Positions 1-64,000 of a stretch of 64,000 bases of DNA are shown here, in pieces (position 1 is the stretch's first letter; each line of letters begins with the position of its first letter). A model generated the notes under the pieces. The model saw nothing but the letters and a program-made list of their open reading frames with translations, had not been told where the DNA came from and did not search any database. The translations under genes and the position numbers were made by a program. The stretch covers positions 6,549,001 through 6,613,000 of the forward strand of contig NZ_AP026867.1 of assembly GCF_026000115.1 (NCBI RefSeq), read 5' to 3'. Origin of the DNA: Aureispira anguillae. GTDB taxonomy: Bacteria > Bacteroidota > Bacteroidia > Chitinophagales > Saprospiraceae.

Positions 1-1
1 C

Positions 2-604
2 AATGCTTTATTGGGACCTAGGTTTTTGATTTCTGCTTTTACAGCAGGACCAGCTTTGATGATTATTGCGTTAGGCATCATACGAAAAGTAACAGATTAT
101 CACATAAAAGATGTCACCTTAGTAAAGATCTCCTTGTTGGTAACTGGAATGGCAGCTATTAATATGATTATGTTAGTTTCTGAATTGTTTAAAGAGTTTT
201 ATTTTGTCACTCACCATAGTATTAGTGCACAATACTTGTTCTTTGGATTAGGAGAATATAATGCACTGGTGCCTTGGATTTGGACGGGTATTTCTATGAA
301 CATCATTGCTACCTTGATATTGATCACAAAGAAGCTACACAATAGATTGCTTTATCCTGCTTGTGCTTTGTTGTTTGTTGGCATTTGGATAGAAAAAGGT
401 TTTGGGTTGATTGTTCCTGGCTTTATTCCTGGACAATACGGCAAAATTGTAGAATACAGTCCCAGTATTATAGAAATAGCTATTACTATAGCCGTATGGG
501 CTTTAGGGGCTTTTGTTTTTACCTTATTAACAAGGGTGGCTATTCATATCGAGTTGGGAAAACTACGTTATAAACCTTCTCACTTGGAAAAAGAAGTAGA
601 ATAA
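2..604 (+). CDS. NrfD/PsrC-like quinone-interacting membrane subunit (5' end missing)
   Basis: The reading frame is open to the left edge of the window (codons N-A-L-L-G-P-R from position 2), so this is the C-terminal ~200 residues of a longer protein. It shows about five hydrophobic segments and the family-like stretches ALLGPRFLISAFTAGPA and LLTRVAIHIELGKLRYK. This pattern fits the NrfD/PsrC/DsrP family of integral membrane subunits, which exchange electrons between menaquinone and a periplasmic or cytoplasmic redox partner. The partner subunits would lie upstream, outside the window, so the complex (alternative complex III, Dsr-type or other) cannot be decided. A TTG at 11 could be read as a start but is an internal Leu codon. 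Confidence 0.7.
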   Translation, partial: NALLGPRFLISAFTAGPALMIIALGIIRKVTDYHIKDVTLVKISLLVTGMAAINMIMLVSELFKEFYFVTHHSISAQYLFFGLGEYNALVPWIWTGISMNIIATLILITKKLHNRLLYPACALLFVGIWIEKGFGLIVPGFIPGQYGKIVEYSPSIIEIAITIAVWALGAFVFTLLTRVAIHIELGKLRYKPSHLEKEVE

Positions 605-954
605 CTAGATTACGAAAGGGGAAAAGGAACTAAATAGATTCTTGTTAGTTTATGGAATAATCCATTTGGTGCAAATGGTTTTTGCGTTTTGCTCATTAGG
701 GCGTTCCTTGAAAAACTAAAAAATCAATGGTGCATTATTCGTCACTACCTAAAATTTATTTTATCTTGAAAATGCAGTCAATTATAAATAAAATAGCCTG
801 TTGATTTTTCAAAAAGTCAGAGATCGTTAAGATATCAGGTTGACGCAATTAGGGGAAAGCTATTGTCTATAGTAGCTCGACAGCATATTGGTCTTATTTT
901 AATGGCTTGTACGTAGTTGATTTAAAAAGTTACCTAAATAGGATTATCATTAGA
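605..954. other. Intergenic region, nothing firm seen
   Basis: 350 bp between the NrfD-like gene and truC. AT-rich, with no convincing ORF, RNA gene or strong hairpin. A promoter for truC presumably lies here, but I see no clear TTTG/TAnnTTTG pair. Confidence 0.4.
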
Positions 955-1632
955 ATGCTTGAAATACTGTATCAAGACGACAATTTTGTGGCAATTAATA
1001 AACCCAATGGACTTTTAGTGCATCGAAGTGCCATTGCCAATGACGCTAAAGAGTTTGCCGTACAATTGGTGCGGGATCAAACGGGACGTTTTGTTTATCC
1101 CGTACATCGTTTAGATCGAAAAACATCAGGCGTTTTACTCTTTGGTTTTGATAAAGAAAGCACTCGATTGTTGCAAAAGGGGATAGAAGACAAGACGACC
1201 TTAAAAGAATATTATGCTATTGTAAGAGGATATTTTCCAGAATCGATAGTGGTAGATTATCCCTTAATCAATGACAAAGGAAAAAAACAAGCAGCAGTAA
1301 CACACTTTCGACGAGTAAAAACAACGGAGTTAGCCTTGCCATTTGGCAAGCACTCTACTTCTCGTTATTCTCTGGTTGCTGTACAACCACAAACAGGACG
1401 AATGCACCAAATTAGGAAACACTGCAATCATTTGAGGCATCCTATTATTGGCGATCGCCCACATGGTTGTAACAAACAAAATAGACTGTTTAAAGAAAAA
1501 TGGGCAATGACCACCATGTTGCTGCATGCACGGAAATTGGAGTTAAGACATCCTAAAACAAATGAAAAACTAAGTATACAGGCAGATTTTCCAGCAGAAT
1601 TTAAACGAATGCAAACAATTCTATCTTTATAA
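955..1632 (+). CDS. truC: tRNA pseudouridine(65) synthase TruC
   Basis: RluA-family pseudouridine synthase of 225 residues from the ATG at 955. The frame can be extended to a TTG at 907, but the family N-terminus (MLEILYQDDNFVAINKPNG) begins at 955. The catalytic motif HRLDR places the nucleophile at Asp54, the same number as I recall for E. coli TruC. The protein also keeps LVHRS, the PLINDKGKKQAAVTH insert and LRHPIIGD. From the family, it isomerises U65 in tRNA-Ile and tRNA-Asp. It is followed after 10 bp by the OsmC gene and is probably co-transcribed with it. The residual doubt is between TruC and another short RluA-type enzyme, but the similarity pattern is specific to TruC. Confidence 0.88.
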   Translation: MLEILYQDDNFVAINKPNGLLVHRSAIANDAKEFAVQLVRDQTGRFVYPVHRLDRKTSGVLLFGFDKESTRLLQKGIEDKTTLKEYYAIVRGYFPESIVVDYPLINDKGKKQAAVTHFRRVKTTELALPFGKHSTSRYSLVAVQPQTGRMHQIRKHCNHLRHPIIGDRPHGCNKQNRLFKEKWAMTTMLLHARKLELRHPKTNEKLSIQADFPAEFKRMQTILSL

Positions 1633-1642
1633 ATCGCAAATT

Positions 1643-2080
1643 ATGACTTCCAAAACTTACCCCGTTACGGTTACAATTGGTCAAAATGGTTTTACTTCTG
1701 AGATAAAAGCAGGCAACCATAACTTAAAAGCAGACGAACCCACTGCTGTAGGTGGGAATGATTTAGGACCATCTCCTTATGATTTGCTGTTGTCTAGCTT
1801 AGGAGCTTGTACGGCAATGACTTTAAAAATGTATGCCAGTCGAAAAGGGTGGGACTTAAAAGAAGTTGTTGTTGAGTTGAGCCATTCCAAAGATTATTAT
1901 AAAGATTGTATGGATTGTGAGGAAACAGGGACAAAAGTCGATCTAATAGAACGACAAATCCACATCAAAGGAGATTTAGATGAAAAACAGTTGGAGCGAA
2001 TGATGAAGATTGCAGATAAATGCCCTGTGCACAAAACATTAACTAGCGAAACCATTATTAAGACGACTTTGGCAGAATGA
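1643..2080 (+). CDS. OsmC/Ohr-family peroxiredoxin-like protein
   Basis: 145 residues, the full length for the family. The two redox cysteines are present: one in LLSSLGACTAMTLKMYASRKGW (Cys56) and one in ADKCPVHKTL near residue 129, with the Gly-rich GPSPYDLLL just before the first. OsmC-family proteins reduce organic hydroperoxides or fatty acid peroxides with these two cysteines. An additional CMDCEE pair around residues 91-94 is unusual for classical Ohr and points to the broader OsmC subgroup. The stop overlaps the start of the next gene by 4 bp (ATGA), so they are translationally coupled. Confidence 0.85.
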   Translation: MTSKTYPVTVTIGQNGFTSEIKAGNHNLKADEPTAVGGNDLGPSPYDLLLSSLGACTAMTLKMYASRKGWDLKEVVVELSHSKDYYKDCMDCEETGTKVDLIERQIHIKGDLDEKQLERMMKIADKCPVHKTLTSETIIKTTLAE

Positions 2081-2463
2081 AATCAATTGGGTACTTAATT
2101 TTATTTGGATTATTAATAGCTTGTAAGGACAACCACCATTTTAATGAAAAATTAGTAGGTAAGTGGAAAATTTATAAGACGAGGTTAAATCAACGTGATA
2201 TTAGCAAAAGTGCTGATCCAAAGCATGAAAATGGTTTAGAATTTAAGGCAAATGGAGATTATCTTAGTTTTGGTAATGCTCGCCACCAAGGAAAAGGAAC
2301 CTACGAATTAAAAGGAGATCGTTTGCTGCTTAGGGACGCAGTAGAAAATGGAACCAATAGCGCAATGTTAAAGCTACAACAAGACACACTTTCCTTAGAA
2401 TTTTCTTTTGATAGCACCCAAGTTTTATCGTTGAGGCTTTATAGAATGAAAGAAGAACATTAA
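2077..2463 (+). CDS. Lipocalin-like small lipoprotein
   Basis: 128 residues with a lipoprotein signal (MKSIGYLILFGLLIACKD, acylated Cys at 16). After this comes a short beta-rich domain starting LVGKWKIYK, typical of the lipocalin-like or DUF4488-type lipoproteins of Bacteroidota. GTYELKGDRLLLRD fits the repeated beta-hairpin of that fold. No catalytic motif is seen. It is coupled to the OsmC gene by a 4-bp overlap and ends before a long hairpin. The function is unknown; a small-molecule binding or envelope role is a guess from the fold. Confidence 0.7.
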   Translation: MKSIGYLILFGLLIACKDNHHFNEKLVGKWKIYKTRLNQRDISKSADPKHENGLEFKANGDYLSFGNARHQGKGTYELKGDRLLLRDAVENGTNSAMLKLQQDTLSLEFSFDSTQVLSLRLYRMKEEH

Positions 2464-2469
2464 TCTAAA

Positions 2470-2512
2470 TGCCAATTTGAAAATAAACGAACAGCAGCTT
2501 TTCAAATTGGCA
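2470..2512. terminator. Bidirectional hairpin between convergent genes
   Basis: A perfect 14-bp inverted repeat (TGCCAATTTGAAAA at 2470-2483, its complement at 2499-2512, loop 15) lies between the lipoprotein gene (+) and the lanC-like gene (-). The A-rich arm ends let it work for both strands. Confidence 0.65.
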
Positions 2513-2520
2513 AATAGAAA

Positions 2521-3822
2521 TTATAGAACAGGCATTAGAGGGCTTTTTATCATTTCCTTAGACACTAATCGTAAGCAATGAATTCCTATGCCTGAATGTC
2601 CAACCATAATGCAAGGATTGTATCCACCAGCAACAATACCAGAAGGCATTGATAACTTATTTTTAAATTTTGCGATGTAATTAGAGCTTACCATTCTAGA
2701 AAATGCCATTAATTCTGGATGATTTAATTTTTGAGCATAACTAAAAATAATGTCTGACGACCCCAGTATTCCATGACATAAAGTAGCGTCTTTTTCTGGA
2801 TTGTTTTTTATGCGTTCTAGCACTGATCTTTGAGTTGTACGGATAGCGATATTTGCCATTTTTAAATGAAAATCACGCCGTTCTGTATCTAAAAATGCTG
2901 CTCGAAGATTGGCTAATGCAATACCTGGTGCGCCATGACACCAAGCTGTTCGGAAGGTGCCCCATATTTTACCATTGCGTTTTACCTGTGGGTATCTGGT
3001 ATCGATCCAGTTGCCTTCTTCATCATTAAATAGCGAATTTTCGAAAGCAAAAGCCCCTCTACCATAGCTAAGATAATTGGGATTGCCCGTGTGATGATAC
3101 ATTTCTAATAAGCCAACGGCAATTCCTGAAGCTCCATGAGAATATCCTGTTGTTGGGGGAGTATCTAATTCTACTCCATGAACCTTTGGCGAAGCCCAAA
3201 TACACATATCATCTTTCCATTTGCCCAAGTTAAGGAGCTCTTCAGCACAATCAATCGCCACTTTTTCAAAAATATCGAGTTGATACTTTCGTTTTAGTTC
3301 TAATAAGGGAGGGATAGCGCCTGCATTTCCACCTATAATATCCAATGAATGTTTGGTCTGGAGTCCTTGATCTAATTTAGAGCACAACCAATTTAATTGT
3401 GGGGTCAGTATATTGGCTAGCTCCTTAGCGATTTCCAAAAAGCGATAGCCAATGAATAAAAGCCCCAATTCTCCTGCGTAAAAAGAAATAGAAGAAGCGG
3501 GAAAATCATTGGTCTGCATATAATGAGCAGATCGCAACCAAGCACCTAAGGCAACCGCTTTGTAAGGTGGATGTTGGGTGATATGGAATAGCTCCATCAA
3601 AAAATAAGCAACGCCAGCAGTTCCACTATAAAACTCAGGGCTTAAGGCGGCGATTCTTTTGGAATATTTAGCGATTTGACGATCCTGTATGTCCCTAGCT
3701 CCTAACCAAGTACAGTAAGTCTCAGTGTTATCCCAAATGGCCGTTGATACTAAATGATCTCCAATTTCTTGTGCGACCTGTAGCAGCATTTTTTTATCTG
3801 TCTCTATTTGAACCGTTGTCAT
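2521..3822 (-). CDS. LanC-like lanthionine cyclase of the RiPP cluster
   Basis: 433 residues of the LanC alpha/alpha-barrel family. The zinc site is complete: WCHGAPGIA (Cys295, His296) and LCHGILGSS (Cys349, His350). GYSHGASGIAVGL (His229) matches the conserved histidine block, and a final MVGHSGIG lies near residue 407. LanC enzymes use zinc to activate peptide cysteines for Michael addition onto dehydroalanine or dehydrobutyrine, giving lanthionine rings. It is a free-standing cyclase with no dehydratase domain. It sits 3 bp after the HopA1-family gene, so the two are surely co-transcribed. Its substrate is inferred to be the four-core precursor at 6257-6601. A eukaryote-like LanCL role is unlikely given the neighbours. 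Confidence 0.88.
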   Translation of the reverse strand: MTTVQIETDKKMLLQVAQEIGDHLVSTAIWDNTETYCTWLGARDIQDRQIAKYSKRIAALSPEFYSGTAGVAYFLMELFHITQHPPYKAVALGAWLRSAHYMQTNDFPASSISFYAGELGLLFIGYRFLEIAKELANILTPQLNWLCSKLDQGLQTKHSLDIIGGNAGAIPPLLELKRKYQLDIFEKVAIDCAEELLNLGKWKDDMCIWASPKVHGVELDTPPTTGYSHGASGIAVGLLEMYHHTGNPNYLSYGRGAFAFENSLFNDEEGNWIDTRYPQVKRNGKIWGTFRTAWCHGAPGIALANLRAAFLDTERRDFHLKMANIAIRTTQRSVLERIKNNPEKDATLCHGILGSSDIIFSYAQKLNHPELMAFSRMVSSNYIAKFKNKLSMPSGIVAGGYNPCIMVGHSGIGIHCLRLVSKEMIKSPLMPVL

Positions 3823-3825
3823 GAT

Positions 3826-4872
3826 TTAATTTAAATTTAAGGCGTTTAAAAGTTGCTCATAATCGTTTAGCCCTACTATAGAACTGTAAGGATGAAAGGG
3901 ATGAATCCCCTGTTCGTAAAAAGTAGTATACATTTCGTGCGCTATTTCCTTTTTGGATCGTATGTCCATTTGGTAACAGTTGTATAGCGTATTTCCAATC
4001 ATTTCGGCTCTAGAAATACCAAAGCTCATCCCGTTTTGTGGGTCTTCTGCAAACGAAAAACCTTTACCTAAAGGCTTGGTAAAAAGTGGCGTTTTGTATT
4101 TTAGAAAGGGCTTGAGTTGGGTGTATATTTCGGTTAGAATTGGCAAAGCAGCAGTTAGTTGGCTTTTGTCAAGGTATAAAACCCCCGCATCTGGTCGATC
4201 ATAGCTTTGGGAATTGGATAATACTTTAGTTCTAAAACAAATAGATGCTGCATTTAATTGATGGGTGATCAATTTGATATACCTTATTGCGCCCTTAGGG
4301 GTTAGATTCCAATAAAAGCGAGTCAGTTGGTTTTCAAAATTTTCAATTTGCTCTTTGTTGATGTTGCCAAACGCCATATAAAAAGAAGTATTTAGATTTT
4401 TTACTTCTTTTCCAATTTTTACCAGACAAGGAGTGTTGGGAAGATAGCTGCCATTGCTGCTAATTACCTCATGAGCGGCCACCCAAAACTTAATATCTTG
4501 CTTGCTTACAATGATGTTGTCCGTATTCTGTTCTTTGCCCACAATAACCCATTTATCTTCCCAAGTTCCCGTTCCATTATTGGCTTTGGATAATTCAGAT
4601 AAGAAGGTGGTATGGTTTAAATCTTCTATAACATTATTATTTTGATCAACATCAGCTTTGTACAGTTGATTGTAAATATCTGTTTTGAGTATATTTTTGA
4701 AAAAGCTAGCCTTGTTGCTAGCTGTATTGGAGAGGACATCTCCATTATCTAGCTTTAATTTGATATTGGACAGATCTCTTAGAATGCCATTGATGCTATA
4801 GGTTGTCTCGCTTAATACATCAACTGCATTAACAACTTTTTGAATATCTTTATGGAGTGTATGTGGTCGCAT
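3826..4872 (-). CDS. HopA1-family protein, probable phospho-Ser/Thr lyase for RiPP dehydration
   Basis: 348 residues. The C-terminal ~190 residues match the HopA1 effector-like family as found in RiPP clusters: RFYWNLTPKGA, then YDRPDAGVLYL, then PLFTKPLGKGFSFAEDP followed by NGMSFGISRAEMI. The N-terminal ~150 residues are less conserved. In class V lanthipeptide and thioamitide pathways, a HopA1-type protein works with an APH-like kinase to remove phosphate from Ser/Thr and form dehydroamino acids. Here it lies between exactly such a kinase (upstream) and a LanC cyclase (3 bp downstream). The start at 4872 is the first ATG. The 15-mer AATACACGGAGTATT sits 24 bp upstream. The enzymatic role is inferred from the family and context. 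Confidence 0.85.
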   Translation of the reverse strand: MRPHTLHKDIQKVVNAVDVLSETTYSINGILRDLSNIKLKLDNGDVLSNTASNKASFFKNILKTDIYNQLYKADVDQNNNVIEDLNHTTFLSELSKANNGTGTWEDKWVIVGKEQNTDNIIVSKQDIKFWVAAHEVISSNGSYLPNTPCLVKIGKEVKNLNTSFYMAFGNINKEQIENFENQLTRFYWNLTPKGAIRYIKLITHQLNAASICFRTKVLSNSQSYDRPDAGVLYLDKSQLTAALPILTEIYTQLKPFLKYKTPLFTKPLGKGFSFAEDPQNGMSFGISRAEMIGNTLYNCYQMDIRSKKEIAHEMYTTFYEQGIHPFHPYSSIVGLNDYEQLLNALNLN

Positions 4873-4895
4873 AATATTAGTGTTTAGATATAAAA

Positions 4896-4910
4896 AATAC
4901 TCCGTGTATT
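4896..4910 (-). promoter_or_regulatory. 15-bp palindromic element upstream of the HopA1-family gene
   Basis: AATACACGGAGTATT, read on the minus strand (AATAC / GTATT arms), lies 24 bp before the start codon. An identical copy lies 27 bp before the kinase start. It is a candidate operator, or a leader element of the mRNA. Confidence 0.45.
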
Positions 4911-4922
4911 AGGCTGATTATT

Positions 4923-4974
4923 GCATGAGCTAGGTTGTCTAGGTTTTAATATTTGAATTGTTAAGTGCTCATGC
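4923..4974. repeat. Inverted repeat in the kinase-HopA1 gap
   Basis: GCATGAGC (4923-4930) and GCTCATGC (4967-4974) are perfect 8-bp arms around a 36-nt loop in the 129-bp gap. It may be an mRNA structure that separates expression of the two genes. It is weak alone. Confidence 0.3.
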
Positions 4975-5001
4975 GGTTGTTAGGCAATCTAATATGATTT
5001 T

Positions 5002-6108
5002 TTACGGAGTACTGTTAGCTATTCCAAATAATTTTTCTTGGGACAACAGCGGCTTTCTAATGATACTTTTACCCATATTTAGAAGAAGCTGAGCAATGGA
5101 TGGAATGGCATCAAATTTTGAGGCTATTTCAAAGGACGTTTGCAAGACTCTAAAACCAGAAAATAAGACCACTCGTTCTAATAATTGCTGGCGAGCGTTT
5201 GTTGTTAGGCCTATGGTATTGCAATAACTTTCCCAATAACTATTAATGGCAGGAGTTAATAAATGAAATGGGAAACGAGCTTTTTGTATCATCTCTTCAG
5301 GCGATAAGTTATCGGGCATAGAAATTACCCACCAAAAGATAAAATCATTAAAAACGCCTGCTACATCCCATGCTGTATCCCCAATTTGAGCCATTTCCCA
5401 GTCCACTAATTTGATCGAATTAGCTGTCTTATTTTGAGGGTCGAGCACAATAAAATTGTCCAATTTAATATCACCATGAATTACTGCATTTTCTTGCCAC
5501 AAGGAAGGAATCTTATTAAAAGCAAGCATCAAATCGGTATGAGATTGTAGGTGTTTAATAAAGGCATATCCTCCGCCACTGATATAAGATAATCGACTGG
5601 GATGGGGCTTGTGCAGGTTTAAAATAAATGGCAAGTCTCGGTTTAAGAAAGATAATTGGGGGGCATTAATTACTTCTTTTTTTGAAAAGGTTAAATGCAG
5701 GTGGGCTAATAACTTTCCTATTGTTTTGGGGACATTTAGGGGAAAATGGTGAATCGTTTTTTCATTATAATATTTCCATAGTGGCATTGCTTCTTTGTAG
5801 AAGGTCATGACAAGAATAATATCGTTGGTATCAACATATTTAACTTCGGGGAGATATTTTTCTAACAGTGGGAATTTTTGATCGAAATATTGATAAAATT
5901 GAGCTTCTCTTTTTAAGGTTGTTGCATTTTCTGCATTCTTATCGGCAACTTGCTTAATTAAAAAATTGCTATCGTTAAGCGTTGTAATTTGAATGTTTTG
6001 GTTGCGTCGGTTGATACTTGTGGCTTCAAAATCTTCAAATACAATTGTATTCTTATCCAATAGTTGTTGGTCTAACAAAAAATCCTGTATGGTATCAATG
6101 CTATACAT
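5002..6108 (-). CDS. APH-fold phosphotransferase, probable RiPP Ser/Thr kinase
   Basis: 368 residues of the aminoglycoside phosphotransferase / choline kinase fold. The catalytic loop is VIHGDIKLDNF (His211, Asp213, Asn218) and the metal-binding motif is KLVDWEMAQIGDTAWDVAG (Asp236). The N-lobe holds NFLIKQVADKN with the likely ATP-binding Lys52 and a Glu in KREAQFYQYF. In class V lanthipeptide and thioamitide clusters, this kinase phosphorylates Ser/Thr of the precursor and the HopA1 partner then eliminates the phosphate. The next gene downstream is that HopA1 partner and the gene upstream is the precursor. Drug-resistance or sugar-kinase roles are possible for the fold but do not fit the location. 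Confidence 0.85.
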   Translation of the reverse strand: MYSIDTIQDFLLDQQLLDKNTIVFEDFEATSINRRNQNIQITTLNDSNFLIKQVADKNAENATTLKREAQFYQYFDQKFPLLEKYLPEVKYVDTNDIILVMTFYKEAMPLWKYYNEKTIHHFPLNVPKTIGKLLAHLHLTFSKKEVINAPQLSFLNRDLPFILNLHKPHPSRLSYISGGGYAFIKHLQSHTDLMLAFNKIPSLWQENAVIHGDIKLDNFIVLDPQNKTANSIKLVDWEMAQIGDTAWDVAGVFNDFIFWWVISMPDNLSPEEMIQKARFPFHLLTPAINSYWESYCNTIGLTTNARQQLLERVVLFSGFRVLQTSFEIASKFDAIPSIAQLLLNMGKSIIRKPLLSQEKLFGIANSTP

Positions 6109-6134
6109 AATAATAATATTGGGTGTTAAAAGTT

Positions 6135-6149
6135 AATACTCCGTGTATT
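6135..6149 (-). promoter_or_regulatory. 15-bp palindromic element upstream of the kinase gene
   Basis: Same AATACACGGAGTATT as before the HopA1-family gene, here 27 bp ahead of the kinase start. The match continues a few bases outside the palindrome (GGCT on the plus strand). Confidence 0.45.
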
Positions 6150-6197
6150 GGCTCGTGGACTAGGCTTTGAGTGATTTCTTATGAAATAATGAAAAGT

Positions 6198-6226
6198 TGA
6201 AGAGTAACCCTTTTGATTACTCTTCA
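6198..6226 (-). terminator. Attenuator-like hairpin after the precursor gene
   Basis: A perfect 10-bp stem (TGAAGAGTAA / TTACTCTTCA, loop 9) lies 31 bp downstream of the precursor stop. The minus-strand sequence that follows is only moderately T-rich. A partial terminator would give more precursor than enzyme mRNA. Confidence 0.45.
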
Positions 6227-6256
6227 TGATTATCCTCCAGATTAGTTGAGAACTAA

Positions 6257-6601
6257 TTATGTTGTACAACCAGTAGTGGCTACCAAAATCCAACAACAAT
6301 CATCTGACGGTTTTGCGTTAGATAAAGTGTTTGAATTAATATCATCGGTAGAACAACCAGTAGTTGCCAAAACAATCCAACAACAATCGTCGTGGACAGC
6401 TTGTTTAGCAGCTAAGGAATCACTAGTTGATACTGCTTGTGCTAATGTAGAACAACCAGTAGTAGCTACAACAATCCAACAACAATCATCATCAGAGTTA
6501 CTTGAAGCCTTTTGGCTTGCGGTGACGGTTGCGGCATCGGTAGAACAGCCAGTAGTGGCTACAACAATCCAACAACAATCATTTTGAGAATTTTTGCTCA
6601 T
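6257..6601 (-). CDS. Multi-core RiPP (lanthipeptide-like) precursor with four core repeats
   Basis: 114 residues. Four copies of a 14-residue unit, DCCWIVVATTGCST or near it, lie at residues 8-21, 39-52, 72-85 and 101-114, and the last one ends at the stop codon. Copies 1 and 2 are identical, copy 3 has VL for VV, and copy 4 has ILV and ends CTT. The 15-19 residue linkers between them are Ser/Ala/Asp-rich and share no clear sequence. Only seven residues (MSKNSQN) precede the first core, so there is hardly a leader. Each core has three Cys, three or four Thr/Ser and one Trp, the right chemistry for (methyl)lanthionine rings. The gene heads a minus-strand set of kinase, HopA1 and LanC genes, which is the basis for the call. 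The opposite-strand frame is also open but has no such logic. Confidence 0.85.
   Translation of the reverse strand: MSKNSQNDCCWIVVATTGCSTDAATVTASQKASSNSDDDCCWIVVATTGCSTLAQAVSTSDSLAAKQAVHDDCCWIVLATTGCSTDDINSNTLSNAKPSDDCCWILVATTGCTT
6260..6301 (-). repeat. RiPP core repeat 4 (C-terminal)
   Basis: Encodes DCCWILVATTGCTT, residues 101-114, ending directly at the stop codon. This is the most diverged copy (I-L for I-V, final T-T for S-T). Confidence 0.8.
6347..6388 (-). repeat. RiPP core repeat 3
   Basis: Encodes DCCWIVLATTGCST, residues 72-85, with one conservative change (V to L) from copies 1 and 2. Confidence 0.8.
6446..6487 (-). repeat. RiPP core repeat 2
   Basis: Encodes DCCWIVVATTGCST, residues 39-52. 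Identical to copy 1 in protein but with silent base differences, so the copies are not fresh duplicates. Confidence 0.8.
6539..6580 (-). repeat. RiPP core repeat 1
   Basis: Encodes DCCWIVVATTGCST, residues 8-21, after a seven-residue N-terminus. Confidence 0.8.
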
Positions 6602-6924
6602 GATTAATTATGTATTATGTTCCTACTCTATTTAAAACAGGCTTTTCGGGGGCGCCTTTGTAATCAAAAGGGATAATAGCTATTTCATCGAATACTTGCT
6701 TTGGATTACAAATACAAATATTATTGTTTTAGTGGATAGAAACTAGGGTATAATTGCCTGTTTAATAAAATAGAGTAGAATTACTTAATAGGTTGATAGC
6801 TAGTTTTTTAAATATTTTTTTGTAAGGTTCTAGCTTGAGGTAGGATATAAAAAGATCATCTTTGTATGTGAATTTATACAAAGGAAAACTGGCTAAGAAG
6901 AGACTATAGAGAGGCAGGAGTAAT
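6602..6924. other. Region upstream of the RiPP precursor
   Basis: 323 bp, AT-rich, between the ADP-ribosylglycohydrolase stop and the precursor start. The RiPP promoter must lie here. No perfect TAnnTTTG box was found, only TATTTG-like runs around 6705-6725 on the minus strand. A 63-codon open frame (6762-6953) is not supported as a gene. Confidence 0.35.
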
Positions 6925-7926
6925 TTAATTTTTTGGAGCAAATTGTCGAGCAAGTTCTTTCAAATAAGATAGCCCTTCTACTTGTTCTAACATAAAGGAT
7001 GGAAGACTATCTAGTCCCATAGAACCTGCCAAAATACCAGTAGTAATAGCGGCAATAGAATCTACGTCTCCACCTAAATAAATAGATTTTTGAAGCGCAT
7101 CAAATGCACTAGTACTGTGTTTGAGTACATAAAGAACGGCTCCTGCTGTGTATTTAGAATCAGAGGGAACTCCTTTTATTCCAGGCAAAAAATAGGGCGC
7201 TTGTATGGGTTGCTCTCCACAGAGTATGTTAAAGTCAGAGGGCTGTAGTTTTTCATAAACTCCCAAAGCATCTACGGCTATTAGATACGCTTTATATTCT
7301 TCATTAAATGCGATGGTTTGCAGGCAATAGTTGACTAATTGAGCAGGATCTCCTTTTTTGATCAACAAAAATTCGCTTGCTCTGGCAATGCATTGACTGG
7401 CTAGAATGGCGTTAATATTGGGGTGAGTTGCATTGGCATTAATAGCAGCATAAGAATTGATGAGGTCAGGATGAATTAGCCCTAAAGGAACTGCTCGCAT
7501 TGCAGGGGCATTGCCAGGGTTAGCCCTATCTCTTTGAAAATTTTGGATTTCTTTTATTGTTTTTTCCCCAGAAAAATACCAACTCATAGAGCCATGCCCA
7601 TTTCTACCATAGCCTTTTTCGAATATCCCCTTATTGTATTCTTCTTCCCATTTTTGAATCAATAAAGCTTCCGAAAAAGGTTCTGGAGCCATCAAAGCTT
7701 TGAGTAACCCAATTGTCATTTCAGTATCATCGGTATAGTCCCAAGGAGTATAATTAGTCGTGAATAGGGATTTTTGATGTTCTGGCACAGAGATCATGGC
7801 TCTAGCATTGACAAAACATGAAAAGTCTACTTTTTCTCTGATCCAATCTCTATCTTGGAATTCTACCCCAGCCCCAAAAGCATCGCCAATGGCTATTCCA
7901 ATTAATAGTTCGCTAATGTTCATCAT
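6925..7926 (-). CDS. ADP-ribosylglycohydrolase (DraG/ARH) family protein
   Basis: 333 residues, full length for the family. The metal-binding motifs are all present: IAIGDAFGAGVEF (residues 11-23), DYTDDTEMT (63-71), an ATHP turn at 166-169 and GGDVDSIAAI (285-294). Enzymes with these motifs use two magnesium ions to remove ADP-ribose from arginine, other residues or small molecules. Which substrate is used here cannot be told. The start overlaps the 3' end of the upstream alpha/beta hydrolase gene by 14 bp, so the two form an operon. The stop lies 323 bp before the RiPP precursor. A link to the RiPP cluster is possible but not shown. Confidence 0.88.
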   Translation of the reverse strand: MMNISELLIGIAIGDAFGAGVEFQDRDWIREKVDFSCFVNARAMISVPEHQKSLFTTNYTPWDYTDDTEMTIGLLKALMAPEPFSEALLIQKWEEEYNKGIFEKGYGRNGHGSMSWYFSGEKTIKEIQNFQRDRANPGNAPAMRAVPLGLIHPDLINSYAAINANATHPNINAILASQCIARASEFLLIKKGDPAQLVNYCLQTIAFNEEYKAYLIAVDALGVYEKLQPSDFNILCGEQPIQAPYFLPGIKGVPSDSKYTAGAVLYVLKHSTSAFDALQKSIYLGGDVDSIAAITTGILAGSMGLDSLPSFMLEQVEGLSYLKELARQFAPKN

Positions 7927-8827
7927 GGCTGTTTTGTGGATTCATAATTAAGCTTTCAATGCTTCTATTCATTTCTTGAGATTGAACATGAAGAGAAGGA
8001 TCTAATAAGATCGTCTTTTTTAGAGAGGGAAAGATTTTTTTTGCTCTTTTTAACATTTTAAGCCCAGGAAACATAAGGTCTTGTTTGGCTGCAATCAGTG
8101 TTATGGGCGTTTCAATACTTTTTGCTTCCGTTGTTTTTATCGTAGGAACAGGTGAAAAGTCCATTTTAAAATGCATAAAAACCTTGGCTAAAAACTGAAG
8201 GGCAAATGCATCTTTTTCAGAAAATAAGGTACTCAAAAATTTGTTGAGATAATGGCTCTTTTTGGTCAACAAATATAATTTCATAGGAATAAAAACTTTA
8301 GCCATTAATTTTAGAGGATTGCCATTAACAATATAAGCAGGAGCAGTCAAAAAAACTTCCTTGATGTTGCGCTCGTTTTGAATCAGTGTTTTTAAAATAA
8401 TAAGACCGCCTAGAGAGAATCCCACCAACGTAACATCTTTTAAGGCTAATTGATTGATTGTTTGATTGAGCCATAGCCCATAAGATTGGTCTTTCATGCT
8501 TAATCGAGTTTCTGCACTTTTGTTGGGTTGTGCAAGAACATCAACCGCAAAAACCTGATATTGTTTACTCAAGTTGGGATATACCTCTAGTGCAATAGGG
8601 GCACAGCCATTGGAGCCATGCACCAAAACCAAAGGAGGCTTGCTTGGTGCACCTGTTACAATAACGTGTGTTGTACCAAAATCTGTTTCAACGAACTGAC
8701 TGTTATATTGGATGGAAAGTTGTTCGAGTTTTTGTTGGTAAAGCGCTAAGATCTCTTTTTTGTGCTTAGGACTTGTATATAAGGAATTCATGAGCAATAA
8801 AAATTTGTATTGATGAACAAAATTCAA
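7913..8827 (-). CDS. Alpha/beta-hydrolase fold protein
   Basis: Up to 304 residues. An in-frame ATG at 8791 (MNSLYTSPKHKKEI) may be the true start, since the first 12 residues look like leader sequence. Motifs: LVHGSNG oxyanion region, nucleophile elbow VGFSLGGLI, a candidate Asp in LIAAKQDLMFPG and a late LHVQSQEM histidine. The substrate cannot be predicted. It overlaps the ADP-ribosylglycohydrolase gene and is divergent from a TetR gene. The shared 60-bp intergenic region holds two exact 18-bp repeats, so TetR control is likely. Confidence 0.8.
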   Translation of the reverse strand: MNFVHQYKFLLLMNSLYTSPKHKKEILALYQQKLEQLSIQYNSQFVETDFGTTHVIVTGAPSKPPLVLVHGSNGCAPIALEVYPNLSKQYQVFAVDVLAQPNKSAETRLSMKDQSYGLWLNQTINQLALKDVTLVGFSLGGLIILKTLIQNERNIKEVFLTAPAYIVNGNPLKLMAKVFIPMKLYLLTKKSHYLNKFLSTLFSEKDAFALQFLAKVFMHFKMDFSPVPTIKTTEAKSIETPITLIAAKQDLMFPGLKMLKRAKKIFPSLKKTILLDPSLHVQSQEMNRSIESLIMNPQNSHDEH

Positions 8828-8841
8828 GTAATTGTATAACT

Positions 8842-8859
8842 TTAGGGCAAGTTTACTAA
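8842..8859. promoter_or_regulatory. Putative TetR operator, copy 1
   Basis: TTAGGGCAAGTTTACTAA, exactly repeated 28 bp downstream. The ends (TTAG / CTAA) are dyad-symmetric, as expected for a dimeric regulator site between divergent genes. Confidence 0.55.
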
Positions 8860-8869
8860 AAATAATTAA

Positions 8870-8887
8870 TTAGGGCAAGTTTACTAA
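8870..8887. promoter_or_regulatory. Putative TetR operator, copy 2
   Basis: Second exact copy of the 18-mer. Its last base is the A of the tetR start codon, so binding would block the tetR start region. Confidence 0.55.
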
Positions 8888-9516
8888 TGAAAAATACAAA
8901 GCAAAAAATAGCAGATACGGCTAGAAAGTTATTTAATATTCATGGATATGGGCAGGTTACTTTGCGAATGATTGCGAATGATTTGGGGATGAGTTGTGGC
9001 AATCTGAACTACCATTTTAAGAAACGGGAAGATATTTTAGAGGTGTTATATTTTGAGATGGTGGCTGTGTTTGACCAAAGGGTGCTTGAATTGCCACAGC
9101 AAAAAATTTCGATGTCCTTAATTTACCAAGAAGTTCGAACTAGTATGCAACGAATGATAGCGTATCGTTTTTTCTGGACAGATATTTATAATCTATTAAG
9201 GACGAGTCCCAATATAAAAAAGCATTTTCAGCAGGTTTACGAACAGCGGATAAAAGGCTATTTGTATTTATTTGCCGAACTAAGGAAAGAGGGGTTATTA
9301 AAAACGCCCGCTTATAAAAATGAAGATCAATTTATAGGAAAACAGATGGTACATTTTAGCAATACATGGCTATATGGGATGGTACTTTATGCCAATGATT
9401 TTGGAGACGAAATACTTGAAGAAAATGTATCAAATCTTCTGGGCTTATTATATCCTTACTTAACGGCTAAAGGGCAAGAAGCATTGCAGTCTTTGGTTGC
9501 TTATTTGAAGGGGTAA
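8887..9516 (+). CDS. TetR/AcrR-family transcriptional regulator
   Basis: 209 residues. The N-terminal DNA-binding domain is typical: IADTARKLFNIHGYGQVTLRMIANDLGMSCGNLNYHFKKREDILEVLY over residues 8-56. The C-terminal ligand domain (residues ~60-209) has no recognisable signature and is longer than the helix core, with several aromatic residues. It is divergent from the alpha/beta-hydrolase and ADP-ribosylglycohydrolase operon and directly abuts the repeated 18-mer. It therefore most likely represses itself and that operon. The ligand is unknown. Confidence 0.85.
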   Translation: MKNTKQKIADTARKLFNIHGYGQVTLRMIANDLGMSCGNLNYHFKKREDILEVLYFEMVAVFDQRVLELPQQKISMSLIYQEVRTSMQRMIAYRFFWTDIYNLLRTSPNIKKHFQQVYEQRIKGYLYLFAELRKEGLLKTPAYKNEDQFIGKQMVHFSNTWLYGMVLYANDFGDEILEENVSNLLGLLYPYLTAKGQEALQSLVAYLKG

Positions 9517-9558
9517 TAATGTTATGATTTGGAGCAGAAAACGGCATTATAATAAAAA

Positions 9559-9978
9559 TTAAGAAGGAATATAAGTCATAAATATTTCAGGTGATTCCAA
9601 GGGCTTGAAACCTACTTTTTGATAGAGGGCATGTGCATCTTGCGTTCCAAGCATCCATTTTTTGACCTTATTGAGTTGTGGGTCTTGCAGTATAGCATTA
9701 ACTAAGGATAGCCCTAAGCCTTGTCCCCTGTAAGATTCCAAAATAAAAACATCCATTATATAGGCAAAAATAGCGCAATCGGAAACAACTCTAGCAAAAC
9801 CTATTTGTTGGTTTTCATGATAAACACCAAAGCAGAAAGAGTTTTTAATGCTGGCTTCTACTGTTTCAATGGTTCTACCTTTTGCCCAGTAACTTTGTTT
9901 TAAGAAAGTATGAATCATCGAAACATCAAGGCGTTCTTTATTGGTAGAAATAGAGATGTCGGGAGGTAAAGCAATCAT
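9559..9978 (-). CDS. GNAT-family N-acetyltransferase
   Basis: 139 residues. The acetyl-CoA binding motif is VFILESYRGQGLGLSLVNAIL (residues ~77-97), preceded by a FGVYHENQQIGFARVVSD beta-hairpin. Short GNATs of this kind often act on small molecules; the substrate is not predictable. It sits 6 bp downstream of batB, so it may be the last gene of the Bat operon transcript. It is convergent with the TetR gene. Confidence 0.78.
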   Translation of the reverse strand: MIALPPDISISTNKERLDVSMIHTFLKQSYWAKGRTIETVEASIKNSFCFGVYHENQQIGFARVVSDCAIFAYIMDVFILESYRGQGLGLSLVNAILQDPQLNKVKKWMLGTQDAHALYQKVGFKPLESPEIFMTYIPS

Positions 9979-9984
9979 AAATAA

Positions 9985-11004
9985 TTATTTTTCGTTTAGC
10001 CATTTACTCTTTCGGTAACTAATAAAGAATTCTACAATGAGTAAAATTAGAGCAAAAGCAACAAAAATCTGGAAATACGTTTCATAAACATCAAAATCTT
10101 GTTGTTCAAATTCTGTCTTTTCCAATTTAGACATTTTATGCTCCAATCTAGCGATAATAGCATCTACTGATGTACTTGCATCGTAAAAATTTCCACCACC
10201 ACTAGCTGCAATATTTTTGATCAAATCCGTATTCATTTTGCTATGGACAACCTGACCGCTTTTGTCCAATTGAAATTCAGAACGTCCTGAATTTTTGATT
10301 GGAATCGGGGCGCCATTTTCTGTCCCAACGCCAATGATAAAGGTTGTGACACCTTGAGCCTTGGCCGCTTTTGCAGCATCAACAGCATTTAGTTCGTGGT
10401 TTTCACCATCGGTAATAACAACCAAAGCCCGCTGTTTTTTTTCTTCCTCTTTCGCTCCTAACTCAACCACCAAGTCGATCGCCGATTCAATGGCTGTACC
10501 TTGTGTAATATCTAGTTTAGGGCTAGCCGTCTGAATGAATAATTGAGCAGCAGCATAATCTGTTGTTAAAGGCATTTGTAAATAGGGATGTCCTGCAAAT
10601 AGAATCAGCCCAACTCGATCCCCTCGAACTGCCGTTACCAATTTTTGAGCAAACTGGCGAGCACGTTCCATGCGATTGGGCTTGAGGTCTTCCGCCCACA
10701 TACTTCTAGAAACATCCAAGGCAATAAAAATATCAACCCCTTCTCGTTTAACCGATTGAGTTTTGTTGCCGAGACGAGGATTGGCCATTGCAATCACCAA
10801 AAAGGCAAAGGCAAACATAATAATGCCAAATTTTAGCGGTCGCTTAAGCCTAGAGATATTGGGAGCGAGCCGCTCTAAACCTAGTAATGCACCAAAATGT
10901 TCTCGTAGTTTATTATTGTGCAAGGTAATGGCAATAAACAAAGCTATGAGTACTGGTATGCAAAAAAGCAAATAAAAATAATTGGGTTGTTCAAAATGGA
11001 ACAT
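9985..11004 (-). CDS. batB: BatB-type von Willebrand factor A membrane protein
   Basis: 339 residues. Two N-terminal membrane helices (residues ~8-28 and ~58-76) and one C-terminal helix (~307-328) flank a periplasmic or cytoplasmic VWA domain with an intact MIDAS (DVSRSMWAED, then TDGENHE). This is the aerotolerance-type Bat arrangement. It follows the BatA-type gene by 2 bp and shares its layout. Bat proteins are linked to stress tolerance and envelope integrity, and MoxR-type ATPases may assemble or activate them; the mechanism is not settled. The A/B assignment rests on gene order. Confidence 0.8.
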   Translation of the reverse strand: MFHFEQPNYFYLLFCIPVLIALFIAITLHNNKLREHFGALLGLERLAPNISRLKRPLKFGIIMFAFAFLVIAMANPRLGNKTQSVKREGVDIFIALDVSRSMWAEDLKPNRMERARQFAQKLVTAVRGDRVGLILFAGHPYLQMPLTTDYAAAQLFIQTASPKLDITQGTAIESAIDLVVELGAKEEEKKQRALVVITDGENHELNAVDAAKAAKAQGVTTFIIGVGTENGAPIPIKNSGRSEFQLDKSGQVVHSKMNTDLIKNIAASGGGNFYDASTSVDAIIARLEHKMSKLEKTEFEQQDFDVYETYFQIFVAFALILLIVEFFISYRKSKWLNEK

Positions 11005-11006
11005 GG

Positions 11007-12008
11007 TTATACTATAGTTTTGAATAAGGTATTGGCTAATAAAACTTGTAAGAAAACAAATAGGATAGCGACAAAAACGAAAATATGGTATTTCTCCTGA
11101 TAGTTTCGGATGGTGGTGGTTTCTATTTTTGTACGCTCCAGTTGATCAATTTTTGCATAAATAGCTTTGAGTTGATCCATGTCTTGTGCTCTAAAATATT
11201 CACCTCCAGTTTCATTCGCAATTTTCTTGAGCAAATTCTCATCAATTTGTACAATAGACCAGTCGTAAATAAACGTTCCATTTGGACGTTGAGCCACTGG
11301 TGTTCGAGCTTGTCCTTTGGTTCCAACACCAATGGTGTAGACTTTTATGCCTAGTTTTTTGGCAGCATCGGCAGCCTGCATAGGAGAAGCATAACCAGAA
11401 TTGTTGACCCCATCCGTCAAAAGAATGATAATTTTAGATTTTGCTGTACTCTCTTTTAGGCGTTTGGTTGCATTGGCCAAGCCCATTCCTATAGCAGTAC
11501 CATTTTCGATTAAACCGCATTGCAAGGTAGCTAAAAAGGAGCGCAATATATTGTGATCGGTCGTTAATGGACATTGCGTAAAACTTTCGCCAGCAAAAAC
11601 AATTAGCCCAATTCTATCGTGTTTACGCTGAGCGACAAAATCAGAAGCCACCATTTTGGAAGCTTCTAGACGATCAGGCTTAAAATCTTTGGCAAGCATG
11701 GAGGTAGAAACATCCATTGCTAGCATAATATCAATTCCCTCAGCATTGACATTCTCTTTTTTTAGAACCGCCTGTGGGCGAGCAATTGCAATAATAAGGG
11801 CTGTAATTGCTAATAATTGCAAGAGTTGCACGAGTGGACGTGCTTTGATTTTCCAACTCTGTGGTCCTGATAATCCCTGCGTTGAAGACATGCGGACATC
11901 CGCAAAATATTCATCTTGTTTATTGTAGTACCACCAAGCCATAAAAGGTACAATGACCAATAGACCCAATAGATAAGGATTTGCAAATTCTATTCCTCCA
12001 AATGACAT
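11007..12008 (-). CDS. batA: BatA-type von Willebrand factor A membrane protein
   Basis: 333 residues. It begins MSFGGIEFANPYLLGLLVIVPFMAWWYY, the standard BatA N-terminus, with a second helix near residues 60-80 and a C-terminal helix near 310. The VWA domain has the MIDAS motif DVSTSMLAKDF and LLTDGVNNSG. It is paired with the following batB-type gene, 2 bp apart. The region between the stop of the upstream BatD-like gene and this start is 27 bp. Role: a membrane-anchored metal-ion adhesion domain, presumably a scaffold acted on by the MoxR ATPase encoded first in this operon. Confidence 0.82.
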   Translation of the reverse strand: MSFGGIEFANPYLLGLLVIVPFMAWWYYNKQDEYFADVRMSSTQGLSGPQSWKIKARPLVQLLQLLAITALIIAIARPQAVLKKENVNAEGIDIMLAMDVSTSMLAKDFKPDRLEASKMVASDFVAQRKHDRIGLIVFAGESFTQCPLTTDHNILRSFLATLQCGLIENGTAIGMGLANATKRLKESTAKSKIIILLTDGVNNSGYASPMQAADAAKKLGIKVYTIGVGTKGQARTPVAQRPNGTFIYDWSIVQIDENLLKKIANETGGEYFRAQDMDQLKAIYAKIDQLERTKIETTTIRNYQEKYHIFVFVAILFVFLQVLLANTLFKTIV

Positions 12009-12035
12009 ATAATTGCGCTATTATAGTTTTAATCG

Positions 12036-12989
12036 TTAATTGCTTACTTGTTTGGCTTCTTCTTCTAGTATTGCTTGGATTGAATGAATCAACTCAAAAC
12101 AGAGGCTAAGCGCTTTTTTATTGGCAATATCTAAAGGAGATGCCTTGGCATATTTAATCAAATCAGCATGCTCTAGAACCGTTTTAAATTCGTCATACAA
12201 TGATTTTTTTAGCAAATAGTGCCCTTTTATCTTGGGCATAAATTCACTGGTAGGTCGTTCTAGTGCCTTGATTTTGAAACGCCCATTGATATAGGTTCTT
12301 AAAATCAATGATATGCTGGTGTGATATTCTTTGGTTTTGTTTTGTTCCAAGAAGTTATTGGCTTCTAAGGCAGCCAACTGTTCGAGTGCAATTTCTTCTG
12401 CGGTCTTTGGGACAATCGCTTTTGACCGTTTCTGGCGTTGCGTAAAGACATAAAAAGCAAGAAAGGCTAGAGCAAGCATGAGCAGCGCAAGCACAACAGG
12501 ATGCGTAAAAAAAGAATATAAATGATCTAAAAAGTTGGCTTCTTCTGCCAAAATTGTCTTAATATCTGCGACATAAGTACTATCTCCTGTAACCTCTGGT
12601 GCTAAGACCGTAAGCATTAGCGGTGCTGATTTTATCTCAACGGTTGTTTTGTTTTTGGGATAGGAAAAAACCAGCTCTGGAATTTGATAAGAGCCAGGTT
12701 CCCAAGCCGTCAAAAGAATTGTTTGTTGATAAGTATCATTTACATCCCCTTGAATTAAGGTAGATTTTTGCTGATCAATTAATTCTAACTTTTCTTTGTC
12801 TAATAGATCATTTATTGTAGGAAACGAAAAAGGAGTACCCGCAGGAACATTAACCACCAATTGCATGCTGACCTGATCGCCAATCAAAAAAGATGTACTG
12901 TCCATAAAAATATTAGCCTGCCCATTGCCTTGGGCACAAAGCCCCCAAGAATAAATGACCAACAATAGATATAAATAGTGTTTTAGCAT
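12036..12989 (-). CDS. BatD-like secreted/membrane protein
   Basis: 317 residues. Signal peptide MLKHYLYLLLVIYSWGLCAQ, then a beta-rich periplasmic domain (residues ~25-135, with WEPGSYQIPELVF resembling the oxygen-tolerance BatD repeats), one membrane helix (~165-183) and a helical cytoplasmic tail (~200-317). This is the usual third partner of BatA/BatB in Bacteroidota operons, here placed before batA rather than after batB. No enzymatic motif is seen. It is 2 bp from the DUF58 gene upstream. Confidence 0.68.
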   Translation of the reverse strand: MLKHYLYLLLVIYSWGLCAQGNGQANIFMDSTSFLIGDQVSMQLVVNVPAGTPFSFPTINDLLDKEKLELIDQQKSTLIQGDVNDTYQQTILLTAWEPGSYQIPELVFSYPKNKTTVEIKSAPLMLTVLAPEVTGDSTYVADIKTILAEEANFLDHLYSFFTHPVVLALLMLALAFLAFYVFTQRQKRSKAIVPKTAEEIALEQLAALEANNFLEQNKTKEYHTSISLILRTYINGRFKIKALERPTSEFMPKIKGHYLLKKSLYDEFKTVLEHADLIKYAKASPLDIANKKALSLCFELIHSIQAILEEEAKQVSN

Positions 12990-12991
12990 CT

Positions 12992-13861
12992 TTAGCTTCG
13001 TCTTTCTTTAAAGAATTTTATTAAAATACTCAAATAGGGCTGATTGGTAGCCACGCTCATTACATCAGCATTATTGCGTAAGAATGTTTTCTTAAAATAA
13101 TCCAGATTGTTATGATACCAATTGTTATAGTTATTTCGAACGGCTTCAGAAGAAGTGTCTACCCAATTGGTCTGTCCTGTTTCGGCATCTATCATTGGCA
13201 ACAAGCCAACATTCGGCATTTCAACCTCTAAAGGATCATAGATATGAATGCCAATGGTATCGTGTCTATTGGCTGCCAGTTTGATGGCATTATTATAGTC
13301 TTGGCACATAAAATCAGAAAGGACAAAAGCGGTACAACGTTTACTAATAATATTGGTTAAATACTTTAGAGGTTCATTGAGATTGGTTTTAGCTTGACTT
13401 GGTTTGGCATAAATCATATCCCTAAGAATGCGTAGAATATGCGCTTTTCCTTTTTTGGGGGGAATGAAGTTTTCCACTTTGTCAGAGAAAAATATAGCTC
13501 CTACTTTGTCATTATTGGCACTTGCCGAAAAAGCTAAGGTTGCTGCAATTTCAGTGGCAATTTCCATTTTATTTTGATAGGTAGTGCCAAAAAAGGCAGA
13601 ACCACTAACATCTATTAATAACATAAATGTCAATTCTCGTTCCTCTTCAAATACCTTGACATAAGGCTCATTGGTACGAGCGGTAACATTCCAATCAATA
13701 TTTCGAACATCATCTCCATACTGATATTGACGAACCTCACTAAAAGACATGCCTCGCCCCTTAAATCGGGTTTTGTAAGTACCCGAAAACACTTGGTTGG
13801 ACAAGCCCCTCGTTTTGATTTCTATTTTACGAACTTTTTTTAGTAATTCTTTTATCGTCAT
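12992..13861 (-). CDS. DUF58-domain protein
   Basis: 289 residues. The DUF58 core is clear: GRGMSFSEVRQYQYGDDVRNIDWNVTARTNEPYVKVFEEERE (residues ~35-76) followed by a VWA-like strand with LLIDVSGSAFFG. DUF58 proteins almost always accompany a MoxR ATPase, as here. No membrane helix is seen, so it is cytoplasmic. The gene is separated by 30 bp from the paralogous membrane protein pair upstream, and it abuts the BatD-like gene. Confidence 0.85.
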   Translation of the reverse strand: MTIKELLKKVRKIEIKTRGLSNQVFSGTYKTRFKGRGMSFSEVRQYQYGDDVRNIDWNVTARTNEPYVKVFEEERELTFMLLIDVSGSAFFGTTYQNKMEIATEIAATLAFSASANNDKVGAIFFSDKVENFIPPKKGKAHILRILRDMIYAKPSQAKTNLNEPLKYLTNIISKRCTAFVLSDFMCQDYNNAIKLAANRHDTIGIHIYDPLEVEMPNVGLLPMIDAETGQTNWVDTSSEAVRNNYNNWYHNNLDYFKKTFLRNNADVMSVATNQPYLSILIKFFKERRS

Positions 13862-13891
13862 AAATATATAAGTACCAGCACTTGGTCGATT

Positions 13892-14557
13892 TTAAAAAAT
13901 AAAAAATACGACTGCTAAGTTGATAGCAGCAATAATAAAAAAGTTAGTTAGAGAAGGTTGCGCTAATTCACTCATTTTAGCATCTAACAATTCAAATACA
14001 TTTTGAGTAATTCGCTCTTTTACTACTTCTTTCTCGCCACCTTGTTGATATTGTTCCGTAATTAGTATAATAATGTCTTTAATGGTAGTAACAATGCCTA
14101 AACTGTTGGTAATAAAATCAGGAATTTTATCCCAAAGCGAACTGGTTTCAGCATCAAATTCTTCTTGAATTTTCTCACTGGTTATGGGGCTATCATCATT
14201 GATGATTCTATTCAAAATACCTGCAATTATATTGGCAGCAACAGGGCGAATGATCTCTTGGTAAACCTCAAAAACAATTACGAGTTGCCCATAAACATAA
14301 GCGGTATAGGCGTAGGCAGCAGGAAATACCAAAATTAGTATTACCAAACTAAACAAAAGCATGCTCCAGCTTACGACTGAAAAATAGCCCATTAAAAAGA
14401 CAAGTGCTAAAATCCAATTGATAAGCACACCAGAGCCAATCAAAAAAAGCACAGAAAAAGACGAAAGGGCTTTTTTGATTAGTGCCCAAGGCTTTATTTG
14501 CTGCTCAATTTTTTCTATTGCAACATTGATTTCATTTTCTTCAGTAGACATAGGCAC
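13892..14557 (-). CDS. Hypothetical membrane protein, paralogue 2 of a tandem pair
   Basis: 221 residues and a clear paralogue of the gene just upstream. The shared blocks are ALIKKALSSF, a Gly-rich IGSGVLINWILALVFLMGYFSVVSW, then PAAYAYTAYVYGQ, IRPVAA and a C-terminal SELAQPSLTNFFIIAAINLAVVFFIF. About three or four membrane helices are expected, with an amphipathic stretch around residues 125-195. I do not recognise a family. Its position within the MoxR-DUF58-Bat operon suggests it serves that complex. The start could be residue 3 (MSTEEN). Confidence 0.68.
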   Translation of the reverse strand: MPMSTEENEINVAIEKIEQQIKPWALIKKALSSFSVLFLIGSGVLINWILALVFLMGYFSVVSWSMLLFSLVILILVFPAAYAYTAYVYGQLVIVFEVYQEIIRPVAANIIAGILNRIINDDSPITSEKIQEEFDAETSSLWDKIPDFITNSLGIVTTIKDIIILITEQYQQGGEKEVVKERITQNVFELLDAKMSELAQPSLTNFFIIAAINLAVVFFIF

Positions 14558-14567
14558 GTAGGGAGGA

Positions 14568-15233
14568 TTAGAATAAAAAATATAAAGTAATTAAATTGAC
14601 TGCCGCAACAATATAAAAGGGGATTAAAGAAGGCTCCATTAATTCAGACATCTGTAAATCTAAAGACTCAAAAAAACTGTGCATGGCTTTTTGCTTTACA
14701 GCTTCTTTTTCTGCTCCTGATTGTCGTTGGGCTTTTACAATTTTTATAATGTCTCCACTGGTAAAGAAAATCTGAAAGTAAGCACGGATAAAATCGGGCA
14801 GTTGCTCCAAAAAATGTTTTTTTCGCTCTTCGACTTCCTTAACAATTTTACTTTCATTTACTTCGCTAGCCTCTTCGGGATTATCTACTAAGAAAGAATC
14901 TAAGGTTCGGCTGAATACCTTGGCTGCAATCGGACGAATGCCTTCTTTGTAGGCTTCCCAAAACAAAACAGATTGCCCGTAAGAATAGGCAAAAAACAAA
15001 TAAAGAGCAGGAAAGATTAAAATCATCAATAGTAGCCCAAGGATAAACCACAACCAAGAAGTAGCACTAAAGTATCCCACTAAAAAAACAACTGCCATAA
15101 TCCAATTGATGACAAATCCTGCCCCAATCATAAGGACAATAAAAAAAGAAGACAATGCCTTTTTTATTAATTTTAAGGGGCTGCTAAACGCTTCCAGTTG
15201 TTTTATTTCATCTGTATATAAATCCTCATTCAT
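14568..15233 (-). CDS. Hypothetical membrane protein, paralogue 1 of a tandem pair
   Basis: 221 residues, the same length as the following gene and sharing its whole layout: LIKKALSSFFIVLMIGAGFVINWIMAVVFLVGYFSATSW near the N-terminus, PALYLFFAYSYGQ, IRPIAAKVF, then a charged middle and SELMEPSLIPFYIVAAVNLITLYFLF at the end. The duplication is old, since identity is moderate and the gap is 10 bp. Membrane topology and operon position are the only clues to function. It is separated by 3 bp from the GNAT gene upstream. Confidence 0.68.
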   Translation of the reverse strand: MNEDLYTDEIKQLEAFSSPLKLIKKALSSFFIVLMIGAGFVINWIMAVVFLVGYFSATSWLWFILGLLLMILIFPALYLFFAYSYGQSVLFWEAYKEGIRPIAAKVFSRTLDSFLVDNPEEASEVNESKIVKEVEERKKHFLEQLPDFIRAYFQIFFTSGDIIKIVKAQRQSGAEKEAVKQKAMHSFFESLDLQMSELMEPSLIPFYIVAAVNLITLYFLF

Positions 15234-15236
15234 AAT

Positions 15237-15791
15237 TTATTTTACATTTTGGTACATTTCGATAACATCAAAATAATTTCCATCTGCCATTTTAATCTCA
15301 GCCACTCGTCTACCTTCTTCAATAAAACCCATCTTTTTGTACAAATGAATACCTCTATGGTTGGTTGCAAAAACGCCCAATTTTACCTTTTCTATAATCG
15401 GGTTTTCTTTTGCCCATTTGAGCAAAACTTTGATCAGGCAAGCTCCAATCCCTAGGTCTCTGTATTCTGGGACAACTCCCATTCCAAATTCTCCTGTATG
15501 TTCAATGCGTTTTCTATCTCCATTCCAAAAATCAAGGGTGCCCACAAGTTGGCGGTCAACTTCTGCTACAAAAATACACTTGCCAATTGCTTCCGAATAA
15601 TGCTTAATCCGTTTGAGTTGGACTTCTAGTGTGCTCGTTTGCTTAAATTCTTCCAAAGAAGTTAAGACCTGATTAGAGCTACCAAAGACTCTTGCAGCCA
15701 TTTCATTGAGCGAAAGAGCGTCCTGAAACGTTATTTCTCGCACGATTAAAGGTGTCCCATCTTTTAGAATAAACATTTCACGCATAAGCAA
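15237..15791 (-). CDS. GNAT-family N-acetyltransferase in the MoxR operon
   Basis: 184 residues. Acetyl-CoA site in EFGMGVVPEYRDLGIGACLIKVLLKWA (residues ~101-127) and the C-terminal GIHLYKKMGFIEEGRR typical of RimJ/RimL-like or PhnO-like small acetyltransferases. The gene lies 3 bp after moxR and 3 bp before the membrane-protein pair, so it is an integral member of the operon, which is unusual for Bat operons. The substrate is unknown. Confidence 0.8.
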   Translation of the reverse strand: MLMREMFILKDGTPLIVREITFQDALSLNEMAARVFGSSNQVLTSLEEFKQTSTLEVQLKRIKHYSEAIGKCIFVAEVDRQLVGTLDFWNGDRKRIEHTGEFGMGVVPEYRDLGIGACLIKVLLKWAKENPIIEKVKLGVFATNHRGIHLYKKMGFIEEGRRVAEIKMADGNYFDVIEMYQNVK

Positions 15792-15794
15792 CGA

Positions 15795-16790
15795 TTAAGG
15801 AATTTGAATGGTATTTAATACTTGGTCAATGATTTGCTCTGTGGTCACATTTTCTGCCTGAGCTTCATAAGTCAGACCAATTCTGTGGCGCAACACATCT
15901 TTTGATATAGCTCGAATATCTTCAGGAATTACAAACCCCCGTTTTTGAATATAAGCATGTGCCTTTGCAGCCAGTGCCATATTAATACTAGCACGAGGCG
16001 AGCCTCCAAATGAAATCAAAGGAGCAATCTCCTTGAGTCCATGTTGAGCAGGTTCACGAGTAGCAAATACAATATCTAAGATATATTGCTCGATACTTTC
16101 TGCCATGTGCACTTCACGTACTGTTTTTCTTGCTCTTAGAATATCGTCTATGGTAGCAACAGGATTCACCTTTTGGAAACCTCCCAACATATTCATGCGC
16201 ATAATTGTGCGTTCATCTTCTTTGGTTGGGTAAGTGATCGAAGCTTTTAGCATAAAACGGTCGGTTTGAGCTTCTGGCAAGGGGTATGTCCCTTCTTGTT
16301 CTATTGGGTTTTGGGTCGCTAAAACCAAAAATGGTTCTTGCAATTTATAGGTGGTTTCTCCAATGGTTACTTGACGCTCTTGCATGGCTTCTAATAGGGC
16401 AGATTGAACTTTTGCAGGGGCACGATTAATCTCATCTGCCAAGATGAAATTAGCAAAAATAGGTCCCTTACGTACGGTAAAATCATTGGCTGCCTGATTG
16501 TAAATCATTGTTCCAACTATATCGGCAGGAAGCAAATCAGGGGTAAATTGGATGCGTTGAAAATCAGCACTAATTGCTTTTGAAAGGGTGTTGATTGCAA
16601 GTGTTTTTGCCAAACCTGGCAAGCCTTCCAAAAGAATATGTCCTTGGGCTAACAATCCGATCATTAGTCGATCAATCATATATTGCTGACCAATGATTAC
16701 TTTATTGGTTTCTTTTATTAAGCGTTCGATGACCTGACTTTCTAGAGCAATTTGTTCTTGAAGAGCTTGTATATCGGCTGAAGTATGCAT
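15795..16790 (-). CDS. MoxR-family AAA+ ATPase
   Basis: 331 residues, full length. Walker A is LEGLPGLAKT (residues 54-63), Walker B and sensor region are FILADEINRAPAKVQSALLEAMQERQVTIG, and LATQNPIEQEGTYPLPEAQTDRFM is the MoxR signature, including the sensor-1 Asn and arginine finger region. MoxR ATPases act as chaperones for the VWA-domain proteins encoded beside them. This is the first gene of an eight-gene minus-strand run reaching batB at 9985. The upstream 500-bp gap holds three TTGTACA sites. Confidence 0.9.
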   Translation of the reverse strand: MHTSADIQALQEQIALESQVIERLIKETNKVIIGQQYMIDRLMIGLLAQGHILLEGLPGLAKTLAINTLSKAISADFQRIQFTPDLLPADIVGTMIYNQAANDFTVRKGPIFANFILADEINRAPAKVQSALLEAMQERQVTIGETTYKLQEPFLVLATQNPIEQEGTYPLPEAQTDRFMLKASITYPTKEDERTIMRMNMLGGFQKVNPVATIDDILRARKTVREVHMAESIEQYILDIVFATREPAQHGLKEIAPLISFGGSPRASINMALAAKAHAYIQKRGFVIPEDIRAISKDVLRHRIGLTYEAQAENVTTEQIIDQVLNTIQIP

Positions 16791-17287
16791 ATTCTATTTT
16801 CTATATTTATGTTTTAATAGTAAAAACTTAATGATTGGCATAAGTTGTACATTCTTGATTATTAGGTTAAAAAGATAGTTTTATTCATCTTTTAGGTATG
16901 AAAATCAATACAATGTAACCTTGTACAATAGGTTTTTGATCTTTATTTAAAGCTTGTACAATAAATAAAGATATGAATGTAAGGTATTGTTATGACAGAT
17001 TTTACCATTTTAACATTCATTAACTGCGAATGTACGGATTTTATAAAAAAAACAACAGCTATTTTATAGCAAAATATGAAGTATTGCCCGCAATTTTGGT
17101 TTAATTTTTGTGCATTTGGATATAATTCTACTCCCAACTTTTGCCAACATTCTCTATTTATCAAAATAGGTTTACCTTTGTATTAATTATTGTTGTTCTG
17201 ATGAAAATGATAGAACTATTTTAAGTGATTTACCTTTAGTAGATCATCAAACGCATCACAGAACTGTTATTATTTAAGCATGAAATT
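16791..17287. other. Divergent intergenic region with three TTGTACA sites
   Basis: 497 bp between moxR (-) and a secreted-protein gene (+). It holds TTGTACA at 16845-16851 and two exact 11-mers CTTGTACAATA at 16920-16930 and 16953-16963, each containing the palindrome TTGTACAA. TACCTTTG (17173-17180) resembles a Bacteroidota -7 box for the plus gene, without a well-placed -33 element. An open frame at 16943-17164 (-) is not supported as a gene. Confidence 0.4.
16920..16963. promoter_or_regulatory. Paired CTTGTACAATA operator-like repeats
   Basis: Two identical 11-mers 33 bp apart, about three helical turns, each centred on the perfect palindrome TTGTACAA, ~130-175 bp upstream of moxR. They are a candidate binding site for a dimeric regulator of the moxR-bat operon or the divergent gene. 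Confidence 0.35.
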
Positions 17288-18016
17288 ATGATCATTAGAA
17301 CTTGTATCTTGTTATTGGCATTATTGGCTTGGGAAATCAATCTTTTTGCTCAAAGAGATGATATTGTACTCACAAAAGAAAAAAAAGAGTTTGCTTTTAA
17401 TTCCATCAAGGAACTAAAGAATGGTGTATTGGTTGTCCGCCTAAAAACGAACCAACGAAAAATCGAAATCCTAGAACGTACTTTGCGTGATCCTAACTTG
17501 ACAAAACAACAACGCAAACGCCACCAAAATATACTAGAAGGGACAATTAGAAGTCGAGATGAATTTAATCAAGCAATTGGTAAAATGTTTGAAGAAGCTT
17601 TTAGTTTTTGTCCTGTTTATTTGATGTATGATACCAATAGCACTGCACTAACCAATGGCGAAACCAAAGGCTTGTTTCTTAACAAAAAAGGAGAGTTGGA
17701 TGAGACGATTGAATTAGAATCAACCAATGTATTTATTGTAAATTATAAAAAACGTAGTGCCGAGTTTCCTTTTGATATTTTGAGAGTCCGAAAACTTAAA
17801 GAAAAGCTCGAAGATCCTTTCCCTTACTATGTGGCAATAAGAGAATCTTGGATCAATCAAGTTAATACACCTCGTGCCGCGGCAGCAGTTACTCAATTGG
17901 ACAAAAAAATGGCTAGTTTTTATCAACGAGCATTGGATTACGATAAAAAATTAGCGGAACGTGCTGCTAGGAATGCAGCTAATAAAGCAGCGAATGCCAA
18001 AAAAGTAGAAGGTTAG
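17288..18016 (+). CDS. Hypothetical secreted protein
   Basis: 242 residues with a Sec signal (MIIRTCILLLALLAWEINLFAQ). The middle contains a Lys/Arg/Glu-rich helical part (RKIEILERTLRDPNLTKQQRK) and the end is Ala/Lys-rich (ARNAANKAANAKKVEG), likely coiled or disordered. I recognise no family. The strongest likeness is to uncharacterised Bacteroidota periplasmic proteins that begin LVVRLKTNQRKIE. It stands alone between divergent moxR and the following SDR-like gene. Confidence 0.62.
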   Translation: MIIRTCILLLALLAWEINLFAQRDDIVLTKEKKEFAFNSIKELKNGVLVVRLKTNQRKIEILERTLRDPNLTKQQRKRHQNILEGTIRSRDEFNQAIGKMFEEAFSFCPVYLMYDTNSTALTNGETKGLFLNKKGELDETIELESTNVFIVNYKKRSAEFPFDILRVRKLKEKLEDPFPYYVAIRESWINQVNTPRAAAAVTQLDKKMASFYQRALDYDKKLAERAARNAANKAANAKKVEG

Positions 18017-18106
18017 TCAATTCTTAGAACGACAAAGAACCTAAGTGGATGAACATTTTAGGGGGAAAAACTTGGATTGGTTTAAGCCTAATAAAGATAA
18101 TATTGA

Positions 18107-18922
18107 ATGAAAGGAAGGAGGATTAGCGTTTTGGGAAGCGGCTGGTTAGGAGCAGCCCTAGTTGCTATTTTAGAAGCTAAAGGAAGTAGCGTTTTGATCT
18201 CAACAACTTCTAGTGAGAAATGTAATCAATTGAAAGGGGAGGGCAAACAGGCATTCACCATTAAGGTGCAAAGTGAAGAAATAATAGGAGATATTGAGTC
18301 CTTTTTAGATTCAGAAATACTGATTATTAATATCCCTCCCAATCGGGCAGAATTAGAAAAAGAGCAATTTGCAAGCCTATTGCCCTTAATAGAAAAATCA
18401 AGTATACAAAAAGTACTTTTTGTCAGTTCAACGGCTGTTTATCCCAATCTTAATCGTGTGCTTAAAGAAGATGAAAAAATCGAAAATAAGACACATCATT
18501 TATACAAAAGCGAGCAATTATTGCTGAACAATCTTCACTTTAAAACGACTGTTGTGCGAATGGCTGGGCTTGTAGGGGGAGAGCGTCATCCTGGGCGATT
18601 TTTTAGAAAGCATGGAGTCATTAGAAATGCAGAGGCACCTGTTAATCTCATTCATAGAGAAGACTGCTTGCAAATAATGCTTCAAATAATGCTTCAAGAT
18701 GTTTGGGGAGAAGTTTTTAATGCTTGTGCAGATGAGCACCCTCCTAAAAATGTTTTTTATCCAACAGCAGCAGCAGCGATTGGGATGCCAGTTCCTCTTT
18801 GTGAAGCAGCAGATTCACCTTCTTTTAAAATTATAGATAATACAAAAATAAAAGAACAGCTGTCAATTCATTTTAAATACCCTGACTTATTGCGATTGAT
18901 TAAGGAGGATAAATGGGTGTAA
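18107..18922 (+). CDS. NAD(P)-binding SDR-like (YeeZ-type) protein
   Basis: 271 residues with a Rossmann start (RISVLGSGWLGAALVAILEAKGSSV, GxGxxG) and the extended/atypical SDR pattern LFVSSTAVYPNLNRVLKEDE, followed by VVRMAGLVGGERHPGRFF. This resembles YeeZ-like epimerase family members that lack a clear substrate. A 12-bp tandem duplication at 18671-18694 gives LQIMLQIMLQ. The stop is immediately followed, without a gap, by the stop of the convergent DUF4292 gene. Confidence 0.75.
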   Translation: MKGRRISVLGSGWLGAALVAILEAKGSSVLISTTSSEKCNQLKGEGKQAFTIKVQSEEIIGDIESFLDSEILIINIPPNRAELEKEQFASLLPLIEKSSIQKVLFVSSTAVYPNLNRVLKEDEKIENKTHHLYKSEQLLLNNLHFKTTVVRMAGLVGGERHPGRFFRKHGVIRNAEAPVNLIHREDCLQIMLQIMLQDVWGEVFNACADEHPPKNVFYPTAAAAIGMPVPLCEAADSPSFKIIDNTKIKEQLSIHFKYPDLLRLIKEDKWV

Positions 18923-19684
18923 CTAGTTCCGTTGGTAGCTATCAGGAACCGTAAAGCCTACCTTTTGAACTTCATTAAGCACCATTTTTGAAAAAGTCAT
19001 TTTTAGTTGGACAATGCCAGCATCTTTACTATCTATTTCAATATTTTTGACGGCTGGAATTTGTGTTTGCTCAATCGTTTGGTAATCTTCATACTTAATG
19101 TCAATAGAATTATAATCCATAGAGCCCCTAAGCTCATTAACGAGGAAGGATTGAGGATTCATAAAAAGTTTGAGTACATTTTTTTCAGATTCAGGCGTTT
19201 TGAGTACATTTTGTTGTTCCCGAATGACAGAAAGTAGGGTCTCTTCTTGGAAGAGGATTGGATTCCCAACAATGAGTTCTTGAAGCTCTGCAAAATTTAG
19301 TTGGAGCCCAAATTCATTTTTTAGATAAGAAAAAGGTTTTTTGATATATTGGCTTTCTTGACGATCTAAAATCTCAATGGTTTGAGGAGTTATTTTGACC
19401 CGAGCGCCTTCAATATTCATTTTCTTTATTTTGATCCAAATCAGGCTATCCTTTTGCATTCTAATAAGCGTAGAAAAGGTCGCTTTTTGCTGCTCGCTAT
19501 CCATTTTAACCTTCGCTCTACTGGCAAACCACGTATAATCAATATGATTTTGTTCCAATTTGCGCAATAGGAATTTGACAGAACGTTTTTTTGCTTTGGC
19601 AGTACTGACGGTTTCAGTGGTCTTACAACCAATAAGAAAACTACTAATTATGACAAAAAGTAGCATCTTCAGTCCATTACTCAT
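18923..19684 (-). CDS. DUF4292 lipoprotein
   Basis: 253 residues with a lipoprotein signal (MLLFVIISSFLIGCKTTE, Cys20). The core matches the DUF4292 family of Bacteroidota: FASRAKVKMDSEQQKATFSTLIRMQKDSLIWIKIKKMNIEGARVKITPQTIEILDR. These proteins resemble LolA/LolB-type lipid-binding beta folds, but their role is not established. The start overlaps the TPR gene by 8 bp. The block dut / nucleotidyltransferase / TPR / DUF4292 is a gene order I know from many Bacteroidota. Confidence 0.8.
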   Translation of the reverse strand: MSNGLKMLLFVIISSFLIGCKTTETVSTAKAKKRSVKFLLRKLEQNHIDYTWFASRAKVKMDSEQQKATFSTLIRMQKDSLIWIKIKKMNIEGARVKITPQTIEILDRQESQYIKKPFSYLKNEFGLQLNFAELQELIVGNPILFQEETLLSVIREQQNVLKTPESEKNVLKLFMNPQSFLVNELRGSMDYNSIDIKYEDYQTIEQTQIPAVKNIEIDSKDAGIVQLKMTFSKMVLNEVQKVGFTVPDSYQRN

Positions 19685-21407
19685 ATAGTTGTTTGGTTGA
19701 AATTTTACGTTGCAAAATAGAAGAAGAGGAACCTTTGTCTAGTGCTTTTTGCCAAAAACTAACCGCTTGGTTTTCTTTGCCCATTTTGAATAAGACATCC
19801 CCATAACGTTCTAACGTTTCAGGAGAGTTGTTTCCTCCCAAACTTAGCGCTTTGTTAATCTCCTGCTCAGCGAGTGTGTATTTAGTTTGTTTGTACAAAA
19901 TAAAACCATTAGCAGTTGTATATTTGATGTTATTGGGATAACGTTTTAAAATACCTTTGATCAACTCCTGAGCTTTGGGTAATTCGACTCCTCTTTTAGC
20001 CAGACTATAGGCATAATCATGAATAATCTCAGGATCATCAGGTTGCATTAGGATCGATTCATTAAAGGTTCTGTCTGCTTTTTCATAATCATTCATCGCC
20101 TCGTATATTCTTGCCAAATAACGCAAAGAATGCCCTTGAATTTTCAGATTTGCAGCGGCAATTTCAATGGCTTGTTGAAATTCTTTTTGAGCCTTTTTAT
20201 AATCCTCCTTTTGGAACAAGGCAATTCCGTGATAATAATAGCTATTGGCTTGACTTGGATAGAGCTCTAGAAATTCCTCACTGCGTTTTTGCAAGGTTGC
20301 TTGATTGTCCATTAAGTGCAAGGCTTCTAATAAATTTTGCCAAAGAGCAAGGTTATTTTTAATAAAGCGGATAGAAATATCATAATGTTTTACTGCTTGT
20401 GCATACTCTTGTTGTTGAAACAAAAGATTGCCTCGCACAAAATTAGCCTCAGCACTGTTGGGATGAGTTTGGGTTAATGCGGTGCTTAATTCAAGAATAG
20501 AAGCCTCGTATTTGGGATCAATGCGGTTGTTTGCCAAATCACTGGTTAGTGATTTTAGTGCTTTAAGTTTGTTGTTTAAATCTTGATGAGGGTTCTGGAA
20601 GGTGTTGATTAAGGCTTTTAGATAACGGGCAGTATCGCCATTTTGTAAGAAAAACTCAACCATTGCCATATTTGCAGTGGGATTGGTTGGGTCTAAATTT
20701 AATGCCTTTTGATACAATGTTTTGGCCTTTTCTAATTCTTGTATAGAAGTATAAAAATTAGCCAATCGAATAATATACTCTGGTTCTTCAGGATAAGCCT
20801 GCATCAACTGTTCAATTTCTTGACTGGCTTTTTTTGCTTTACCTGTTTTCATATATAATTTGTACTTCCGCATGGAGATGGCCTCTTTGATCCCAACCCG
20901 TTTTTCCAAATTATTATAGACTTTAATCGCTTGATCTGCCTTTCCGCTTTTGCTCAAATAATAAGCCCATTCAAAATACAATTGTTCTTGAGCGGGGTAT
21001 TGATTGGATAGGTTAGCATACAAATCTGCTGCTTTTTTAAAACTGCCTTCTTTTTCCAAAAGACTAGCGTATAAATCACTATAAACTAGGTTGTATTTTT
21101 CTAAGGCAATCGCTTTTTCAATCCTATCAATTGCTTTACCATACTGCTCTTGTCTTTTATACAGACGAGCCAATTCATAATTAGCAGCAGTATTGTTATT
21201 ATCTTTTTGAAGCACTTCTAAGTACCGTTGGATCGCTTCATCAATATTGCCTAGGATTTTTTCTCTATTGGCTTCAATAAAGAGTTTTTCTAGTAATACG
21301 TCACTTTCCTTAGGTCGTGTCTTTTTTTTAGATTGAGCCCATACCCCCATGTTTATACTCAAAAGGAGTAAAATAAAAGACCAACATTTAGGGGATAAAT
21401 TATACAT
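19677..21407 (-). CDS. Secreted tetratricopeptide-repeat protein
   Basis: 576 residues with a signal peptide (about 25 residues, ending GVWAQ) followed by at least 12 TPR-like units, for example NTAANYELARLYKRQEQYGKAIDRIEKAI and NPTANMAMVEFFLQNGDTARYLKAL. TPR proteins are periplasmic or envelope scaffolds. This one is in the conserved block with DUF4292 and probably serves envelope biogenesis. It overlaps the DUF4292 gene by 8 bp. A ~190-bp gap separates it from the nucleotidyltransferase gene. Confidence 0.85.
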   Translation of the reverse strand: MYNLSPKCWSFILLLLSINMGVWAQSKKKTRPKESDVLLEKLFIEANREKILGNIDEAIQRYLEVLQKDNNNTAANYELARLYKRQEQYGKAIDRIEKAIALEKYNLVYSDLYASLLEKEGSFKKAADLYANLSNQYPAQEQLYFEWAYYLSKSGKADQAIKVYNNLEKRVGIKEAISMRKYKLYMKTGKAKKASQEIEQLMQAYPEEPEYIIRLANFYTSIQELEKAKTLYQKALNLDPTNPTANMAMVEFFLQNGDTARYLKALINTFQNPHQDLNNKLKALKSLTSDLANNRIDPKYEASILELSTALTQTHPNSAEANFVRGNLLFQQQEYAQAVKHYDISIRFIKNNLALWQNLLEALHLMDNQATLQKRSEEFLELYPSQANSYYYHGIALFQKEDYKKAQKEFQQAIEIAAANLKIQGHSLRYLARIYEAMNDYEKADRTFNESILMQPDDPEIIHDYAYSLAKRGVELPKAQELIKGILKRYPNNIKYTTANGFILYKQTKYTLAEQEINKALSLGGNNSPETLERYGDVLFKMGKENQAVSFWQKALDKGSSSSILQRKISTKQLYE

Positions 21408-21597
21408 AATAGGATTGATTTATTAGATGTAAAACCATAGGTTGAGGCTATAATAATATACAAAAAAATATCCAAACGATAAATAAAACCGTTAATCAAT
21501 TGTTATTATTGATCTAAAAATAACTGAAACGTTGATTTATAACGTTTTGTGTTTTTGTAAAAGACTCAACCTATTGGTATTATAATCTATAGTTGTA

Positions 21598-22602
21598 CTA
21601 TTGGTGGAATTTTGAAAAATCACTGAGGCTAAGCTCTGATTTTTGAGCAATATATTCTGTGTGAGATCCTAGCATTGAATTTTCAGTCACGATATTGTTA
21701 ATCACGGCATGATCTTGAATAATACTTTTGCTAATGATTGAATTTTTAACAACCGTATTTTTGCTAATAGAGACATGAGGACCAATGACAGAATTTTGAA
21801 TAATTACCCCTTGATCTATAAAGCAAGGAGGAATAATTGTTGAATTTTCTAAAACAACATTGGGCGAAACGGTAGCAGCATCTTGCTTGATTTCAAGAAT
21901 TCGTTCATTGGCATAAACGACAGCATTTTTATTGCCACAATCTAGCCACTCTTGAATGGCATGTGTGCGAAATTTAACGCCTTTTCTTCTCATATTTTCG
22001 AGTGCATTGGTGATTTGGTATTCACCTTTATCCCTAACATCATTGTCAATAAGGTATTGCAATTCGTTTTTGAGCATATTTGCATCTCTAAAATAATAAA
22101 TACCAATAATAGCTAGGTCTGATACAAAGGTGGTTGGTTTTTCAACGAATTCACTAATGTAACCTTCTTGATCTAAAGTAACCACTCCATAAGCAGAAGG
22201 GTCTTCTATTTGTTGAACCCACAGTACACTATCTTGTGTTGTATCTAGTGAGAAATCGGACTTAAATAGTGTATCAGCAAAAGCAACAATGACGTTTCCA
22301 CTCAAGCTTTCTTTTGCGCACAAAATAGCATGAGCTGTACCTAATTTTTCGGTTTGATGATAAATAGAACCTTTGGCTCCTAGGCTTTCGGCTAAAGCAA
22401 TTAAATCTTGTTCTACCGCTTCACCAAAATCACCAATAATAAACGCAACTTCTTCAATTTTGCCATCATAAGCAGCTGCTAAATCTTCAACTAATCTTTT
22501 GACAATTGATTTTCCTGCAACTTCCACTAATGGTTTAGGAACAGTTAGAGTATGAGGACGCAAACGAGTACCACGTCCAGCCATTGGTATTATTATTTTC
22601 AT
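21598..22602 (-). CDS. Sugar-1-phosphate nucleotidyltransferase
   Basis: 334 residues. The nucleotide-binding signature IIPMAGRGTRLRPHTLTVPKPLVEVAGKS opens the protein, and VEKPT and GEYQITNALE follow at the expected places for the RmlA/GalU-like fold. The C-terminal 90 residues are hexapeptide-repeat left-handed helix (NTVVKNSIISKSIIQDHAVI). The reaction is sugar-1-phosphate + NTP to NDP-sugar + PPi; a glucose-1-phosphate thymidylyl- or mannose-1-phosphate guanylyl-type role is likely, but the base and sugar cannot be fixed from the sequence. It belongs to the dut-TPR-DUF4292 block. Confidence 0.85.
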   Translation of the reverse strand: MKIIIPMAGRGTRLRPHTLTVPKPLVEVAGKSIVKRLVEDLAAAYDGKIEEVAFIIGDFGEAVEQDLIALAESLGAKGSIYHQTEKLGTAHAILCAKESLSGNVIVAFADTLFKSDFSLDTTQDSVLWVQQIEDPSAYGVVTLDQEGYISEFVEKPTTFVSDLAIIGIYYFRDANMLKNELQYLIDNDVRDKGEYQITNALENMRRKGVKFRTHAIQEWLDCGNKNAVVYANERILEIKQDAATVSPNVVLENSTIIPPCFIDQGVIIQNSVIGPHVSISKNTVVKNSIISKSIIQDHAVINNIVTENSMLGSHTEYIAQKSELSLSDFSKFHQ

Positions 22603-23037
22603 AAAAGATTGTTATTTGTTTTTCTAAGTCTAACAGAAGAATATTGAGTATTAAAAGGGGGTATGTTTCTGCTAGAGGTTGGTAAATAATTGATCGTTGA
22701 AAGGGGGGGGCTATACCTAGCTATCTTTTGGCTATTGCCAAGGTCGATATTATGAAGTAGGTAGACAACGTTAGTATATGGTTAGTTAATTGCGCTGTAT
22801 TTTTGTGTTTGCTATGATTTATGAGATTGCTTTGCTTTGTTTTTCTAGCCCCAAAAGTTATTCTTTGACGGCTGTTTGGTGCTTATAAAATAAGCTATAG
22901 AATAACACTTCATGTAGAAAAACTAGAAGGTATGATCTCATAAGTGGTAGCATACGAAAGTAAAAAAAAGCTAGGGAAAAATCCCCACCACACAGTTAAT
23001 TTATTCCTAATTACTTTTATTGTCCACTTACCTTTGG
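22603..23037. other. Intergenic region, nothing firm seen
   Basis: 435 bp between dut and the nucleotidyltransferase. Homopolymeric runs (GGGGGGG near 22707) and AT-rich DNA only. No ORF above 60 codons that I would accept, and no clear hairpin. Confidence 0.35.
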
Positions 23038-23472
23038 TTAAGATTTTCCAGTACTGCCATATCCTCCCGTGCCACGCTCACTTTCAGCAAGTGCGGTTAC
23101 TTCTTCCCACTCGATTGTTTCGTATTTAGCAATTACCATTTGAGCAACACGTTCAGACGGCTCTATTTGAATAGGAGTAGAGGATAAGTTGATTAAGATA
23201 ACCCCTACTTCACCTCTATAATCACTGTCAATAGTTCCAGGTGCATTCGGGATGGACAATCCTTTTTTTAATGCCAAACCACTCCTAGGACGAATTTGAG
23301 CTTCATAACCAACAGGAAGCTCTAAGTAAAGACCAGTTGGAATTACTTTTCTTTCTAGTGGTTGAAGGGTAATCGTTTCATTGGTATTGGCTCTTAAATC
23401 CATGCCTGCGCTACCTATGGTAGCGTAGTTAGGAAGCGCATTTTTTGATTTGTTTATGATTTTAACATTCAT
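23038..23472 (-). CDS. dut: dUTP diphosphatase
   Basis: 144 residues from the ATG at 23472. The frame extends 12 codons further to 23508, but the family begins with MNVKIINKS and a purine-rich stretch precedes this ATG. All five trimeric dUTPase motifs are present: [40 protein letters not shown] and the C-terminal P-loop-like [11 protein letters not shown]. It hydrolyses dUTP to dUMP, supplying dTMP synthesis and keeping uracil out of DNA. First gene of the conserved envelope block downstream. Confidence 0.93.
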
Positions 23473-23667
23473 GTTTATCCGCCTTGTAGTAGCAGTAGTG
23501 CTACTCATTTAGTTATAAATTTATGCTTCATTTGGGGAGATAGAGCCCAAATATAGTAAGTTTTTTTAGAATAAAAGTGCTCTGAGTCACAGATGTTTTT
23601 GAGGGAGAAAATAAAAAAAAAAACATCTTTAGATATTTAAAAATAAACAATAAATTCTAGTTGTATT

Positions 23668-24192
23668 TTACCATGTTATTTCTTGTACGTCTATGTCTGT
23701 TTTTGAATGAGTTATCATACGAATTAGATGATTGCCAACATCCAAATGCCACTGGGTATTAGAACTAAGGCTTGCTATTTTTTGGAGCCCTTTACCTTGT
23801 TTGTCACATAACCAAAGATGGTGCTTTTCAGATGAACGATGATAGGTTTCTATAAGCAGGTTATTTTTAGGGTGACGAAAAGGAACATTGTGATAATTGA
23901 GCAATTGTGTTTCTATATTAAAGACAATTCTTTGTTCTTTTTCGTTGTAATCCTTTTCAAAAATTATTTTCTGAACCTGTTCAGTTTGGGCAATTTCATC
24001 AGAGAAAACTTTAGATTTTTGCTTAGTGTTAATATCCCAAATAAATAGATTGGAGAATTCTTTATCTTCTTGTTGTTCTTTTCGAATTAAACTCGTCTTT
24101 TTACGGATCGGCAGATAATTCTTAATTAAATACAATAAATTAAATGTTTTGTCATAAGAAAGACTATCGGTATTCGCAAGGTATCTTTTCAT
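23668..24192 (-). CDS. Hypothetical protein
   Basis: 174 residues with no signal peptide. It contains beta-propeller-like strands (LFIWDINTKQKSKVFSD and HLWLCDKQGKGLQKIASLSSNTQWHLDVGNHLIRMITHSKTD) but too few for a full propeller, so it may be a partial copy of a WD40/TolB-like protein. No paralogue is seen in the window. Gaps of ~195 and ~357 bp isolate it from its neighbours. It could be a remnant. Confidence 0.45.
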   Translation of the reverse strand: MKRYLANTDSLSYDKTFNLLYLIKNYLPIRKKTSLIRKEQQEDKEFSNLFIWDINTKQKSKVFSDEIAQTEQVQKIIFEKDYNEKEQRIVFNIETQLLNYHNVPFRHPKNNLLIETYHRSSEKHHLWLCDKQGKGLQKIASLSSNTQWHLDVGNHLIRMITHSKTDIDVQEITW

Positions 24193-24549
24193 AGTAATGG
24201 TGTTTATAAAGCATTAGAGCGTGGGGCAGACAAAGGCATAAAACGCTATCACAACTTTTTCTTGATCTACGTTTTAAATCTTCCAATCAGCCCAGAAAGG
24301 AGTAAAAACATCTCCCCAGTAGCTTAAACTAAGCCCCCCTTATCCTTCAGCAATAGTAGTATGAAGGGAGACTTTATTAAATGTATGAATTTCAATTTTT
24401 ATTGTTTTAACGATACAACTAAGAACATTGTTACTATTTAAGAGGATGCGATTACTTAAACAGGTTCTATAGCTATATTGGAACTCAATCGTTAGGAGTT
24501 CCAATAGGCTTGTTGGTCAGAGGTTAAGTTTATCCTTTAGTTGAAACAA
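24193..24549. other. Intergenic region, nothing firm seen
   Basis: 357 bp between two minus-strand genes. AT-rich. The stretch from 24476 to 24509 contains an imperfect dyad (ATTGGAACTC / GAGTTCCAAT) that could act as a terminator for the upstream lipoprotein gene. Confidence 0.35.
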
Positions 24550-25260
24550 TTACATCACTACCTTGTCTTTTTGCTGCTTGCTGCTACTTGCAGGGATTTC
24601 AACATTAAGGTCAGTATAGACAAATTCCACATTTTTGGAAGTACAATATAAATCGATGTGGCGATTGCCTGTGATCCAGACATAGTGAGCGCAAGTTTTG
24701 CTGTTGGGCAACTGAAAGTTATGTGGACCATACCACTCCGTTAATAAATCGTGTACCTCTTCTAAAAACTTACTTTTGCTTTTACCTCGAAATTTACTGG
24801 GTTTGCAAACAGCTTTGTATACTCCTCCATTGCGACCATACTCAAAATCCATATAGGTATTTGATTTACCACTTTTTAGCTTTAGTTGATAAACATATTC
24901 AAATACTTTGGCAGATTTTTTAACACGAACGAGGTGTTTTTTTTGCTTCATTCGAAGCATATGTTTTTTGACCTCTCGTTTGGTCATGCCCAATTCAAAA
25001 CCAGCAATCATTGTTTCTACTCGATTGGATTTTGAACGATTAGCGAGCGCTACTTGCTCTGTTATCATGGCTGTCATGTCATATTCTAATTGTTCTTCTT
25101 CACTACGATTCCCGTTTTCATCCATATTATTTATGCTTAGGCTCGTACTATCGTTATTGGAATTGGTCGCATTAGTGCCATTGTTCCCTTCTCCGCAAGA
25201 AGAACAAGAAGAGATCATGCAAAATGCTGTTAGAGGGATTAATAAGAATCGTAATTTCAT
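24550..25260 (-). CDS. Hypothetical lipoprotein
   Basis: 236 residues. Lipobox-like MISSCSSCGEG (first Cys at 19 or nearby) followed by an Asn/Ser-rich linker (residues ~25-55), then a globular domain with GMTKREVKKHMLRMKQKKHLVRVKK and CAHYVWITGNRHIDLYC. The GMTKxEV phrase recalls the BLIP/SmpA-like domains of envelope proteins (OmpA assembly or beta-lactamase inhibitor-like folds), but this is a weak likeness. No operon partners. Confidence 0.6.
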   Translation of the reverse strand: MKLRFLLIPLTAFCMISSCSSCGEGNNGTNATNSNNDSTSLSINNMDENGNRSEEEQLEYDMTAMITEQVALANRSKSNRVETMIAGFELGMTKREVKKHMLRMKQKKHLVRVKKSAKVFEYVYQLKLKSGKSNTYMDFEYGRNGGVYKAVCKPSKFRGKSKSKFLEEVHDLLTEWYGPHNFQLPNSKTCAHYVWITGNRHIDLYCTSKNVEFVYTDLNVEIPASSSKQQKDKVVM

Positions 25261-25618
25261 AGTATATTATATATGTTTATTTAAGATTAAATTCAGGAAC
25301 TTTTTATGCAATGATTGTTTTTATAAAGTATAAAAATAGATAAATCTATTAGATAGTCGTGTTAATTTGTAATACTCCGTATTTTTCAACCAAAACACGT
25401 TCCAATATTTTTGTTAAAAAATGTTAAAAAACTGAGGAAACTTAAAACTTAACTTGGGTTTCCTTTGTTTTTAATTTACTTTTGCGCCAATAAGCGTATT
25501 TCTTTTGACCCTGCGGAAACTTTAGAAACTACAATAGTGTTTAGAGTTTTGTCAAAAAACAAAGCAAATTAAAAAAATATCAAAAAAACATGGGGAATTA
25601 ATAACCCCTAATTTAACA
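25261..25618. other. Divergent region before the efflux operon
   Basis: 358 bp. It contains a third AATAC-TCCG-TATT element (AATACTCCGTATTT, 25371-25384), a variant of the 15-mer in the RiPP cluster, and a promoter-like TTG-N20-TACTTTTG at 25454-25484. No ORF. Confidence 0.4.
25454..25484 (+). promoter_or_regulatory. Predicted Bacteroidota-type promoter of the efflux operon
   Basis: TTG at 25454-25456 and TACTTTTG (TAnnTTTG type) at 25477-25484, separated by 20 bp, fit the sigma-factor consensus known for Bacteroidota. The first gene starts 135 bp downstream. Confidence 0.4.
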
Positions 25619-26254
25619 ATGAATCATGTGGATGAGTTAACAAAAATATTAGATGCCTCTGAAATTCTATTTAGAAAGTATGGAATACGTAGTGTTACAA
25701 TGGCAGATATAGCAAGAGACCTAGGAATGTCTAAAAAGACACTATATCTATACATAGAAAATAAGCACGATTTGGTTTCTAAAGTAATGAAAAGGCATAT
25801 TATACAAGATCAAGATATGTGCTGTAGGATTCAAAAAGAATCAGAAAATGCTTTAGACGAATTATTAAAAGTGAGTTTATATGTACAGCAACAAGTAAAG
25901 GAGATTAACCCTTCTTTGATTTTTGATTTGCAAAAATACCATAGACCAATATGGGAAATGATGGATAATTTTCATCGTAAGGATATTGTACATATGGTAG
26001 AAAATAATTTGAGAGGAGGAGTAGAAGAAGGAGTCTATCGAGATAATCTGAATGTTGAGTTAGTATCTAGGTTATATGTTAGTTTGATGTTGACACTTTC
26101 AGACAACGAATTGTTTCCAGTGACTCAGTTTCCTACTCATGTTTTGCACAAAGAATTTATACGATATCATATATGTGGAATTGTTTCCGATAAAGGACGC
26201 ATCCAATTAAGAGAAATGCTAGATAGTTTAGATCCAACAGGTGAGATCTATTAA
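25619..26254 (+). CDS. TetR/AcrR-family regulator of the efflux operon
   Basis: 211 residues. Clear DNA-binding domain: KILDASEILFRKYGIRSVTMADIARDLGMSKKTLYLYIENKHDLVSKVM (residues 8-56). The C-terminal ligand domain is unlike that of the TetR at 8887. It is followed after 47 bp by TolC, the adaptor and the RND pump genes on the same strand. This is the standard order for a self-regulated efflux operon in Bacteroidota, so it probably controls those genes. The ligand is unknown. Confidence 0.87.
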   Translation: MNHVDELTKILDASEILFRKYGIRSVTMADIARDLGMSKKTLYLYIENKHDLVSKVMKRHIIQDQDMCCRIQKESENALDELLKVSLYVQQQVKEINPSLIFDLQKYHRPIWEMMDNFHRKDIVHMVENNLRGGVEEGVYRDNLNVELVSRLYVSLMLTLSDNELFPVTQFPTHVLHKEFIRYHICGIVSDKGRIQLREMLDSLDPTGEIY

Positions 26255-26301
26255 GCAAATTTATTCAAACAAATATCATAAAAATATAACCATAGTATGC
26301 T

Positions 26302-27657
26302 ATGAAAAAACTAAACAGTTTATTAATTGTTTTGGTGATGGCAATCGGAATGCTACAAGCACAGGAGGCAGATCAGTTTTCTTTATCGGAAGCTGTTACC
26401 TATGCGCAAACTAGAAGCAACAGTGTTCGAACAGCAGAACTCGATATTGCAAAATCCAAGGCAGAAGTACAAGAATATACTGCCATTGGTATCCCAAAGC
26501 TAAATGGTGGAGCCGAATACAATTATTTTATCCACCTTCCTACCCAATTGATTCCCAATGATGCATTTGCATTTGAGATTCCAGGAATTCCGCTTCCTAA
26601 GCCAGAACCAGGTTATACTGAAACAAAGTTTGGAACTCGAAATCAATTAACATTCTCTCTGAACCTAAGTACCTTGGTTTTTGATGGTTCTTATTTTGTT
26701 GGGTTAAAAGCATCTAGAGGCTTGTTGGCAATGACAAAACGTCAAGCAGATTTAACAAAATATGACATTAAACATACTGTAGTAAAGGCTTATTTACAAG
26801 TATTAATTGCAGAAGAAAACAAAGGGGTGTTGCTACGCAATATAGAGAACCTCAAAAAAATGAAAGCGGAAACGCAAGCGTTTTTAGACAATGGAATGGT
26901 TGAACAATTGGATGTGGATCGTTTGGATCTTTCCCTATCTAATTTGCAAGTAGAACTAGAGGCACTTGCTCGTCAAACAGAGTTGGCTTATAATGTATTA
27001 AAGTTTCAAATGAATTACCCTTTGGATAAAGAAATCCAATTGACCAACAAATTAGATGATATTATGGCTTTGCCAGATGCCAATGATTTGGAGGGAGAAG
27101 TTGCATACGACCAGCGTATTGAAACAGATATATTGAATCAAACCATCCACTTAAATGAATTAAATGTCAAGCGTTATACGATGGGCTATTTGCCTAGTTT
27201 ATCTGCTTTTGCATCGCATCAACAAGTCTTGCAAAGAGATGATTTATTTGATGCTAATTCTCCTGGATTTTTCCCTACTACACTTGTTGGTTTAAAACTA
27301 GATGTGCCTATTTTTGATGGCTTTGACAAAGCTGCAAAAATCAAGAAATCTAAAATTGATGTAGCTAAATATAAATTGCAATTAGAGGATTTAAAAAGAA
27401 GTATTAAACTTCAAGTTGTTAACTCTAGAGCAATTTATAACAATGCTAGAGAGCGTTTAGAAAACCAAGACAAAAACTTAGCATTGGCCGAAAAAATTCT
27501 TAATACAACTAGAATCAAATATCGTGAAGGAGTAGGCTCTAGTTTAGAAATGTCCCAAGCAGAACAAGAACTCTATAGAACGCAAGCCAATCGCTTAAAT
27601 GCTTTGTATGAGTTGGTTGTTGCCAAGGCGGATTTGGATAAAGCCTTAGGGAAATAA
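26302..27657 (+). CDS. TolC-family outer-membrane efflux protein
   Basis: 451 residues. Signal peptide (MKKLNSLLIVLVMAIGMLQAQ) then two repeats of the outer-membrane efflux protein fold, with long helical segments such as LLRNIENLKKMKAETQAFLDNGMVEQLDVDRLDLSLSNLQVELEAL and the closing GVGSSLEMSQAEQELYRTQANRLNALYELVVAKADLDKALGK. It forms the outer-membrane channel of the tripartite pump encoded downstream. Order tetR-tolC-adaptor-RND. Confidence 0.9.
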   Translation: MKKLNSLLIVLVMAIGMLQAQEADQFSLSEAVTYAQTRSNSVRTAELDIAKSKAEVQEYTAIGIPKLNGGAEYNYFIHLPTQLIPNDAFAFEIPGIPLPKPEPGYTETKFGTRNQLTFSLNLSTLVFDGSYFVGLKASRGLLAMTKRQADLTKYDIKHTVVKAYLQVLIAEENKGVLLRNIENLKKMKAETQAFLDNGMVEQLDVDRLDLSLSNLQVELEALARQTELAYNVLKFQMNYPLDKEIQLTNKLDDIMALPDANDLEGEVAYDQRIETDILNQTIHLNELNVKRYTMGYLPSLSAFASHQQVLQRDDLFDANSPGFFPTTLVGLKLDVPIFDGFDKAAKIKKSKIDVAKYKLQLEDLKRSIKLQVVNSRAIYNNARERLENQDKNLALAEKILNTTRIKYREGVGSSLEMSQAEQELYRTQANRLNALYELVVAKADLDKALGK

Positions 27658-27743
27658 ATAGATGTCTAGTTGATTCATCAATGAAGGTCTATTTAATGCA
27701 TATAAATAAGGAAGTAATAAACCACTATAATTTAAATTAAGAA

Positions 27744-28901
27744 ATGAAAAATACACTATATCTTTTTGCTTTTGCCTATTTAATGTTGGCAGTTGCTTGT
27801 GGTAGTGAAAGTGAGGTGAGCAATGAAGCGCCTAAAACACTAGATGAAGCACGCAAAGTATTAAAAGAAAAACGTCGAGTACTCAAAACACTCAGAGGTG
27901 AAATTTCTGATGTTGAGGCTATTATCGCAAAATTGGACCCCAATGCCAATAAGAAAAAAGAAGTACCAGTGACGGTTGCTAAGGTGACTATTAAGGACTT
28001 TAACCACTTTGTTGAAGTTCAGGGGAATGTCGTTCCTGCTGAGGACCCTGGTATGGCAAGTAGCGAAACAGGAGGAAGAATTGTAGAGTTGAAGGTAAAG
28101 GAAGGGCAGTATGTCAAGAAAGGAGATTTGATTGCTAAGATAAATTTGGAAAGCATCAAAAAGAGCATTGCTCAATTGGATGAATCACTGTCGTTGGCAC
28201 AAGATATTTTTAAGCGCCAAGAAAATCTTTGGAAGCAAAAAATTGGTTCGGAAGTTCAGTTCTTACAAGCTAAAAGCCAAGTAGAATCTCTATTAAAAAA
28301 TAAAGAAAGCATGGAGTATGAACTAACCAAAGCCAATGTTTATGCCCCTATTAGTGGCTATGTTGATATGGTAATGGCCAAGGAAGGGGAAATGGCTGGT
28401 CCTGGAGCTCCTATTGTTCAAATTTTGAATACTCAAAAACTAAAAGTGGTTGCTGCTATTCCTGAAATTTACCTTGGTAAAGTAAAAAGAGGAGAGAGCG
28501 TTCTACTTAAATTTCCTGCATTAAAAGAGGAGCAAAAGGGACGTGTGATGACCATCGGTCGTATTATTAATCCTGCTAATAGAACTTTTGAAGTAGAGGC
28601 AGCTGTGAATAGTAGAAACGGTTTGCTAAAGCCAAACCTGTTGGCGACTATGTTGGTTAATGATTATGAGGTTAAAGATGCTATTGTTGTTCCTGATCAA
28701 TTGATTCTCCAAGATGTTAGTGGTGCAGATTATGTAATGGTTTTGGAGGGGAATAAGGCGGTTAAAAAGGTCGTGAAGATGGGAAAAGGTTATAATAATG
28801 AAACGATTATAAAAACAGGTTTGACAGGAGAAGAAACCTTATTAATCAAAGGTGCTAGACAAGTCTCTGATGGTGATTGGGTAAAAGTATTACCTGAATA
28901 A
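27744..28901 (+). CDS. RND efflux periplasmic adaptor lipoprotein
   Basis: 385 residues. Lipoprotein-type N-terminus with AVACGSESE (lipid-anchored Cys19), then a predicted coiled coil (residues ~30-60), the biotinyl-lipoyl half-motif GGRIVELKVKEGQYVKKGDLIAKI and the second half VYAPISGYVDMVMAKEGEMAGPGAPIVQI flanking an alpha-hairpin. This is an HlyD/AcrA-type membrane fusion protein linking pump and TolC channel. An N-terminal coiled coil before the lipoyl domain is longer than in AcrA. Confidence 0.9.
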   Translation: MKNTLYLFAFAYLMLAVACGSESEVSNEAPKTLDEARKVLKEKRRVLKTLRGEISDVEAIIAKLDPNANKKKEVPVTVAKVTIKDFNHFVEVQGNVVPAEDPGMASSETGGRIVELKVKEGQYVKKGDLIAKINLESIKKSIAQLDESLSLAQDIFKRQENLWKQKIGSEVQFLQAKSQVESLLKNKESMEYELTKANVYAPISGYVDMVMAKEGEMAGPGAPIVQILNTQKLKVVAAIPEIYLGKVKRGESVLLKFPALKEEQKGRVMTIGRIINPANRTFEVEAAVNSRNGLLKPNLLATMLVNDYEVKDAIVVPDQLILQDVSGADYVMVLEGNKAVKKVVKMGKGYNNETIIKTGLTGEETLLIKGARQVSDGDWVKVLPE

Positions 28902-28947
28902 GAATGGATTCTAATCACTGTGCTAGAGCATTAAAATAAAAAGCAGG

Positions 28948-31900
28948 ATGAGCGATAATAATAAATTATATAGAAATTTTAGAGCGACCTCCTTTGCAGT
29001 AGATAATGCAACGAGTATCTTCTTGTTGACCGTTATGATCTTGCTGTTTGGAGTTCAATCGTATAACACAATGCCCAAGGAACAGTTTCCTGAAATTGTA
29101 ATTCCTACAATTTATGTGGCAACAACCTATGCTGGAAACTCAGCAGAGGATATGGAAACGTTGGTTACCATTCCAATTGAGAAAGAACTGGCCTCAATTA
29201 ATGGGGTGAAAAAAATGGATGGGAACTCTATCAATGACTTTTCAAATATTATTGTAGAGTTTAATACAACCGTTGAAGTAGATAAAGCATTGCAAGATGT
29301 AAAAGATGCCGTAGACAAAGCCAAAGGAGACAAAGATTTTCCTAAGGATTTGACTGCTGGACCAAATGTTTTTGAAATTAACTTTTCGGAGTTCCCTATT
29401 ATGACGGTCAATCTGTCTGGAGACTACTCCAATGACGAATTGCGTTCTTTTGGCGAATATTTACAAACTGAAATTGAGAAACTTTCGGAAATATCAGAGG
29501 TAAAACTAAAAGGAACTTCAGAGAAAGAAATTCAAATTGATGTAGATTGGAAGCAAATGCAAGCCAAGCAGATTAGTTTTGATGACATCGCCAATGCGAT
29601 TGCAATGGAAAACATTACTATGTCTGCGGGAGAACGTAATTTTAATGGCTTTAACCGTTCCGTAAGAGTAGTGGGGGAGTTCAAGACCATAGAAGATATT
29701 GAAAATATCATTATTAAAAGTGAATTCCAAAATGCTGTCTTTATCAAGGACGTAGCCAAGGTTGTAGAAGGGGTTGCTACTCCAACTAGTATTGCCCGTT
29801 CCGACCGATTGCCTGTTGTTTCTTTAGATGTTATCAAACGAGCAGGCGAGAACCTACTTTCGGCATCGGATCAAATCAAGGAAATTGTAGAGAAGGCAAA
29901 AGCCAATAAATTTCCAGATGAATTGAAAGTGACCATCTTTAACGATCAATCTATTAATACTAGGGATCAGGTGGCTAACTTGCAGAATAGTATTATCTCT
30001 GGGGTAATTTTGGTGGTCTTGGTTTTACTATTCTTCCTAGGGCTTAGAAATGCCATGTTTGTCGGTTTGGCGATTCCATTATCAATGTTGATGGGAATTT
30101 TAATCCTAAACATTATGGGAATTACCCTAAATGTAATTGTATTATTCTCTTTGATTTTGGCTTTGGGAATGTTGGTAGACAACTCTATTGTTGTGGTGGA
30201 GAACATTTATCGATACATGCAAGAAGGTTATTCGGGGATAGATGCCTCCAAGAAAGCAGCGGGAGAGGTTGCTATGCCAATTATTGCTTCTACTGCAACT
30301 ACCTTAGCTGCCTTTGTGCCGTTGATGTTTTGGCCTGGTATAATGGGAGAGTTTATGGGCTATTTGCCACTGACATTGATTATTGTATTGAGTTCTTCCT
30401 TGTTTGTGGCTTTGGTTTTAACTCCTGTATTTGCTTCCGTCCTGATGAAAATAGATTCCAACGAATTGGTGCGAGAGAATGAAAAGGGGAAAATGATTAA
30501 CAACCTATTAGCCGCTGGAGGGATGTTGGTAGGAGCAATTATTATGCACATGAATGGTGTTATGTGGTTGCGAAATGCTTTGGGGATGGCAATGATACTA
30601 AGCTTGGCAACGTATTTTATACTAAGACCTGGTGCTGTAATTTTTCAAACTAAAGTACTTCCATGGTTAGAAAATGGATATGACCGCTTCATTCATTTTG
30701 TCCTAAAAGGCATTATGCCATTGGTTACTTTTATCGGAGTTATTTTATTGCTATTTACTTCTATTTCTTTATTGAGTAGCAATCCTCCTAAAACGGTCTT
30801 TTTTCCAGAAACAGATCCTCTATACATCAATGCTTTTGTTGAATTACCAATTGGTAGTGATATACATAGTACGAATGCATTAATGCAAGAATTGGAGGGC
30901 AAGGTGGATCGATCCATTAAGACCTTTAAGGATGCAGGAATTGTAGATGCAGTATTATCACAAATTGGAGAAAATACATCAGATCCAGCAGCTCCACCAG
31001 AGCCAGGAGCAACACCAAACAAAGCTCGTATTACGGTTGCTTTTGTATCTTCTGATAAGCGAAAAGGCTTATCTACCTTTGATGCAATGGATTCCATTCG
31101 TGCTGCACTGACAGGATATGCTGGTGTTTCGTTGGTGGTGGATCGAAATGCAGAGGGACCTCCAACAGGAAAGCCAATTAACTTGGAAATTTCTGGAGAT
31201 GATAAATCTATGAGGGAGTTAACAATTGTTGCAGATGATGTGCTAAGACATCTAGAATCCTTGAATGTACCAGGAGTAGAGGAGTTGAATATGAATATTT
31301 CTTCTAAGGTTCAACAGGACATTATTGAGGTAGATCGAGAGGCTTCTAGACGTTATGGTTTATCTACGTTGGATATTGCAAAATCATTGAATACTGCATT
31401 GTATGGGCGAGAAGTGAGCAAATTTAAAGATGGAGAAGATGAGTATCCAATTATCTTGAGATTTAATGAGGAGTATCGAAATAACAATGAGGCGCTCATG
31501 AATCAAATGGTTACGTTTAGAAATATGGATGCAGGAGGACGTATTGTTCAGGTTCCTATTTCGGCAGTGGCTCGCAAGCGTCCTAGTTCTACTTATAGTG
31601 CTGTTAAACGCAAAAACGAGAAACGTACCATTACCATTTATTCTAATATCTTAGAAGGGTTTAATCCTAATGAAGTAGTCGAAGAGCTTAAACAAGCTAT
31701 GGAAGAATATGCAGATGTAAACTTAGGAGAGTCTTATACTTATGTATTTACAGGAGAGCAAGAGGAAATGGCAGAAAACATGGCTTTTTTAAGCCAAGCA
31801 TTATTGATTGCCATCTTTGCAATCTTCTTGATTTTAGTGTCTCAATTTAACTCTTTTGTATCACCATTTATCATTATTCTCTCTATTGTCTTTAGTACCA

Positions 31901-32394
31901 TTGGTGTACTTTTAGGTTATTGGGGAACAGGAATGGATTTGGTGGTTATTATGACAGGGATTGGTATTATATCCTTGGCAGGAATTGTGGTAAATAATGC
32001 CATTGTATTGATTGACTACATCAACTTTTTGCAATCTAGAGAAAAGAAAGAAACAGGGAAAAAATACCTATCGGATGATGAGGTTAAGTTGTCGATTATG
32101 ATGGGAGGAAAAACCCGTTTAAGACCAGTATTGCTAACGGCTATAACGACTGTTTTAGGTCTGATTCCTTTGGCAATTGGATTTAACTTTGATTTTGGTT
32201 CTTTCTTAACAGAATTAGATCCCAACATTTTTATTGGAGGTGATAATGCTGTAATGTGGGGGGCAATGTCTTGGACCATTGTTTATGGTTTGGTTTTCGC
32301 TACTTTCTTGACCTTGGTTGTTGTACCCGTTATGTATTGGTTATTTTATAAAATAACAAAATTTGTTAAGGGGCTATTTGGCTTTGAGCATTAG
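28948..32394 (+). CDS. RND-family efflux permease
   Basis: 1148 residues, about 100 longer than AcrB. Transmembrane segment 1 starts near residue 18. Segments 2-6 lie at ~345-510 with GLAIPLSMLMGIL and VDNSIVVVENIYRYM (the conserved Asp of the proton relay, LALGMLVDNSIVVVE). A second set lies at ~930-1140 with GIISLAGIVVNNAIVLIDYI. The porter domain between has STNALMQELEG and SADNP-like loops. An insert near residues 520-585 carries two extra hydrophobic segments. It pumps drugs, dyes or metabolites out with the adaptor and TolC; the substrate is unknown. Confidence 0.92.
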   Translation: MSDNNKLYRNFRATSFAVDNATSIFLLTVMILLFGVQSYNTMPKEQFPEIVIPTIYVATTYAGNSAEDMETLVTIPIEKELASINGVKKMDGNSINDFSNIIVEFNTTVEVDKALQDVKDAVDKAKGDKDFPKDLTAGPNVFEINFSEFPIMTVNLSGDYSNDELRSFGEYLQTEIEKLSEISEVKLKGTSEKEIQIDVDWKQMQAKQISFDDIANAIAMENITMSAGERNFNGFNRSVRVVGEFKTIEDIENIIIKSEFQNAVFIKDVAKVVEGVATPTSIARSDRLPVVSLDVIKRAGENLLSASDQIKEIVEKAKANKFPDELKVTIFNDQSINTRDQVANLQNSIISGVILVVLVLLFFLGLRNAMFVGLAIPLSMLMGILILNIMGITLNVIVLFSLILALGMLVDNSIVVVENIYRYMQEGYSGIDASKKAAGEVAMPIIASTATTLAAFVPLMFWPGIMGEFMGYLPLTLIIVLSSSLFVALVLTPVFASVLMKIDSNELVRENEKGKMINNLLAAGGMLVGAIIMHMNGVMWLRNALGMAMILSLATYFILRPGAVIFQTKVLPWLENGYDRFIHFVLKGIMPLVTFIGVILLLFTSISLLSSNPPKTVFFPETDPLYINAFVELPIGSDIHSTNALMQELEGKVDRSIKTFKDAGIVDAVLSQIGENTSDPAAPPEPGATPNKARITVAFVSSDKRKGLSTFDAMDSIRAALTGYAGVSLVVDRNAEGPPTGKPINLEISGDDKSMRELTIVADDVLRHLESLNVPGVEELNMNISSKVQQDIIEVDREASRRYGLSTLDIAKSLNTALYGREVSKFKDGEDEYPIILRFNEEYRNNNEALMNQMVTFRNMDAGGRIVQVPISAVARKRPSSTYSAVKRKNEKRTITIYSNILEGFNPNEVVEELKQAMEEYADVNLGESYTYVFTGEQEEMAENMAFLSQALLIAIFAIFLILVSQFNSFVSPFIIILSIVFSTIGVLLGYWGTGMDLVVIMTGIGIISLAGIVVNNAIVLIDYINFLQSREKKETGKKYLSDDEVKLSIMMGGKTRLRPVLLTAITTVLGLIPLAIGFNFDFGSFLTELDPNIFIGGDNAVMWGAMSWTIVYGLVFATFLTLVVVPVMYWLFYKITKFVKGLFGFEH

Positions 32395-32418
32395 CATTCC
32401 TTAATTTTAGAATAAACG

Positions 32419-32450
32419 AATCACAGTTCATTGTAGAATGGGCTGTGATT
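32419..32450 (+). terminator. Terminator of the efflux operon
   Basis: AATCACAG at 32419-32426 and CTGTGATT at 32443-32450 form a stem followed by TTTTATTTTG. Confidence 0.75.
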
Positions 32451-32496
32451 TTTTATTTTGAAACGAACTCCTAACACAAGCTTATATGATTGTTGA

Positions 32497-32928
32497 TTAT
32501 CGAAAACAAAGCTGAATAGGAAACATTATTTTTACATTAACTGCTTTGCCATTGTGTTTTCCTGGAATCCATTTGGGCATGTTTTTAACCAAATCAATAT
32601 AAAGAGCATCTAAATCAGGATGCACGCTCCTAATGATGGTTGGTTCAATGACTTGTCCTTGTTTATCAACAATAAAAGATATAACCAATTTAGAACTGAT
32701 GATGGTTTTATCTAAATGAGGTGGAACCCGAATATTGGTATAAATATATTGTAGCAATTTTTGGTCGGCACAACTTTTTTTAGCCTGTTCTTCTTCTAGT
32801 GCCTCACAACCTGCAAAACGAGGCATTTGTTCTACAACAGTAAATAGGGCATTATCTGAGTTATTGTCTTGCGCCCAACTCCATGAACTATAGAATAGAA
32901 GAAAAATAAAACAATAGAATGTTTTCAT
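32497..32928 (-). CDS. Secreted TonB C-terminal-domain protein
   Basis: 143 residues from the ATG at 32928, which starts a good signal peptide (MKTFYCFIFLLFYSSWSWAQ); the frame runs a further 33 codons upstream without a sensible start. After a short linker the TonB C-terminal fold is visible: VPPHLDKTIISSKLVISFIVDKQGQVIEPTIIRSVHPDLD and the end KWIPGKHNGKAVNVKIMFPIQLCFR. There is no membrane anchor or proline-rich spacer, so it is a free periplasmic domain rather than an energy-coupling TonB. Such forms are common in Bacteroidota. Confidence 0.8.
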   Translation of the reverse strand: MKTFYCFIFLLFYSSWSWAQDNNSDNALFTVVEQMPRFAGCEALEEEQAKKSCADQKLLQYIYTNIRVPPHLDKTIISSKLVISFIVDKQGQVIEPTIIRSVHPDLDALYIDLVKNMPKWIPGKHNGKAVNVKIMFPIQLCFR

Positions 32929-33333
32929 CAAAGAGGTGTTTATGTAATAATTATTATGGACTAGTAAACACATAGATGCATTCCTATTTATGAATGTTGT
33001 ATAAGAACAAAAAAAACTGCCTTCCAATTGCGGTTTGAAAGGCAGTTTAGTGTTCTCGAACTTAGCAAATTAAAAATCAGTTTAACTTATAGGCAGAAGG
33101 TTTTTTTGTGTTAGGTGAATGGGTTAATACAAATAACTTTGGATGTCAAAAAAAAGTTTTAATTATTCCGTGAGTGCGCAAGCGCAGTTGAGGCAACTTA
33201 GGAAATTTTATTAGCGTATATTTAAAATTTGTTGATTTTGAAAATCAATAGCTTGTGGTTCTGATAAAAAGTTAAATTAAAATCAGGTTCATATAATATT
33301 GGTTCTCATAAATCTTATATGGGTAAATTATAG
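32929..33333. other. Intergenic region between the TonB-like and S24-like genes
   Basis: 405 bp. It contains a hairpin (33014-33048) that ends the S24 transcripts and a 12-bp self-complementary TGCGCAAGCGCA at 33175-33186. AT-rich otherwise. Confidence 0.35.
33014..33048 (-). terminator. Minus-strand terminator downstream of the S24-like genes
   Basis: AAACTGCCTT (33014-33023) pairs with AAGGCAGTTT (33039-33048). On the minus strand the stem is followed by a T-run (TTTTTTTTG). Confidence 0.6.
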
Positions 33334-33669
33334 TTAAGCTGTTGCAGTCAATTTTTCCTCAACTTTTAGCAAAGTTCTAATGTTACAAGTTGGGATTTTA
33401 AAAGCAGATTTTTCAGGTTGATTGTCGTCTGCTAATTTTAGCTGTATAATTTGACTATTTCCATTTCTACGAACTTTTTGAATCCGTTTAACCATCACAA
33501 TACCTGAAGTAGTAATGATGGCATAAAGTTCATTTTCTTCAATGCTTTCAAATGGTTCTAGTTCTCTACAGATGACCATATCTCCATTAGAAATAGTTGG
33601 TGCCATAGAGTTTCCTTGGATGTAAAAAGCTAGATTATTCATAATAGAAAATTTAGGGAATAAAGACAA
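33334..33669 (-). CDS. Stand-alone LexA/S24-type protease-like domain
   Basis: 111 residues (or 102 from MNNLAFYIQGNS at 33642). It is essentially a second copy of the C-terminal half of the next gene upstream, with the same core: YIQGNSMAPTISNGDMVICRELE and NELYAIITTSGIVMVKRIQK. The catalytic Ser-Met-x-Pro and Lys (VKR) of the S24/LexA/signal-peptidase fold are both present. It lacks any DNA-binding domain and lies 36 bp downstream of its full-length paralogue. It could act as a dimerising modulator of that protein; this is inference. Identity between the two copies is moderate. Confidence 0.7.
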   Translation of the reverse strand: MSLFPKFSIMNNLAFYIQGNSMAPTISNGDMVICRELEPFESIEENELYAIITTSGIVMVKRIQKVRRNGNSQIIQLKLADDNQPEKSAFKIPTCNIRTLLKVEEKLTATA

Positions 33670-33704
33670 AATAATAACTTGACTTGCTTGTTTTGAGGCT
33701 GTTA

Positions 33705-34490
33705 TTAGAGCCCTATCTCTGTCAATTTACGTTCAACTTTTAATAATTTTCGAACTTCATTAATAGATAGGGTAAATGGATCATGTTCCAAGTAATTGTC
33801 AGAAATACATTTGATGCCTTGCACCTGTTTGTATTTGTTTAGTATCTTTTGAACTCGTTTAACCATAACATTCCCACTAGAAGTTACAATCGCATAAATT
33901 TCATTTTCTACAATGCGCTCATGCGAATCCAATGAACGACAGATAACCATGTCTCCATCTGCAATTGTTGGGGTCATAGATTCCCCTTTGATATAGAAAG
34001 CAATATGCTCTCCTTGCATTCCAGGAATATAAAAACGTTCAGAATTCTCATGTACTCCTACATCTACTGTACTACTAGCAAATGCTGAGATACTAGAAAA
34101 CACAATGTTGGTTTTATGTTTGGGAACATTGGTTTTTGTGTAAACATCATCTGATTTAGGAGAACCTGCCAGCCCTTCTTTGGGAGGTGAATTTTCTTCA
34201 GAACTGAGGACATTATCAGCAGCAAATATCTCTCCTACTCCATCAAACATATAAGACCAATTGACATGATAATACTTTACCAATCGTTTGGCTTGTGTAT
34301 AGGTAATTGTTCTACTATCTCCCTCTTTTAAATAAGCTCTTATGATATGCCCATAACTTTTATTGCCCATGATTTTTTCGGCAAAACTAGACATGCCCTT
34401 ATTTCTAGAACTTTTCACAATTTCTCCCTTATCTACTAGATGTTGGAATATTATTTTGAACCGTTCATTTAGCAATTCTTTTTCAGTCAT
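33705..34490 (-). CDS. S24-family (LexA-like) transcriptional regulator
   Basis: 261 residues from the ATG at 34490 (MTEKELLNERF); the 11 codons upstream in frame look untranslated. The N-terminal ~70 residues have a helical region (FAEKIMGNKSYGHIIRAYLKEGDSRTITYTQAKRLVKYY) with the character of an XRE-type helix-turn-helix. A low-complexity linker (residues ~90-125) joins the S24 domain: AFYIKGESMTPTIADGDMVICRSL and NEIYAIVTSSGNVMVKRVQK, with Ser and Lys of the dyad intact. It resembles phage repressor/LexA-like stress regulators. No phage genes are nearby. A truncated paralogue follows. Confidence 0.8.
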   Translation of the reverse strand: MTEKELLNERFKIIFQHLVDKGEIVKSSRNKGMSSFAEKIMGNKSYGHIIRAYLKEGDSRTITYTQAKRLVKYYHVNWSYMFDGVGEIFAADNVLSSEENSPPKEGLAGSPKSDDVYTKTNVPKHKTNIVFSSISAFASSTVDVGVHENSERFYIPGMQGEHIAFYIKGESMTPTIADGDMVICRSLDSHERIVENEIYAIVTSSGNVMVKRVQKILNKYKQVQGIKCISDNYLEHDPFTLSINEVRKLLKVERKLTEIGL

Positions 34491-34494
34491 GGTT

Positions 34495-34620
34495 ATTTTG
34501 TTTTGTTCAATAAAGAAAAACAAACATTTTGGTTTTTTTATTTGTTTCTGTATTGTTTATACGTCAAAGTAAAACAAAAAGTTTCAAACAAAATAATTTT
34601 TTTTGTTTTTTTTGAAAAAA
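34495..34620. promoter_or_regulatory. AT-rich leader of the S24 regulator with AAAACAAA-type repeats
   Basis: Contains several AAAACAAAAnGTTT-like motifs around 34520-34545 and 34570-34600. A closely related AAAACAAAATGTTTT repeat lies upstream of the glucosaminidase gene at 60063-60114. They are a candidate self-regulatory site. Weak. Confidence 0.3.
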
Positions 34621-34721
34621 TAAACTTAAAATGAACCCAAAAAGAAAAAGATGGGGTAAAAGTATGTAACTTATCTTTTGTCTCCCCTCCTCACTACACC
34701 TATCATTTAAAACGCTAAACT

Positions 34722-35333
34722 ATGAAATACCAAATTCTGACCCTCTTTTTTATTGTCTCTTCTTTGTCCAATTCAATTTTTGCTCAAGAATGGTCCTTAG
34801 CTAAAGAAAAGAATGGAGTAAAAGTGTATACTCGAAAAATTGAGGGCTGGGGAATAAAAGAATATAAGGCAGAAATGACTGTAAAATCCAGTTTTTGGGA
34901 CGTTGTAAAAACCTTAAAAGATGTACGAAGTCGTTCTGAGTGGTTGCACAATACCATTGAAATAAGGGAAATAGGTGCTTCAGAGAAAGATTTGGTTACT
35001 ATTTATACCAAGGTTGATGCTCCTTGGCCAGTTGCGGATCGGGACAATATTACTCGATTTGCATTTTCTTACCCTTCTGCCAATCGTGCTCATATTAAAA
35101 TGACGATTCTAAAGTCTCATGAAAAAGCTCCTATTTATAGTGGAGTGGTTCGAGTAGAACGATTACAAGGGCATTGGATCATTCAAGATAAAGGAAATGG
35201 ATATGTTTCTGTTGTACAACAATGTGTTGCAGAGCCAGGAGGAAGCCTTCCAGATTGGGTTGTTAATTCGGCGGTCGTCGATACTCCTTTGCAATCTATG
35301 TCTAATCTCAAAACGTATCTTGAAAAGGGATAA
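34722..35333 (+). CDS. Secreted START-domain lipid-binding-like protein
   Basis: 203 residues with a signal peptide (MKYQILTLFFIVSSLSNSIFAQ). The START (StAR-related lipid transfer) fold is seen in WSLAKEKNGVKVYTRKIEGWGIKEYKAEMTVKS, then VKTLKDVRSRSEWLHNT, PWPVADRDNIT and the ending SLPDWVVNSAVVDTPLQSMSNLKTYLEKG. These domains bind lipids or other hydrophobic molecules; a periplasmic lipid-handling role is likely. It stands alone with gaps on both sides. Confidence 0.82.
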   Translation: MKYQILTLFFIVSSLSNSIFAQEWSLAKEKNGVKVYTRKIEGWGIKEYKAEMTVKSSFWDVVKTLKDVRSRSEWLHNTIEIREIGASEKDLVTIYTKVDAPWPVADRDNITRFAFSYPSANRAHIKMTILKSHEKAPIYSGVVRVERLQGHWIIQDKGNGYVSVVQQCVAEPGGSLPDWVVNSAVVDTPLQSMSNLKTYLEKG

Positions 35334-35351
35334 TAGCAGAGTAATGAGAGC

Positions 35352-35885
35352 TTAAAAAACGGTCTTAATCGTTACTCCTTTTATCGTTAATTCATGCGCC
35401 AATTGTTCTAAAGAACCTTGATAAAAATCTTCATTTTCTAATAATTCAAACAATTCGTGTTCTGGATGTCCATGGTCGTCGTCATCTTCATCGGGGGGAT
35501 CTTGCATGTGTAACCAATCACAGCGGTATTTTTTAGCTTGCAATTGCCCTGTTTTATCGTTAGAAAAAATAGTTAACCATTGGCGATTGTCTCTTTCATG
35601 GGCATATTTTATTTCTATTTGTTCAATCGTAGCATAGGGAACGTAAATGGCCTTTTTCCAAAAAAAGATACTGGGAACAATTGTTAATTGTTGATGCTCA
35701 ATGCTAAAATCGTGATTGGTTAGAGCAGAGTAAATTAAGATGGTTAAGAGCAAAACAATTGCAACAGGGGTTGCTATTGACCAATCTGAAAAATAGTAGA
35801 CTACAGCTACTAATGGAGCGGCTTTTAAAATAAGGTAAATTAAAAAAACAGAAACCGTACTTTGAAAATGTAGTGTTTTTTGCAC
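35352..35885 (-). CDS. Membrane protein with PH-like domain
   Basis: 177 residues with two N-terminal membrane helices (residues ~10-48), then a beta-rich cytosolic part (FSIEHQQLTIVPSIFFWKKAIYVPYATIEQIEIKYAHERDNRQWLTIFS) of the bacterial PH-domain (YdbS/DUF304-like) type, and an acidic loop DPPDEDDDDHGHPEHE. The poly-acidic loop is unusual. No partner genes. Function unknown. Confidence 0.55.
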   Translation of the reverse strand: MQKTLHFQSTVSVFLIYLILKAAPLVAVVYYFSDWSIATPVAIVLLLTILIYSALTNHDFSIEHQQLTIVPSIFFWKKAIYVPYATIEQIEIKYAHERDNRQWLTIFSNDKTGQLQAKKYRCDWLHMQDPPDEDDDDHGHPEHELFELLENEDFYQGSLEQLAHELTIKGVTIKTVF

Positions 35886-35994
35886 AGCAATAATGAGAGC
35901 TAGTTTAAGCGCATTACTCCACTAAAAAATACGCAGCAGCGTAACTAATTAACGGAGTCTTACAAGAGTAGATGTTAGAAAAAGTTAAAAGTAA

Positions 35995-36969
35995 CTATTT
36001 TTTTCGTTCGGTTACATAATTTACTAAATCTTCTAAGGATTCTCTAGCATCAGAGAAAGGCAAGGTTCTTAAAATATCAAACGCTTCAGAGCGGTATTTA
36101 TACATCATTTGTCGAGTGTATTCAATTCCTGGACTCGCCAAAACAAAATCGGTCACTTCTCGAATTTTTTTAGGATTGGTGTTTTCGTTTTTGATGATGT
36201 TGATGATGTAATTGCGCTGTTCTTTATTGGTGGTATTAAGGGCGTGTATTAGTGGCAACGTCATTTTCTTTTCCTGTATATCATTGCCTTGGGGCTTACC
36301 TGCATCCCCATCTCCAAAATCAAATAAGTCATCTCTAATTTGAAAGGCAATCCCTATCTTTTCTCCAAAGTCGTGCATTTTTTGGATTACAACAGGGTCG
36401 TCAGTAGTAGAAGCGGCACCACTAGCACAAGCAGAGGCAATTAATGAGGCTGTTTTTTTGCGTATAATTTTAAAGTAAACTTCTTCTTTAATATCCAGAC
36501 GGCGTGCTTTTTCTATTTGCAGTAACTCTCCCTCACTCATTTCTTGAACGGCATTGGAGGTGATTTTTAGCAAATTGATGGCATTGTTCTCAATGGATAA
36601 CAACAAGCCCTTAGACAATAAGTAATCGCCAACCAAGACAGAAATTTTGTTGCCCCAAAGCGCATTCAAAGAGAAAAAACCTCGGCGTTGCATAGAGTCA
36701 TCTACTACATCATCATGGATAAGCGTTGCTGTGTGTAACAATTCAACTAAACTTGCTGCATGATACGTCAAGTCATTGATCTCTCCACAAATTTTAGCAC
36801 TCAAAAAAATGAACATGGGGCGCATCTGCTTGCCTTTTCTTCGTACAATGAAGTTGGTAACGGTATCTAATAAAGGAACATCACTTTTCATCGCTTCTTT
36901 GAAACGGTGATGAAATTCCTTGATTTCAGCGTCAATAGGTGCTTTTATGTTAGACAATGATTTTATCAT
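35995..36969 (-). CDS. Polyprenyl diphosphate synthase
   Basis: 324 residues from the ATG at 36969 (MIKSLSNIK). Both aspartate-rich motifs are present: first DDVVDD in HTATLIHDDVVDDSMQRRGFFSLN and second in IRDDLFDFGDGD, with the family LVGDYLLSKGL and KMTLPLIHAL. Trans-isoprenyl synthases of this length make long-chain (C30-C40) diphosphates for the menaquinone side chain; chain length cannot be read from the sequence. The gene is single, with a 230-bp gap to the next minus-strand gene. Confidence 0.9.
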   Translation of the reverse strand: MIKSLSNIKAPIDAEIKEFHHRFKEAMKSDVPLLDTVTNFIVRRKGKQMRPMFIFLSAKICGEINDLTYHAASLVELLHTATLIHDDVVDDSMQRRGFFSLNALWGNKISVLVGDYLLSKGLLLSIENNAINLLKITSNAVQEMSEGELLQIEKARRLDIKEEVYFKIIRKKTASLIASACASGAASTTDDPVVIQKMHDFGEKIGIAFQIRDDLFDFGDGDAGKPQGNDIQEKKMTLPLIHALNTTNKEQRNYIINIIKNENTNPKKIREVTDFVLASPGIEYTRQMMYKYRSEAFDILRTLPFSDARESLEDLVNYVTERKK

Positions 36970-37212
36970 GCAAAATAAATCCAATAGAGCTAACCCTATG
37001 TTTATGTTTTTAAAATAGCCTTTACCCCTAAAGTGGTGTTAAAGATGAAATAACGGCAACAATAAAGTAGTGTATCCCTCTAGTTGTTGTTATACAAAAA
37101 TACTAAATTCTTTCTGAATTTTCAATAAAAATTGAAAATATAAAAGCGGACAGTATGAAACCTCTGTTATCACCTCGTTAAAAGCTAAAATTATTGGGAA
37201 TAAACAATGGAT

Positions 37213-37596
37213 TTACAAAGTTGTTAACCAACCTACTTCCTGATAAATTTGAACCCCTTTATCTATAAGTTCTTTGATGGCAACTTCTAGTGCATCATCC
37301 ATTTTTTTGATATGAAAACAGCTTTTTCCTTTTAGGCATTTTCGAAGGTTTTCAGGCAAGTTTTTGAATTGATCTACATGCGTATAAATAGGAAAAAAGT
37401 ACAAACGAACATCTTTGGGTTTGGGGATAACGGTTGCAAAATAGATGCCATCTACTTGCTTTTTGCCTTGCATCGTTTTAATCGTACCTGTTACTTCAAA
37501 TTTTTCAATTTGATCGGAAGTTATTGTGAAGTTGGCTTGATGAATTTTTAATAAATCAACCAAATGATCTCTTATCTCAGCGATTTCTGTTTTCAT
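37213..37596 (-). CDS. DUF1801-like hypothetical protein
   Basis: 127 residues from MKTEIAEIRDHL at 37596. The end (CLKGKSCFHIKKMDDALEVAIKELIDKGVQIYQEVGWL) and the central DGIYFATVIPKPKDVRLYFFPIYTH fit the small DUF1801/YdhG-like family. Cytosolic, with no catalytic motif. Function unknown. Confidence 0.62.
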   Translation of the reverse strand: MKTEIAEIRDHLVDLLKIHQANFTITSDQIEKFEVTGTIKTMQGKKQVDGIYFATVIPKPKDVRLYFFPIYTHVDQFKNLPENLRKCLKGKSCFHIKKMDDALEVAIKELIDKGVQIYQEVGWLTTL

Positions 37597-37854
37597 GATA
37601 TTTAAATTTTGGACAATCCACAAGAATCATTTACTTAACATGCATTAAATGTTTAATGTAAATGAGGATGGTTTTCTGTGAATAAATTGCTTTTTTGTAC
37701 AAAATGATCTATTGCCCTTAATAACCAATAATTATTAACAACCAATTATTAGGAATATTCGACCGTTTAATAAAAAGCGGCTTAAATTTTAATGGTAAAA
37801 TAAAGAAAAACTTACCTTTAAATTAGATATTTAAAAATCAATAGAGAAAAATAA

Positions 37855-38718
37855 ATGAACAGTATTACAAACTATTTACTAAAAGGACAAAGTGGAAAGC
37901 CAGTAAGCTTGGATGTTTATTGGTCTGAAGTGGAAAGCCGTCAACCCATTGTTATTTTTGCACATGGGTTTAAGGGGTTTAAGGATTGGGGGCATTGGCA
38001 AAAAATAGCGATTGAATTTGTAAAGGCAGGATATTGTTTCATTAAATTTAATTTTTCGCACAATGGCACAACTCCTGAGGATGCGCTTAATTTTTCGGAT
38101 TTAGAGGCTTTTGGCCAAAACAATTATACCAAAGAATTAGAAGACTTACAAACTGTAATTGATTGGGTTGTAGAGGAGCAGGAATTGAAACAAAAGATTC
38201 ATTGGAATGTGCAAGATATTACCTTGATTGGGCATAGCAGAGGAGGACCAATAGCCTTGATTGGAGCCAAAGAGAATGAGGTAGTTCAACAAGTTATTAC
38301 TTGGGCATCTGTACATGAGTTGGACTATTCTTGGCATCAAAAAGAAGCGCAAATTGCAGCGTGGAAAGAGGAAGGAGTGCATTTTATTATGAATGGACGA
38401 ACCAAACAAAAGATGCCTTTATATTATCAATTGTACGAAAACTATAAAGCGAACGAAGAACGACTCTCTGTACAGAAAACACTACAGGATTTAGACAAAC
38501 CTTATTTGATTTTACATGGTGGAGCAGACCCCGCAGTGCCTGCTTCTGCAGCGGAATATTTACAGAAGAATGCCAAACGGGCAGAATTGCATGTTATAGA
38601 GGCTGCTAATCATGTTTTTGGTGGCGTACACCCTTATCAAAAAGAAGAATTACCATTGCATAGTAAAGAGTTGGTTCAAAAATGTTTAGACTTTTTAAAA
38701 AAGACCAATAAAAAATAA
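37855..38718 (+). CDS. Alpha/beta-hydrolase (dienelactone/esterase-like)
   Basis: 287 residues. Oxyanion region IVIFAHGFKGFKDWGHWQ, nucleophile elbow GHSRGGPI (Ser in GHSRGG), candidate acid in LILHGGADPAVPAS and histidine in EAANHVFGG, a complete triad in the right order. No signal peptide, so cytosolic. The role could be esterase or acyl-hydrolase; the substrate is unknown. Followed by a stem region and mreB. Confidence 0.82.
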   Translation: MNSITNYLLKGQSGKPVSLDVYWSEVESRQPIVIFAHGFKGFKDWGHWQKIAIEFVKAGYCFIKFNFSHNGTTPEDALNFSDLEAFGQNNYTKELEDLQTVIDWVVEEQELKQKIHWNVQDITLIGHSRGGPIALIGAKENEVVQQVITWASVHELDYSWHQKEAQIAAWKEEGVHFIMNGRTKQKMPLYYQLYENYKANEERLSVQKTLQDLDKPYLILHGGADPAVPASAAEYLQKNAKRAELHVIEAANHVFGGVHPYQKEELPLHSKELVQKCLDFLKKTNKK

Positions 38719-38852
38719 TAAAAAGCATCCCCATGACTTATTTTTGTGGATAAAAAGTCTTATAATGGAGCAAGATCAATAGGCAAAAAAAAATCTCTCA
38801 AAATTGAAAGAATTGAAAGAATTGTTTTTGCTAACATCTAATCCAAAAATGT

Positions 38853-38898
38853 AGCACAAATTTTTGTTGAACTATTGATTAATTGGTAAATTTGTGCT
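38853..38898 (+). terminator. Hairpin after the hydrolase gene
   Basis: AGCACAAATTT (38853-38863) and AAATTTGTGCT (38888-38898), 11-bp perfect arms with a 24-nt loop and TTGTAGG following. Weak terminator or leader structure. Confidence 0.4.
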
Positions 38899-38952
38899 TT
38901 GTAGGCCCCTTATCCTAACAACTTGATAAAGAATATACTATTTTAATAGAAA

Positions 38953-39003
38953 CTTGCTAAAATTTTAGACGCCCTCAATTATTTAATAGATAATTTTAGC
39001 AAG
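38953..39003 (+). promoter_or_regulatory. Inverted repeat in the mreB leader
   Basis: CTTGCTAAAATT (38953-38964) and AATTTTAGCAAG (38992-39003), perfect 12-bp arms, loop 27 nt, ending 32 bp before the mreB start. A possible regulatory leader of the rod-shape operon. Confidence 0.4.
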
Positions 39004-39035
39004 CTTCACAAACACTCAATCCTTTTTATAAAAGA

Positions 39036-40070
39036 ATGAAAAATTTCTTCAGTTTTTTTACGCAAGAAATAGCAATAGATTTAGGAACAGCCAACACACT
39101 AATTACTGCCGATGATCAGGTAATTGTTGATGAGCCTTCTATTGTTGCAGTCAACCGCAATACCAATGAGGTAATCGCAGTAGGTAGAAAGGCAATGATG
39201 ATGCACGAAAAAACCCACCAAATGATTCGTACTGTTAGACCTTTAAAAGATGGCGTAATTGCTGATTTTGAGGCCGCAGAACGGATGATTCAAGGAATGA
39301 TTGATATGATTCCCAATCGTCGTCGGTTTTTTCGCAATATGTGCATGGTGATTTGTATTCCTTCTGGTATTACAGAAGTGGAAAAACGTGCCGTATTTGA
39401 CTCGGCAGAACATGTGGGCTCTAGAGAAACATACTTAATTCATGAACCGATGGCTGCTGCCTTGGGAATTGGTTTAGATGTTACAGAGCCAATTGGAAAT
39501 ATGATTATTGATATTGGAGGGGGAACAACCGAGATTGCCGTTATTGCATTGGCTGGTATTGTTTGTGACCAATCCATTCGTACGGCTGGTGATGAGTTTA
39601 CCGTTGATATTATGAACTATATGCGCCGTCAACATAATTTGTTGATTGGGGAGCGTACTTCTGAACAAATCAAAATTAATGTTGGGGCTGCCTTGCATGA
39701 ACTAGAAGTGCCGCCAGAGGATTATGCTGTTAATGGTCGTGATTTGATGACGGGAATTCCTAAGCAAATTATGGTTTCTTATAATGAGATTAGCCATTGT
39801 CTAGACAAATCTATTTCAAAAATAGAAGATGCTATCTTAAAAGCATTGGAGAATACACCTCCAGAACTTGCTGCTGATATTTATCAAACTGGATTGTACC
39901 TAACGGGGGGAGGAGCTTTGTTGAGAGGTTTGGATAAACGGATTGCTCAAAAAACAAAATTGCCTGTTCACGTTGCAGAAGACCCACTTCGTGCAGTAGT
40001 TCGTGGGACGGGGATTGCCTTGAAGAACAGAGCCAAGTACTCTTTCTTAATTACACATAAAAATATGTAG
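39036..40070 (+). CDS. mreB: Rod-shape determining protein MreB
   Basis: 344 residues, full length. Actin-fold phosphate loops are clear: AIDLGTANTLI (residues ~13-23) and NMIIDIGGGTTEIAVI (~152-167), with the adenosine motif LTGGGALLRGL. MreB polymerises on the inner membrane and directs sidewall peptidoglycan synthesis. It opens the operon mreB-mreC-mreD-PBP2-rodA, with a Rho-independent terminator-like hairpin just after it. Confidence 0.96.
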   Translation: MKNFFSFFTQEIAIDLGTANTLITADDQVIVDEPSIVAVNRNTNEVIAVGRKAMMMHEKTHQMIRTVRPLKDGVIADFEAAERMIQGMIDMIPNRRRFFRNMCMVICIPSGITEVEKRAVFDSAEHVGSRETYLIHEPMAAALGIGLDVTEPIGNMIIDIGGGTTEIAVIALAGIVCDQSIRTAGDEFTVDIMNYMRRQHNLLIGERTSEQIKINVGAALHELEVPPEDYAVNGRDLMTGIPKQIMVSYNEISHCLDKSISKIEDAILKALENTPPELAADIYQTGLYLTGGGALLRGLDKRIAQKTKLPVHVAEDPLRAVVRGTGIALKNRAKYSFLITHKNM

Positions 40071-40094
40071 TTTCTCAATATACAATTGTATCTA

Positions 40095-40145
40095 ATTGCC
40101 GAATCTACGACTTTTTCCCTGTTGTAGATTCGGCAATTTTTTTCG
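40095..40145 (+). terminator. Terminator-like hairpin between mreB and mreC
   Basis: A 14-bp stem (ATTGCCGAATCTAC, 40095-40108, complement 40124-40137) followed by TTTTTTTT. It lies 115 bp before mreC, so it may be an attenuator that makes MreB more abundant than the downstream proteins. Confidence 0.75.
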
Positions 40146-40184
40146 ATAAATTCTTTTTGAGCCCCATTTGAAGTTTAGTGAATT

Positions 40185-41024
40185 ATGCAGCGGATACTTT
40201 TATTTTTTATAAAATACAATGGTGTTTTTGCCTTTTTTGTATTGCAGGGAATTGCCTTGTTTATGTATTTTACAAGAAATAGCAACTCAAATAAGCAGGC
40301 ATTTATTAGTTCTGCCAATCGATTAGTGGGTGGGGTTTATGAGTCTACTAGCCAAATCACACATTATTGGAACCTTTCGGCCGTTAATGATAGCTTAGCT
40401 AGAGAGAATGCAGAACTTAAAATGAAATTGCCAAGTTCTAAATTTAGTTCTTTGGTGCATCCCAATGAAGTAAAAGATAGCACGCTACAACAACACTATC
40501 GTTATTTTGAAGCAAAGGTGATTAACAATACCATTCACCGACCACGTAATTTTTTAACCATCAACAAGGGAACACAACAAGGATTGAATCCCAATTCAGG
40601 AGTTTTGAATGGGAATGGAAAGGGAATTGTTGGGGTGGCACAGAAAGTAAGTAACAATTATGCTGTTGTGATGTCCATATTGAATCTAGACACTCGTATC
40701 AGTGCAAAAATTTTACGAACAAACAACTTTGGAATTATGGTGTGGGATGGTTTGGATTCGAGGTATATGACGTTAGAATCTGTACCCAAGCATGCTGATA
40801 TTCACAAAGGAGATACCATTGTAACAAGTGGTTATTCTACCATTTTTCCTGAAGGAATTTTGATTGGTGCGATTGATAGTTTTTATAAAGCTCCAGGAGT
40901 GAATTTTTATACCATCAAGGTAGCCTTATTTAATGATATGAATCGTGTTCAATATGTTTATGTTGTATCTAATTTACTAAAAGAAGAACGTATAAAGTTA
41001 GAAGAGGAGGTAAACAATGACTAG
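40185..41024 (+). CDS. mreC: Rod-shape determining protein MreC
   Basis: 279 residues. One N-terminal membrane helix (residues ~15-30), a coiled-coil segment (YWNLSAVNDSLARENAELKMKL) and the conserved beta-rich periplasmic domain (EAKVINNTIHRPRNFLTINKGTQQGLNPNSGVLNGNGKGIVGVAQKVS). MreC links MreB to PBP2. Its stop overlaps mreD by 8 bp. Confidence 0.93.
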   Translation: MQRILLFFIKYNGVFAFFVLQGIALFMYFTRNSNSNKQAFISSANRLVGGVYESTSQITHYWNLSAVNDSLARENAELKMKLPSSKFSSLVHPNEVKDSTLQQHYRYFEAKVINNTIHRPRNFLTINKGTQQGLNPNSGVLNGNGKGIVGVAQKVSNNYAVVMSILNLDTRISAKILRTNNFGIMVWDGLDSRYMTLESVPKHADIHKGDTIVTSGYSTIFPEGILIGAIDSFYKAPGVNFYTIKVALFNDMNRVQYVYVVSNLLKEERIKLEEEVNND

Positions 41025-41517
41025 TTTAATTCGAGCAAATTTTATTCGATTCGTATTATTGATTATAATACAATTTATCCTAAAAGGAATTGGGTATGTC
41101 CACATTGATATTTATGTCTATCCCGTATTTATTTTGTTATTACCTGTGGGGTTGATGGACGGAGCTGTGATGCTCTTGGCTTTTATCTATGGATTGTGCA
41201 TTGATGCATTTTACAATACACCAGGTTTGTTTGCTTCTACCTCTGTAGCGGTGGCTGCCGCAAGACCTTTGGTTTTGGCTATGTTGGAACCAAGAGGGGG
41301 CTATGAAACGGGGAAAGCACCTACAAAATACAATTTAGGGACGAGGTGGTTTTTGCAATATAGTGGTATACTGATGTTGTGGCACACCATCTGGGTAGTT
41401 ACTTTAGAACAGTTGAGTTTATTTTCTTGGTTATGGTTTTTAACCTTGTTAATGGTTTTTGCTTTGTCTATGCTCATTGTTACGCTATACCAATATATTT
41501 TTAACCCCAAAGAATAA
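41017..41517 (+). CDS. mreD: Rod-shape determining protein MreD
   Basis: 166 residues, nearly all hydrophobic, with four to five membrane helices and the family phrase DAFYNTPGLFASTSVAVAAARPLVL. It overlaps mreC by 8 bp. A polytopic partner of MreC and RodA. Assigned from location and topology, since sequence conservation is low. Confidence 0.85.
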   Translation: MTSLIRANFIRFVLLIIIQFILKGIGYVHIDIYVYPVFILLLPVGLMDGAVMLLAFIYGLCIDAFYNTPGLFASTSVAVAAARPLVLAMLEPRGGYETGKAPTKYNLGTRWFLQYSGILMLWHTIWVVTLEQLSLFSWLWFLTLLMVFALSMLIVTLYQYIFNPKE

Positions 41518-41619
41518 GCACTTCAAAAGCAATAAGGTCGATTGGCTGAACTTCCTACTAGAAAATGATGAAAAGTAGCCTAATTATTATTATTAAAGCG
41601 TGGAATAACCCAAAAGAAT

Positions 41620-43488
41620 ATGCAGGATTTGTATCAAGATAGGCAAAAAATATTGCAAGGCGCATTCGTTATTTGTGCCATTATGCTTGTGTTCAAATGT
41701 TTTCAAATCCAAGTCTGGGACAAGTCGTATCAACAACAACATAGTTATAGAGAAGCCGTTACCTTATATCCTTCAAGGGGAGCACTCAAAGATAGGAATG
41801 GTGAGTTGTTGGTCTATAATTTGGCCATGTATGACCTCAAAGCAACCTATAACCAAATTCGAAAATCTAATATTGATACAGCAGGTTTTTGCGAATTATT
41901 GGGCATTACCGATAGTACATTTTATGAAAACCTGAACAAAGATTTTAGAGATAGACGTTTTTCTCAACGAAAACCCTTTGATTTTTTGACTCAAATTCCA
42001 GGAGATAAATTTGCTGCAATAGAAGAGCGATTGTATGAATTTCCAGGTTTTGAAAGCCGTCTAAAGAGTGTGAGAGGTTATCCTGCACATGTAGGGGCGC
42101 ATATGTTGGGGTACATTAGTGAAGTGAATGCCAGCCAGATAAAAAAATCTGAAGGTTTGTATCAGCAAGGCGAGTACATTGGTACTAGTGGTCTAGAATT
42201 ATCGTATGAAGAACAATTGAGAGGAGTGAGAGGGGTAGAACACGTATTAAAAGACAAATGGGGAAAACGAAAAGGTAAATACAAATCGGGAGAGATGGAC
42301 GAGCCCGCTATATCTGGCTATGATTTGATTACTTCAATTGATTTGGAGTTGCAGGCTTATGGAGAACAACTGATGCAAAATAAGGTTGGTGCAATTGTAG
42401 CAATAGAGCCCTCTACGGGAGAGATTTTGGCAATGGTAAGTACGCCTTCTTATGATCCTTCTATCTTGGCGGTTAACAGAAATCGAAAACAAGCGTTTAA
42501 AGCTTTACAAAGAGATTCCTTGATTCCTTTGTTTAATCGGGCACTGATGGCGCAATATCCTCCTGGGTCAATTTTTAAAACTGTTTTATCAGCGATTGGT
42601 TTACAAGAACGCATCTTAACGCCCAACAGAGGAATGGCTTGTAGTGGTGGTTTTGTTTATGGTTCTTTGAGAGTAGGCTGTCATGGGCATGGGGCTATTA
42701 ATGATGTTGGGAATGCAATTCAATATTCTTGTAATAAATATTATTGCCAAACATTTAGAGAATTGGTCAATGTTTATGGGTTTTATTATCCCGAAAAAGG
42801 AATGGATCGTCTTGCTAATCACCTACATGCTTGGGGCTTAGGGGCTAAATTGGGGATTGATATTCCGAATGAAGCACCTGGTCATGTTCCAACAGCTGCT
42901 TATTACAATAAAAAACATGGCAAAGGAACTTGGAAGTTCTCTACTGCCGTTTCGGTTGGAATTGGACAGGGAGAATTGTTAATTACTCCTTTGCAAATGG
43001 CTAATATGGCCGCTGTAATTGCCAATCGTGGGTTTTATTATATTCCTCATTTTGCCAAAGAGTTTGAAGGGGATACTTCCAATGTACTTGACAAATTTAA
43101 AGAAAGGCATTATACCAAAGTACATCCAATGCATTTCGAACCAGTAGTGGATGGGATGGAGCGAGTAGTAACCGCAGGTACAGGGCGACGATCTAAAATT
43201 CCCGATTTGGTGATGTGTGGCAAAACAGGAACGGTTGAGAATAACAAAGGTAAAGATCATTCTACTTTTATTGCTTTTGCTCCTAGAGATACGCCCAAAA
43301 TTGCAATTGCTGTTTATGTAGAAAATGGTGGCTATGGTTCTGCTTATGCTGCGCCTATTTCTAGTCTAATGATAGAAAAATACATCAAAGGAAGCATTGA
43401 AGCTCCAAGCAGGAAATCATTAGAAAAACAAATGCTAAAGGCAGATTTGATCAAAAGAGAAAAACCAATTTATTCAACAGTAGAATAG
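41620..43488 (+). CDS. mrdA: Penicillin-binding protein 2 (elongasome transpeptidase)
   Basis: 622 residues. Short cytosolic tail, membrane helix near residues 13-26, pedestal domain, then the transpeptidase domain with all three motifs: SIFK (Ser317-Lys320), SCN (370-372) and KTGT (535-538). It cross-links sidewall peptidoglycan with RodA, whose gene follows after 43 bp. The class is fixed by the MreBCD-RodA context. Confidence 0.94.
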   Translation: MQDLYQDRQKILQGAFVICAIMLVFKCFQIQVWDKSYQQQHSYREAVTLYPSRGALKDRNGELLVYNLAMYDLKATYNQIRKSNIDTAGFCELLGITDSTFYENLNKDFRDRRFSQRKPFDFLTQIPGDKFAAIEERLYEFPGFESRLKSVRGYPAHVGAHMLGYISEVNASQIKKSEGLYQQGEYIGTSGLELSYEEQLRGVRGVEHVLKDKWGKRKGKYKSGEMDEPAISGYDLITSIDLELQAYGEQLMQNKVGAIVAIEPSTGEILAMVSTPSYDPSILAVNRNRKQAFKALQRDSLIPLFNRALMAQYPPGSIFKTVLSAIGLQERILTPNRGMACSGGFVYGSLRVGCHGHGAINDVGNAIQYSCNKYYCQTFRELVNVYGFYYPEKGMDRLANHLHAWGLGAKLGIDIPNEAPGHVPTAAYYNKKHGKGTWKFSTAVSVGIGQGELLITPLQMANMAAVIANRGFYYIPHFAKEFEGDTSNVLDKFKERHYTKVHPMHFEPVVDGMERVVTAGTGRRSKIPDLVMCGKTGTVENNKGKDHSTFIAFAPRDTPKIAIAVYVENGGYGSAYAAPISSLMIEKYIKGSIEAPSRKSLEKQMLKADLIKREKPIYSTVE

Positions 43489-43531
43489 CGCAATTTGTAC
43501 GCCCTAAATACTGCAAGAAGTTATATATAAT

Positions 43532-44947
43532 ATGCGTCAAGGTAGAGACTCAGACATAGGTGGATACGATTGGATTACCATTGGTTTATGGGGAATCTTA
43601 GTTTTTTCTGGTTGGTTAATGATTTTTGCTTCTGGGTACTTGGATCAAGATTCTTTTACTAGTTTATATGATTTGGACAAAAATTATGGAAAGCAGCTAC
43701 TTTGGATTACGGTAGGAGGTGTTTTGGTGGGGATCATCCAATTGATAGAAATCAAATTTTACCAAACCTTTGCCCCTGTTTTTTATGGAATAGCCTTATT
43801 GTTATTGATTGCAGTACTCTTTACGAATCCAATAAAGGGGGCAACTTCTTGGTTTGCTATTGGCGGATTTAGGTTTCAGCCTTCTGAATTTGCGAAAGTA
43901 GCTACCTGTTTGATGCTGGCGGCTTATTTGAGTATGCCCAGTGCTAGAATGCAAGAATTGAGAGTAAAATTGACCACCTTAGGGATTGTTTTGCTGCCTG
44001 TGGTGCTAGTTTTGCTACAGGGAGATGCAGGGTCTACATTGGTTTATTTTGCCTTTTTTATTCTATTGTTCCGAGCGGGGATGGATGCTTGGATTTATAT
44101 CTTAGGTTTGGCGGTTGCAGCTTTATCTATAGCAGCGTTGTTGTACGATGAAACCTGGTGGTTGATCAATGCTATTTTACTAATTGGGAATGCTGTATTG
44201 ATGAAATCTTGGCGAAAAGAGGATCTTTGGCTAGGTCTTATTGTCTTGGAAGCATTGATTACTTATTTCTTTTTTGGTGTAGACTCTTATTGGATTTTAA
44301 CAGGGTTAAATGGACTGATAATGGTCGTTTTAGCCGTGTTTAATATTGGTGAAAAAAAATGGGAAAATAGCTTTTTTGTTTCTATTGGAGTGAGTATAGC
44401 GATTGCCTTATCTGCTTCTGTCAATTACATTGTTAATAATTTGATTGGAGATCATCGCCAAGAGCGAATATGGGTATGGTTAAGACCTGAAAAATGCCAT
44501 CCTTTAGGTCCTTTGTATAATGTAGAACAGTCCAAATTTGCCATTGGTTCAGGGGGCTGGACAGGGAAAGGCTTTTTACAGGGAGAGCGAACCAAATTGG
44601 ATTATGTTCCCGAACAATCTACGGATTTTATCTTTTGCACGGTTGGCGAAGAATGGGGATTTATAGGCACAACATTTATTATTTTAGTTTTCTTTGCGCT
44701 TATTTTACGCATTTTATTTCTAGCACAACGACAGCGTTCTCCATTTACGAAATACTATGCATTAGGGGTAGCTTGTATTTTGTTCTTTCATGTATTTATT
44801 AATATTGGCATGACAACAGGTTTGGTACCTGTTATTGGAATTCCTCTACCTTTTATTAGCTATGGTGGGTCTTCCTTGTTGTCCTTCTCTATTCTAATGG
44901 GGTTATTGGTAAAATTGGATAGCAATCGTCTGTTTGTATTTAGATAA
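43532..44947 (+). CDS. rodA: Peptidoglycan glycosyltransferase RodA
   Basis: 471 residues and about ten membrane helices. SEDS family features: ATSWFAIGGFRFQPSEFAK near residues 108-126 and the C-terminal PVIGIPLPFISYGGSSLLSFSILMGLLVKL. It is longer than E. coli RodA (~370), with an insert of about 70 residues in the middle (WWLINAILLIGN...YWILTGLNGLIM), which could hold two more helices. It polymerises lipid II with PBP2 as partner. Confidence 0.94.
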   Translation: MRQGRDSDIGGYDWITIGLWGILVFSGWLMIFASGYLDQDSFTSLYDLDKNYGKQLLWITVGGVLVGIIQLIEIKFYQTFAPVFYGIALLLLIAVLFTNPIKGATSWFAIGGFRFQPSEFAKVATCLMLAAYLSMPSARMQELRVKLTTLGIVLLPVVLVLLQGDAGSTLVYFAFFILLFRAGMDAWIYILGLAVAALSIAALLYDETWWLINAILLIGNAVLMKSWRKEDLWLGLIVLEALITYFFFGVDSYWILTGLNGLIMVVLAVFNIGEKKWENSFFVSIGVSIAIALSASVNYIVNNLIGDHRQERIWVWLRPEKCHPLGPLYNVEQSKFAIGSGGWTGKGFLQGERTKLDYVPEQSTDFIFCTVGEEWGFIGTTFIILVFFALILRILFLAQRQRSPFTKYYALGVACILFFHVFINIGMTTGLVPVIGIPLPFISYGGSSLLSFSILMGLLVKLDSNRLFVFR

Positions 44948-45031
44948 GTTTTCCTAAATAGCTATTGGTGTAGTCTAACCGATCTCAATAATAAGTAGCT
45001 AAACAAACCCAAACAATGGTCTAAAAAGCAA

Positions 45032-45064
45032 AATCCCATACTAAATATTTGTTAGTATAGGATT
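45032..45064 (+). terminator. Probable rodA terminator
   Basis: AATCCCATACTAA (45032-45044) pairs with TTAGTATAGGATT (45052-45064) with one mismatch, followed by TTCACTTCTTT. Confidence 0.5.
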
Positions 45065-45224
45065 TTCACTTCTTTATTGGTGGACATCCCTGCTTAGAGC
45101 AGCCTCTTAAACATCATCGTTTTATTTCCTTGGAATGTTCTATGATTTCAAGAAAAACTGTTTTAAACCCCTCTTCTCATGTCAACCCCTTTCTTTGGGA
45201 ATTTTATCTTTTTCAGTATAGATT

Positions 45225-47447
45225 CTAGTTCAGTTTTATAACTTTATTGCTGGTCTTTTGCTTACCATCACTAACGGTCAAATAAAAAACTCCAGCAGGT
45301 AGTTTTTTCAAATCCAGTTCTATTAGATCATTTAGCGTTTTCTCCTGTAAAACAGTTACTCCAAGATTGTTTATAATCGTCAGCTCTAGAAAATCCTGAT
45401 TTCCTTTTTCGATGTATAAGAACTGTTGACTTGGATTGGGATAGATTTTTACACCAGGTAAGCTTTTGACTTGGTTAATACCCGTTAGAGAAACTTGCCA
45501 ACAATTAGAGGTCTTTTGGCATCCTAACCCAGCAATTTGTACAGCATACAATCCACTGACAGGCGGTGTAAACGTTTGATTTGTCGCTCCAAGAATTGGA
45601 CTATTGCCATTTGAACAATCAATCCACTGATACGTTACATTCGTTGCATTAGAGGTTAAAAGATCTCCAGATTTAGAGATCGAACTATCTAAACTTGTAA
45701 CCGTGAGGTGGATTGTAATGGTGCTATCACAACCTGCTGCATTGGGTATCGTTGCTAAATAAGTCCCACTAGAACCATAAATAATCCCATTTGGAGCAGT
45801 ATAACTGGTGTCGCAAACCGTTTCAAAAATAGTACTGCTTTGGTTATGGTTCACGGTTAAATCAATAGTAATTATGCTATCACAGCCAGATGCACTTTGA
45901 AGTTCAGCAGTATACTGTCCACTAGCGGTGTATACCTGCCCGTCGGGAGCCGTGTATGAATTACAAACGGTTTCTGTAATCGTAGTTGTTGCAGGAATAC
46001 ATTCTGACAAGCTCAAAACAAAAATATCCCTACTGTTTGTAGAACCCAAATTATAAACTCCTGGTCCTGGATCAAAGTCGCTGATGTTTCTAAAATAGCC
46101 ACTGACTTTTAAATTTCCCGCAGGTCCTATGGTGGTTGCATAGGCTTTGTCATTGGAGGTTCCCCCAAATCGCTCTGCCCAAATTAACTGACCGTTATTA
46201 TCTATTTTTTGAACAAAAATGTCTTGATAGCCTTCTGATGTTAACTCAACAACAGCTGTTCCTGTATGAAAATCTACTGTTCCCACAAAGGAGCCAACAA
46301 CATAAATATCATTATTAGCATCCAGCACCAATTCTTCACCATAATCGGAAGCAGTTCCTCCCATCGTCTTCACCCATAGAAAATTTCCAGCAGGATCAAA
46401 TTTTTCAATAAAAATATCCTGATAACCATTTCCTGTAATGTTGTGAGTAGCTGGACTAGGATCAAAGTCAGCAGTTCCTCTGAAATATCCTGTTATATAA
46501 ATATTTCCAGCATCATCCAATTTAATACATTGGGCTCGATCACTATAGCTACCTCCCATGGTATTTACCCAGACAAAATTACCACTGGAATCTAGTTTCT
46601 GAACAAAAATATCTTCGTTTCCATCAGATGGAATGCTATATGTTCCTGCTCCTGGATCAAAATCAGGGCTTCCTTCAAAAGATCCTGTCAGATAAATATT
46701 TCCTGCATGATCGGTAATGAGGTCTTCTATATGTTCATCACTCGAACCACCAATTGTTTTTACCCAAATTAAATTTCCAGCTGTATCCAGTTTTTCAATA
46801 TAAATATCCCACCCCCCTTGAGAGGTTACATTTTGGACCGCTGGTCCTGGATCTAAATCAGCTGTCAATCGGAAAATACCTGAAGCATATACGTAACCAA
46901 AAGTATCGGTGGTAATGGCATAGCCATAATCTGAATTTCCTCCTCCTAGAGCTTTTGCCCATTGGTAATTTCCTCCAGCATCCAATTTTAGAATGAATGC
47001 ATCTAATCCACCATTCGAAAAAAGTGTATCTACCCATGGACTAGGATTAAAATCAGTTGGACCAGAAAAGACACCAGTGATGTACAAAGAACCAGCTTCG
47101 TCCAAGGCCAAAGCATACCCCATATCATCGGCGTATGATTTTCCCAATGATTTAGCCCAAACCAGATTTCCATTTGCATCTAATTTTTGGATAAAAATAC
47201 TTGGGTATAATGTACTTCCTGAATTGAGGTTAAGAGTACCAATTCCAGGGTCAAAATCAACCGTTCCAGTAAATTCCCCTGTTATGTAAACATTTCCCGC
47301 AGCATCTGTAATTACATCATAAGGGGCATCATTATAATTGCCTCCATCCATATGCTTTGCCCATTCCAATTTGGCAGTCGTTTGAGCCATTAAAAAGTTC
47401 ATTGATACCAATAAAATGGGTAAAAAGAAGTGCCTTAATTTATTCAT
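45225..47447 (-). CDS. Secreted seven-blade propeller (SBBP-type) protein with T9SS sorting domain
   Basis: 740 residues. A signal peptide (MNKLRHFFLPILLVSMNFLMAQ) is followed by seven ~55-residue repeats of the GNVYITGxFxGTxDFDPG...IFVQKLDxxGNLVWAK type over residues ~25-480, enough for one beta-propeller. Two copies of a Bacteroidota repeat with VC(N/D)xSYTAPxGxxY and GCDSxITI follow (~485-590), then an Ig-like part and the C-terminal type IX sorting signal (VKIYPNPSQQFLYIEKG ... SNKVIKLN). It is cell-surface or secreted cargo; the target is unknown. Confidence 0.9.
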   Translation of the reverse strand: MNKLRHFFLPILLVSMNFLMAQTTAKLEWAKHMDGGNYNDAPYDVITDAAGNVYITGEFTGTVDFDPGIGTLNLNSGSTLYPSIFIQKLDANGNLVWAKSLGKSYADDMGYALALDEAGSLYITGVFSGPTDFNPSPWVDTLFSNGGLDAFILKLDAGGNYQWAKALGGGNSDYGYAITTDTFGYVYASGIFRLTADLDPGPAVQNVTSQGGWDIYIEKLDTAGNLIWVKTIGGSSDEHIEDLITDHAGNIYLTGSFEGSPDFDPGAGTYSIPSDGNEDIFVQKLDSSGNFVWVNTMGGSYSDRAQCIKLDDAGNIYITGYFRGTADFDPSPATHNITGNGYQDIFIEKFDPAGNFLWVKTMGGTASDYGEELVLDANNDIYVVGSFVGTVDFHTGTAVVELTSEGYQDIFVQKIDNNGQLIWAERFGGTSNDKAYATTIGPAGNLKVSGYFRNISDFDPGPGVYNLGSTNSRDIFVLSLSECIPATTTITETVCNSYTAPDGQVYTASGQYTAELQSASGCDSIITIDLTVNHNQSSTIFETVCDTSYTAPNGIIYGSSGTYLATIPNAAGCDSTITIHLTVTSLDSSISKSGDLLTSNATNVTYQWIDCSNGNSPILGATNQTFTPPVSGLYAVQIAGLGCQKTSNCWQVSLTGINQVKSLPGVKIYPNPSQQFLYIEKGNQDFLELTIINNLGVTVLQEKTLNDLIELDLKKLPAGVFYLTVSDGKQKTSNKVIKLN

Positions 47448-48037
47448 ATTTATTATTCGTTGATTTTAAGATTGGTGTGATAAGAAGTAGAAACAAAGTA
47501 CAAAACTTTGATTATAGCAAAACAAAATCTATAATTTTTAGGATAGAACCAAACAATTAGGAGTAAATAACTAAGATCAGAATGTATAGCTTTTTATTAG
47601 ACAGCACTTTAAATGTGTTGCTTAATGTTTTAGTTCACTTTGTGCATTGATGTTTCATTTATTGGGCATTAGGTTTATGTTTTTAGTTGATTCTGTGGTA
47701 AAAACTTTTTTAGAAAAAAAATATTCTGTTGAGCAATGATTTGTGGTTGATTATCAGTTGTGTATGCTGTTTGTTTGGTTTTATCTAAACTAAAAATAGG
47801 CAAGTAATTCCTTCTTAATTAATCGTTTACTTACACAAAAATAACACAAGGATGGGAACTTATCTTTAGATGAATAAGTTAGGTTAGGGTACGTCTAATA
47901 TAAAATGAATTGATAATCAACAAGACATAGTTGTCGCACTAAGAAAAATAAGGAACGAAAATTGTTGCTAATCAGCAGTAGCAATGTTATAAAATAAACA
48001 TCATCCAAGTATTTTTTAACCTCAAAACTGAGAAAAC
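47448..48037. other. Long intergenic region, nothing firm seen
   Basis: 590 bp between the propeller gene (-) and the YkuK-like gene (+). AT-rich, with no stable hairpin or ORF I accept. Promoters for both genes must lie here. Confidence 0.35.
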
Positions 48038-48508
48038 ATGAGCTGGCGAAGACTAAACGGGAGTAGAATTTTGCTACCCATTAAGGAAGCTGTCGAAAAA
48101 ACAATTGAAAAAGAATTGGCAGCAGGTCACCAACTAAAGATTTGTATTGGGACAGACTCACAAGTACGTGGCAAAAACATTGGTTTTGCTACTGTTATAG
48201 TGTTTCTAAGAGAAGGAAAAGGAGGATTTATGTTTATAAACAGCGAAGTGCTAACGCAAAAAATGGAAATTCGTGAACGCATGATTCGTGAAGTCAGTAA
48301 ATCCGTTACATTAGCTTATGAGCTATCTGAAATTTGGGATCAATACGACATTGCTTTGGAGATTCATGCCGATATTAATACAGATGCTAGTTTTAAATCA
48401 AATATTGCGCTAAAAGAAGCAATGGGTTATATAAAGGGAATGGGCTATGAGTTCAAAGCCAAACCCAATGCTTTTGCTAGTTCTAGCTGTGCGGATAAGG
48501 TTTGTTAG
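48038..48508 (+). CDS. YkuK-family RNase H-like nuclease
   Basis: 156 residues. Pattern of the YkuK (DUF458) family: LKICIGTDSQVRGKNIGFATVIVFLREGKGG near residues 35-65, and EIHADINTDASFKSN, with a Asp-His-Asp-like acidic core of the RNase H superfamily. Such proteins are predicted nucleases, possibly in RNA or DNA repair; no function is firmly known to me. It stands alone and is followed by an exact 17-bp inverted repeat. Confidence 0.75.
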   Translation: MSWRRLNGSRILLPIKEAVEKTIEKELAAGHQLKICIGTDSQVRGKNIGFATVIVFLREGKGGFMFINSEVLTQKMEIRERMIREVSKSVTLAYELSEIWDQYDIALEIHADINTDASFKSNIALKEAMGYIKGMGYEFKAKPNAFASSSCADKVC

Positions 48509-48520
48509 CATTAAAACCTT

Positions 48521-48572
48521 ACTTCGTGGATTTTTTAGTTTTTCTTCGAAAATCATAAAAAATCCACGAAGT
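48521..48572 (+). repeat. 17-bp perfect inverted repeat after ykuK
   Basis: ACTTCGTGGATTTTTTA at 48521-48537 and its complement at 48556-48572, loop 18 nt. A strong stem just 13 bp after the stop codon; it may act as a terminator or mRNA-stabilising hairpin. Confidence 0.5.
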
Positions 48573-48610
48573 ATTATTAAAAAATAACTTGATTTAAGAA
48601 TCAATTGGTC

Positions 48611-48643
48611 GGCTGCTGTCCATAGAGATAGCAGCCTTTTTTT
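48611..48643 (+). terminator. Second terminator after ykuK
   Basis: GGCTGCT / AGCAGCC stem (48611-48636), then seven T. It overlaps the stop region of the convergent gene. Confidence 0.65.
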
Positions 48644-49112
48644 ATTCTCCAACCATTTGTTCCAATAAGGTCTTTTTTAGGGTGGGAACTGCGGGAGGAG
48701 TTGCAATTTCTTTTTTCTTTTTTTTAGAAACGGCAACTAATATTAATTGCACCAATTTTACAATTGCCCAGATTGCAGGTAAGCTAATGGCAATACTATA
48801 ATAAACCCAATAGGAGGTATTGGGGAGATAATATTGAAGCATTTGATGTAGCAAAAAAGCATAGACTACAAAGGTGGCAATCCAAGTTAAAAATAGAAAT
48901 ACGATAAGGATATTGTTGCCAATTGTCCACACCCTATCTGCCCGATCGCCCTGTTTTTTGAATCGTTGAACAGCCCAAGAAGAGAGCAAGTCTTGTGCTT
49001 TTAGGTAGAGTGGCATTGGAAAGTAATGGAAAAGAAAAGAGATAAAAAAATAAAAACCCCCTGCTCCCAAACAACCAATCATTAGTGCTTTTATAATATA
49101 AATAAGCTCCAT
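48642..49112 (-). CDS. Hypothetical membrane protein
   Basis: 156 residues, three to four hydrophobic segments (residues ~10-30, 67-92, 97-127) and a Lys-rich C-terminus (KKKKKEIATPPAVPTLKKTLLEQMVGE). No recognised family. Between convergent ykuK and rho. Confidence 0.55.
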   Translation of the reverse strand: MELIYIIKALMIGCLGAGGFYFFISFLFHYFPMPLYLKAQDLLSSWAVQRFKKQGDRADRVWTIGNNILIVFLFLTWIATFVVYAFLLHQMLQYYLPNTSYWVYYSIAISLPAIWAIVKLVQLILVAVSKKKKKEIATPPAVPTLKKTLLEQMVGE

Positions 49113-49255
49113 AAAATATTTTTATTGTTATACTTGGCTTAATAATCTTAGCAAATTAACGAATTCGAGATAAACCTGCAAAGATGCGAATCATTATTGT
49201 TATCACAAGCGATTAAAATGACCATCAACGATGGAGTATACCCAGCTTGTTTTAT

Positions 49256-49293
49256 AAAAAAAAGCCACCCAAAACTAATGCTTTGAGTGGCTT
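49256..49293 (-). terminator. rho terminator
   Basis: Minus-strand stem AAGCCACTCAAAG / TTTTGGGTGGCTT-type followed by a T-run, starting 25 bp after the rho stop. Confidence 0.7.
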
Positions 49294-49317
49294 CATAAAT
49301 TATCTGGATAGATAATC

Positions 49318-50961
49318 TTATTTAGTCATAGAATGCAAAAATTCATCATTACTATGCGTGCCTTTGATTCGGCTCAATAAGAAATCCATTGCTTCTTCTG
49401 TTTTCATATCTGCTAGATAACGACGCAAGATAATCATCTTGTTAATTACATCTGGATGATGTAATAAATCGTCACGACGAGTACTAGACTTCGTTAAGTC
49501 AATAGCAGGGTAAACTCTTCGGTTGGCTAGTTTTCTATCCAATTGAAGCTCCAAGTTACCTGTTCCTTTAAATTCTTCGAAAATAACCTCGTCCATTTTA
49601 GAACCAGTGTCAATTAATGCTGTTGCTAAGATCGTTAATGAACCACCATCTTCGATATTACGAGCAGCACCAAAGAATTTTTTAGGTTTCAACAAAGCAC
49701 TTGCCTCAACACCACCAGACAAAACTTTACCACTAGACGGAGATACCGTATTGTGAGCTCTTGCCAAACGAGTGATTGAATCCAAAAGGATCACTACATC
49801 ATGCCCACATTCTACCATACGTTTTGCTTTTTCTAAAACGATATTGGCTACACGGACATGATTTTCGGGATGAGCATCAAAGGTAGAGCCGATAACCTCG
49901 GCACGTACACTGCGCTGCATATCCGTTACTTCCTCAGGACGTTCATCAATTAACAAGATAATAAGATAGCACTCAGGATGGTTTTCTGCAATAGAGTTGG
50001 CTACATCCTTTAGCAAAAAGGTTTTACCCGTTTTAGGTTGAGCAACAATAAGTCCACGTTGTCCTTTTCCAATAGGCGTAAACAAGTCCATAATACGAGT
50101 AGAATAAAGCTTGGATTTGCTCTTTTGGACAATGTTTAGTTTTTGTTCTGGAAACAAAGGAGTTAGGTGATCGAAATGAACTCTATCTCGAATTTCTTCA
50201 GGACTCCAACCGTTAATTTTTTCAACTTTAAGAAGTGCAAAATACTTTTCGCCTTCTTTTGGAGGGCGGATAGCTCCTTCTATAGAATCTCCTGTTTTTA
50301 GCCCAAAAAGTTTAATTTGAGAAGGTGATACATAAATATCATCAGGAGAGGTCAAATAGTTATAATCGGAAGATCTTAAAAAACCATAACCTTCAGACAT
50401 CATTTCCAAAACACCTTCTCCAGAAACAACACCATCTAAGTCAATATTGAATTTAGATTTATTGTATTTCTCCTTATACGAACCATTTCTAGGCTTTTTT
50501 TGCTCCTTTTTATTGTTCGTAGCAGGAGTATTGGTTGGGCGCTCTTCTTTTTTATCCTGAACAGCTGGTTTTTCTTTTTGAGGTGCAGGAGCGGTCTCTT
50601 TAGCATCAAGGTTAGGTTCTTGATTTGGAGTTGTTTTGCTCTCTACTTTTCTAGTTCTTCGACGTTGTTTTGTAGGCTCCTCTTTTTTTATAACGGGTTG
50701 ATCTGCTTCAGATTTGTCTACAACGGCAACTTTTTCAGTCTTTGTTCTAGGTGTTCTTGCCCTAACTGTCTTTTTAGCAGGAGTAGTTTCTTTGGATGGA
50801 GTAGATTTAGTATCTGTATCTCCTTTGATGGCTTGGAAGTCCAAGATTTTATAAATCAGCTCTTTTTTGGTGAGTCTCTTATATCCTTTCATCTCAAGCT
50901 TTTCAGCTATTTCTCTAAGCTCAGGAACGAGCATCTGATTTAATTGAAGTATGTCGTACAT
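49318..50961 (-). CDS. rho: Transcription termination factor Rho (Bacteroidota-type with N-terminal insert)
   Basis: 547 residues, about 130 longer than E. coli Rho. The Rho N-terminal helical domain ([22 protein letters not shown]) is separated by a basic, Lys/Pro/Thr-rich stretch of ~125 residues (50-175) from the RNA-binding CSD-like domain ([21 protein letters not shown]). Walker A is [11 protein letters not shown] (309-319), and the R-loop and Q-loop region is conserved ([12 protein letters not shown]). Rho unwinds RNA-DNA at termination sites. The inserted linker is a feature known in Bacteroidota; it could bind RNA. Confidence 0.95.
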
Positions 50962-51542
50962 ACAAAGGTAGGTTAAATAAAATTAAGTGAATAAATCAAT
51001 GAAAATATATACTATGTGTATTTGTTGTTTCGTCCTAAAACAGTTTAATGTTTTATTCCCAAACAGTTCTAATTTTTTTGTCTTGTTAACTCCGATTGTT
51101 TGATATTAAAAATTAAGCTTTGGATAAAATTAAAATCATTAATAGTTTGGAACTATTTAAGTTGATTTTAGCTTTAATAGCTATACATATAGAAATGATC
51201 TTTAAAATTGAATACTAGTGGGGATTAACAAATTGTTAGTGGGAGTTTGTTTTGCTTGACTTGATGTTGCAAAAGTACATTTTAATTTTTGAAATCAAAT
51301 AGTAATTTCGAAAAATATACGAAATAGAACTAAATTAATGTAATATTAGGGTTTAATAAACGTATTTTATTCAAAATAACGTTTAACTTAGTCCAAATAT
51401 TGAACCGATTAAAAGAAAAAATAAAAGAGAAACTATAAATAAAAGGAAAAATATTCTTTAATCAATGATTTTTTATCACTAATATTAGCATTACATAGAG
51501 CTAATTAAGGCTTGTACTATAATTATAAATACAAAACAACGC
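50962..51542. other. Long divergent region between rho and serS
   Basis: 581 bp. AT-rich, no accepted ORF, no stable terminator. It must hold both promoters. In other bacteria rho is often autoregulated, and a leader of several hundred bases fits but is not shown here. Confidence 0.35.
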
Positions 51543-52817
51543 ATGTTACCAGTTAATTTTATCCGAGATAATAAAGAGAAAGTAATTAAAAGTTTAGAAA
51601 TCCGTAATTATACAAACTTTGATATTCTTGATCAAATTATCCAGATGGATACTAAACGAAAAAATCTCCAGAAAGAGTTGGATGAGCATTTGGCAGAGGG
51701 CAATCGAATTGCTGCTGAAATTAAGGAATTGTTCAAGACAGGTAGAGGATCGGAAGCAGGAGATAAAAAGAAGAGAGGGAGCGAGTTAAAAACAATTAAT
51801 GCCGCTCTTAAACATGAATTGACAGAAACCAAAGCTCATCTAGAGGATCTATTATTGCAAGTTCCTAACTGTGCGAATGACCTAGTACCTCCTGGGCAAT
51901 CGGATGAGGACAACCAAGTCTATCAAGCCTGGACAACTGATTTGCCTGTTATGGAGGGAGATGCGCTTCCGCATTGGGAATTGGCAAAAAAATACAACTT
52001 AATTGATTTTGAGCTAGGAGCAAAAATTACTGGAGCAGGTTTTCCTGTCTATATAGGTAAGGGAGCAAGATTGCAACGTGCCTTGATTAGTTTCTTTTTG
52101 GACGAAGCTTTGGAGGCTGGATATACAGAGTATCAAGTGCCTTATGTAGTGAATGAAGATAGCGCTAGAGGAACGGGACAGCTACCAGACAAAGAGGGAC
52201 AAATGTATTATTCTGAAAAAGATGATTTGTATTTGATCCCAACGGCTGAGGTGCCATTGACCAATATTTATAGAAATGTTATTCTTAAAGAAAAAGATTT
52301 TCCTGTAAAATTGACTGGACATACGCCTTGTTTTAGAAGAGAGGCAGGTTCTTATGGCGCTCATGTACGTGGCTTGAATCGTTTGCATCAGTTTGATAAA
52401 GTTGAAATTGTACAAATTCAGCATCCCGATAAATCTTACGAGGCTCTAAAAGAAATGTGTGGTCATGTAGAAGGGATTTTACAAAAACTAAATCTGCCTT
52501 ACCAAATTTTGTTGTTGTGTGGTGGTGACACAGGATTTGCCTCTGCGATTACCTACGATTTTGAAACATATTCTGCGGCGCAAGAGCGTTGGTTAGAAGT
52601 TAGTTCAGTTTCTAATTTTGAAATATTCCAAGCCAATCGACTCAAATTGCGTTATAAGGGAGCGGATGGTAAAAATCATTTGGTACATACACTGAATGGT
52701 TCTGCACTGGCTTTGCCTCGTATTATGGCTACTTTATTAGAAAATAATCAAACGGCTGAAGGGATAAAAATCCCTGAGGTGCTACAAAAATATACTGGGT
52801 TTGATATCATCAAATAA
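51543..52817 (+). CDS. serS: Seryl-tRNA synthetase
   Basis: 424 residues, full length. The N-terminal tRNA-binding helical hairpin (residues ~1-110, with GRGSEAGDKKKRGSELKTINAAL) and class II motifs 2 and 3: TGHTPCFRREAGSYGAHVRGLNRLHQFDKVE (motif 2) and LNGSALALPRIMATLLENNQ (motif 3). It charges tRNA-Ser. Followed by a long palindromic terminator. Confidence 0.97.
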   Translation: MLPVNFIRDNKEKVIKSLEIRNYTNFDILDQIIQMDTKRKNLQKELDEHLAEGNRIAAEIKELFKTGRGSEAGDKKKRGSELKTINAALKHELTETKAHLEDLLLQVPNCANDLVPPGQSDEDNQVYQAWTTDLPVMEGDALPHWELAKKYNLIDFELGAKITGAGFPVYIGKGARLQRALISFFLDEALEAGYTEYQVPYVVNEDSARGTGQLPDKEGQMYYSEKDDLYLIPTAEVPLTNIYRNVILKEKDFPVKLTGHTPCFRREAGSYGAHVRGLNRLHQFDKVEIVQIQHPDKSYEALKEMCGHVEGILQKLNLPYQILLLCGGDTGFASAITYDFETYSAAQERWLEVSSVSNFEIFQANRLKLRYKGADGKNHLVHTLNGSALALPRIMATLLENNQTAEGIKIPEVLQKYTGFDIIK

Positions 52818-52889
52818 AAAACGTTCAAGCGTACTTAGTAGATGATTGCTGTTGTAGCAATTAAAAAGTACCTAATAATAAGCGTAAGG

Positions 52890-52923
52890 GGTATACCATA
52901 TTAATATGGTATACCTTTTTTTT
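52890..52923 (+). terminator. serS terminator with perfect palindrome
   Basis: A 26-bp perfect palindrome (52890-52915), symmetric around TTAA, then TTTTTTTT. It works as terminator; no other gene is close on the opposite strand. Confidence 0.75.
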
Positions 52924-53113
52924 GTTGGTTTTAAGAAAAAGGTAATGATAAAATAAATTAATTATCAGTTGGTTAAACTAAAAAAAAGCTTATTTTAGTA
53001 TTCCATTAAGCTCAAGATGTACACTTATAATTAATATACTATGTATTGTTGTTTTAGTAATTTGTCCTCTTGCTTTCATCATAAAAAATGCATAGTACTT
53101 AAAAACTATATCT

Positions 53114-54499
53114 ATGCAAAATGTTTACAAGTATTATCTTTTTTTATTCCTAATTAGTAGCCTATTTGCCAATAGTTATGGACAGGGGGCCATTATTAAT
53201 GAAATGTCAAATGGCGCTTCAGGCACGCAAGAATTTATTGAACTTCTGGTTATTGGCTCCGCAGGAGACCCCACTGCAAATGTTGATTTGTCGGGTTGGG
53301 TCTTAGATGACAATAATGGGGCTTTTGAACTTTCGGGGACAGGAGTTGGTATTGCTTCTGGACACCTTAGAATAGCGGCAGGTTGCTTAACAAATGTGCC
53401 GCCAGGTGCTTTAATTGTTCTTTATAATGCACCAGATGTTTCTTTTACAGCCGACCTTACCGATAACAATAACGATTGTGTGTATTTTTTGCCAGATGAC
53501 AGCCCTTGTTTAGAGGATTGTACGGCAGGACCGAGTTCTTCAAATGCTACTTATCCTATTGCTTGTACCTATGGTACTGCGAATTGGAGTGTGATAACCA
53601 TGCGTAATGCTGGAGATGCAGTACAATTTAGAAATCCTTCTTTTGAGTTTTTTCACGGTTATTCTTATGGGGATGTGACGGTTCCTACAGCTCCTAATTT
53701 TCCTGCTTCGTTGGGAGGGGGAAGCGCTTTTGCCATTGCTGGCTCAGGAGGGGGAAATGAGTTTATTTATAATGACGGAGATTTTACCACTGGAGCTAAT
53801 TTTACAAGACAAACGGTTGCCAATGAAACACCAGGGCAGCCGAACAATAGCAATAACCTTTATGCAATTAATCAAATTCGAAGTGGAGCATTTGATTATG
53901 CCAATTTAAATGCCGCTGGAAACAGTGGAACGGCTAGTACATTGATTGACTGTAGTACTCTTTTGCCACTTCGACTCGCTCATTTTGAGGTTAAAAAAAC
54001 AGCGATGAATGTTGTTGATCTAAACTGGGAAGTAAAATTGCAGAACGAGCCTAATTTTTGGTTTGAAATTGAGCAAAGTCCTGATGGTATTAAATTTGAA
54101 CCCCTAACTTCTCTTGTTGGACTCGAAGGTCAAACCCATTACAATCTCACTAGCCAAAAGACTTGGTTGACGACCTATTATCGGCTAAAAATTCACCTAA
54201 ACAATGGCGATTTTTTTTATAGCCCTGTCCGTGTGATTACTTCTAGTTCTTTGGCAGAAAATAGTCTCGTGATCTATCCTAATCCAGTGAAGGAGCAGCT
54301 TCTTATAGAGGTGAGTCCTCTGATAAAAACTCCTAGCCAGTTGTTGGTGTATAACGTGTTTGGACAAGTAGTGCTAGAACAGAAAATAACAACAGAAAAC
54401 CGAGTGCTACAATTAGATGTATCAATGCTCGAAAAAGGAAGCTATTTAATTTTGTTAAAAAATAAAGAACAGTCATTGGTTAGAAAATTTGTAAAATAA
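53114..54499 (+). CDS. Secreted lamin-tail-domain protein with T9SS sorting domain
   Basis: 461 residues. Signal peptide (MQNVYKYYLFLFLISSLFANSYGQ), then a lamin-tail-like domain (AIINEMSNGASGTQEFIELLVIGSAGDPTANVDLSGWVLDDNNGAFELSGTG, residues ~25-75, continuing to ~260), a fibronectin-like region and a C-terminal type IX sorting domain (LVIYPNPVKEQLLIEVS ... LVRKFVK). Surface or secreted cargo with unknown target. Gene flanked by terminators on both sides. Confidence 0.87.
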   Translation: MQNVYKYYLFLFLISSLFANSYGQGAIINEMSNGASGTQEFIELLVIGSAGDPTANVDLSGWVLDDNNGAFELSGTGVGIASGHLRIAAGCLTNVPPGALIVLYNAPDVSFTADLTDNNNDCVYFLPDDSPCLEDCTAGPSSSNATYPIACTYGTANWSVITMRNAGDAVQFRNPSFEFFHGYSYGDVTVPTAPNFPASLGGGSAFAIAGSGGGNEFIYNDGDFTTGANFTRQTVANETPGQPNNSNNLYAINQIRSGAFDYANLNAAGNSGTASTLIDCSTLLPLRLAHFEVKKTAMNVVDLNWEVKLQNEPNFWFEIEQSPDGIKFEPLTSLVGLEGQTHYNLTSQKTWLTTYYRLKIHLNNGDFFYSPVRVITSSSLAENSLVIYPNPVKEQLLIEVSPLIKTPSQLLVYNVFGQVVLEQKITTENRVLQLDVSMLEKGSYLILLKNKEQSLVRKFVK

Positions 54500-54555
54500 G
54501 TTGCTATATGACGACGCTGAAATTTAGGATCAGCTAGGAAATAGAGAATAAATAT

Positions 54556-54586
54556 AAAGCCCCTTGAATTTCAAGTGGGCTTTTTT
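54556..54586 (+). terminator. Terminator of the lamin-tail gene
   Basis: AAAGCCC...GGGCTTT stem with inner TTGAA/TTCAA, then T-run. It overlaps the first codons if ribD were started at 54575, which supports the start at 54599. Confidence 0.75.
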
Positions 54587-54598
54587 TACTTTTGTGCT

Positions 54599-55657
54599 AT
54601 GAGAGAAAAGGATGAATTATATATGCGCCGAGCAATTGAGCTGGCGAAGCAAGCAAGGGGAAATAATGCGCCTAATCCTAGGGTTGGAGCCGTAATTGTT
54701 TGTCAAGATAGAATAATAGGAGAAGGTTATCATGAACGATATGGAGAGGGACATGCAGAAGTAAACGCTATTGCTGCTGTTATTGAGGAAGATAAGCCAT
54801 TGTTATTGCAGGCTACTATTTATGTCACCCTAGAACCTTGTTTCCATTATGGCAAAACTCCTCCTTGTGTAGAGTTGATTCTTAAAAATAAAATACCAAG
54901 AGTTGTTATTGCTTGTACAGACCCTTTTGAAAAAGTGGCTGGTCGAAGTATTGAAAAATTAAAAAATCAGGGCGTTGAGGTGATTGTTGGGGTGCTAAAA
55001 GAAGAAGCGGCTTGGTTAACTCGTCGTTTTTTTACCAATGTGCAGAAGAAACGCCCTTATGTTGTTCTAAAGTTTGCTCAGTCTAAAGATGGGTTTATTG
55101 GGAGTGCTACCAAAGAAATTGCCATTTCTAATCTCCTAAGCAAACGTTTGGTTCATCAATGGAGAAGTGAAGAAACAGCTATTATGGTAGGAACCAATAC
55201 TGCCTTGATTGATAACCCTCAACTTAATAATCGATTGTATTTTGGTCGAAATCCACTGCGTTTAGTTTTAGATCGACAATTGCGTCTACCTTCAACGCTT
55301 CATTTATTTGATGGTCAGGTGGAGACTTGGGTTTTTACCGAAAAGAAAGAATACCCTAAATTGGATAAAGTGCGTTTTGTTTCATTGGATTTTAAGCATA
55401 ATCTATTCAATAACCTTCTAACTTATCTCCATGAACATCGTGTTCAATCTGTTTTGATTGAAGGAGGAAGCCAATTACTCCAAGGGTTTATTGCTGAAAA
55501 CTTGTGGGACGAAGCACGGGTTTTAGAAGGCAACCTATTTTTGGGCGAAGGGGTAAAAGCACCTACGCTGCCCATTCGTTGCTTGACAAAAAAAGAACCG
55601 TTATTGGATAATCAAGTAGCTTATTATGTCAACCCTTCTTCTGCTACCTTCTCTTAG
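54599..55657 (+). CDS. ribD: Riboflavin biosynthesis bifunctional deaminase/reductase RibD
   Basis: 352 residues from the ATG at 54599. The earlier ATG at 54575 lies inside the previous terminator. Deaminase motifs HAEVNAI and PCFHYGKTPPC (zinc site) give the N-terminal deaminase; the C-terminal half (~150-352) is the NADPH-dependent reductase domain with KFAQSKDGFIG and LIEGGSQLLQGF. It performs two steps of riboflavin synthesis. A single gene, followed by EamA. Confidence 0.93.
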   Translation: MREKDELYMRRAIELAKQARGNNAPNPRVGAVIVCQDRIIGEGYHERYGEGHAEVNAIAAVIEEDKPLLLQATIYVTLEPCFHYGKTPPCVELILKNKIPRVVIACTDPFEKVAGRSIEKLKNQGVEVIVGVLKEEAAWLTRRFFTNVQKKRPYVVLKFAQSKDGFIGSATKEIAISNLLSKRLVHQWRSEETAIMVGTNTALIDNPQLNNRLYFGRNPLRLVLDRQLRLPSTLHLFDGQVETWVFTEKKEYPKLDKVRFVSLDFKHNLFNNLLTYLHEHRVQSVLIEGGSQLLQGFIAENLWDEARVLEGNLFLGEGVKAPTLPIRCLTKKEPLLDNQVAYYVNPSSATFS

Positions 55658-55738
55658 TAGACTAGCCAGTAATTAATCCATTAGAAATGATCCGTTTGTT
55701 TGTTACTAAGGTGCGAATAAACAATAAAAAATAAAATC

Positions 55739-56593
55739 TTGCTTTACTTAATTTTAGCTGCTTTCTGTTCGATTATGATTGTTGTCATTTTCAAACTGTT
55801 TGAACGATACTCCATCAATCATTATCAAGCTATTGTTGTCAATTATCTTATCTGTGTTCTAACAGGTTGTATTACATTGGGCGAAATACCATTTGAAGCC
55901 GATATGTTGTATGCTCCTTGGTTACCGATTATGGGCTGCTTAGGGCTGTTGTTTATGGGAGGCTTTAATATTGCGAGTCGAACAGTGCAACATTTTGGAA
56001 TGGCAATCGCTTCTGTTGCACAGCGGATGTCGTTAGGGCTTTCCGTAACCTTTGCCATTTGGTATTATGGAGAGTCGTATACCTACTATAAAATAATAGG
56101 GATTATTGTGGCACTTTCAGCCGTTGTATTTATTAATTTCCCTTCTAAAAACAAGCCAGGAACAGAACAGGTAGGAACTTCTAAGTGGTTGGTGCTTTAT
56201 CCCATTTCTATTTTCTTTATCAGTGCTATTATAGAAATTCTATTGCAATATTTACATGCTGTACACGAAATGAAACCAGCAATAGAATCTATTGTTTTGT
56301 TTGCTAGTGCTGCTCTAATAGGAATTATAGGTTTGTTTGTTTTTAGAGAACGGCTAGCTTTAAAAAATGCTATTGCAGGAACAATTTTAGGGATACCGAA
56401 TTATTTTTCTATTTATTTTATGTTGCGTTCTTTGGATGTTATGGATGGTTCAACGGTCTATTCCTTGTGTAATATTACAATTGTTGCAGGAGCAGCATTA
56501 GTTGGCTTTTTAGTTTTTAAGGAGCGACTTTCTTTGTTGAATATGCTTGGAGTTGGATTGGCGATCCTCGCTATTGTTTTGATTACGTTATAA
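55739..56593 (+). CDS. EamA/DMT-family transporter
   Basis: 284 residues and ten membrane helices in two repeats, the EamA/DMT layout. The start codon appears to be TTG at 55739, since an in-frame stop lies 21 bp upstream and no ATG is near. Substrate unknown; the family exports amino acids, nucleosides or drugs. Confidence 0.82.
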   Translation: MLYLILAAFCSIMIVVIFKLFERYSINHYQAIVVNYLICVLTGCITLGEIPFEADMLYAPWLPIMGCLGLLFMGGFNIASRTVQHFGMAIASVAQRMSLGLSVTFAIWYYGESYTYYKIIGIIVALSAVVFINFPSKNKPGTEQVGTSKWLVLYPISIFFISAIIEILLQYLHAVHEMKPAIESIVLFASAALIGIIGLFVFRERLALKNAIAGTILGIPNYFSIYFMLRSLDVMDGSTVYSLCNITIVAGAALVGFLVFKERLSLLNMLGVGLAILAIVLITL

Positions 56594-56657
56594 TTGGATT
56601 GAGTTAAGTTTTGTCTATATTTGTAAAACTTGTTACATCCCCTCAAAAAACTAAAAA

Positions 56658-57443
56658 ATGATGCGTTTTGTATTCTTTATGATGAGTTGTTGCTTTGTAA
56701 TACCTTCTTCTTTTGGACAGTATTATATCTTTGGCGGTTATAATTATGGCGCAATTACGATGAAAGGAGCCAATGTTATTATAAACGCTTTTAATGAACG
56801 GGAGAATCATTCTATTGCTCCTTTTGCCAATAACTTTCATGGATATAGAGTCGGTGCAGGAAAATACAGTAAATACTCTGTTATGGAATTGGGGTTTGGA
56901 AATCTGATTTCTAATCAAAAAAGTACCAACCCCAATCAACTTAGAGAGAATGCAGAAGTAATTATTAATTATATGTCTGCTACGGCAAGAGCAGGAATCA
57001 AACCTTTTCCAAAACATCATTTTACTTTTGGGGCAGCTATGCATCTTGGAGCGCAACGAATTCGATATTCATTTGGAGGAGACTACCAAACCCCTGTTAA
57101 TAAATATGTTATTGCGCCAGAGTTTTATCTCGATTATGCCATTAGAATTAAGTTTTTACTAAAAAAATCGCAGCGAGAAAAATACTTTTATTTGTTGAGA
57201 ATTCGACCTTATTATCAACTACATTCTATCATCGGGATTGGTAACTTTGAAAAAGAGTTGAATCAAACGCCGAACATAACTTCCAATGCGATTGAGGACA
57301 ATATGAGTCATTTTGGGTTTAATATTTCTATTGTTATTCCATTTTTAAGTGACGATGATAGAGCTTATTTGTATGCACCCAAGAAAAGAAAGAAAAGGTC
57401 AACAAAACGTGATCGAAAGGAAAGACCCAAAGGGCGTTTATAA
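56658..57443 (+). CDS. Outer-membrane beta-barrel-like protein
   Basis: 261 residues with a signal peptide (MMRFVFFMMSCCFVIPSSFGQ) followed by alternating beta strands (YYIFGGYNYGAITMKGANVI, FGAAMHLGAQRIRYSFGGDY) typical of small outer-membrane barrels of Bacteroidota. The C-terminus is very basic (PKKRKKRSTKRDRKERPKGRL), unusual for a barrel and perhaps an exposed tail. Function unknown. Confidence 0.6.
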   Translation: MMRFVFFMMSCCFVIPSSFGQYYIFGGYNYGAITMKGANVIINAFNERENHSIAPFANNFHGYRVGAGKYSKYSVMELGFGNLISNQKSTNPNQLRENAEVIINYMSATARAGIKPFPKHHFTFGAAMHLGAQRIRYSFGGDYQTPVNKYVIAPEFYLDYAIRIKFLLKKSQREKYFYLLRIRPYYQLHSIIGIGNFEKELNQTPNITSNAIEDNMSHFGFNISIVIPFLSDDDRAYLYAPKKRKKRSTKRDRKERPKGRL

Positions 57444-57608
57444 TCTAAAACAATTAAAAGTTGAACGTTAAGGTTTTGGATTTTGTTGGTATTAAAAAGG
57501 AATGTAACATAAGATAAAAGTTCGGTGATTTTTTTACAAAAATCAAAAAAATACCGAACGAATGATAAGACACACATTCTAATAATTGATAAAAAAGTAA
57601 GTATAATT

Positions 57609-58022
57609 ATGATTGGTAAGTTAATAAGTCTGGTGTTCTTTTTTGTGGTAGGCTGGGTAGTTTATACGCAGTTTTTTGGCACCGAGCAAGAACAAAAAAT
57701 GGGAAAAGAGGTCATTAGCAATGCAAAGGAAACTGTGCAGGGAGTCTTTAATATTTTTCAACATGAAGGTGGGAAAATAAAAGAAGGTACCTATGATGAC
57801 TCTATTGAGAAACTAGGAAATTTGTTGGACAAATTACGGGCTGAGGCTAAAGATGGCAAACATCAAGAAGAATTAACCGTATTGGTAGAAGAAACAAAGC
57901 GAATCAAAGAACAAGTGGAGAAGTCTAAAGAAGGTTTAGAGAGCATTAATGACGAGCAAACTAAGGAGGACTTGAAAAAACTAACTCAGGAAGTTCAAGA
58001 AATTGTCAATAAAATGGACTAG
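57609..58022 (+). CDS. Hypothetical membrane-anchored coiled-coil protein
   Basis: 137 residues from the ATG at 57609 (MIGKLISLVFFFVVGWVVYT). One N-terminal hydrophobic anchor, then a charged helical domain with heptad character (SIEKLGNLLDKLRAEAKDGKHQEELTVLVEETKRIKEQVEKSKEGLES). No recognised family. Ends at a strong bidirectional terminator. Confidence 0.65.
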   Translation: MIGKLISLVFFFVVGWVVYTQFFGTEQEQKMGKEVISNAKETVQGVFNIFQHEGGKIKEGTYDDSIEKLGNLLDKLRAEAKDGKHQEELTVLVEETKRIKEQVEKSKEGLESINDEQTKEDLKKLTQEVQEIVNKMD

Positions 58023-58028
58023 ACAATA

Positions 58029-58080
58029 TCGCAAAAAAAGGCGGTCAGAAAACTCTTTCTGACCGCCTTTTTTTTTGCGA
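58029..58080. terminator. Strong bidirectional terminator
   Basis: A 14-bp G+C-rich stem (AAGGCGGTCAGAA / TTCTGACCGCCTT, 58037-58070) flanked by A- and T-runs, between convergent genes. Confidence 0.85.
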
Positions 58081-58101
58081 TTGATGGTGATTTAGTCTAC
58101 A

Positions 58102-58341
58102 TTAGCTTGCTTCTGTTTCAAATTCTGAGCTTTTGCTATAATTCAAAATATTTTGAATGACAAAACTAGGCGGTTGAATTTCTACCGTATTTAATAGATC
58201 TTGTGCTTTTTTTAAATCGTTATGCTCTTCCTGTATATCAGAGTCTGACTGTTTAGCTTTTTGGATGGCCATTTTTTTTAGATAATTGACCTCCCCATAA
58301 ATGTCACGGACTAAATCTCCTTTTGTAATTTTATGCTTCAT
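58102..58341 (-). CDS. Small hypothetical protein
   Basis: 79 residues, charged and helical (GDLVRDIYGEVNYLKKMAIQKAKQSDSDIQEEHNDLKKAQDLL). Starts at MKHKITKGDLV at 58341. No signal peptide, no family recognised. The gene-like base composition and strong terminator support it, but a small protein of unknown function is all that can be said. Confidence 0.5.
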   Translation of the reverse strand: MKHKITKGDLVRDIYGEVNYLKKMAIQKAKQSDSDIQEEHNDLKKAQDLLNTVEIQPPSFVIQNILNYSKSSEFETEAS

Positions 58342-58630
58342 TTTTCTCGGGTCGTTTTATTTTTTACAAATAAACTGTGTAAAATAAAATTTGCTACTGT
58401 ATGAAAAACGCAGTTATTTAACTAAATGTTGCATAGGCCTCGTTTTTTTTTCGAAATTTTATTTTGTATAACAACTGTTAATATTTATTAGGACATCCAA
58501 ACCATATAAAAGGTTGGAAATATTAGGATAAAAAGAATAAGAAAGCCCTTTATACCTGCATATTAGATATAAAAGGGCTTAAAAGTTGTCCATCTGTTTT
58601 TTAGGATGTAATAAATATAGATTTAATAAA

Positions 58631-59074
58631 TTAAGCTCGATTAGCCATTCTCTGGTGAATCATTTTGGTTAATTTAAGCATGTGTCGTCGCATAATCTCG
58701 ATATTAAAAAGCATATTTTTTTCAAGTGCCTTTTCTGAAAAGTTACGATAATCAAATTCGATATAGGTCTTAAAATGTAAATAGCCCGTATCTGGATCGA
58801 GTTCAAAACTGCCAAACAAACGATCCGTATTTAAAGACATTAAAGAGAGCGCTATCAAATCACGAATTGGAATCGGAACGACTGTTGGTAGGGTAGAATA
58901 AAAACCAACTCCACATCTAGCATCTTTTCGACTTCCAACCAGAACCAAGCATTGCCATTCTCCTTCAGGAGTCTCAACATCAAAACTTAGAGCTTGACGG
59001 GTTTGGTCTGTGTCATAATCAACGCCAATTCGTTTAAAATAGCGACCTAGTTTTTTTAGTATTAACTTATCCAT
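58631..59074 (-). CDS. YbjN-like (secretion-chaperone-fold) protein
   Basis: 147 residues from MDKLILKKLG at 59074, so that it ends 7 bp after the glucosaminidase stop; the longer frame from 59101 would overlap it. YbjN-family features: LSFDVETPEGEWQCLVLVGSRKDARCGVGFYSTLPTVVP and a two-strand FELDPDTGYLHFKTYIEFDYRNFSEKALEKNMLFNIE. Role unknown. Confidence 0.7.
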   Translation of the reverse strand: MDKLILKKLGRYFKRIGVDYDTDQTRQALSFDVETPEGEWQCLVLVGSRKDARCGVGFYSTLPTVVPIPIRDLIALSLMSLNTDRLFGSFELDPDTGYLHFKTYIEFDYRNFSEKALEKNMLFNIEIMRRHMLKLTKMIHQRMANRA

Positions 59075-59081
59075 AGTTTTA

Positions 59082-60008
59082 TTATTGGTCAAATCGGTCA
59101 AGATTCAAAGCTTCGATAATGGCGATTAATTTGGAGGCATATTTTTTGTCTGTTGCATAACCAGCTGCTTGGAGACCACGTGCCCAATTTTTGTAATCAC
59201 TACGTTTTAATTTTGATAAATGTTTATAACGTGAGTTCGACAATAGTTTACTGTGCTCTCTAAAACTCTCCCAAGAAGAATCGAATATTCTAAACATATC
59301 ATAACGACTATCATCTGTATAGTTGGCACAGCGGCAGCCAATACATTTTTTGCGGCATTTAATTCCAAAATGATTGTTTTCCTTGGTAGCGAGTGAACTT
59401 TTGCCTGCATTGCTTTCTAACAATCCTTGGGCAAGTGTTATGCTTGCGGGAATATTAAACAAGTCTGCCTCTTCTTTAGCTGTAGAACTGTACTTTGCGA
59501 TATAATCGGTACAAATTTTATTCTTAGCTGCTACAATTTCAGGATCAATGTTGTGCTTTTTTGCAAAATTTGGATTAAGAACAAAACCTAAGTTAGAAAA
59601 CTTAGCAGCTTGTTTTTGTTGTTCAGGGCTGAGGGCTGAGCCTACAGCAGTTGCCGCATTAGCCAAATTCATTTGAGACCGTATATCTTTACTTTCGTCT
59701 CGAATTGTTTCCCACCATCTTTTAGTTTTTTTTGTGCGTTCTGTCGATACCGTTGTTGCGTATGGTTTATTATTATGTTGTGGTTCTATAGAATTGTTTG
59801 TTGGATCTAGCACACTAGCACTTTGCTGTGTCGTAGCATTACCAATGGTAAATTGAACGCTAAATTCTTTTTGAGTAAGTACAAGTAGTATTAAAACAAA
59901 AAAGGCTACTCTCAACCAAATTTGTTTTGCAAAGCGCTTTAATCTTTGCAGATTATCATCAAAAGCCTGTTTTACCACTACAGGCAAATTTTTGTTTACT
60001 ATCATCAT
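59082..60008 (-). CDS. Glucosaminidase-type peptidoglycan hydrolase
   Basis: 308 residues. N-terminal membrane anchor (residues ~26-45), a variable linker (~50-150) and a C-terminal glucosaminidase domain (FlgJ/LytG type): SITLAQGLLESNAGKSSLATKENNHFGIKCRKKCIG with the catalytic Glu in LLESNAG, then YDMFRIFDSSWESFREHSKLLSNSRYKHL. It carries an extra CRKKCIGCRCANY cysteine cluster, unusual for the family. It cleaves glycan strands of peptidoglycan. The upstream region holds two exact AAAACAAAATGTTTT repeats. Confidence 0.87.
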   Translation of the reverse strand: MMIVNKNLPVVVKQAFDDNLQRLKRFAKQIWLRVAFFVLILLVLTQKEFSVQFTIGNATTQQSASVLDPTNNSIEPQHNNKPYATTVSTERTKKTKRWWETIRDESKDIRSQMNLANAATAVGSALSPEQQKQAAKFSNLGFVLNPNFAKKHNIDPEIVAAKNKICTDYIAKYSSTAKEEADLFNIPASITLAQGLLESNAGKSSLATKENNHFGIKCRKKCIGCRCANYTDDSRYDMFRIFDSSWESFREHSKLLSNSRYKHLSKLKRSDYKNWARGLQAAGYATDKKYASKLIAIIEALNLDRFDQ

Positions 60009-60062
60009 AATTAGTGCATTTTATATTGTCTATAATGTCTTTTGTTATCATAAAACAAATGT

Positions 60063-60114
60063 AAAACAAAATGTTTTAAAAAAGAAATAAAATAAAAACA
60101 AAATGTTTTAAAAA
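60063..60114. promoter_or_regulatory. Tandem AAAACAAAATGTTTT operator-like repeats
   Basis: Two exact 20-bp copies (60063-60082 and 60095-60114), each with the palindrome AAAACA-AAA-TGTTTT, spaced 32 bp (three turns), 55-106 bp upstream of the glucosaminidase gene. Confidence 0.45.
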
Positions 60115-60151
60115 GGTGTTTTTAGACAAAAATGCTAATTGTTACAACTAA

Positions 60152-60186
60152 AAAAAGCAACTCTAATGCTAATTGAGTTGCTTTTT
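60152..60186 (-). terminator. Terminator of the small secreted-protein gene
   Basis: AAAAAGCAACTC (60152-60163) and GAGTTGCTTTTT (60175-60186), 12-bp stem with T-run on the minus strand, 52 bp after the stop at 60238. Confidence 0.7.
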
Positions 60187-60237
60187 GGAAACAAAAATAT
60201 TTAAAAAGTGTGTGGTGTATTGTCTATCAATAATAAT

Positions 60238-60636
60238 TTAATAAGCTTTATTCAGCCTATCTTTTAATAAATTATCTTGTAAAGGGTTGACGATTTCAAT
60301 CATTAGTATATTGTTCATAATTGATAACTCTTTTGCCATTTCATTCGGAGATTCAATAGGGTATTCAGGTACTAAAACCAATCCCTTATTGAACTCATTG
60401 ATTTCAAATTGACGAGTCAATTCCATATTATAAATGGAGATGAAGTTTTTAAGTTCAGCGTCGTTGGTCGTCATAAGACTTGCTAAATCTCCAGTATAAT
60501 AAACAATAAAATGTAACGATGACTGTTCTTTTGTTGTACTCAATCCCGTCAAATTAGATTGAGCCGTAGCTTGCTGGGGGGCTGTGCCAAATAGTATAAA
60601 AACAATAAGGATTAATAGAGCTAATTTGGTACTCAT
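60238..60636 (-). CDS. Hypothetical secreted protein
   Basis: 132 residues. Signal peptide (MSTKLALLILIVFILFGTAPQQATAQ). The rest has LVLVPEYPIESPNEMAKELSIMNNILMIEIVNPLQ and no family that I recognise. It sits between a membrane protein gene and a terminator. Confidence 0.6.
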   Translation of the reverse strand: MSTKLALLILIVFILFGTAPQQATAQSNLTGLSTTKEQSSLHFIVYYTGDLASLMTTNDAELKNFISIYNMELTRQFEINEFNKGLVLVPEYPIESPNEMAKELSIMNNILMIEIVNPLQDNLLKDRLNKAY

Positions 60637-60689
60637 AACAGAGTGAAGAATTAAAAAGCTATTAAAAATCCAACTTATTTATAAGTTTT

Positions 60690-61052
60690 TTATGAAAGGA
60701 AAAAGATACTTAGTGCAGGGAAACCTATATTCCAAATTACAGCAACAATAAATAAGGTAATTGTTGTTCTTGTGGTCAAATTTCCTACTGTAGCAACCAT
60801 TCCTCCTATGAACAATAACATGCTTACAAACAAGAAAATTGAGAAACCAGCTGCTCCATAACTTAGCATAAAATAAATAGCTGAAGACATGAACAAGCAA
60901 GGTAGAATGAGCGCTGGAAACAAAAACCAAGTCATTCTATGTTGCATTTGACGGTCACAGAAATCTAAATAGCGTTGAACGATACCTTGAGGTGCTTGAG
61001 TTGTTGTTGCCTCAAAAGTGGCTTTATTATTTTCTACTAATGTTGTATTCAT
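60690..61052 (-). CDS. Hypothetical membrane protein
   Basis: 120 residues from MNTTLVENNK at 61052. About three or four membrane segments (residues ~38-118). No recognised family; probably an envelope protein. Confidence 0.6.
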   Translation of the reverse strand: MNTTLVENNKATFEATTTQAPQGIVQRYLDFCDRQMQHRMTWFLFPALILPCLFMSSAIYFMLSYGAAGFSIFLFVSMLLFIGGMVATVGNLTTRTTITLFIVAVIWNIGFPALSIFFLS

Positions 61053-61169
61053 GATATAAGCTATTTGTATTAACAATAGCTCAAAGATAGGAGACCCTTC
61101 TCTGTTATTCCATGATAATAATCATAATGAAAAATGATTTTAATCAGGGTTGAGGCAGGGACAAAAAAA

Positions 61170-61203
61170 CAGGTGAATTATTCTACAATGAATAATTCAC
61201 CTG
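61170..61203 (-). terminator. Terminator of the DPP IV gene
   Basis: CAGGTGAATTATTC (61170-61183) and GAATAATTCACCTG (61190-61203), perfect 14-bp stem, then TTTTTTT on the minus strand. Confidence 0.8.
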
Positions 61204-61227
61204 CCAAGAACTCTTTTTAGCAGTATT

Positions 61228-63375
61228 TTATAAATTGTCTAAAATGAAATTTGTCATTTTGTTGTAAAGGTGTGCCCTTGTATAACCGCCATAAATACCA
61301 TGGTTTTTGTTTGGATAATAGGCCTCATCAAAAGGAATGTTTTTGGCAATTAAAGCCCTAGCCATTTCTGCGGCATTCTGAAAATGTACATTATCATCTG
61401 CCATCCCATGAACCAATAGATATTTGCCACGAATTTGCCCCGCAAAATTAATCGGAGAATTTTCTTCATAGCCATCATTATTTTCCTTTGGGCTACGCAT
61501 AAAACGTTCGGTATAAATCGTATCATACCATTTCCAGTTGATAACAGGAGCTACAGCAATGGCCATTTTGAACACATCAGCACCTTTAGCCAAACAAGAA
61601 GTAGAAAGATAGCCGCCAAAACTCCACCCAAAAATTCCAATTCTTTTTGCATCTACATAAGGTTGGCTAGCAAAATGTTTGGCCACTTCAATTTGATCTT
61701 TGGTTTCTAGCCCTCCTAAATTCATATAAGTTGATTTTCGGAAAGCTTGCCCACGAGCATCTGTCCCTCTATTATCTACAGAAACAATGATGTACCCTTT
61801 CTGAGCCAACATTTGGAACCACATATAGTTTTGTCCTCCCCATCTGTCCATAACGGTCTGGCTGCCTGGTCCTCCGTATACATACATAAATACAGGGTAT
61901 TTTTTATTGGGATCAAAATCCGCAGGCTTAATTACCCAACCATTCAACACAACATCATCTGAATTGGTAAATTCAAAGAAAGAATGTTTGCCCATATTGT
62001 ATTCTTTCAACTGATTATTGAGTGGTTGATTTTCTTCTATGGTACGAATTAATTGGTTGTTTTGGGTTTTGTATACCTTATACGAAGGAGGAGTAGTAGC
62101 GTTGGAATAGGTGTTGACATAATAATCAAAGGTACTGCTAAATTGTGCGCTATTTACCCCTTTTTGATGATGCAAGGTTTTGATTGCTCCGCCAGCAAGT
62201 GGGGCGTGGTAAATCCCTCTGTGCATAGCGCCTTCTTTGGCTGCCTGAAAGTAGAGCATTTTCTTTTGAGCATCTAAACCATAAAAACGAATGACATCAA
62301 AGTTACCTTTTGTTAGTTGGCGAACCTTTTTGCCCTTCATATTGTAAAGGTAAATATGATTGTAACCATCTTCATCACTTGTCCAAATAAATTCTCCATT
62401 ATCCAAAAACGTCAAATTATCATGGATGTCAATGAAGTATTTATTCTCTTCTTTTAGTAAGACCTTGGTACTTCCATTTTTAGGATTAGCAAGCAATAAG
62501 GCAAGGTTGTTTTGGTGACGATTCAGACGAGTAACACAAAGTTGATTGTCGTCCACCCATTTGATTCGTGGAATGTATTGATCTTTATCTCCCTTTACCT
62601 GTACTTGCACGGTTTTTTTAGTGGTCAAATCATAAATATGTACCGTAACATCTGAATTTTTTTCTCCAGCCTTGGGGTATTTGAACGTATTGTAAATAGG
62701 ATATAACTCATTGTTATAAGAGGTATAAGTAAATTCTTTTACCATTGTTTCATCAAAGCGCAAAAAGGCTATTTTGGTTCCTTCAGGAGACCAAGCAAAA
62801 GCTTTTGACATCGAAAATTCTTCTTCGTATACCCAATCTGTTGCTCCATTAATAATTTTGTTGTGGGCACCATCTGTTGTAATTTGAATTTCTTTATCAC
62901 TATTTACTTCTTTGTAAAAAAGATTATTGGAACGAACAAAAGCAATCTTATTTCCTTGGGCATCGAGCGTAGCATAACGTTGTTTGCCTGTTTTAGAAAC
63001 CGCCGTAAGTTTTTCAGATTTGCGATCCCAAACATAAAAATTAGCTTTAGAAGAACGACGGTAAATCTGTTCTCTTTCGGTTTCTAGTACCAGTTTGTTT
63101 TCATCAGCACTAAAGGTATAACTAGAAAAATTCAGATCCGAAGAACTATAAATTACAGATGTTTTTTTTCCAGAAGTCAAATCATATTGAATAATCTCAT
63201 TACTTTCTTGTACCGAATAATGCTTACCATCTTTCATAAAGTTAAACCCTGGAACCATTTTGGGATAAAACCTGTAATCTTCCCAGATTTGTGGGATGCT
63301 AATGTCTTTTAGTTGTGCAGATGCTGAGTTAAGGCAAATGCTCAAAAAAGCAATTATGAAAAAGCTATTTTTCAT
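61228..63375 (-). CDS. S9 (DPP IV-type) prolyl peptidase
   Basis: 715 residues. Signal peptide (MKNSFFIIAFLSICLNSASAQ), a beta-propeller (residues ~40-460) with DWVYEEEF, the double-glutamate pair that binds the substrate N-terminus in DPP IV enzymes, then the alpha/beta-hydrolase domain with GWSFGGY (Ser585), HGMADDNVHF (Asp660) and KNHGI (His692). It removes X-Pro or X-Ala dipeptides from peptides in the periplasm or at the surface. Such DPP IV homologues are common in Bacteroidota. Confidence 0.92.
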   Translation of the reverse strand: MKNSFFIIAFLSICLNSASAQLKDISIPQIWEDYRFYPKMVPGFNFMKDGKHYSVQESNEIIQYDLTSGKKTSVIYSSSDLNFSSYTFSADENKLVLETEREQIYRRSSKANFYVWDRKSEKLTAVSKTGKQRYATLDAQGNKIAFVRSNNLFYKEVNSDKEIQITTDGAHNKIINGATDWVYEEEFSMSKAFAWSPEGTKIAFLRFDETMVKEFTYTSYNNELYPIYNTFKYPKAGEKNSDVTVHIYDLTTKKTVQVQVKGDKDQYIPRIKWVDDNQLCVTRLNRHQNNLALLLANPKNGSTKVLLKEENKYFIDIHDNLTFLDNGEFIWTSDEDGYNHIYLYNMKGKKVRQLTKGNFDVIRFYGLDAQKKMLYFQAAKEGAMHRGIYHAPLAGGAIKTLHHQKGVNSAQFSSTFDYYVNTYSNATTPPSYKVYKTQNNQLIRTIEENQPLNNQLKEYNMGKHSFFEFTNSDDVVLNGWVIKPADFDPNKKYPVFMYVYGGPGSQTVMDRWGGQNYMWFQMLAQKGYIIVSVDNRGTDARGQAFRKSTYMNLGGLETKDQIEVAKHFASQPYVDAKRIGIFGWSFGGYLSTSCLAKGADVFKMAIAVAPVINWKWYDTIYTERFMRSPKENNDGYEENSPINFAGQIRGKYLLVHGMADDNVHFQNAAEMARALIAKNIPFDEAYYPNKNHGIYGGYTRAHLYNKMTNFILDNL

Positions 63376-63553
63376 TGGATAAATTTTCTGTTTGAAATAA
63401 TTAGGAATGTATCAGACCAATTCATTAGATATAGCAGCAGTACTTATCAACGAATGTGAGTTATTTATTAGAACAATAAAAATCTTAGTTCTTTGATGAA
63501 TCATGTGACAAACACTAACAAAGGGTAAGCTTTCCACTACTTTTTTTAGAAGA

Positions 63554-63623
63554 AAGTCATCGGTAGTAAGTCGTAAGTCCTGCATTAACAGAGACTAAAC
63601 ATACGACTTACTACCGATGACTT
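63554..63623. repeat. 22-bp perfect inverted repeat, loop 26
   Basis: Arms 63554-63575 and 63602-63623, starting AAGTCATCGG and ending CCGATGACTT. No T-run follows, so a simple terminator is unlikely. A repeated intergenic element or the ends of a small mobile unit are possible. Confidence 0.6.
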
Positions 63624-63932
63624 ACAACAAAAGTAGTCATAAGAGAGCAGGGCTGTTTAATATTTTACATGATTTGTCAAAGAACGAAAATCTTTAAATA
63701 ACACATTAACCAAAGATACAAACTAAATACCAGATTTAAATCCAATTTCTACCAAAGTGTACAATTTATGGACTTGGAGAAGGAGAGGCGTTTGTTAAGT
63801 TGACCATAGAATAAAGATTTAAACAATACCTTTTTGCTATGTACAGGGCAAACTAAAAACAAAGTGCTCACGAGCAAAGCGAGCTAACGTTTTTTCCTAT
63901 AAAATATAGGACCTTTGCTTAATGATGATTTG

Positions 63933-63987
63933 GATTTTAGAGCTTAGACTCCAATTGAACTGTTATTGGAGTCTAAGCTCTAAAATC
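63933..63987. repeat. 23-bp perfect inverted repeat, loop 9
   Basis: Arms 63933-63955 and 63965-63987, starting GATTTTAGAGC. The first arm's complement ends GCTCTAAAATC. The tight loop makes a very stable hairpin, with no T-run behind it. Confidence 0.6.
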
Positions 63988-64000
63988 TCACAGCGAAGCG

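What the first reader, a model, noticed from the sequence alone, without database searches (positions are those of the whole stretch)
2521..6601. Class V-type lanthipeptide cluster in a Bacteroidota genome
Seen: a Cys/Ser/Thr-rich multi-core precursor, an APH-fold kinase (HGD and DWE motifs), a HopA1-family protein and a LanC with the full zinc site lie in order on one strand within 4.1 kb. Known: kinase + HopA1 is the dehydration pair of class V lanthipeptides and thioamitides, described mainly from actinomycetes. Inference: this is a class V-like pathway with a separate, complete LanC cyclase, from an unexpected phylum. Whether others have reported this pairing I cannot check.
Basis: partly seen in the sequence, partly recalled or inferred. 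Interest (0 to 1): 0.95.

Follow-up and report, generated by a model that had tools for sequence, protein, structure and literature searches.

The report
Four-core thioether peptide gene cluster
A bacterium outside the usual antibiotic-making groups carries a compact set of four genes that very probably turns one protein, holding four copies of the same short sulfur-rich peptide and no guide segment, into ring-locked peptides.

Summary
On the minus strand at 2521-6601 lie a 114-aa precursor with four near-identical 14-residue cores, an APH-fold kinase, a HopA1-family lyase and a LanC with all zinc ligands. The catalytic residues studied in CaoY are conserved, and the predicted HopA1 fold matches LxmY of the lexapeptide dehydratase best. 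This is a class V-type lanthipeptide pathway with a LanC cyclase. That pairing is already known as class Vb (SmoA/SmoC), so it is not new. New: (i) the system recurs in Bacteroidota: 12 of 398 sampled genomes of the window's family hold HopA1, and the 11 others show kinase-HopA1-LanC in order; no paper opened here names this; (ii) precursors are multi-core, which a July 2026 paper calls unreported for lanthipeptides; (iii) the window's precursor has no leader: the open frame is 116 codons. An Aliiroseovarius plasmid has the same four-gene layout with a leaderless three-core precursor. The site is variable: a congener keeps both flanks with other genes between. Product and activity are untested.

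The parts
6257..6601 (-). Multi-core precursor, 114 aa, no leader (7 residues before the first core; open frame of 116 codons in all)
6539..6580 (-). Core 1, residues 8-21, DCCWIVVATTGCST
6446..6487 (-). Core 2, residues 39-52, DCCWIVVATTGCST
6347..6388 (-). Core 3, residues 72-85, DCCWIVLATTGCST
6260..6301 (-). Core 4, residues 101-114, DCCWILVATTGCTT, ends at the stop codon
6198..6226 (-). Terminator-like hairpin (12-pair stem, T-rich tail) between precursor and kinase; possible attenuator that makes precursor outnumber enzymes
   Evidence: the count (1 found, 3.8 expected in shuffles) is not above chance, the position is what suggests it
5002..6108 (-). LanK-type kinase, APH fold; Lys52, His211/Asp213 (HGD), Asn218, Asp236/Glu238 (DWE)
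3826..4872 (-). LanY-type (HopA1-family) phosphoSer/Thr lyase; Arg185, Lys216, Arg226, Tyr233
2521..3822 (-). LanC-type cyclase; Zn ligands Cys295, Cys349, His350; His229, Asp161
4896..4910 (.). 15-nt repeat AATACTCCGTGTATT in the kinase-HopA1 gap, role unknown
6135..6149 (.). Second copy of the 15-nt repeat, in the precursor-kinase gap
2464..2518 (.). Inverted repeat (20-nt arms, 90% complementary) between the convergent lanC and lipocalin-like genes; likely end of the operon
   Evidence: I2
6657..6712 (.). Inverted repeat (14-nt arms) upstream of the precursor; possible regulatory site
   Evidence: I14; no TAnnTTTG promoter motif found in the 329 bases upstream

Best explanation
The four genes are a minimal class V-type (Vb-like) lanthipeptide pathway. 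The kinase phosphorylates Ser/Thr in each of four repeated cores, the HopA1-family lyase eliminates phosphate to give Dha/Dhb, and the zinc LanC adds Cys thiols to make (methyl)lanthionine rings. The conserved T-x-G-C in each core most likely forms one MeLan ring (residues i, i+3); the two N-terminal Cys probably add to the downstream Thr/Ser in the reverse direction. The precursor carries no leader, so the enzymes probably recognise the core-spacer unit itself (about 0.65), and four near-identical products are later cut out by a protease encoded elsewhere (about 0.6). Shown here: genes, residues, fold class, conserved gene order, repeat structure, absence of a leader. Inferred: the chemistry, ring pattern, recognition mode and cleavage. 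The confidence below is for the class V chemistry acting on this precursor; the first two rivals are variants within it.
For: Families. HopA1 residues R185/K216/R226/Y233 correspond to CaoY R187/K219/R229/Y236, with spacings 31/10/7 against 32/10/7; of these, K219, R187 and R229 were mutated in PMC9486802. Those residues are conserved in 8 of 8 rows and 19 of 19 loci. The HopA1 model (pLDDT 83.5) matches LxmY chains best (8.8e-18) and the effector at 3.6e-9. The kinase profile's best solved relative is 9dk1_A, 2e-18, an LxmKY entry by its title, and the best NCBIfam model is LxmK (4.9e-24). LanC Cys/Cys/His conserved in 19 of 19. Kinase-HopA1-separate LanC order in 17 of 20 Bacteroidota loci from 18 genomes. 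The precursor's open frame is 116 codons, so no in-frame leader is possible. A leaderless three-core precursor with two cores of the pattern CVSVxFTAGC[ST] and one CGKVMFTAVCS lies ahead of the same three genes in Aliiroseovarius.
Against: No leader is found, whereas lanthipeptide precursors typically have one (PMC9486802). The kinase scores 85 bits against NCBIfam's LxmK cut-off of 315, and the HopA1 protein has no NCBIfam match. The fold match has moderate TM-scores (0.57) and a large rmsd (9-10). No dedicated protease or transporter gene was seen next to the cluster. No expression or product data exist. The window's enzymes sit on long branches without a firm sister.
Confidence: 0.82

Rival explanations
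1. The precursor is modified but never cut: the product is a secreted, thioether-stapled repeat protein (four ring-locked hairpins on polar linkers), a structural or adhesive material rather than a set of small peptides.
For: No dedicated protease seen beside the cluster and no leader to remove; related clusters encode large, Cys-rich repeat proteins, up to 1119 aa with 89 Cys in L118, and 468 aa with 44 Cys and only 8 charged residues in L005.
Against: Five related clusters begin with a protease gene: L005, L014 and L127 by Pfam (subtilase), L015 and L105 by likeness read in the ORF lists; this points to processing there. An alpha/beta hydrolase two genes upstream of the window's precursor just passes the Hydrolase_4 (S33) cut-off (27.6 against 27 bits), so a nearby peptidase cannot be excluded. 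Spacers are unlike each other, as expected of discarded linkers.
Confidence: 0.15
2. A leader works in trans: the leader-domain protein of the second cluster in the same genome (L005 14175-14663) guides modification of the window's precursor.
For: That domain occurs as its own gene beside repeat precursors that lack it in L005, L014 and L105; the genome search found one match to it.
Against: The two clusters' kinases and HopA1 proteins are only 24% and 25% identical; the Aliiroseovarius cluster has the same leaderless layout with no leader-domain hit in its 16.6-kb locus.
Confidence: 0.1
3. The enzymes act on a different substrate and the repeat ORF is a chance neighbour or decaying gene.
For: The precursor has no database family above a cut-off and no second copy in the genome.
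Against: Four conserved Cys/Thr-rich cores, position directly before the kinase, and the same position and a like core pattern in a plasmid of another phylum.
Confidence: 0.05
4. A thioamitide-like or class Va pathway (AviMeCys, thioamides) rather than LanC-type rings.
For: The same kinase/HopA1 pair starts those pathways (PMC9486802).
Against: No LanD flavoprotein and no second kinase-like LanX among the eight proteins scanned, and a complete LanC is present, which class Va clusters lack (PMC12291118).
Confidence: 0.03

Closest known systems
Class Vb lanthipeptides: SmoA with cyclase SmoC (Pei et al. 2022; known here only through passages of PMC12328550 and PMC12291118, the paper itself is not held)
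   Same: Kinase LanK, HopA1-family lyase LanY and LanC cyclase
   Different: The review places class V in actinobacteria, names an orthologue SpcC from Streptomyces pathocidini and speaks of its leader; here Bacteroidota, leaderless, four cores in one precursor
Class Va lanthipeptides: lexapeptide (LxmKYX), cacaoidin (CaoKYX), pristinin A3
   Same: Kinase and HopA1 dehydratase pair; the catalytic residues; closest solved structures 9dk1-9dk3 (LxmKY)
   Different: Class Va has LanD and LanX, AviMeCys and no LanC (PMC12291118)
Aliiroseovarius crassostreae plasmid cluster (L012, L106)
   Same: Leaderless tandem cores CVSVAFTAGCTF / CVSVLFTAGCSF / CGKVMFTAVCSV, then kinase, HopA1, LanC in the same order
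   Different: Three cores, one Cys fewer per core, 23%, 20% and 29% identity for kinase, HopA1 and LanC
Relatives in the window's family and in Flavobacteriaceae genomes (L005, L014, L105, L118-L128)
   Same: Kinase-HopA1-LanC order; where a precursor was seen, Cys/Thr-rich and often repetitive
   Different: Mostly much longer precursors, often with a globular leader domain or a separate leader-domain gene, some with a protease gene

Membership tests
Class V lanthipeptide pathway | Standalone APH-family kinase LanK (PF01636) | tested here: met
   4.8e-10 against Pfam; HGD, N and DWE residues in 19 of 19 loci; best solved relative is the LxmKY kinase chain
Class V lanthipeptide pathway | Standalone HopA1-family lyase LanY (PF17914) with CaoY catalytic residues | tested here: met
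   2.3e-36; R185, K216, R226, Y233; fold nearest to LxmY
Class Vb subgroup | LanC cyclase with zinc site | tested here: met
   7.7e-48; C295, C349, H350 in 19 of 19, H229 in 19 of 19, D161 in 18 of 19 loci
Class Vb subgroup | No LanD/LanX (AviMeCys) genes | tested here: met
   No such family among the four cluster proteins and four neighbours scanned; other ORFs to 12 kb only read by eye
NCBIfam NF038156 (LxmK equivalog) | Score above 315 bits | tested here: not met
   85.1 bits, best hit but below the cut-off: a relative of LxmK, not an LxmK orthologue
Lanthipeptides in general | Precursor with N-terminal leader and C-terminal core | tested here: not met
   7 residues before core 1, four cores; open frame 116 codons; leader-domain profile finds only the second cluster's copy in the genome
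Lanthipeptides in general | Product contains lanthionine or methyllanthionine | not testable with these tools
   Needs mass spectrometry or NMR

The most novel reading that the evidence does not exclude
Leader-free, multi-core lanthipeptide biosynthesis: class V enzymes that read a repeated core-spacer unit instead of a leader, present in two phyla (this genome and an alphaproteobacterial plasmid; one origin or two is not resolved), with related Bacteroidota clusters making long ring-stapled repeat proteins that may act uncut as extracellular material.
Probability: 0.2. Interest if true: 0.88.

Novelty: new variant of a known kind. Interest (0 to 1): 0.62.

Why it matters
Multi-core precursors are stated to be unreported for lanthipeptides (PMC13343206, 2026, passage seen), and leader-guided recognition is the usual rule (PMC9486802). 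A four-gene, leaderless, four-core system would be a compact tool for making ring-locked peptides and a direct test of how class V enzymes choose substrates. The recurrence in one Bacteroidota family points to a body of class Vb clusters with unusual giant precursors, while a 2025 review still places class V in actinobacteria only (PMC12328550).

Tried and rejected
Rarity: a phylum sample (1 of 395, own genome included) and an order sample (1 of 198, own included) first suggested the system was unique to this genome. A denser family sample found it in 12 of 398, own included, so that reading was dropped.

Effector origin of HopA1: rejected, since the nearest fold and profile match is LxmY.

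Viral carriage: one scan of viral contigs found no relative. A first genome-contig scan with the window's HopA1 alone found none; a wider alignment did.

Second precursor copies in the genome: none. Precursor search in plasmids gave two Aeromonas records at 2e-6 and one Arthrobacter record at 2; the Aeromonas matches lie antisense to annotated hypothetical genes in conjugation regions with no kinase, HopA1 or LanC gene annotated in the stretches shown; treated as spurious, not examined further.

Structure of the precursor alone: pLDDT 40.8, uninformative. RNA families at 2000-8000: none. Promoter motif TAnnTTTG: none in the 329 bases upstream. G681's weak HopA1 hit (22 bits) gave no hit to my profiles and was dropped. 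L015 was left out of the residue census and concatenated tree because its genes are broken or masked; L007, L018 and L102 because they lack a separate LanC.

The core motif (three or more copies) was written after seeing the window and Aliiroseovarius precursors; the third hit (L014, Kordia) is independent of that choice, with a threshold of two, added one more (L118, seven matches). The L105 precursor was not scanned for it.
Full report
What is there. The four reading frames exist as described, on the minus strand: precursor 6601-6257, kinase 6108-5002, HopA1 4872-3826, LanC 3822-2521. Pfam assigns APH (4.8e-10), HopA1 (2.3e-36) and LANC_like (7.7e-48); the precursor has only matches below cut-off. 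The precursor reads MSKNSQN, then four cores of 14 residues (DCCWIVVATTGCST twice, DCCWIVLATTGCST, DCCWILVATTGCTT) with spacers of 17, 19 and 15 residues that do not resemble each other; 11 of 14 core positions are identical in all four, and the protein ends at the last core residue. The whole open frame is 116 codons, so an earlier start could add at most a residue or two. There are 12 Cys, all in cores, and 32 Ser/Thr, 16 of them in cores. A hairpin followed by a T-rich stretch lies between precursor and kinase (6226-6198); its count is not above shuffles, so the attenuator role is inference from position. An inverted repeat separates lanC from the convergent lipocalin-like gene.

Are the enzymes active in principle? 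PMC9486802 (parts of the text read) reports that CaoY K219A loses and R187A nearly loses lyase activity, that R229Q is inefficient, and notes Y236. The window's HopA1 protein has R185, K216, R226, Y233 at matching spacing (31/10/7 against 32/10/7), invariant in 8 of 8 aligned rows, itself included, and in 19 of 19 loci. The kinase has Lys52 (8 of 9 rows by eye; the ninth, Runella, is truncated), HGD, N and DWE. The LanC has C295, C349, H350 and H229 in 19 of 19 loci and D161 in 18 of 19, the other having Glu. The names of the zinc ligands and the roles of H229 and D161 by comparison with NisC are recalled, not from a call.

Which relatives are nearest? A model of the HopA1 protein (20-row alignment, mean pLDDT 83.5) matches the three lexapeptide dehydratase LxmKY entries best (chain B, 8.8e-18 to 6.9e-17), then effector HopA1 (3.6e-9 and 4.0e-7); class III synthetases follow only at 0.07 or worse. 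TM-scores are moderate (0.57) and rmsd is 9-10, so the domain arrangement may differ. By sequence profile the same LxmKY lyase chain leads (8e-29 against 2.7e-5 for the effector), and its kinase chain leads for the kinase (2e-18). NCBIfam's LxmK model is the kinase's best hit but far below its cut-off (85 against 315 bits), and the HopA1 protein has no NCBIfam match.

How widespread is it? A scan of one genome per species gave 105 relatives, of which 80 were kept: by title 76 cyanobacterial and 4 Bacteroidota loci. A kinase hit occurs in 80 of 80 (in L035 and L048 contig ends cut the picture). Among the 76 cyanobacterial loci none has a standalone LanC hit; six show LanC hits only in ORFs of 1071-1080 aa, LanM-sized. 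The cyanobacterial plasmids L009 and L010 have an aldo/keto reductase after HopA1 instead. In plasmid records, 12 hold HopA1 relatives; seven were opened and an eighth later. Aliiroseovarius has kinase-HopA1-LanC in the window's order; Deinococcus and Pseudonocardia have HopA1 fused to LanC. In Bacteroidota I examined 20 loci from 18 genomes (window, L005, L007, L014, L015, L018, L085, L102, L105, L118-L128): kinase upstream of HopA1 in 20, separate LanC after it in 17, fused in 1 (L102, weak), absent in 2 (L007, L018). Genome censuses with PF17914, own or centre genome included: phylum 1 of 395, order 1 of 198, own family 12 of 398, Kordia's family 4 of 299, of which two were already known and one is marginal. 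The family code is unnamed; that it is Saprospiraceae is inference from L085, a named Saprospiraceae assembly that groups with the family member L119 at 100/99. That the host is Bacteroidota is inferred from this and from a type IX secretion tail beside the second cluster. The genus name was only guessed (Aureispira) for one literature search.

The same genome has a second, distant cluster (L005): protease, leader-domain protein (162 aa), a 468-aa ORF with 44 Cys and 13 AQAQ-type repeats, kinase, HopA1, LanC. Kordia (L014) and G755 (L105) share that layout. The leader domain (alignment A6) has no Pfam family and no convincing solved relative. It recurs in L119 (two ORFs), L121 (two), L122, L123 and weakly L125, with Cys-rich tails where I read them. 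The window's cluster lacks it, and the genome search gave only the L005 copy.

The leaderless layout is not a one-off. Aliiroseovarius carries an 80-aa precursor (annotated start; 92 aa from an upstream start) with three tandem cores, CVSVAFTAGCTF, CVSVLFTAGCSF and CGKVMFTAVCSV, and Ala/Ser-rich spacers, directly before kinase, HopA1 and LanC; a second strain has the same precursor protein accession. Of 9153 ORFs in 94 sequences three have three or more copies of C-x(4,7)-T-x(1,2)-C-[STA]: the window's, this one and the Kordia repeat ORF; among the 11 further loci one more, the 1119-aa ORF of L118, has seven. The pattern was chosen after seeing the first two. T-x-G-C occurs four times in the window's precursor, twice in Aliiroseovarius and five times in Kordia and is the most likely MeLan ring.

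History. Trees place the window's HopA1, kinase and LanC on long branches without a firm sister; the concatenated tree leaves it in an open fork with Aliiroseovarius and 14 Bacteroidota rows, a set supported 99/98 that leaves out one family member, L125. None of the 8 same-genus genomes listed has HopA1. Two of them keep the OsmC side and the ADP-ribosylglycohydrolase side; in the one whose ORFs I listed (L149) the lipocalin-like gene is kept and a MarR-type regulator, a type IX-sorted protein and two small ORFs lie where the cluster is in the window. I read the cluster as an accessory element at a variable spot.

Literature. Class V lanthipeptides are divided into Va (LanX, LanD, no LanC) and Vb (LanC) in PMC12291118 (introduction read; passages). 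PMC12328550 (passages) credits the first class V LanC to SmoA/SmoC and says class V has only been found in actinobacteria. PMC7794033 (passages) reports the gene pair in Actinobacteria and Firmicutes and distant homologues in Cyanobacteria, Planctomycetes and Proteobacteria; PMC9486802 reports putative precursors from cyanobacteria. PMC7268733 (passages) found many class I lanthipeptide clusters in Bacteroidetes, so lanthipeptides as such are not new there. PMC13343206 (passages) says multi-core precursors have not been reported for lanthipeptides. Searches for Bacteroidota with class V, for Aureispira with lanthipeptide, for multi-core lanthipeptides and a listing of the 36 held papers since 2023 naming class V lanthipeptides showed no title or opened passage describing this system; most listed papers were not opened, and most subscription papers are not held.

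Verdict. The finding is real and correctly read as class V chemistry with LanC. It is not a new class. Its worth lies in the leader-free multi-core precursor and in the spread of such clusters in Bacteroidota, for which I found no report. Chemistry, ring pattern, cleavage and activity remain inference.

Noticed in passing
L005 (G000:C1:484001-504000) 9118-16258: Second class Vb-type cluster in the same genome with a protease, a leader-domain protein and a 468-aa, 44-Cys repeat precursor.
   Followed up: partly
L118-L128: Eleven further genomes of the window's family carry kinase-HopA1-LanC, some with giant repeat precursors, up to 1119 aa and 89 Cys in L118.
   Followed up: partly
A6 rows; L119, L121, L122, L123, L105: A conserved leader-like domain without any Pfam family, found from Bacteroidota to Deinococcus and Paracoccus.
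   Followed up: partly
window 1643-7926 against L149 and L150: Congeners keep both flanks of the cluster; in L149 a MarR-type gene, a type IX-sorted protein gene and two small ORFs lie in between instead: a variable spot.
   Followed up: partly
window 4896-4910 and 6135-6149: A 15-nt repeat AATACTCCGTGTATT in both intergenic gaps that flank the kinase; the only two exact copies in 64 kb.
   Followed up: no
L008, L011, L102: HopA1 and LanC fused in one protein in Deinococcus, Pseudonocardia and, weakly, a Cytophagales assembly.
   Followed up: partly
L009, L010: Cyanobacterial plasmid kinase-HopA1 pairs lack LanC and are followed by an aldo/keto reductase and, further on, a peptidase-type or bacteriocin-type ABC exporter.
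   Followed up: no
L007 7995-9755: Runella rosea plasmid HopA1 gene is broken over several frames and its kinase is short; probably a remnant.
   Followed up: no
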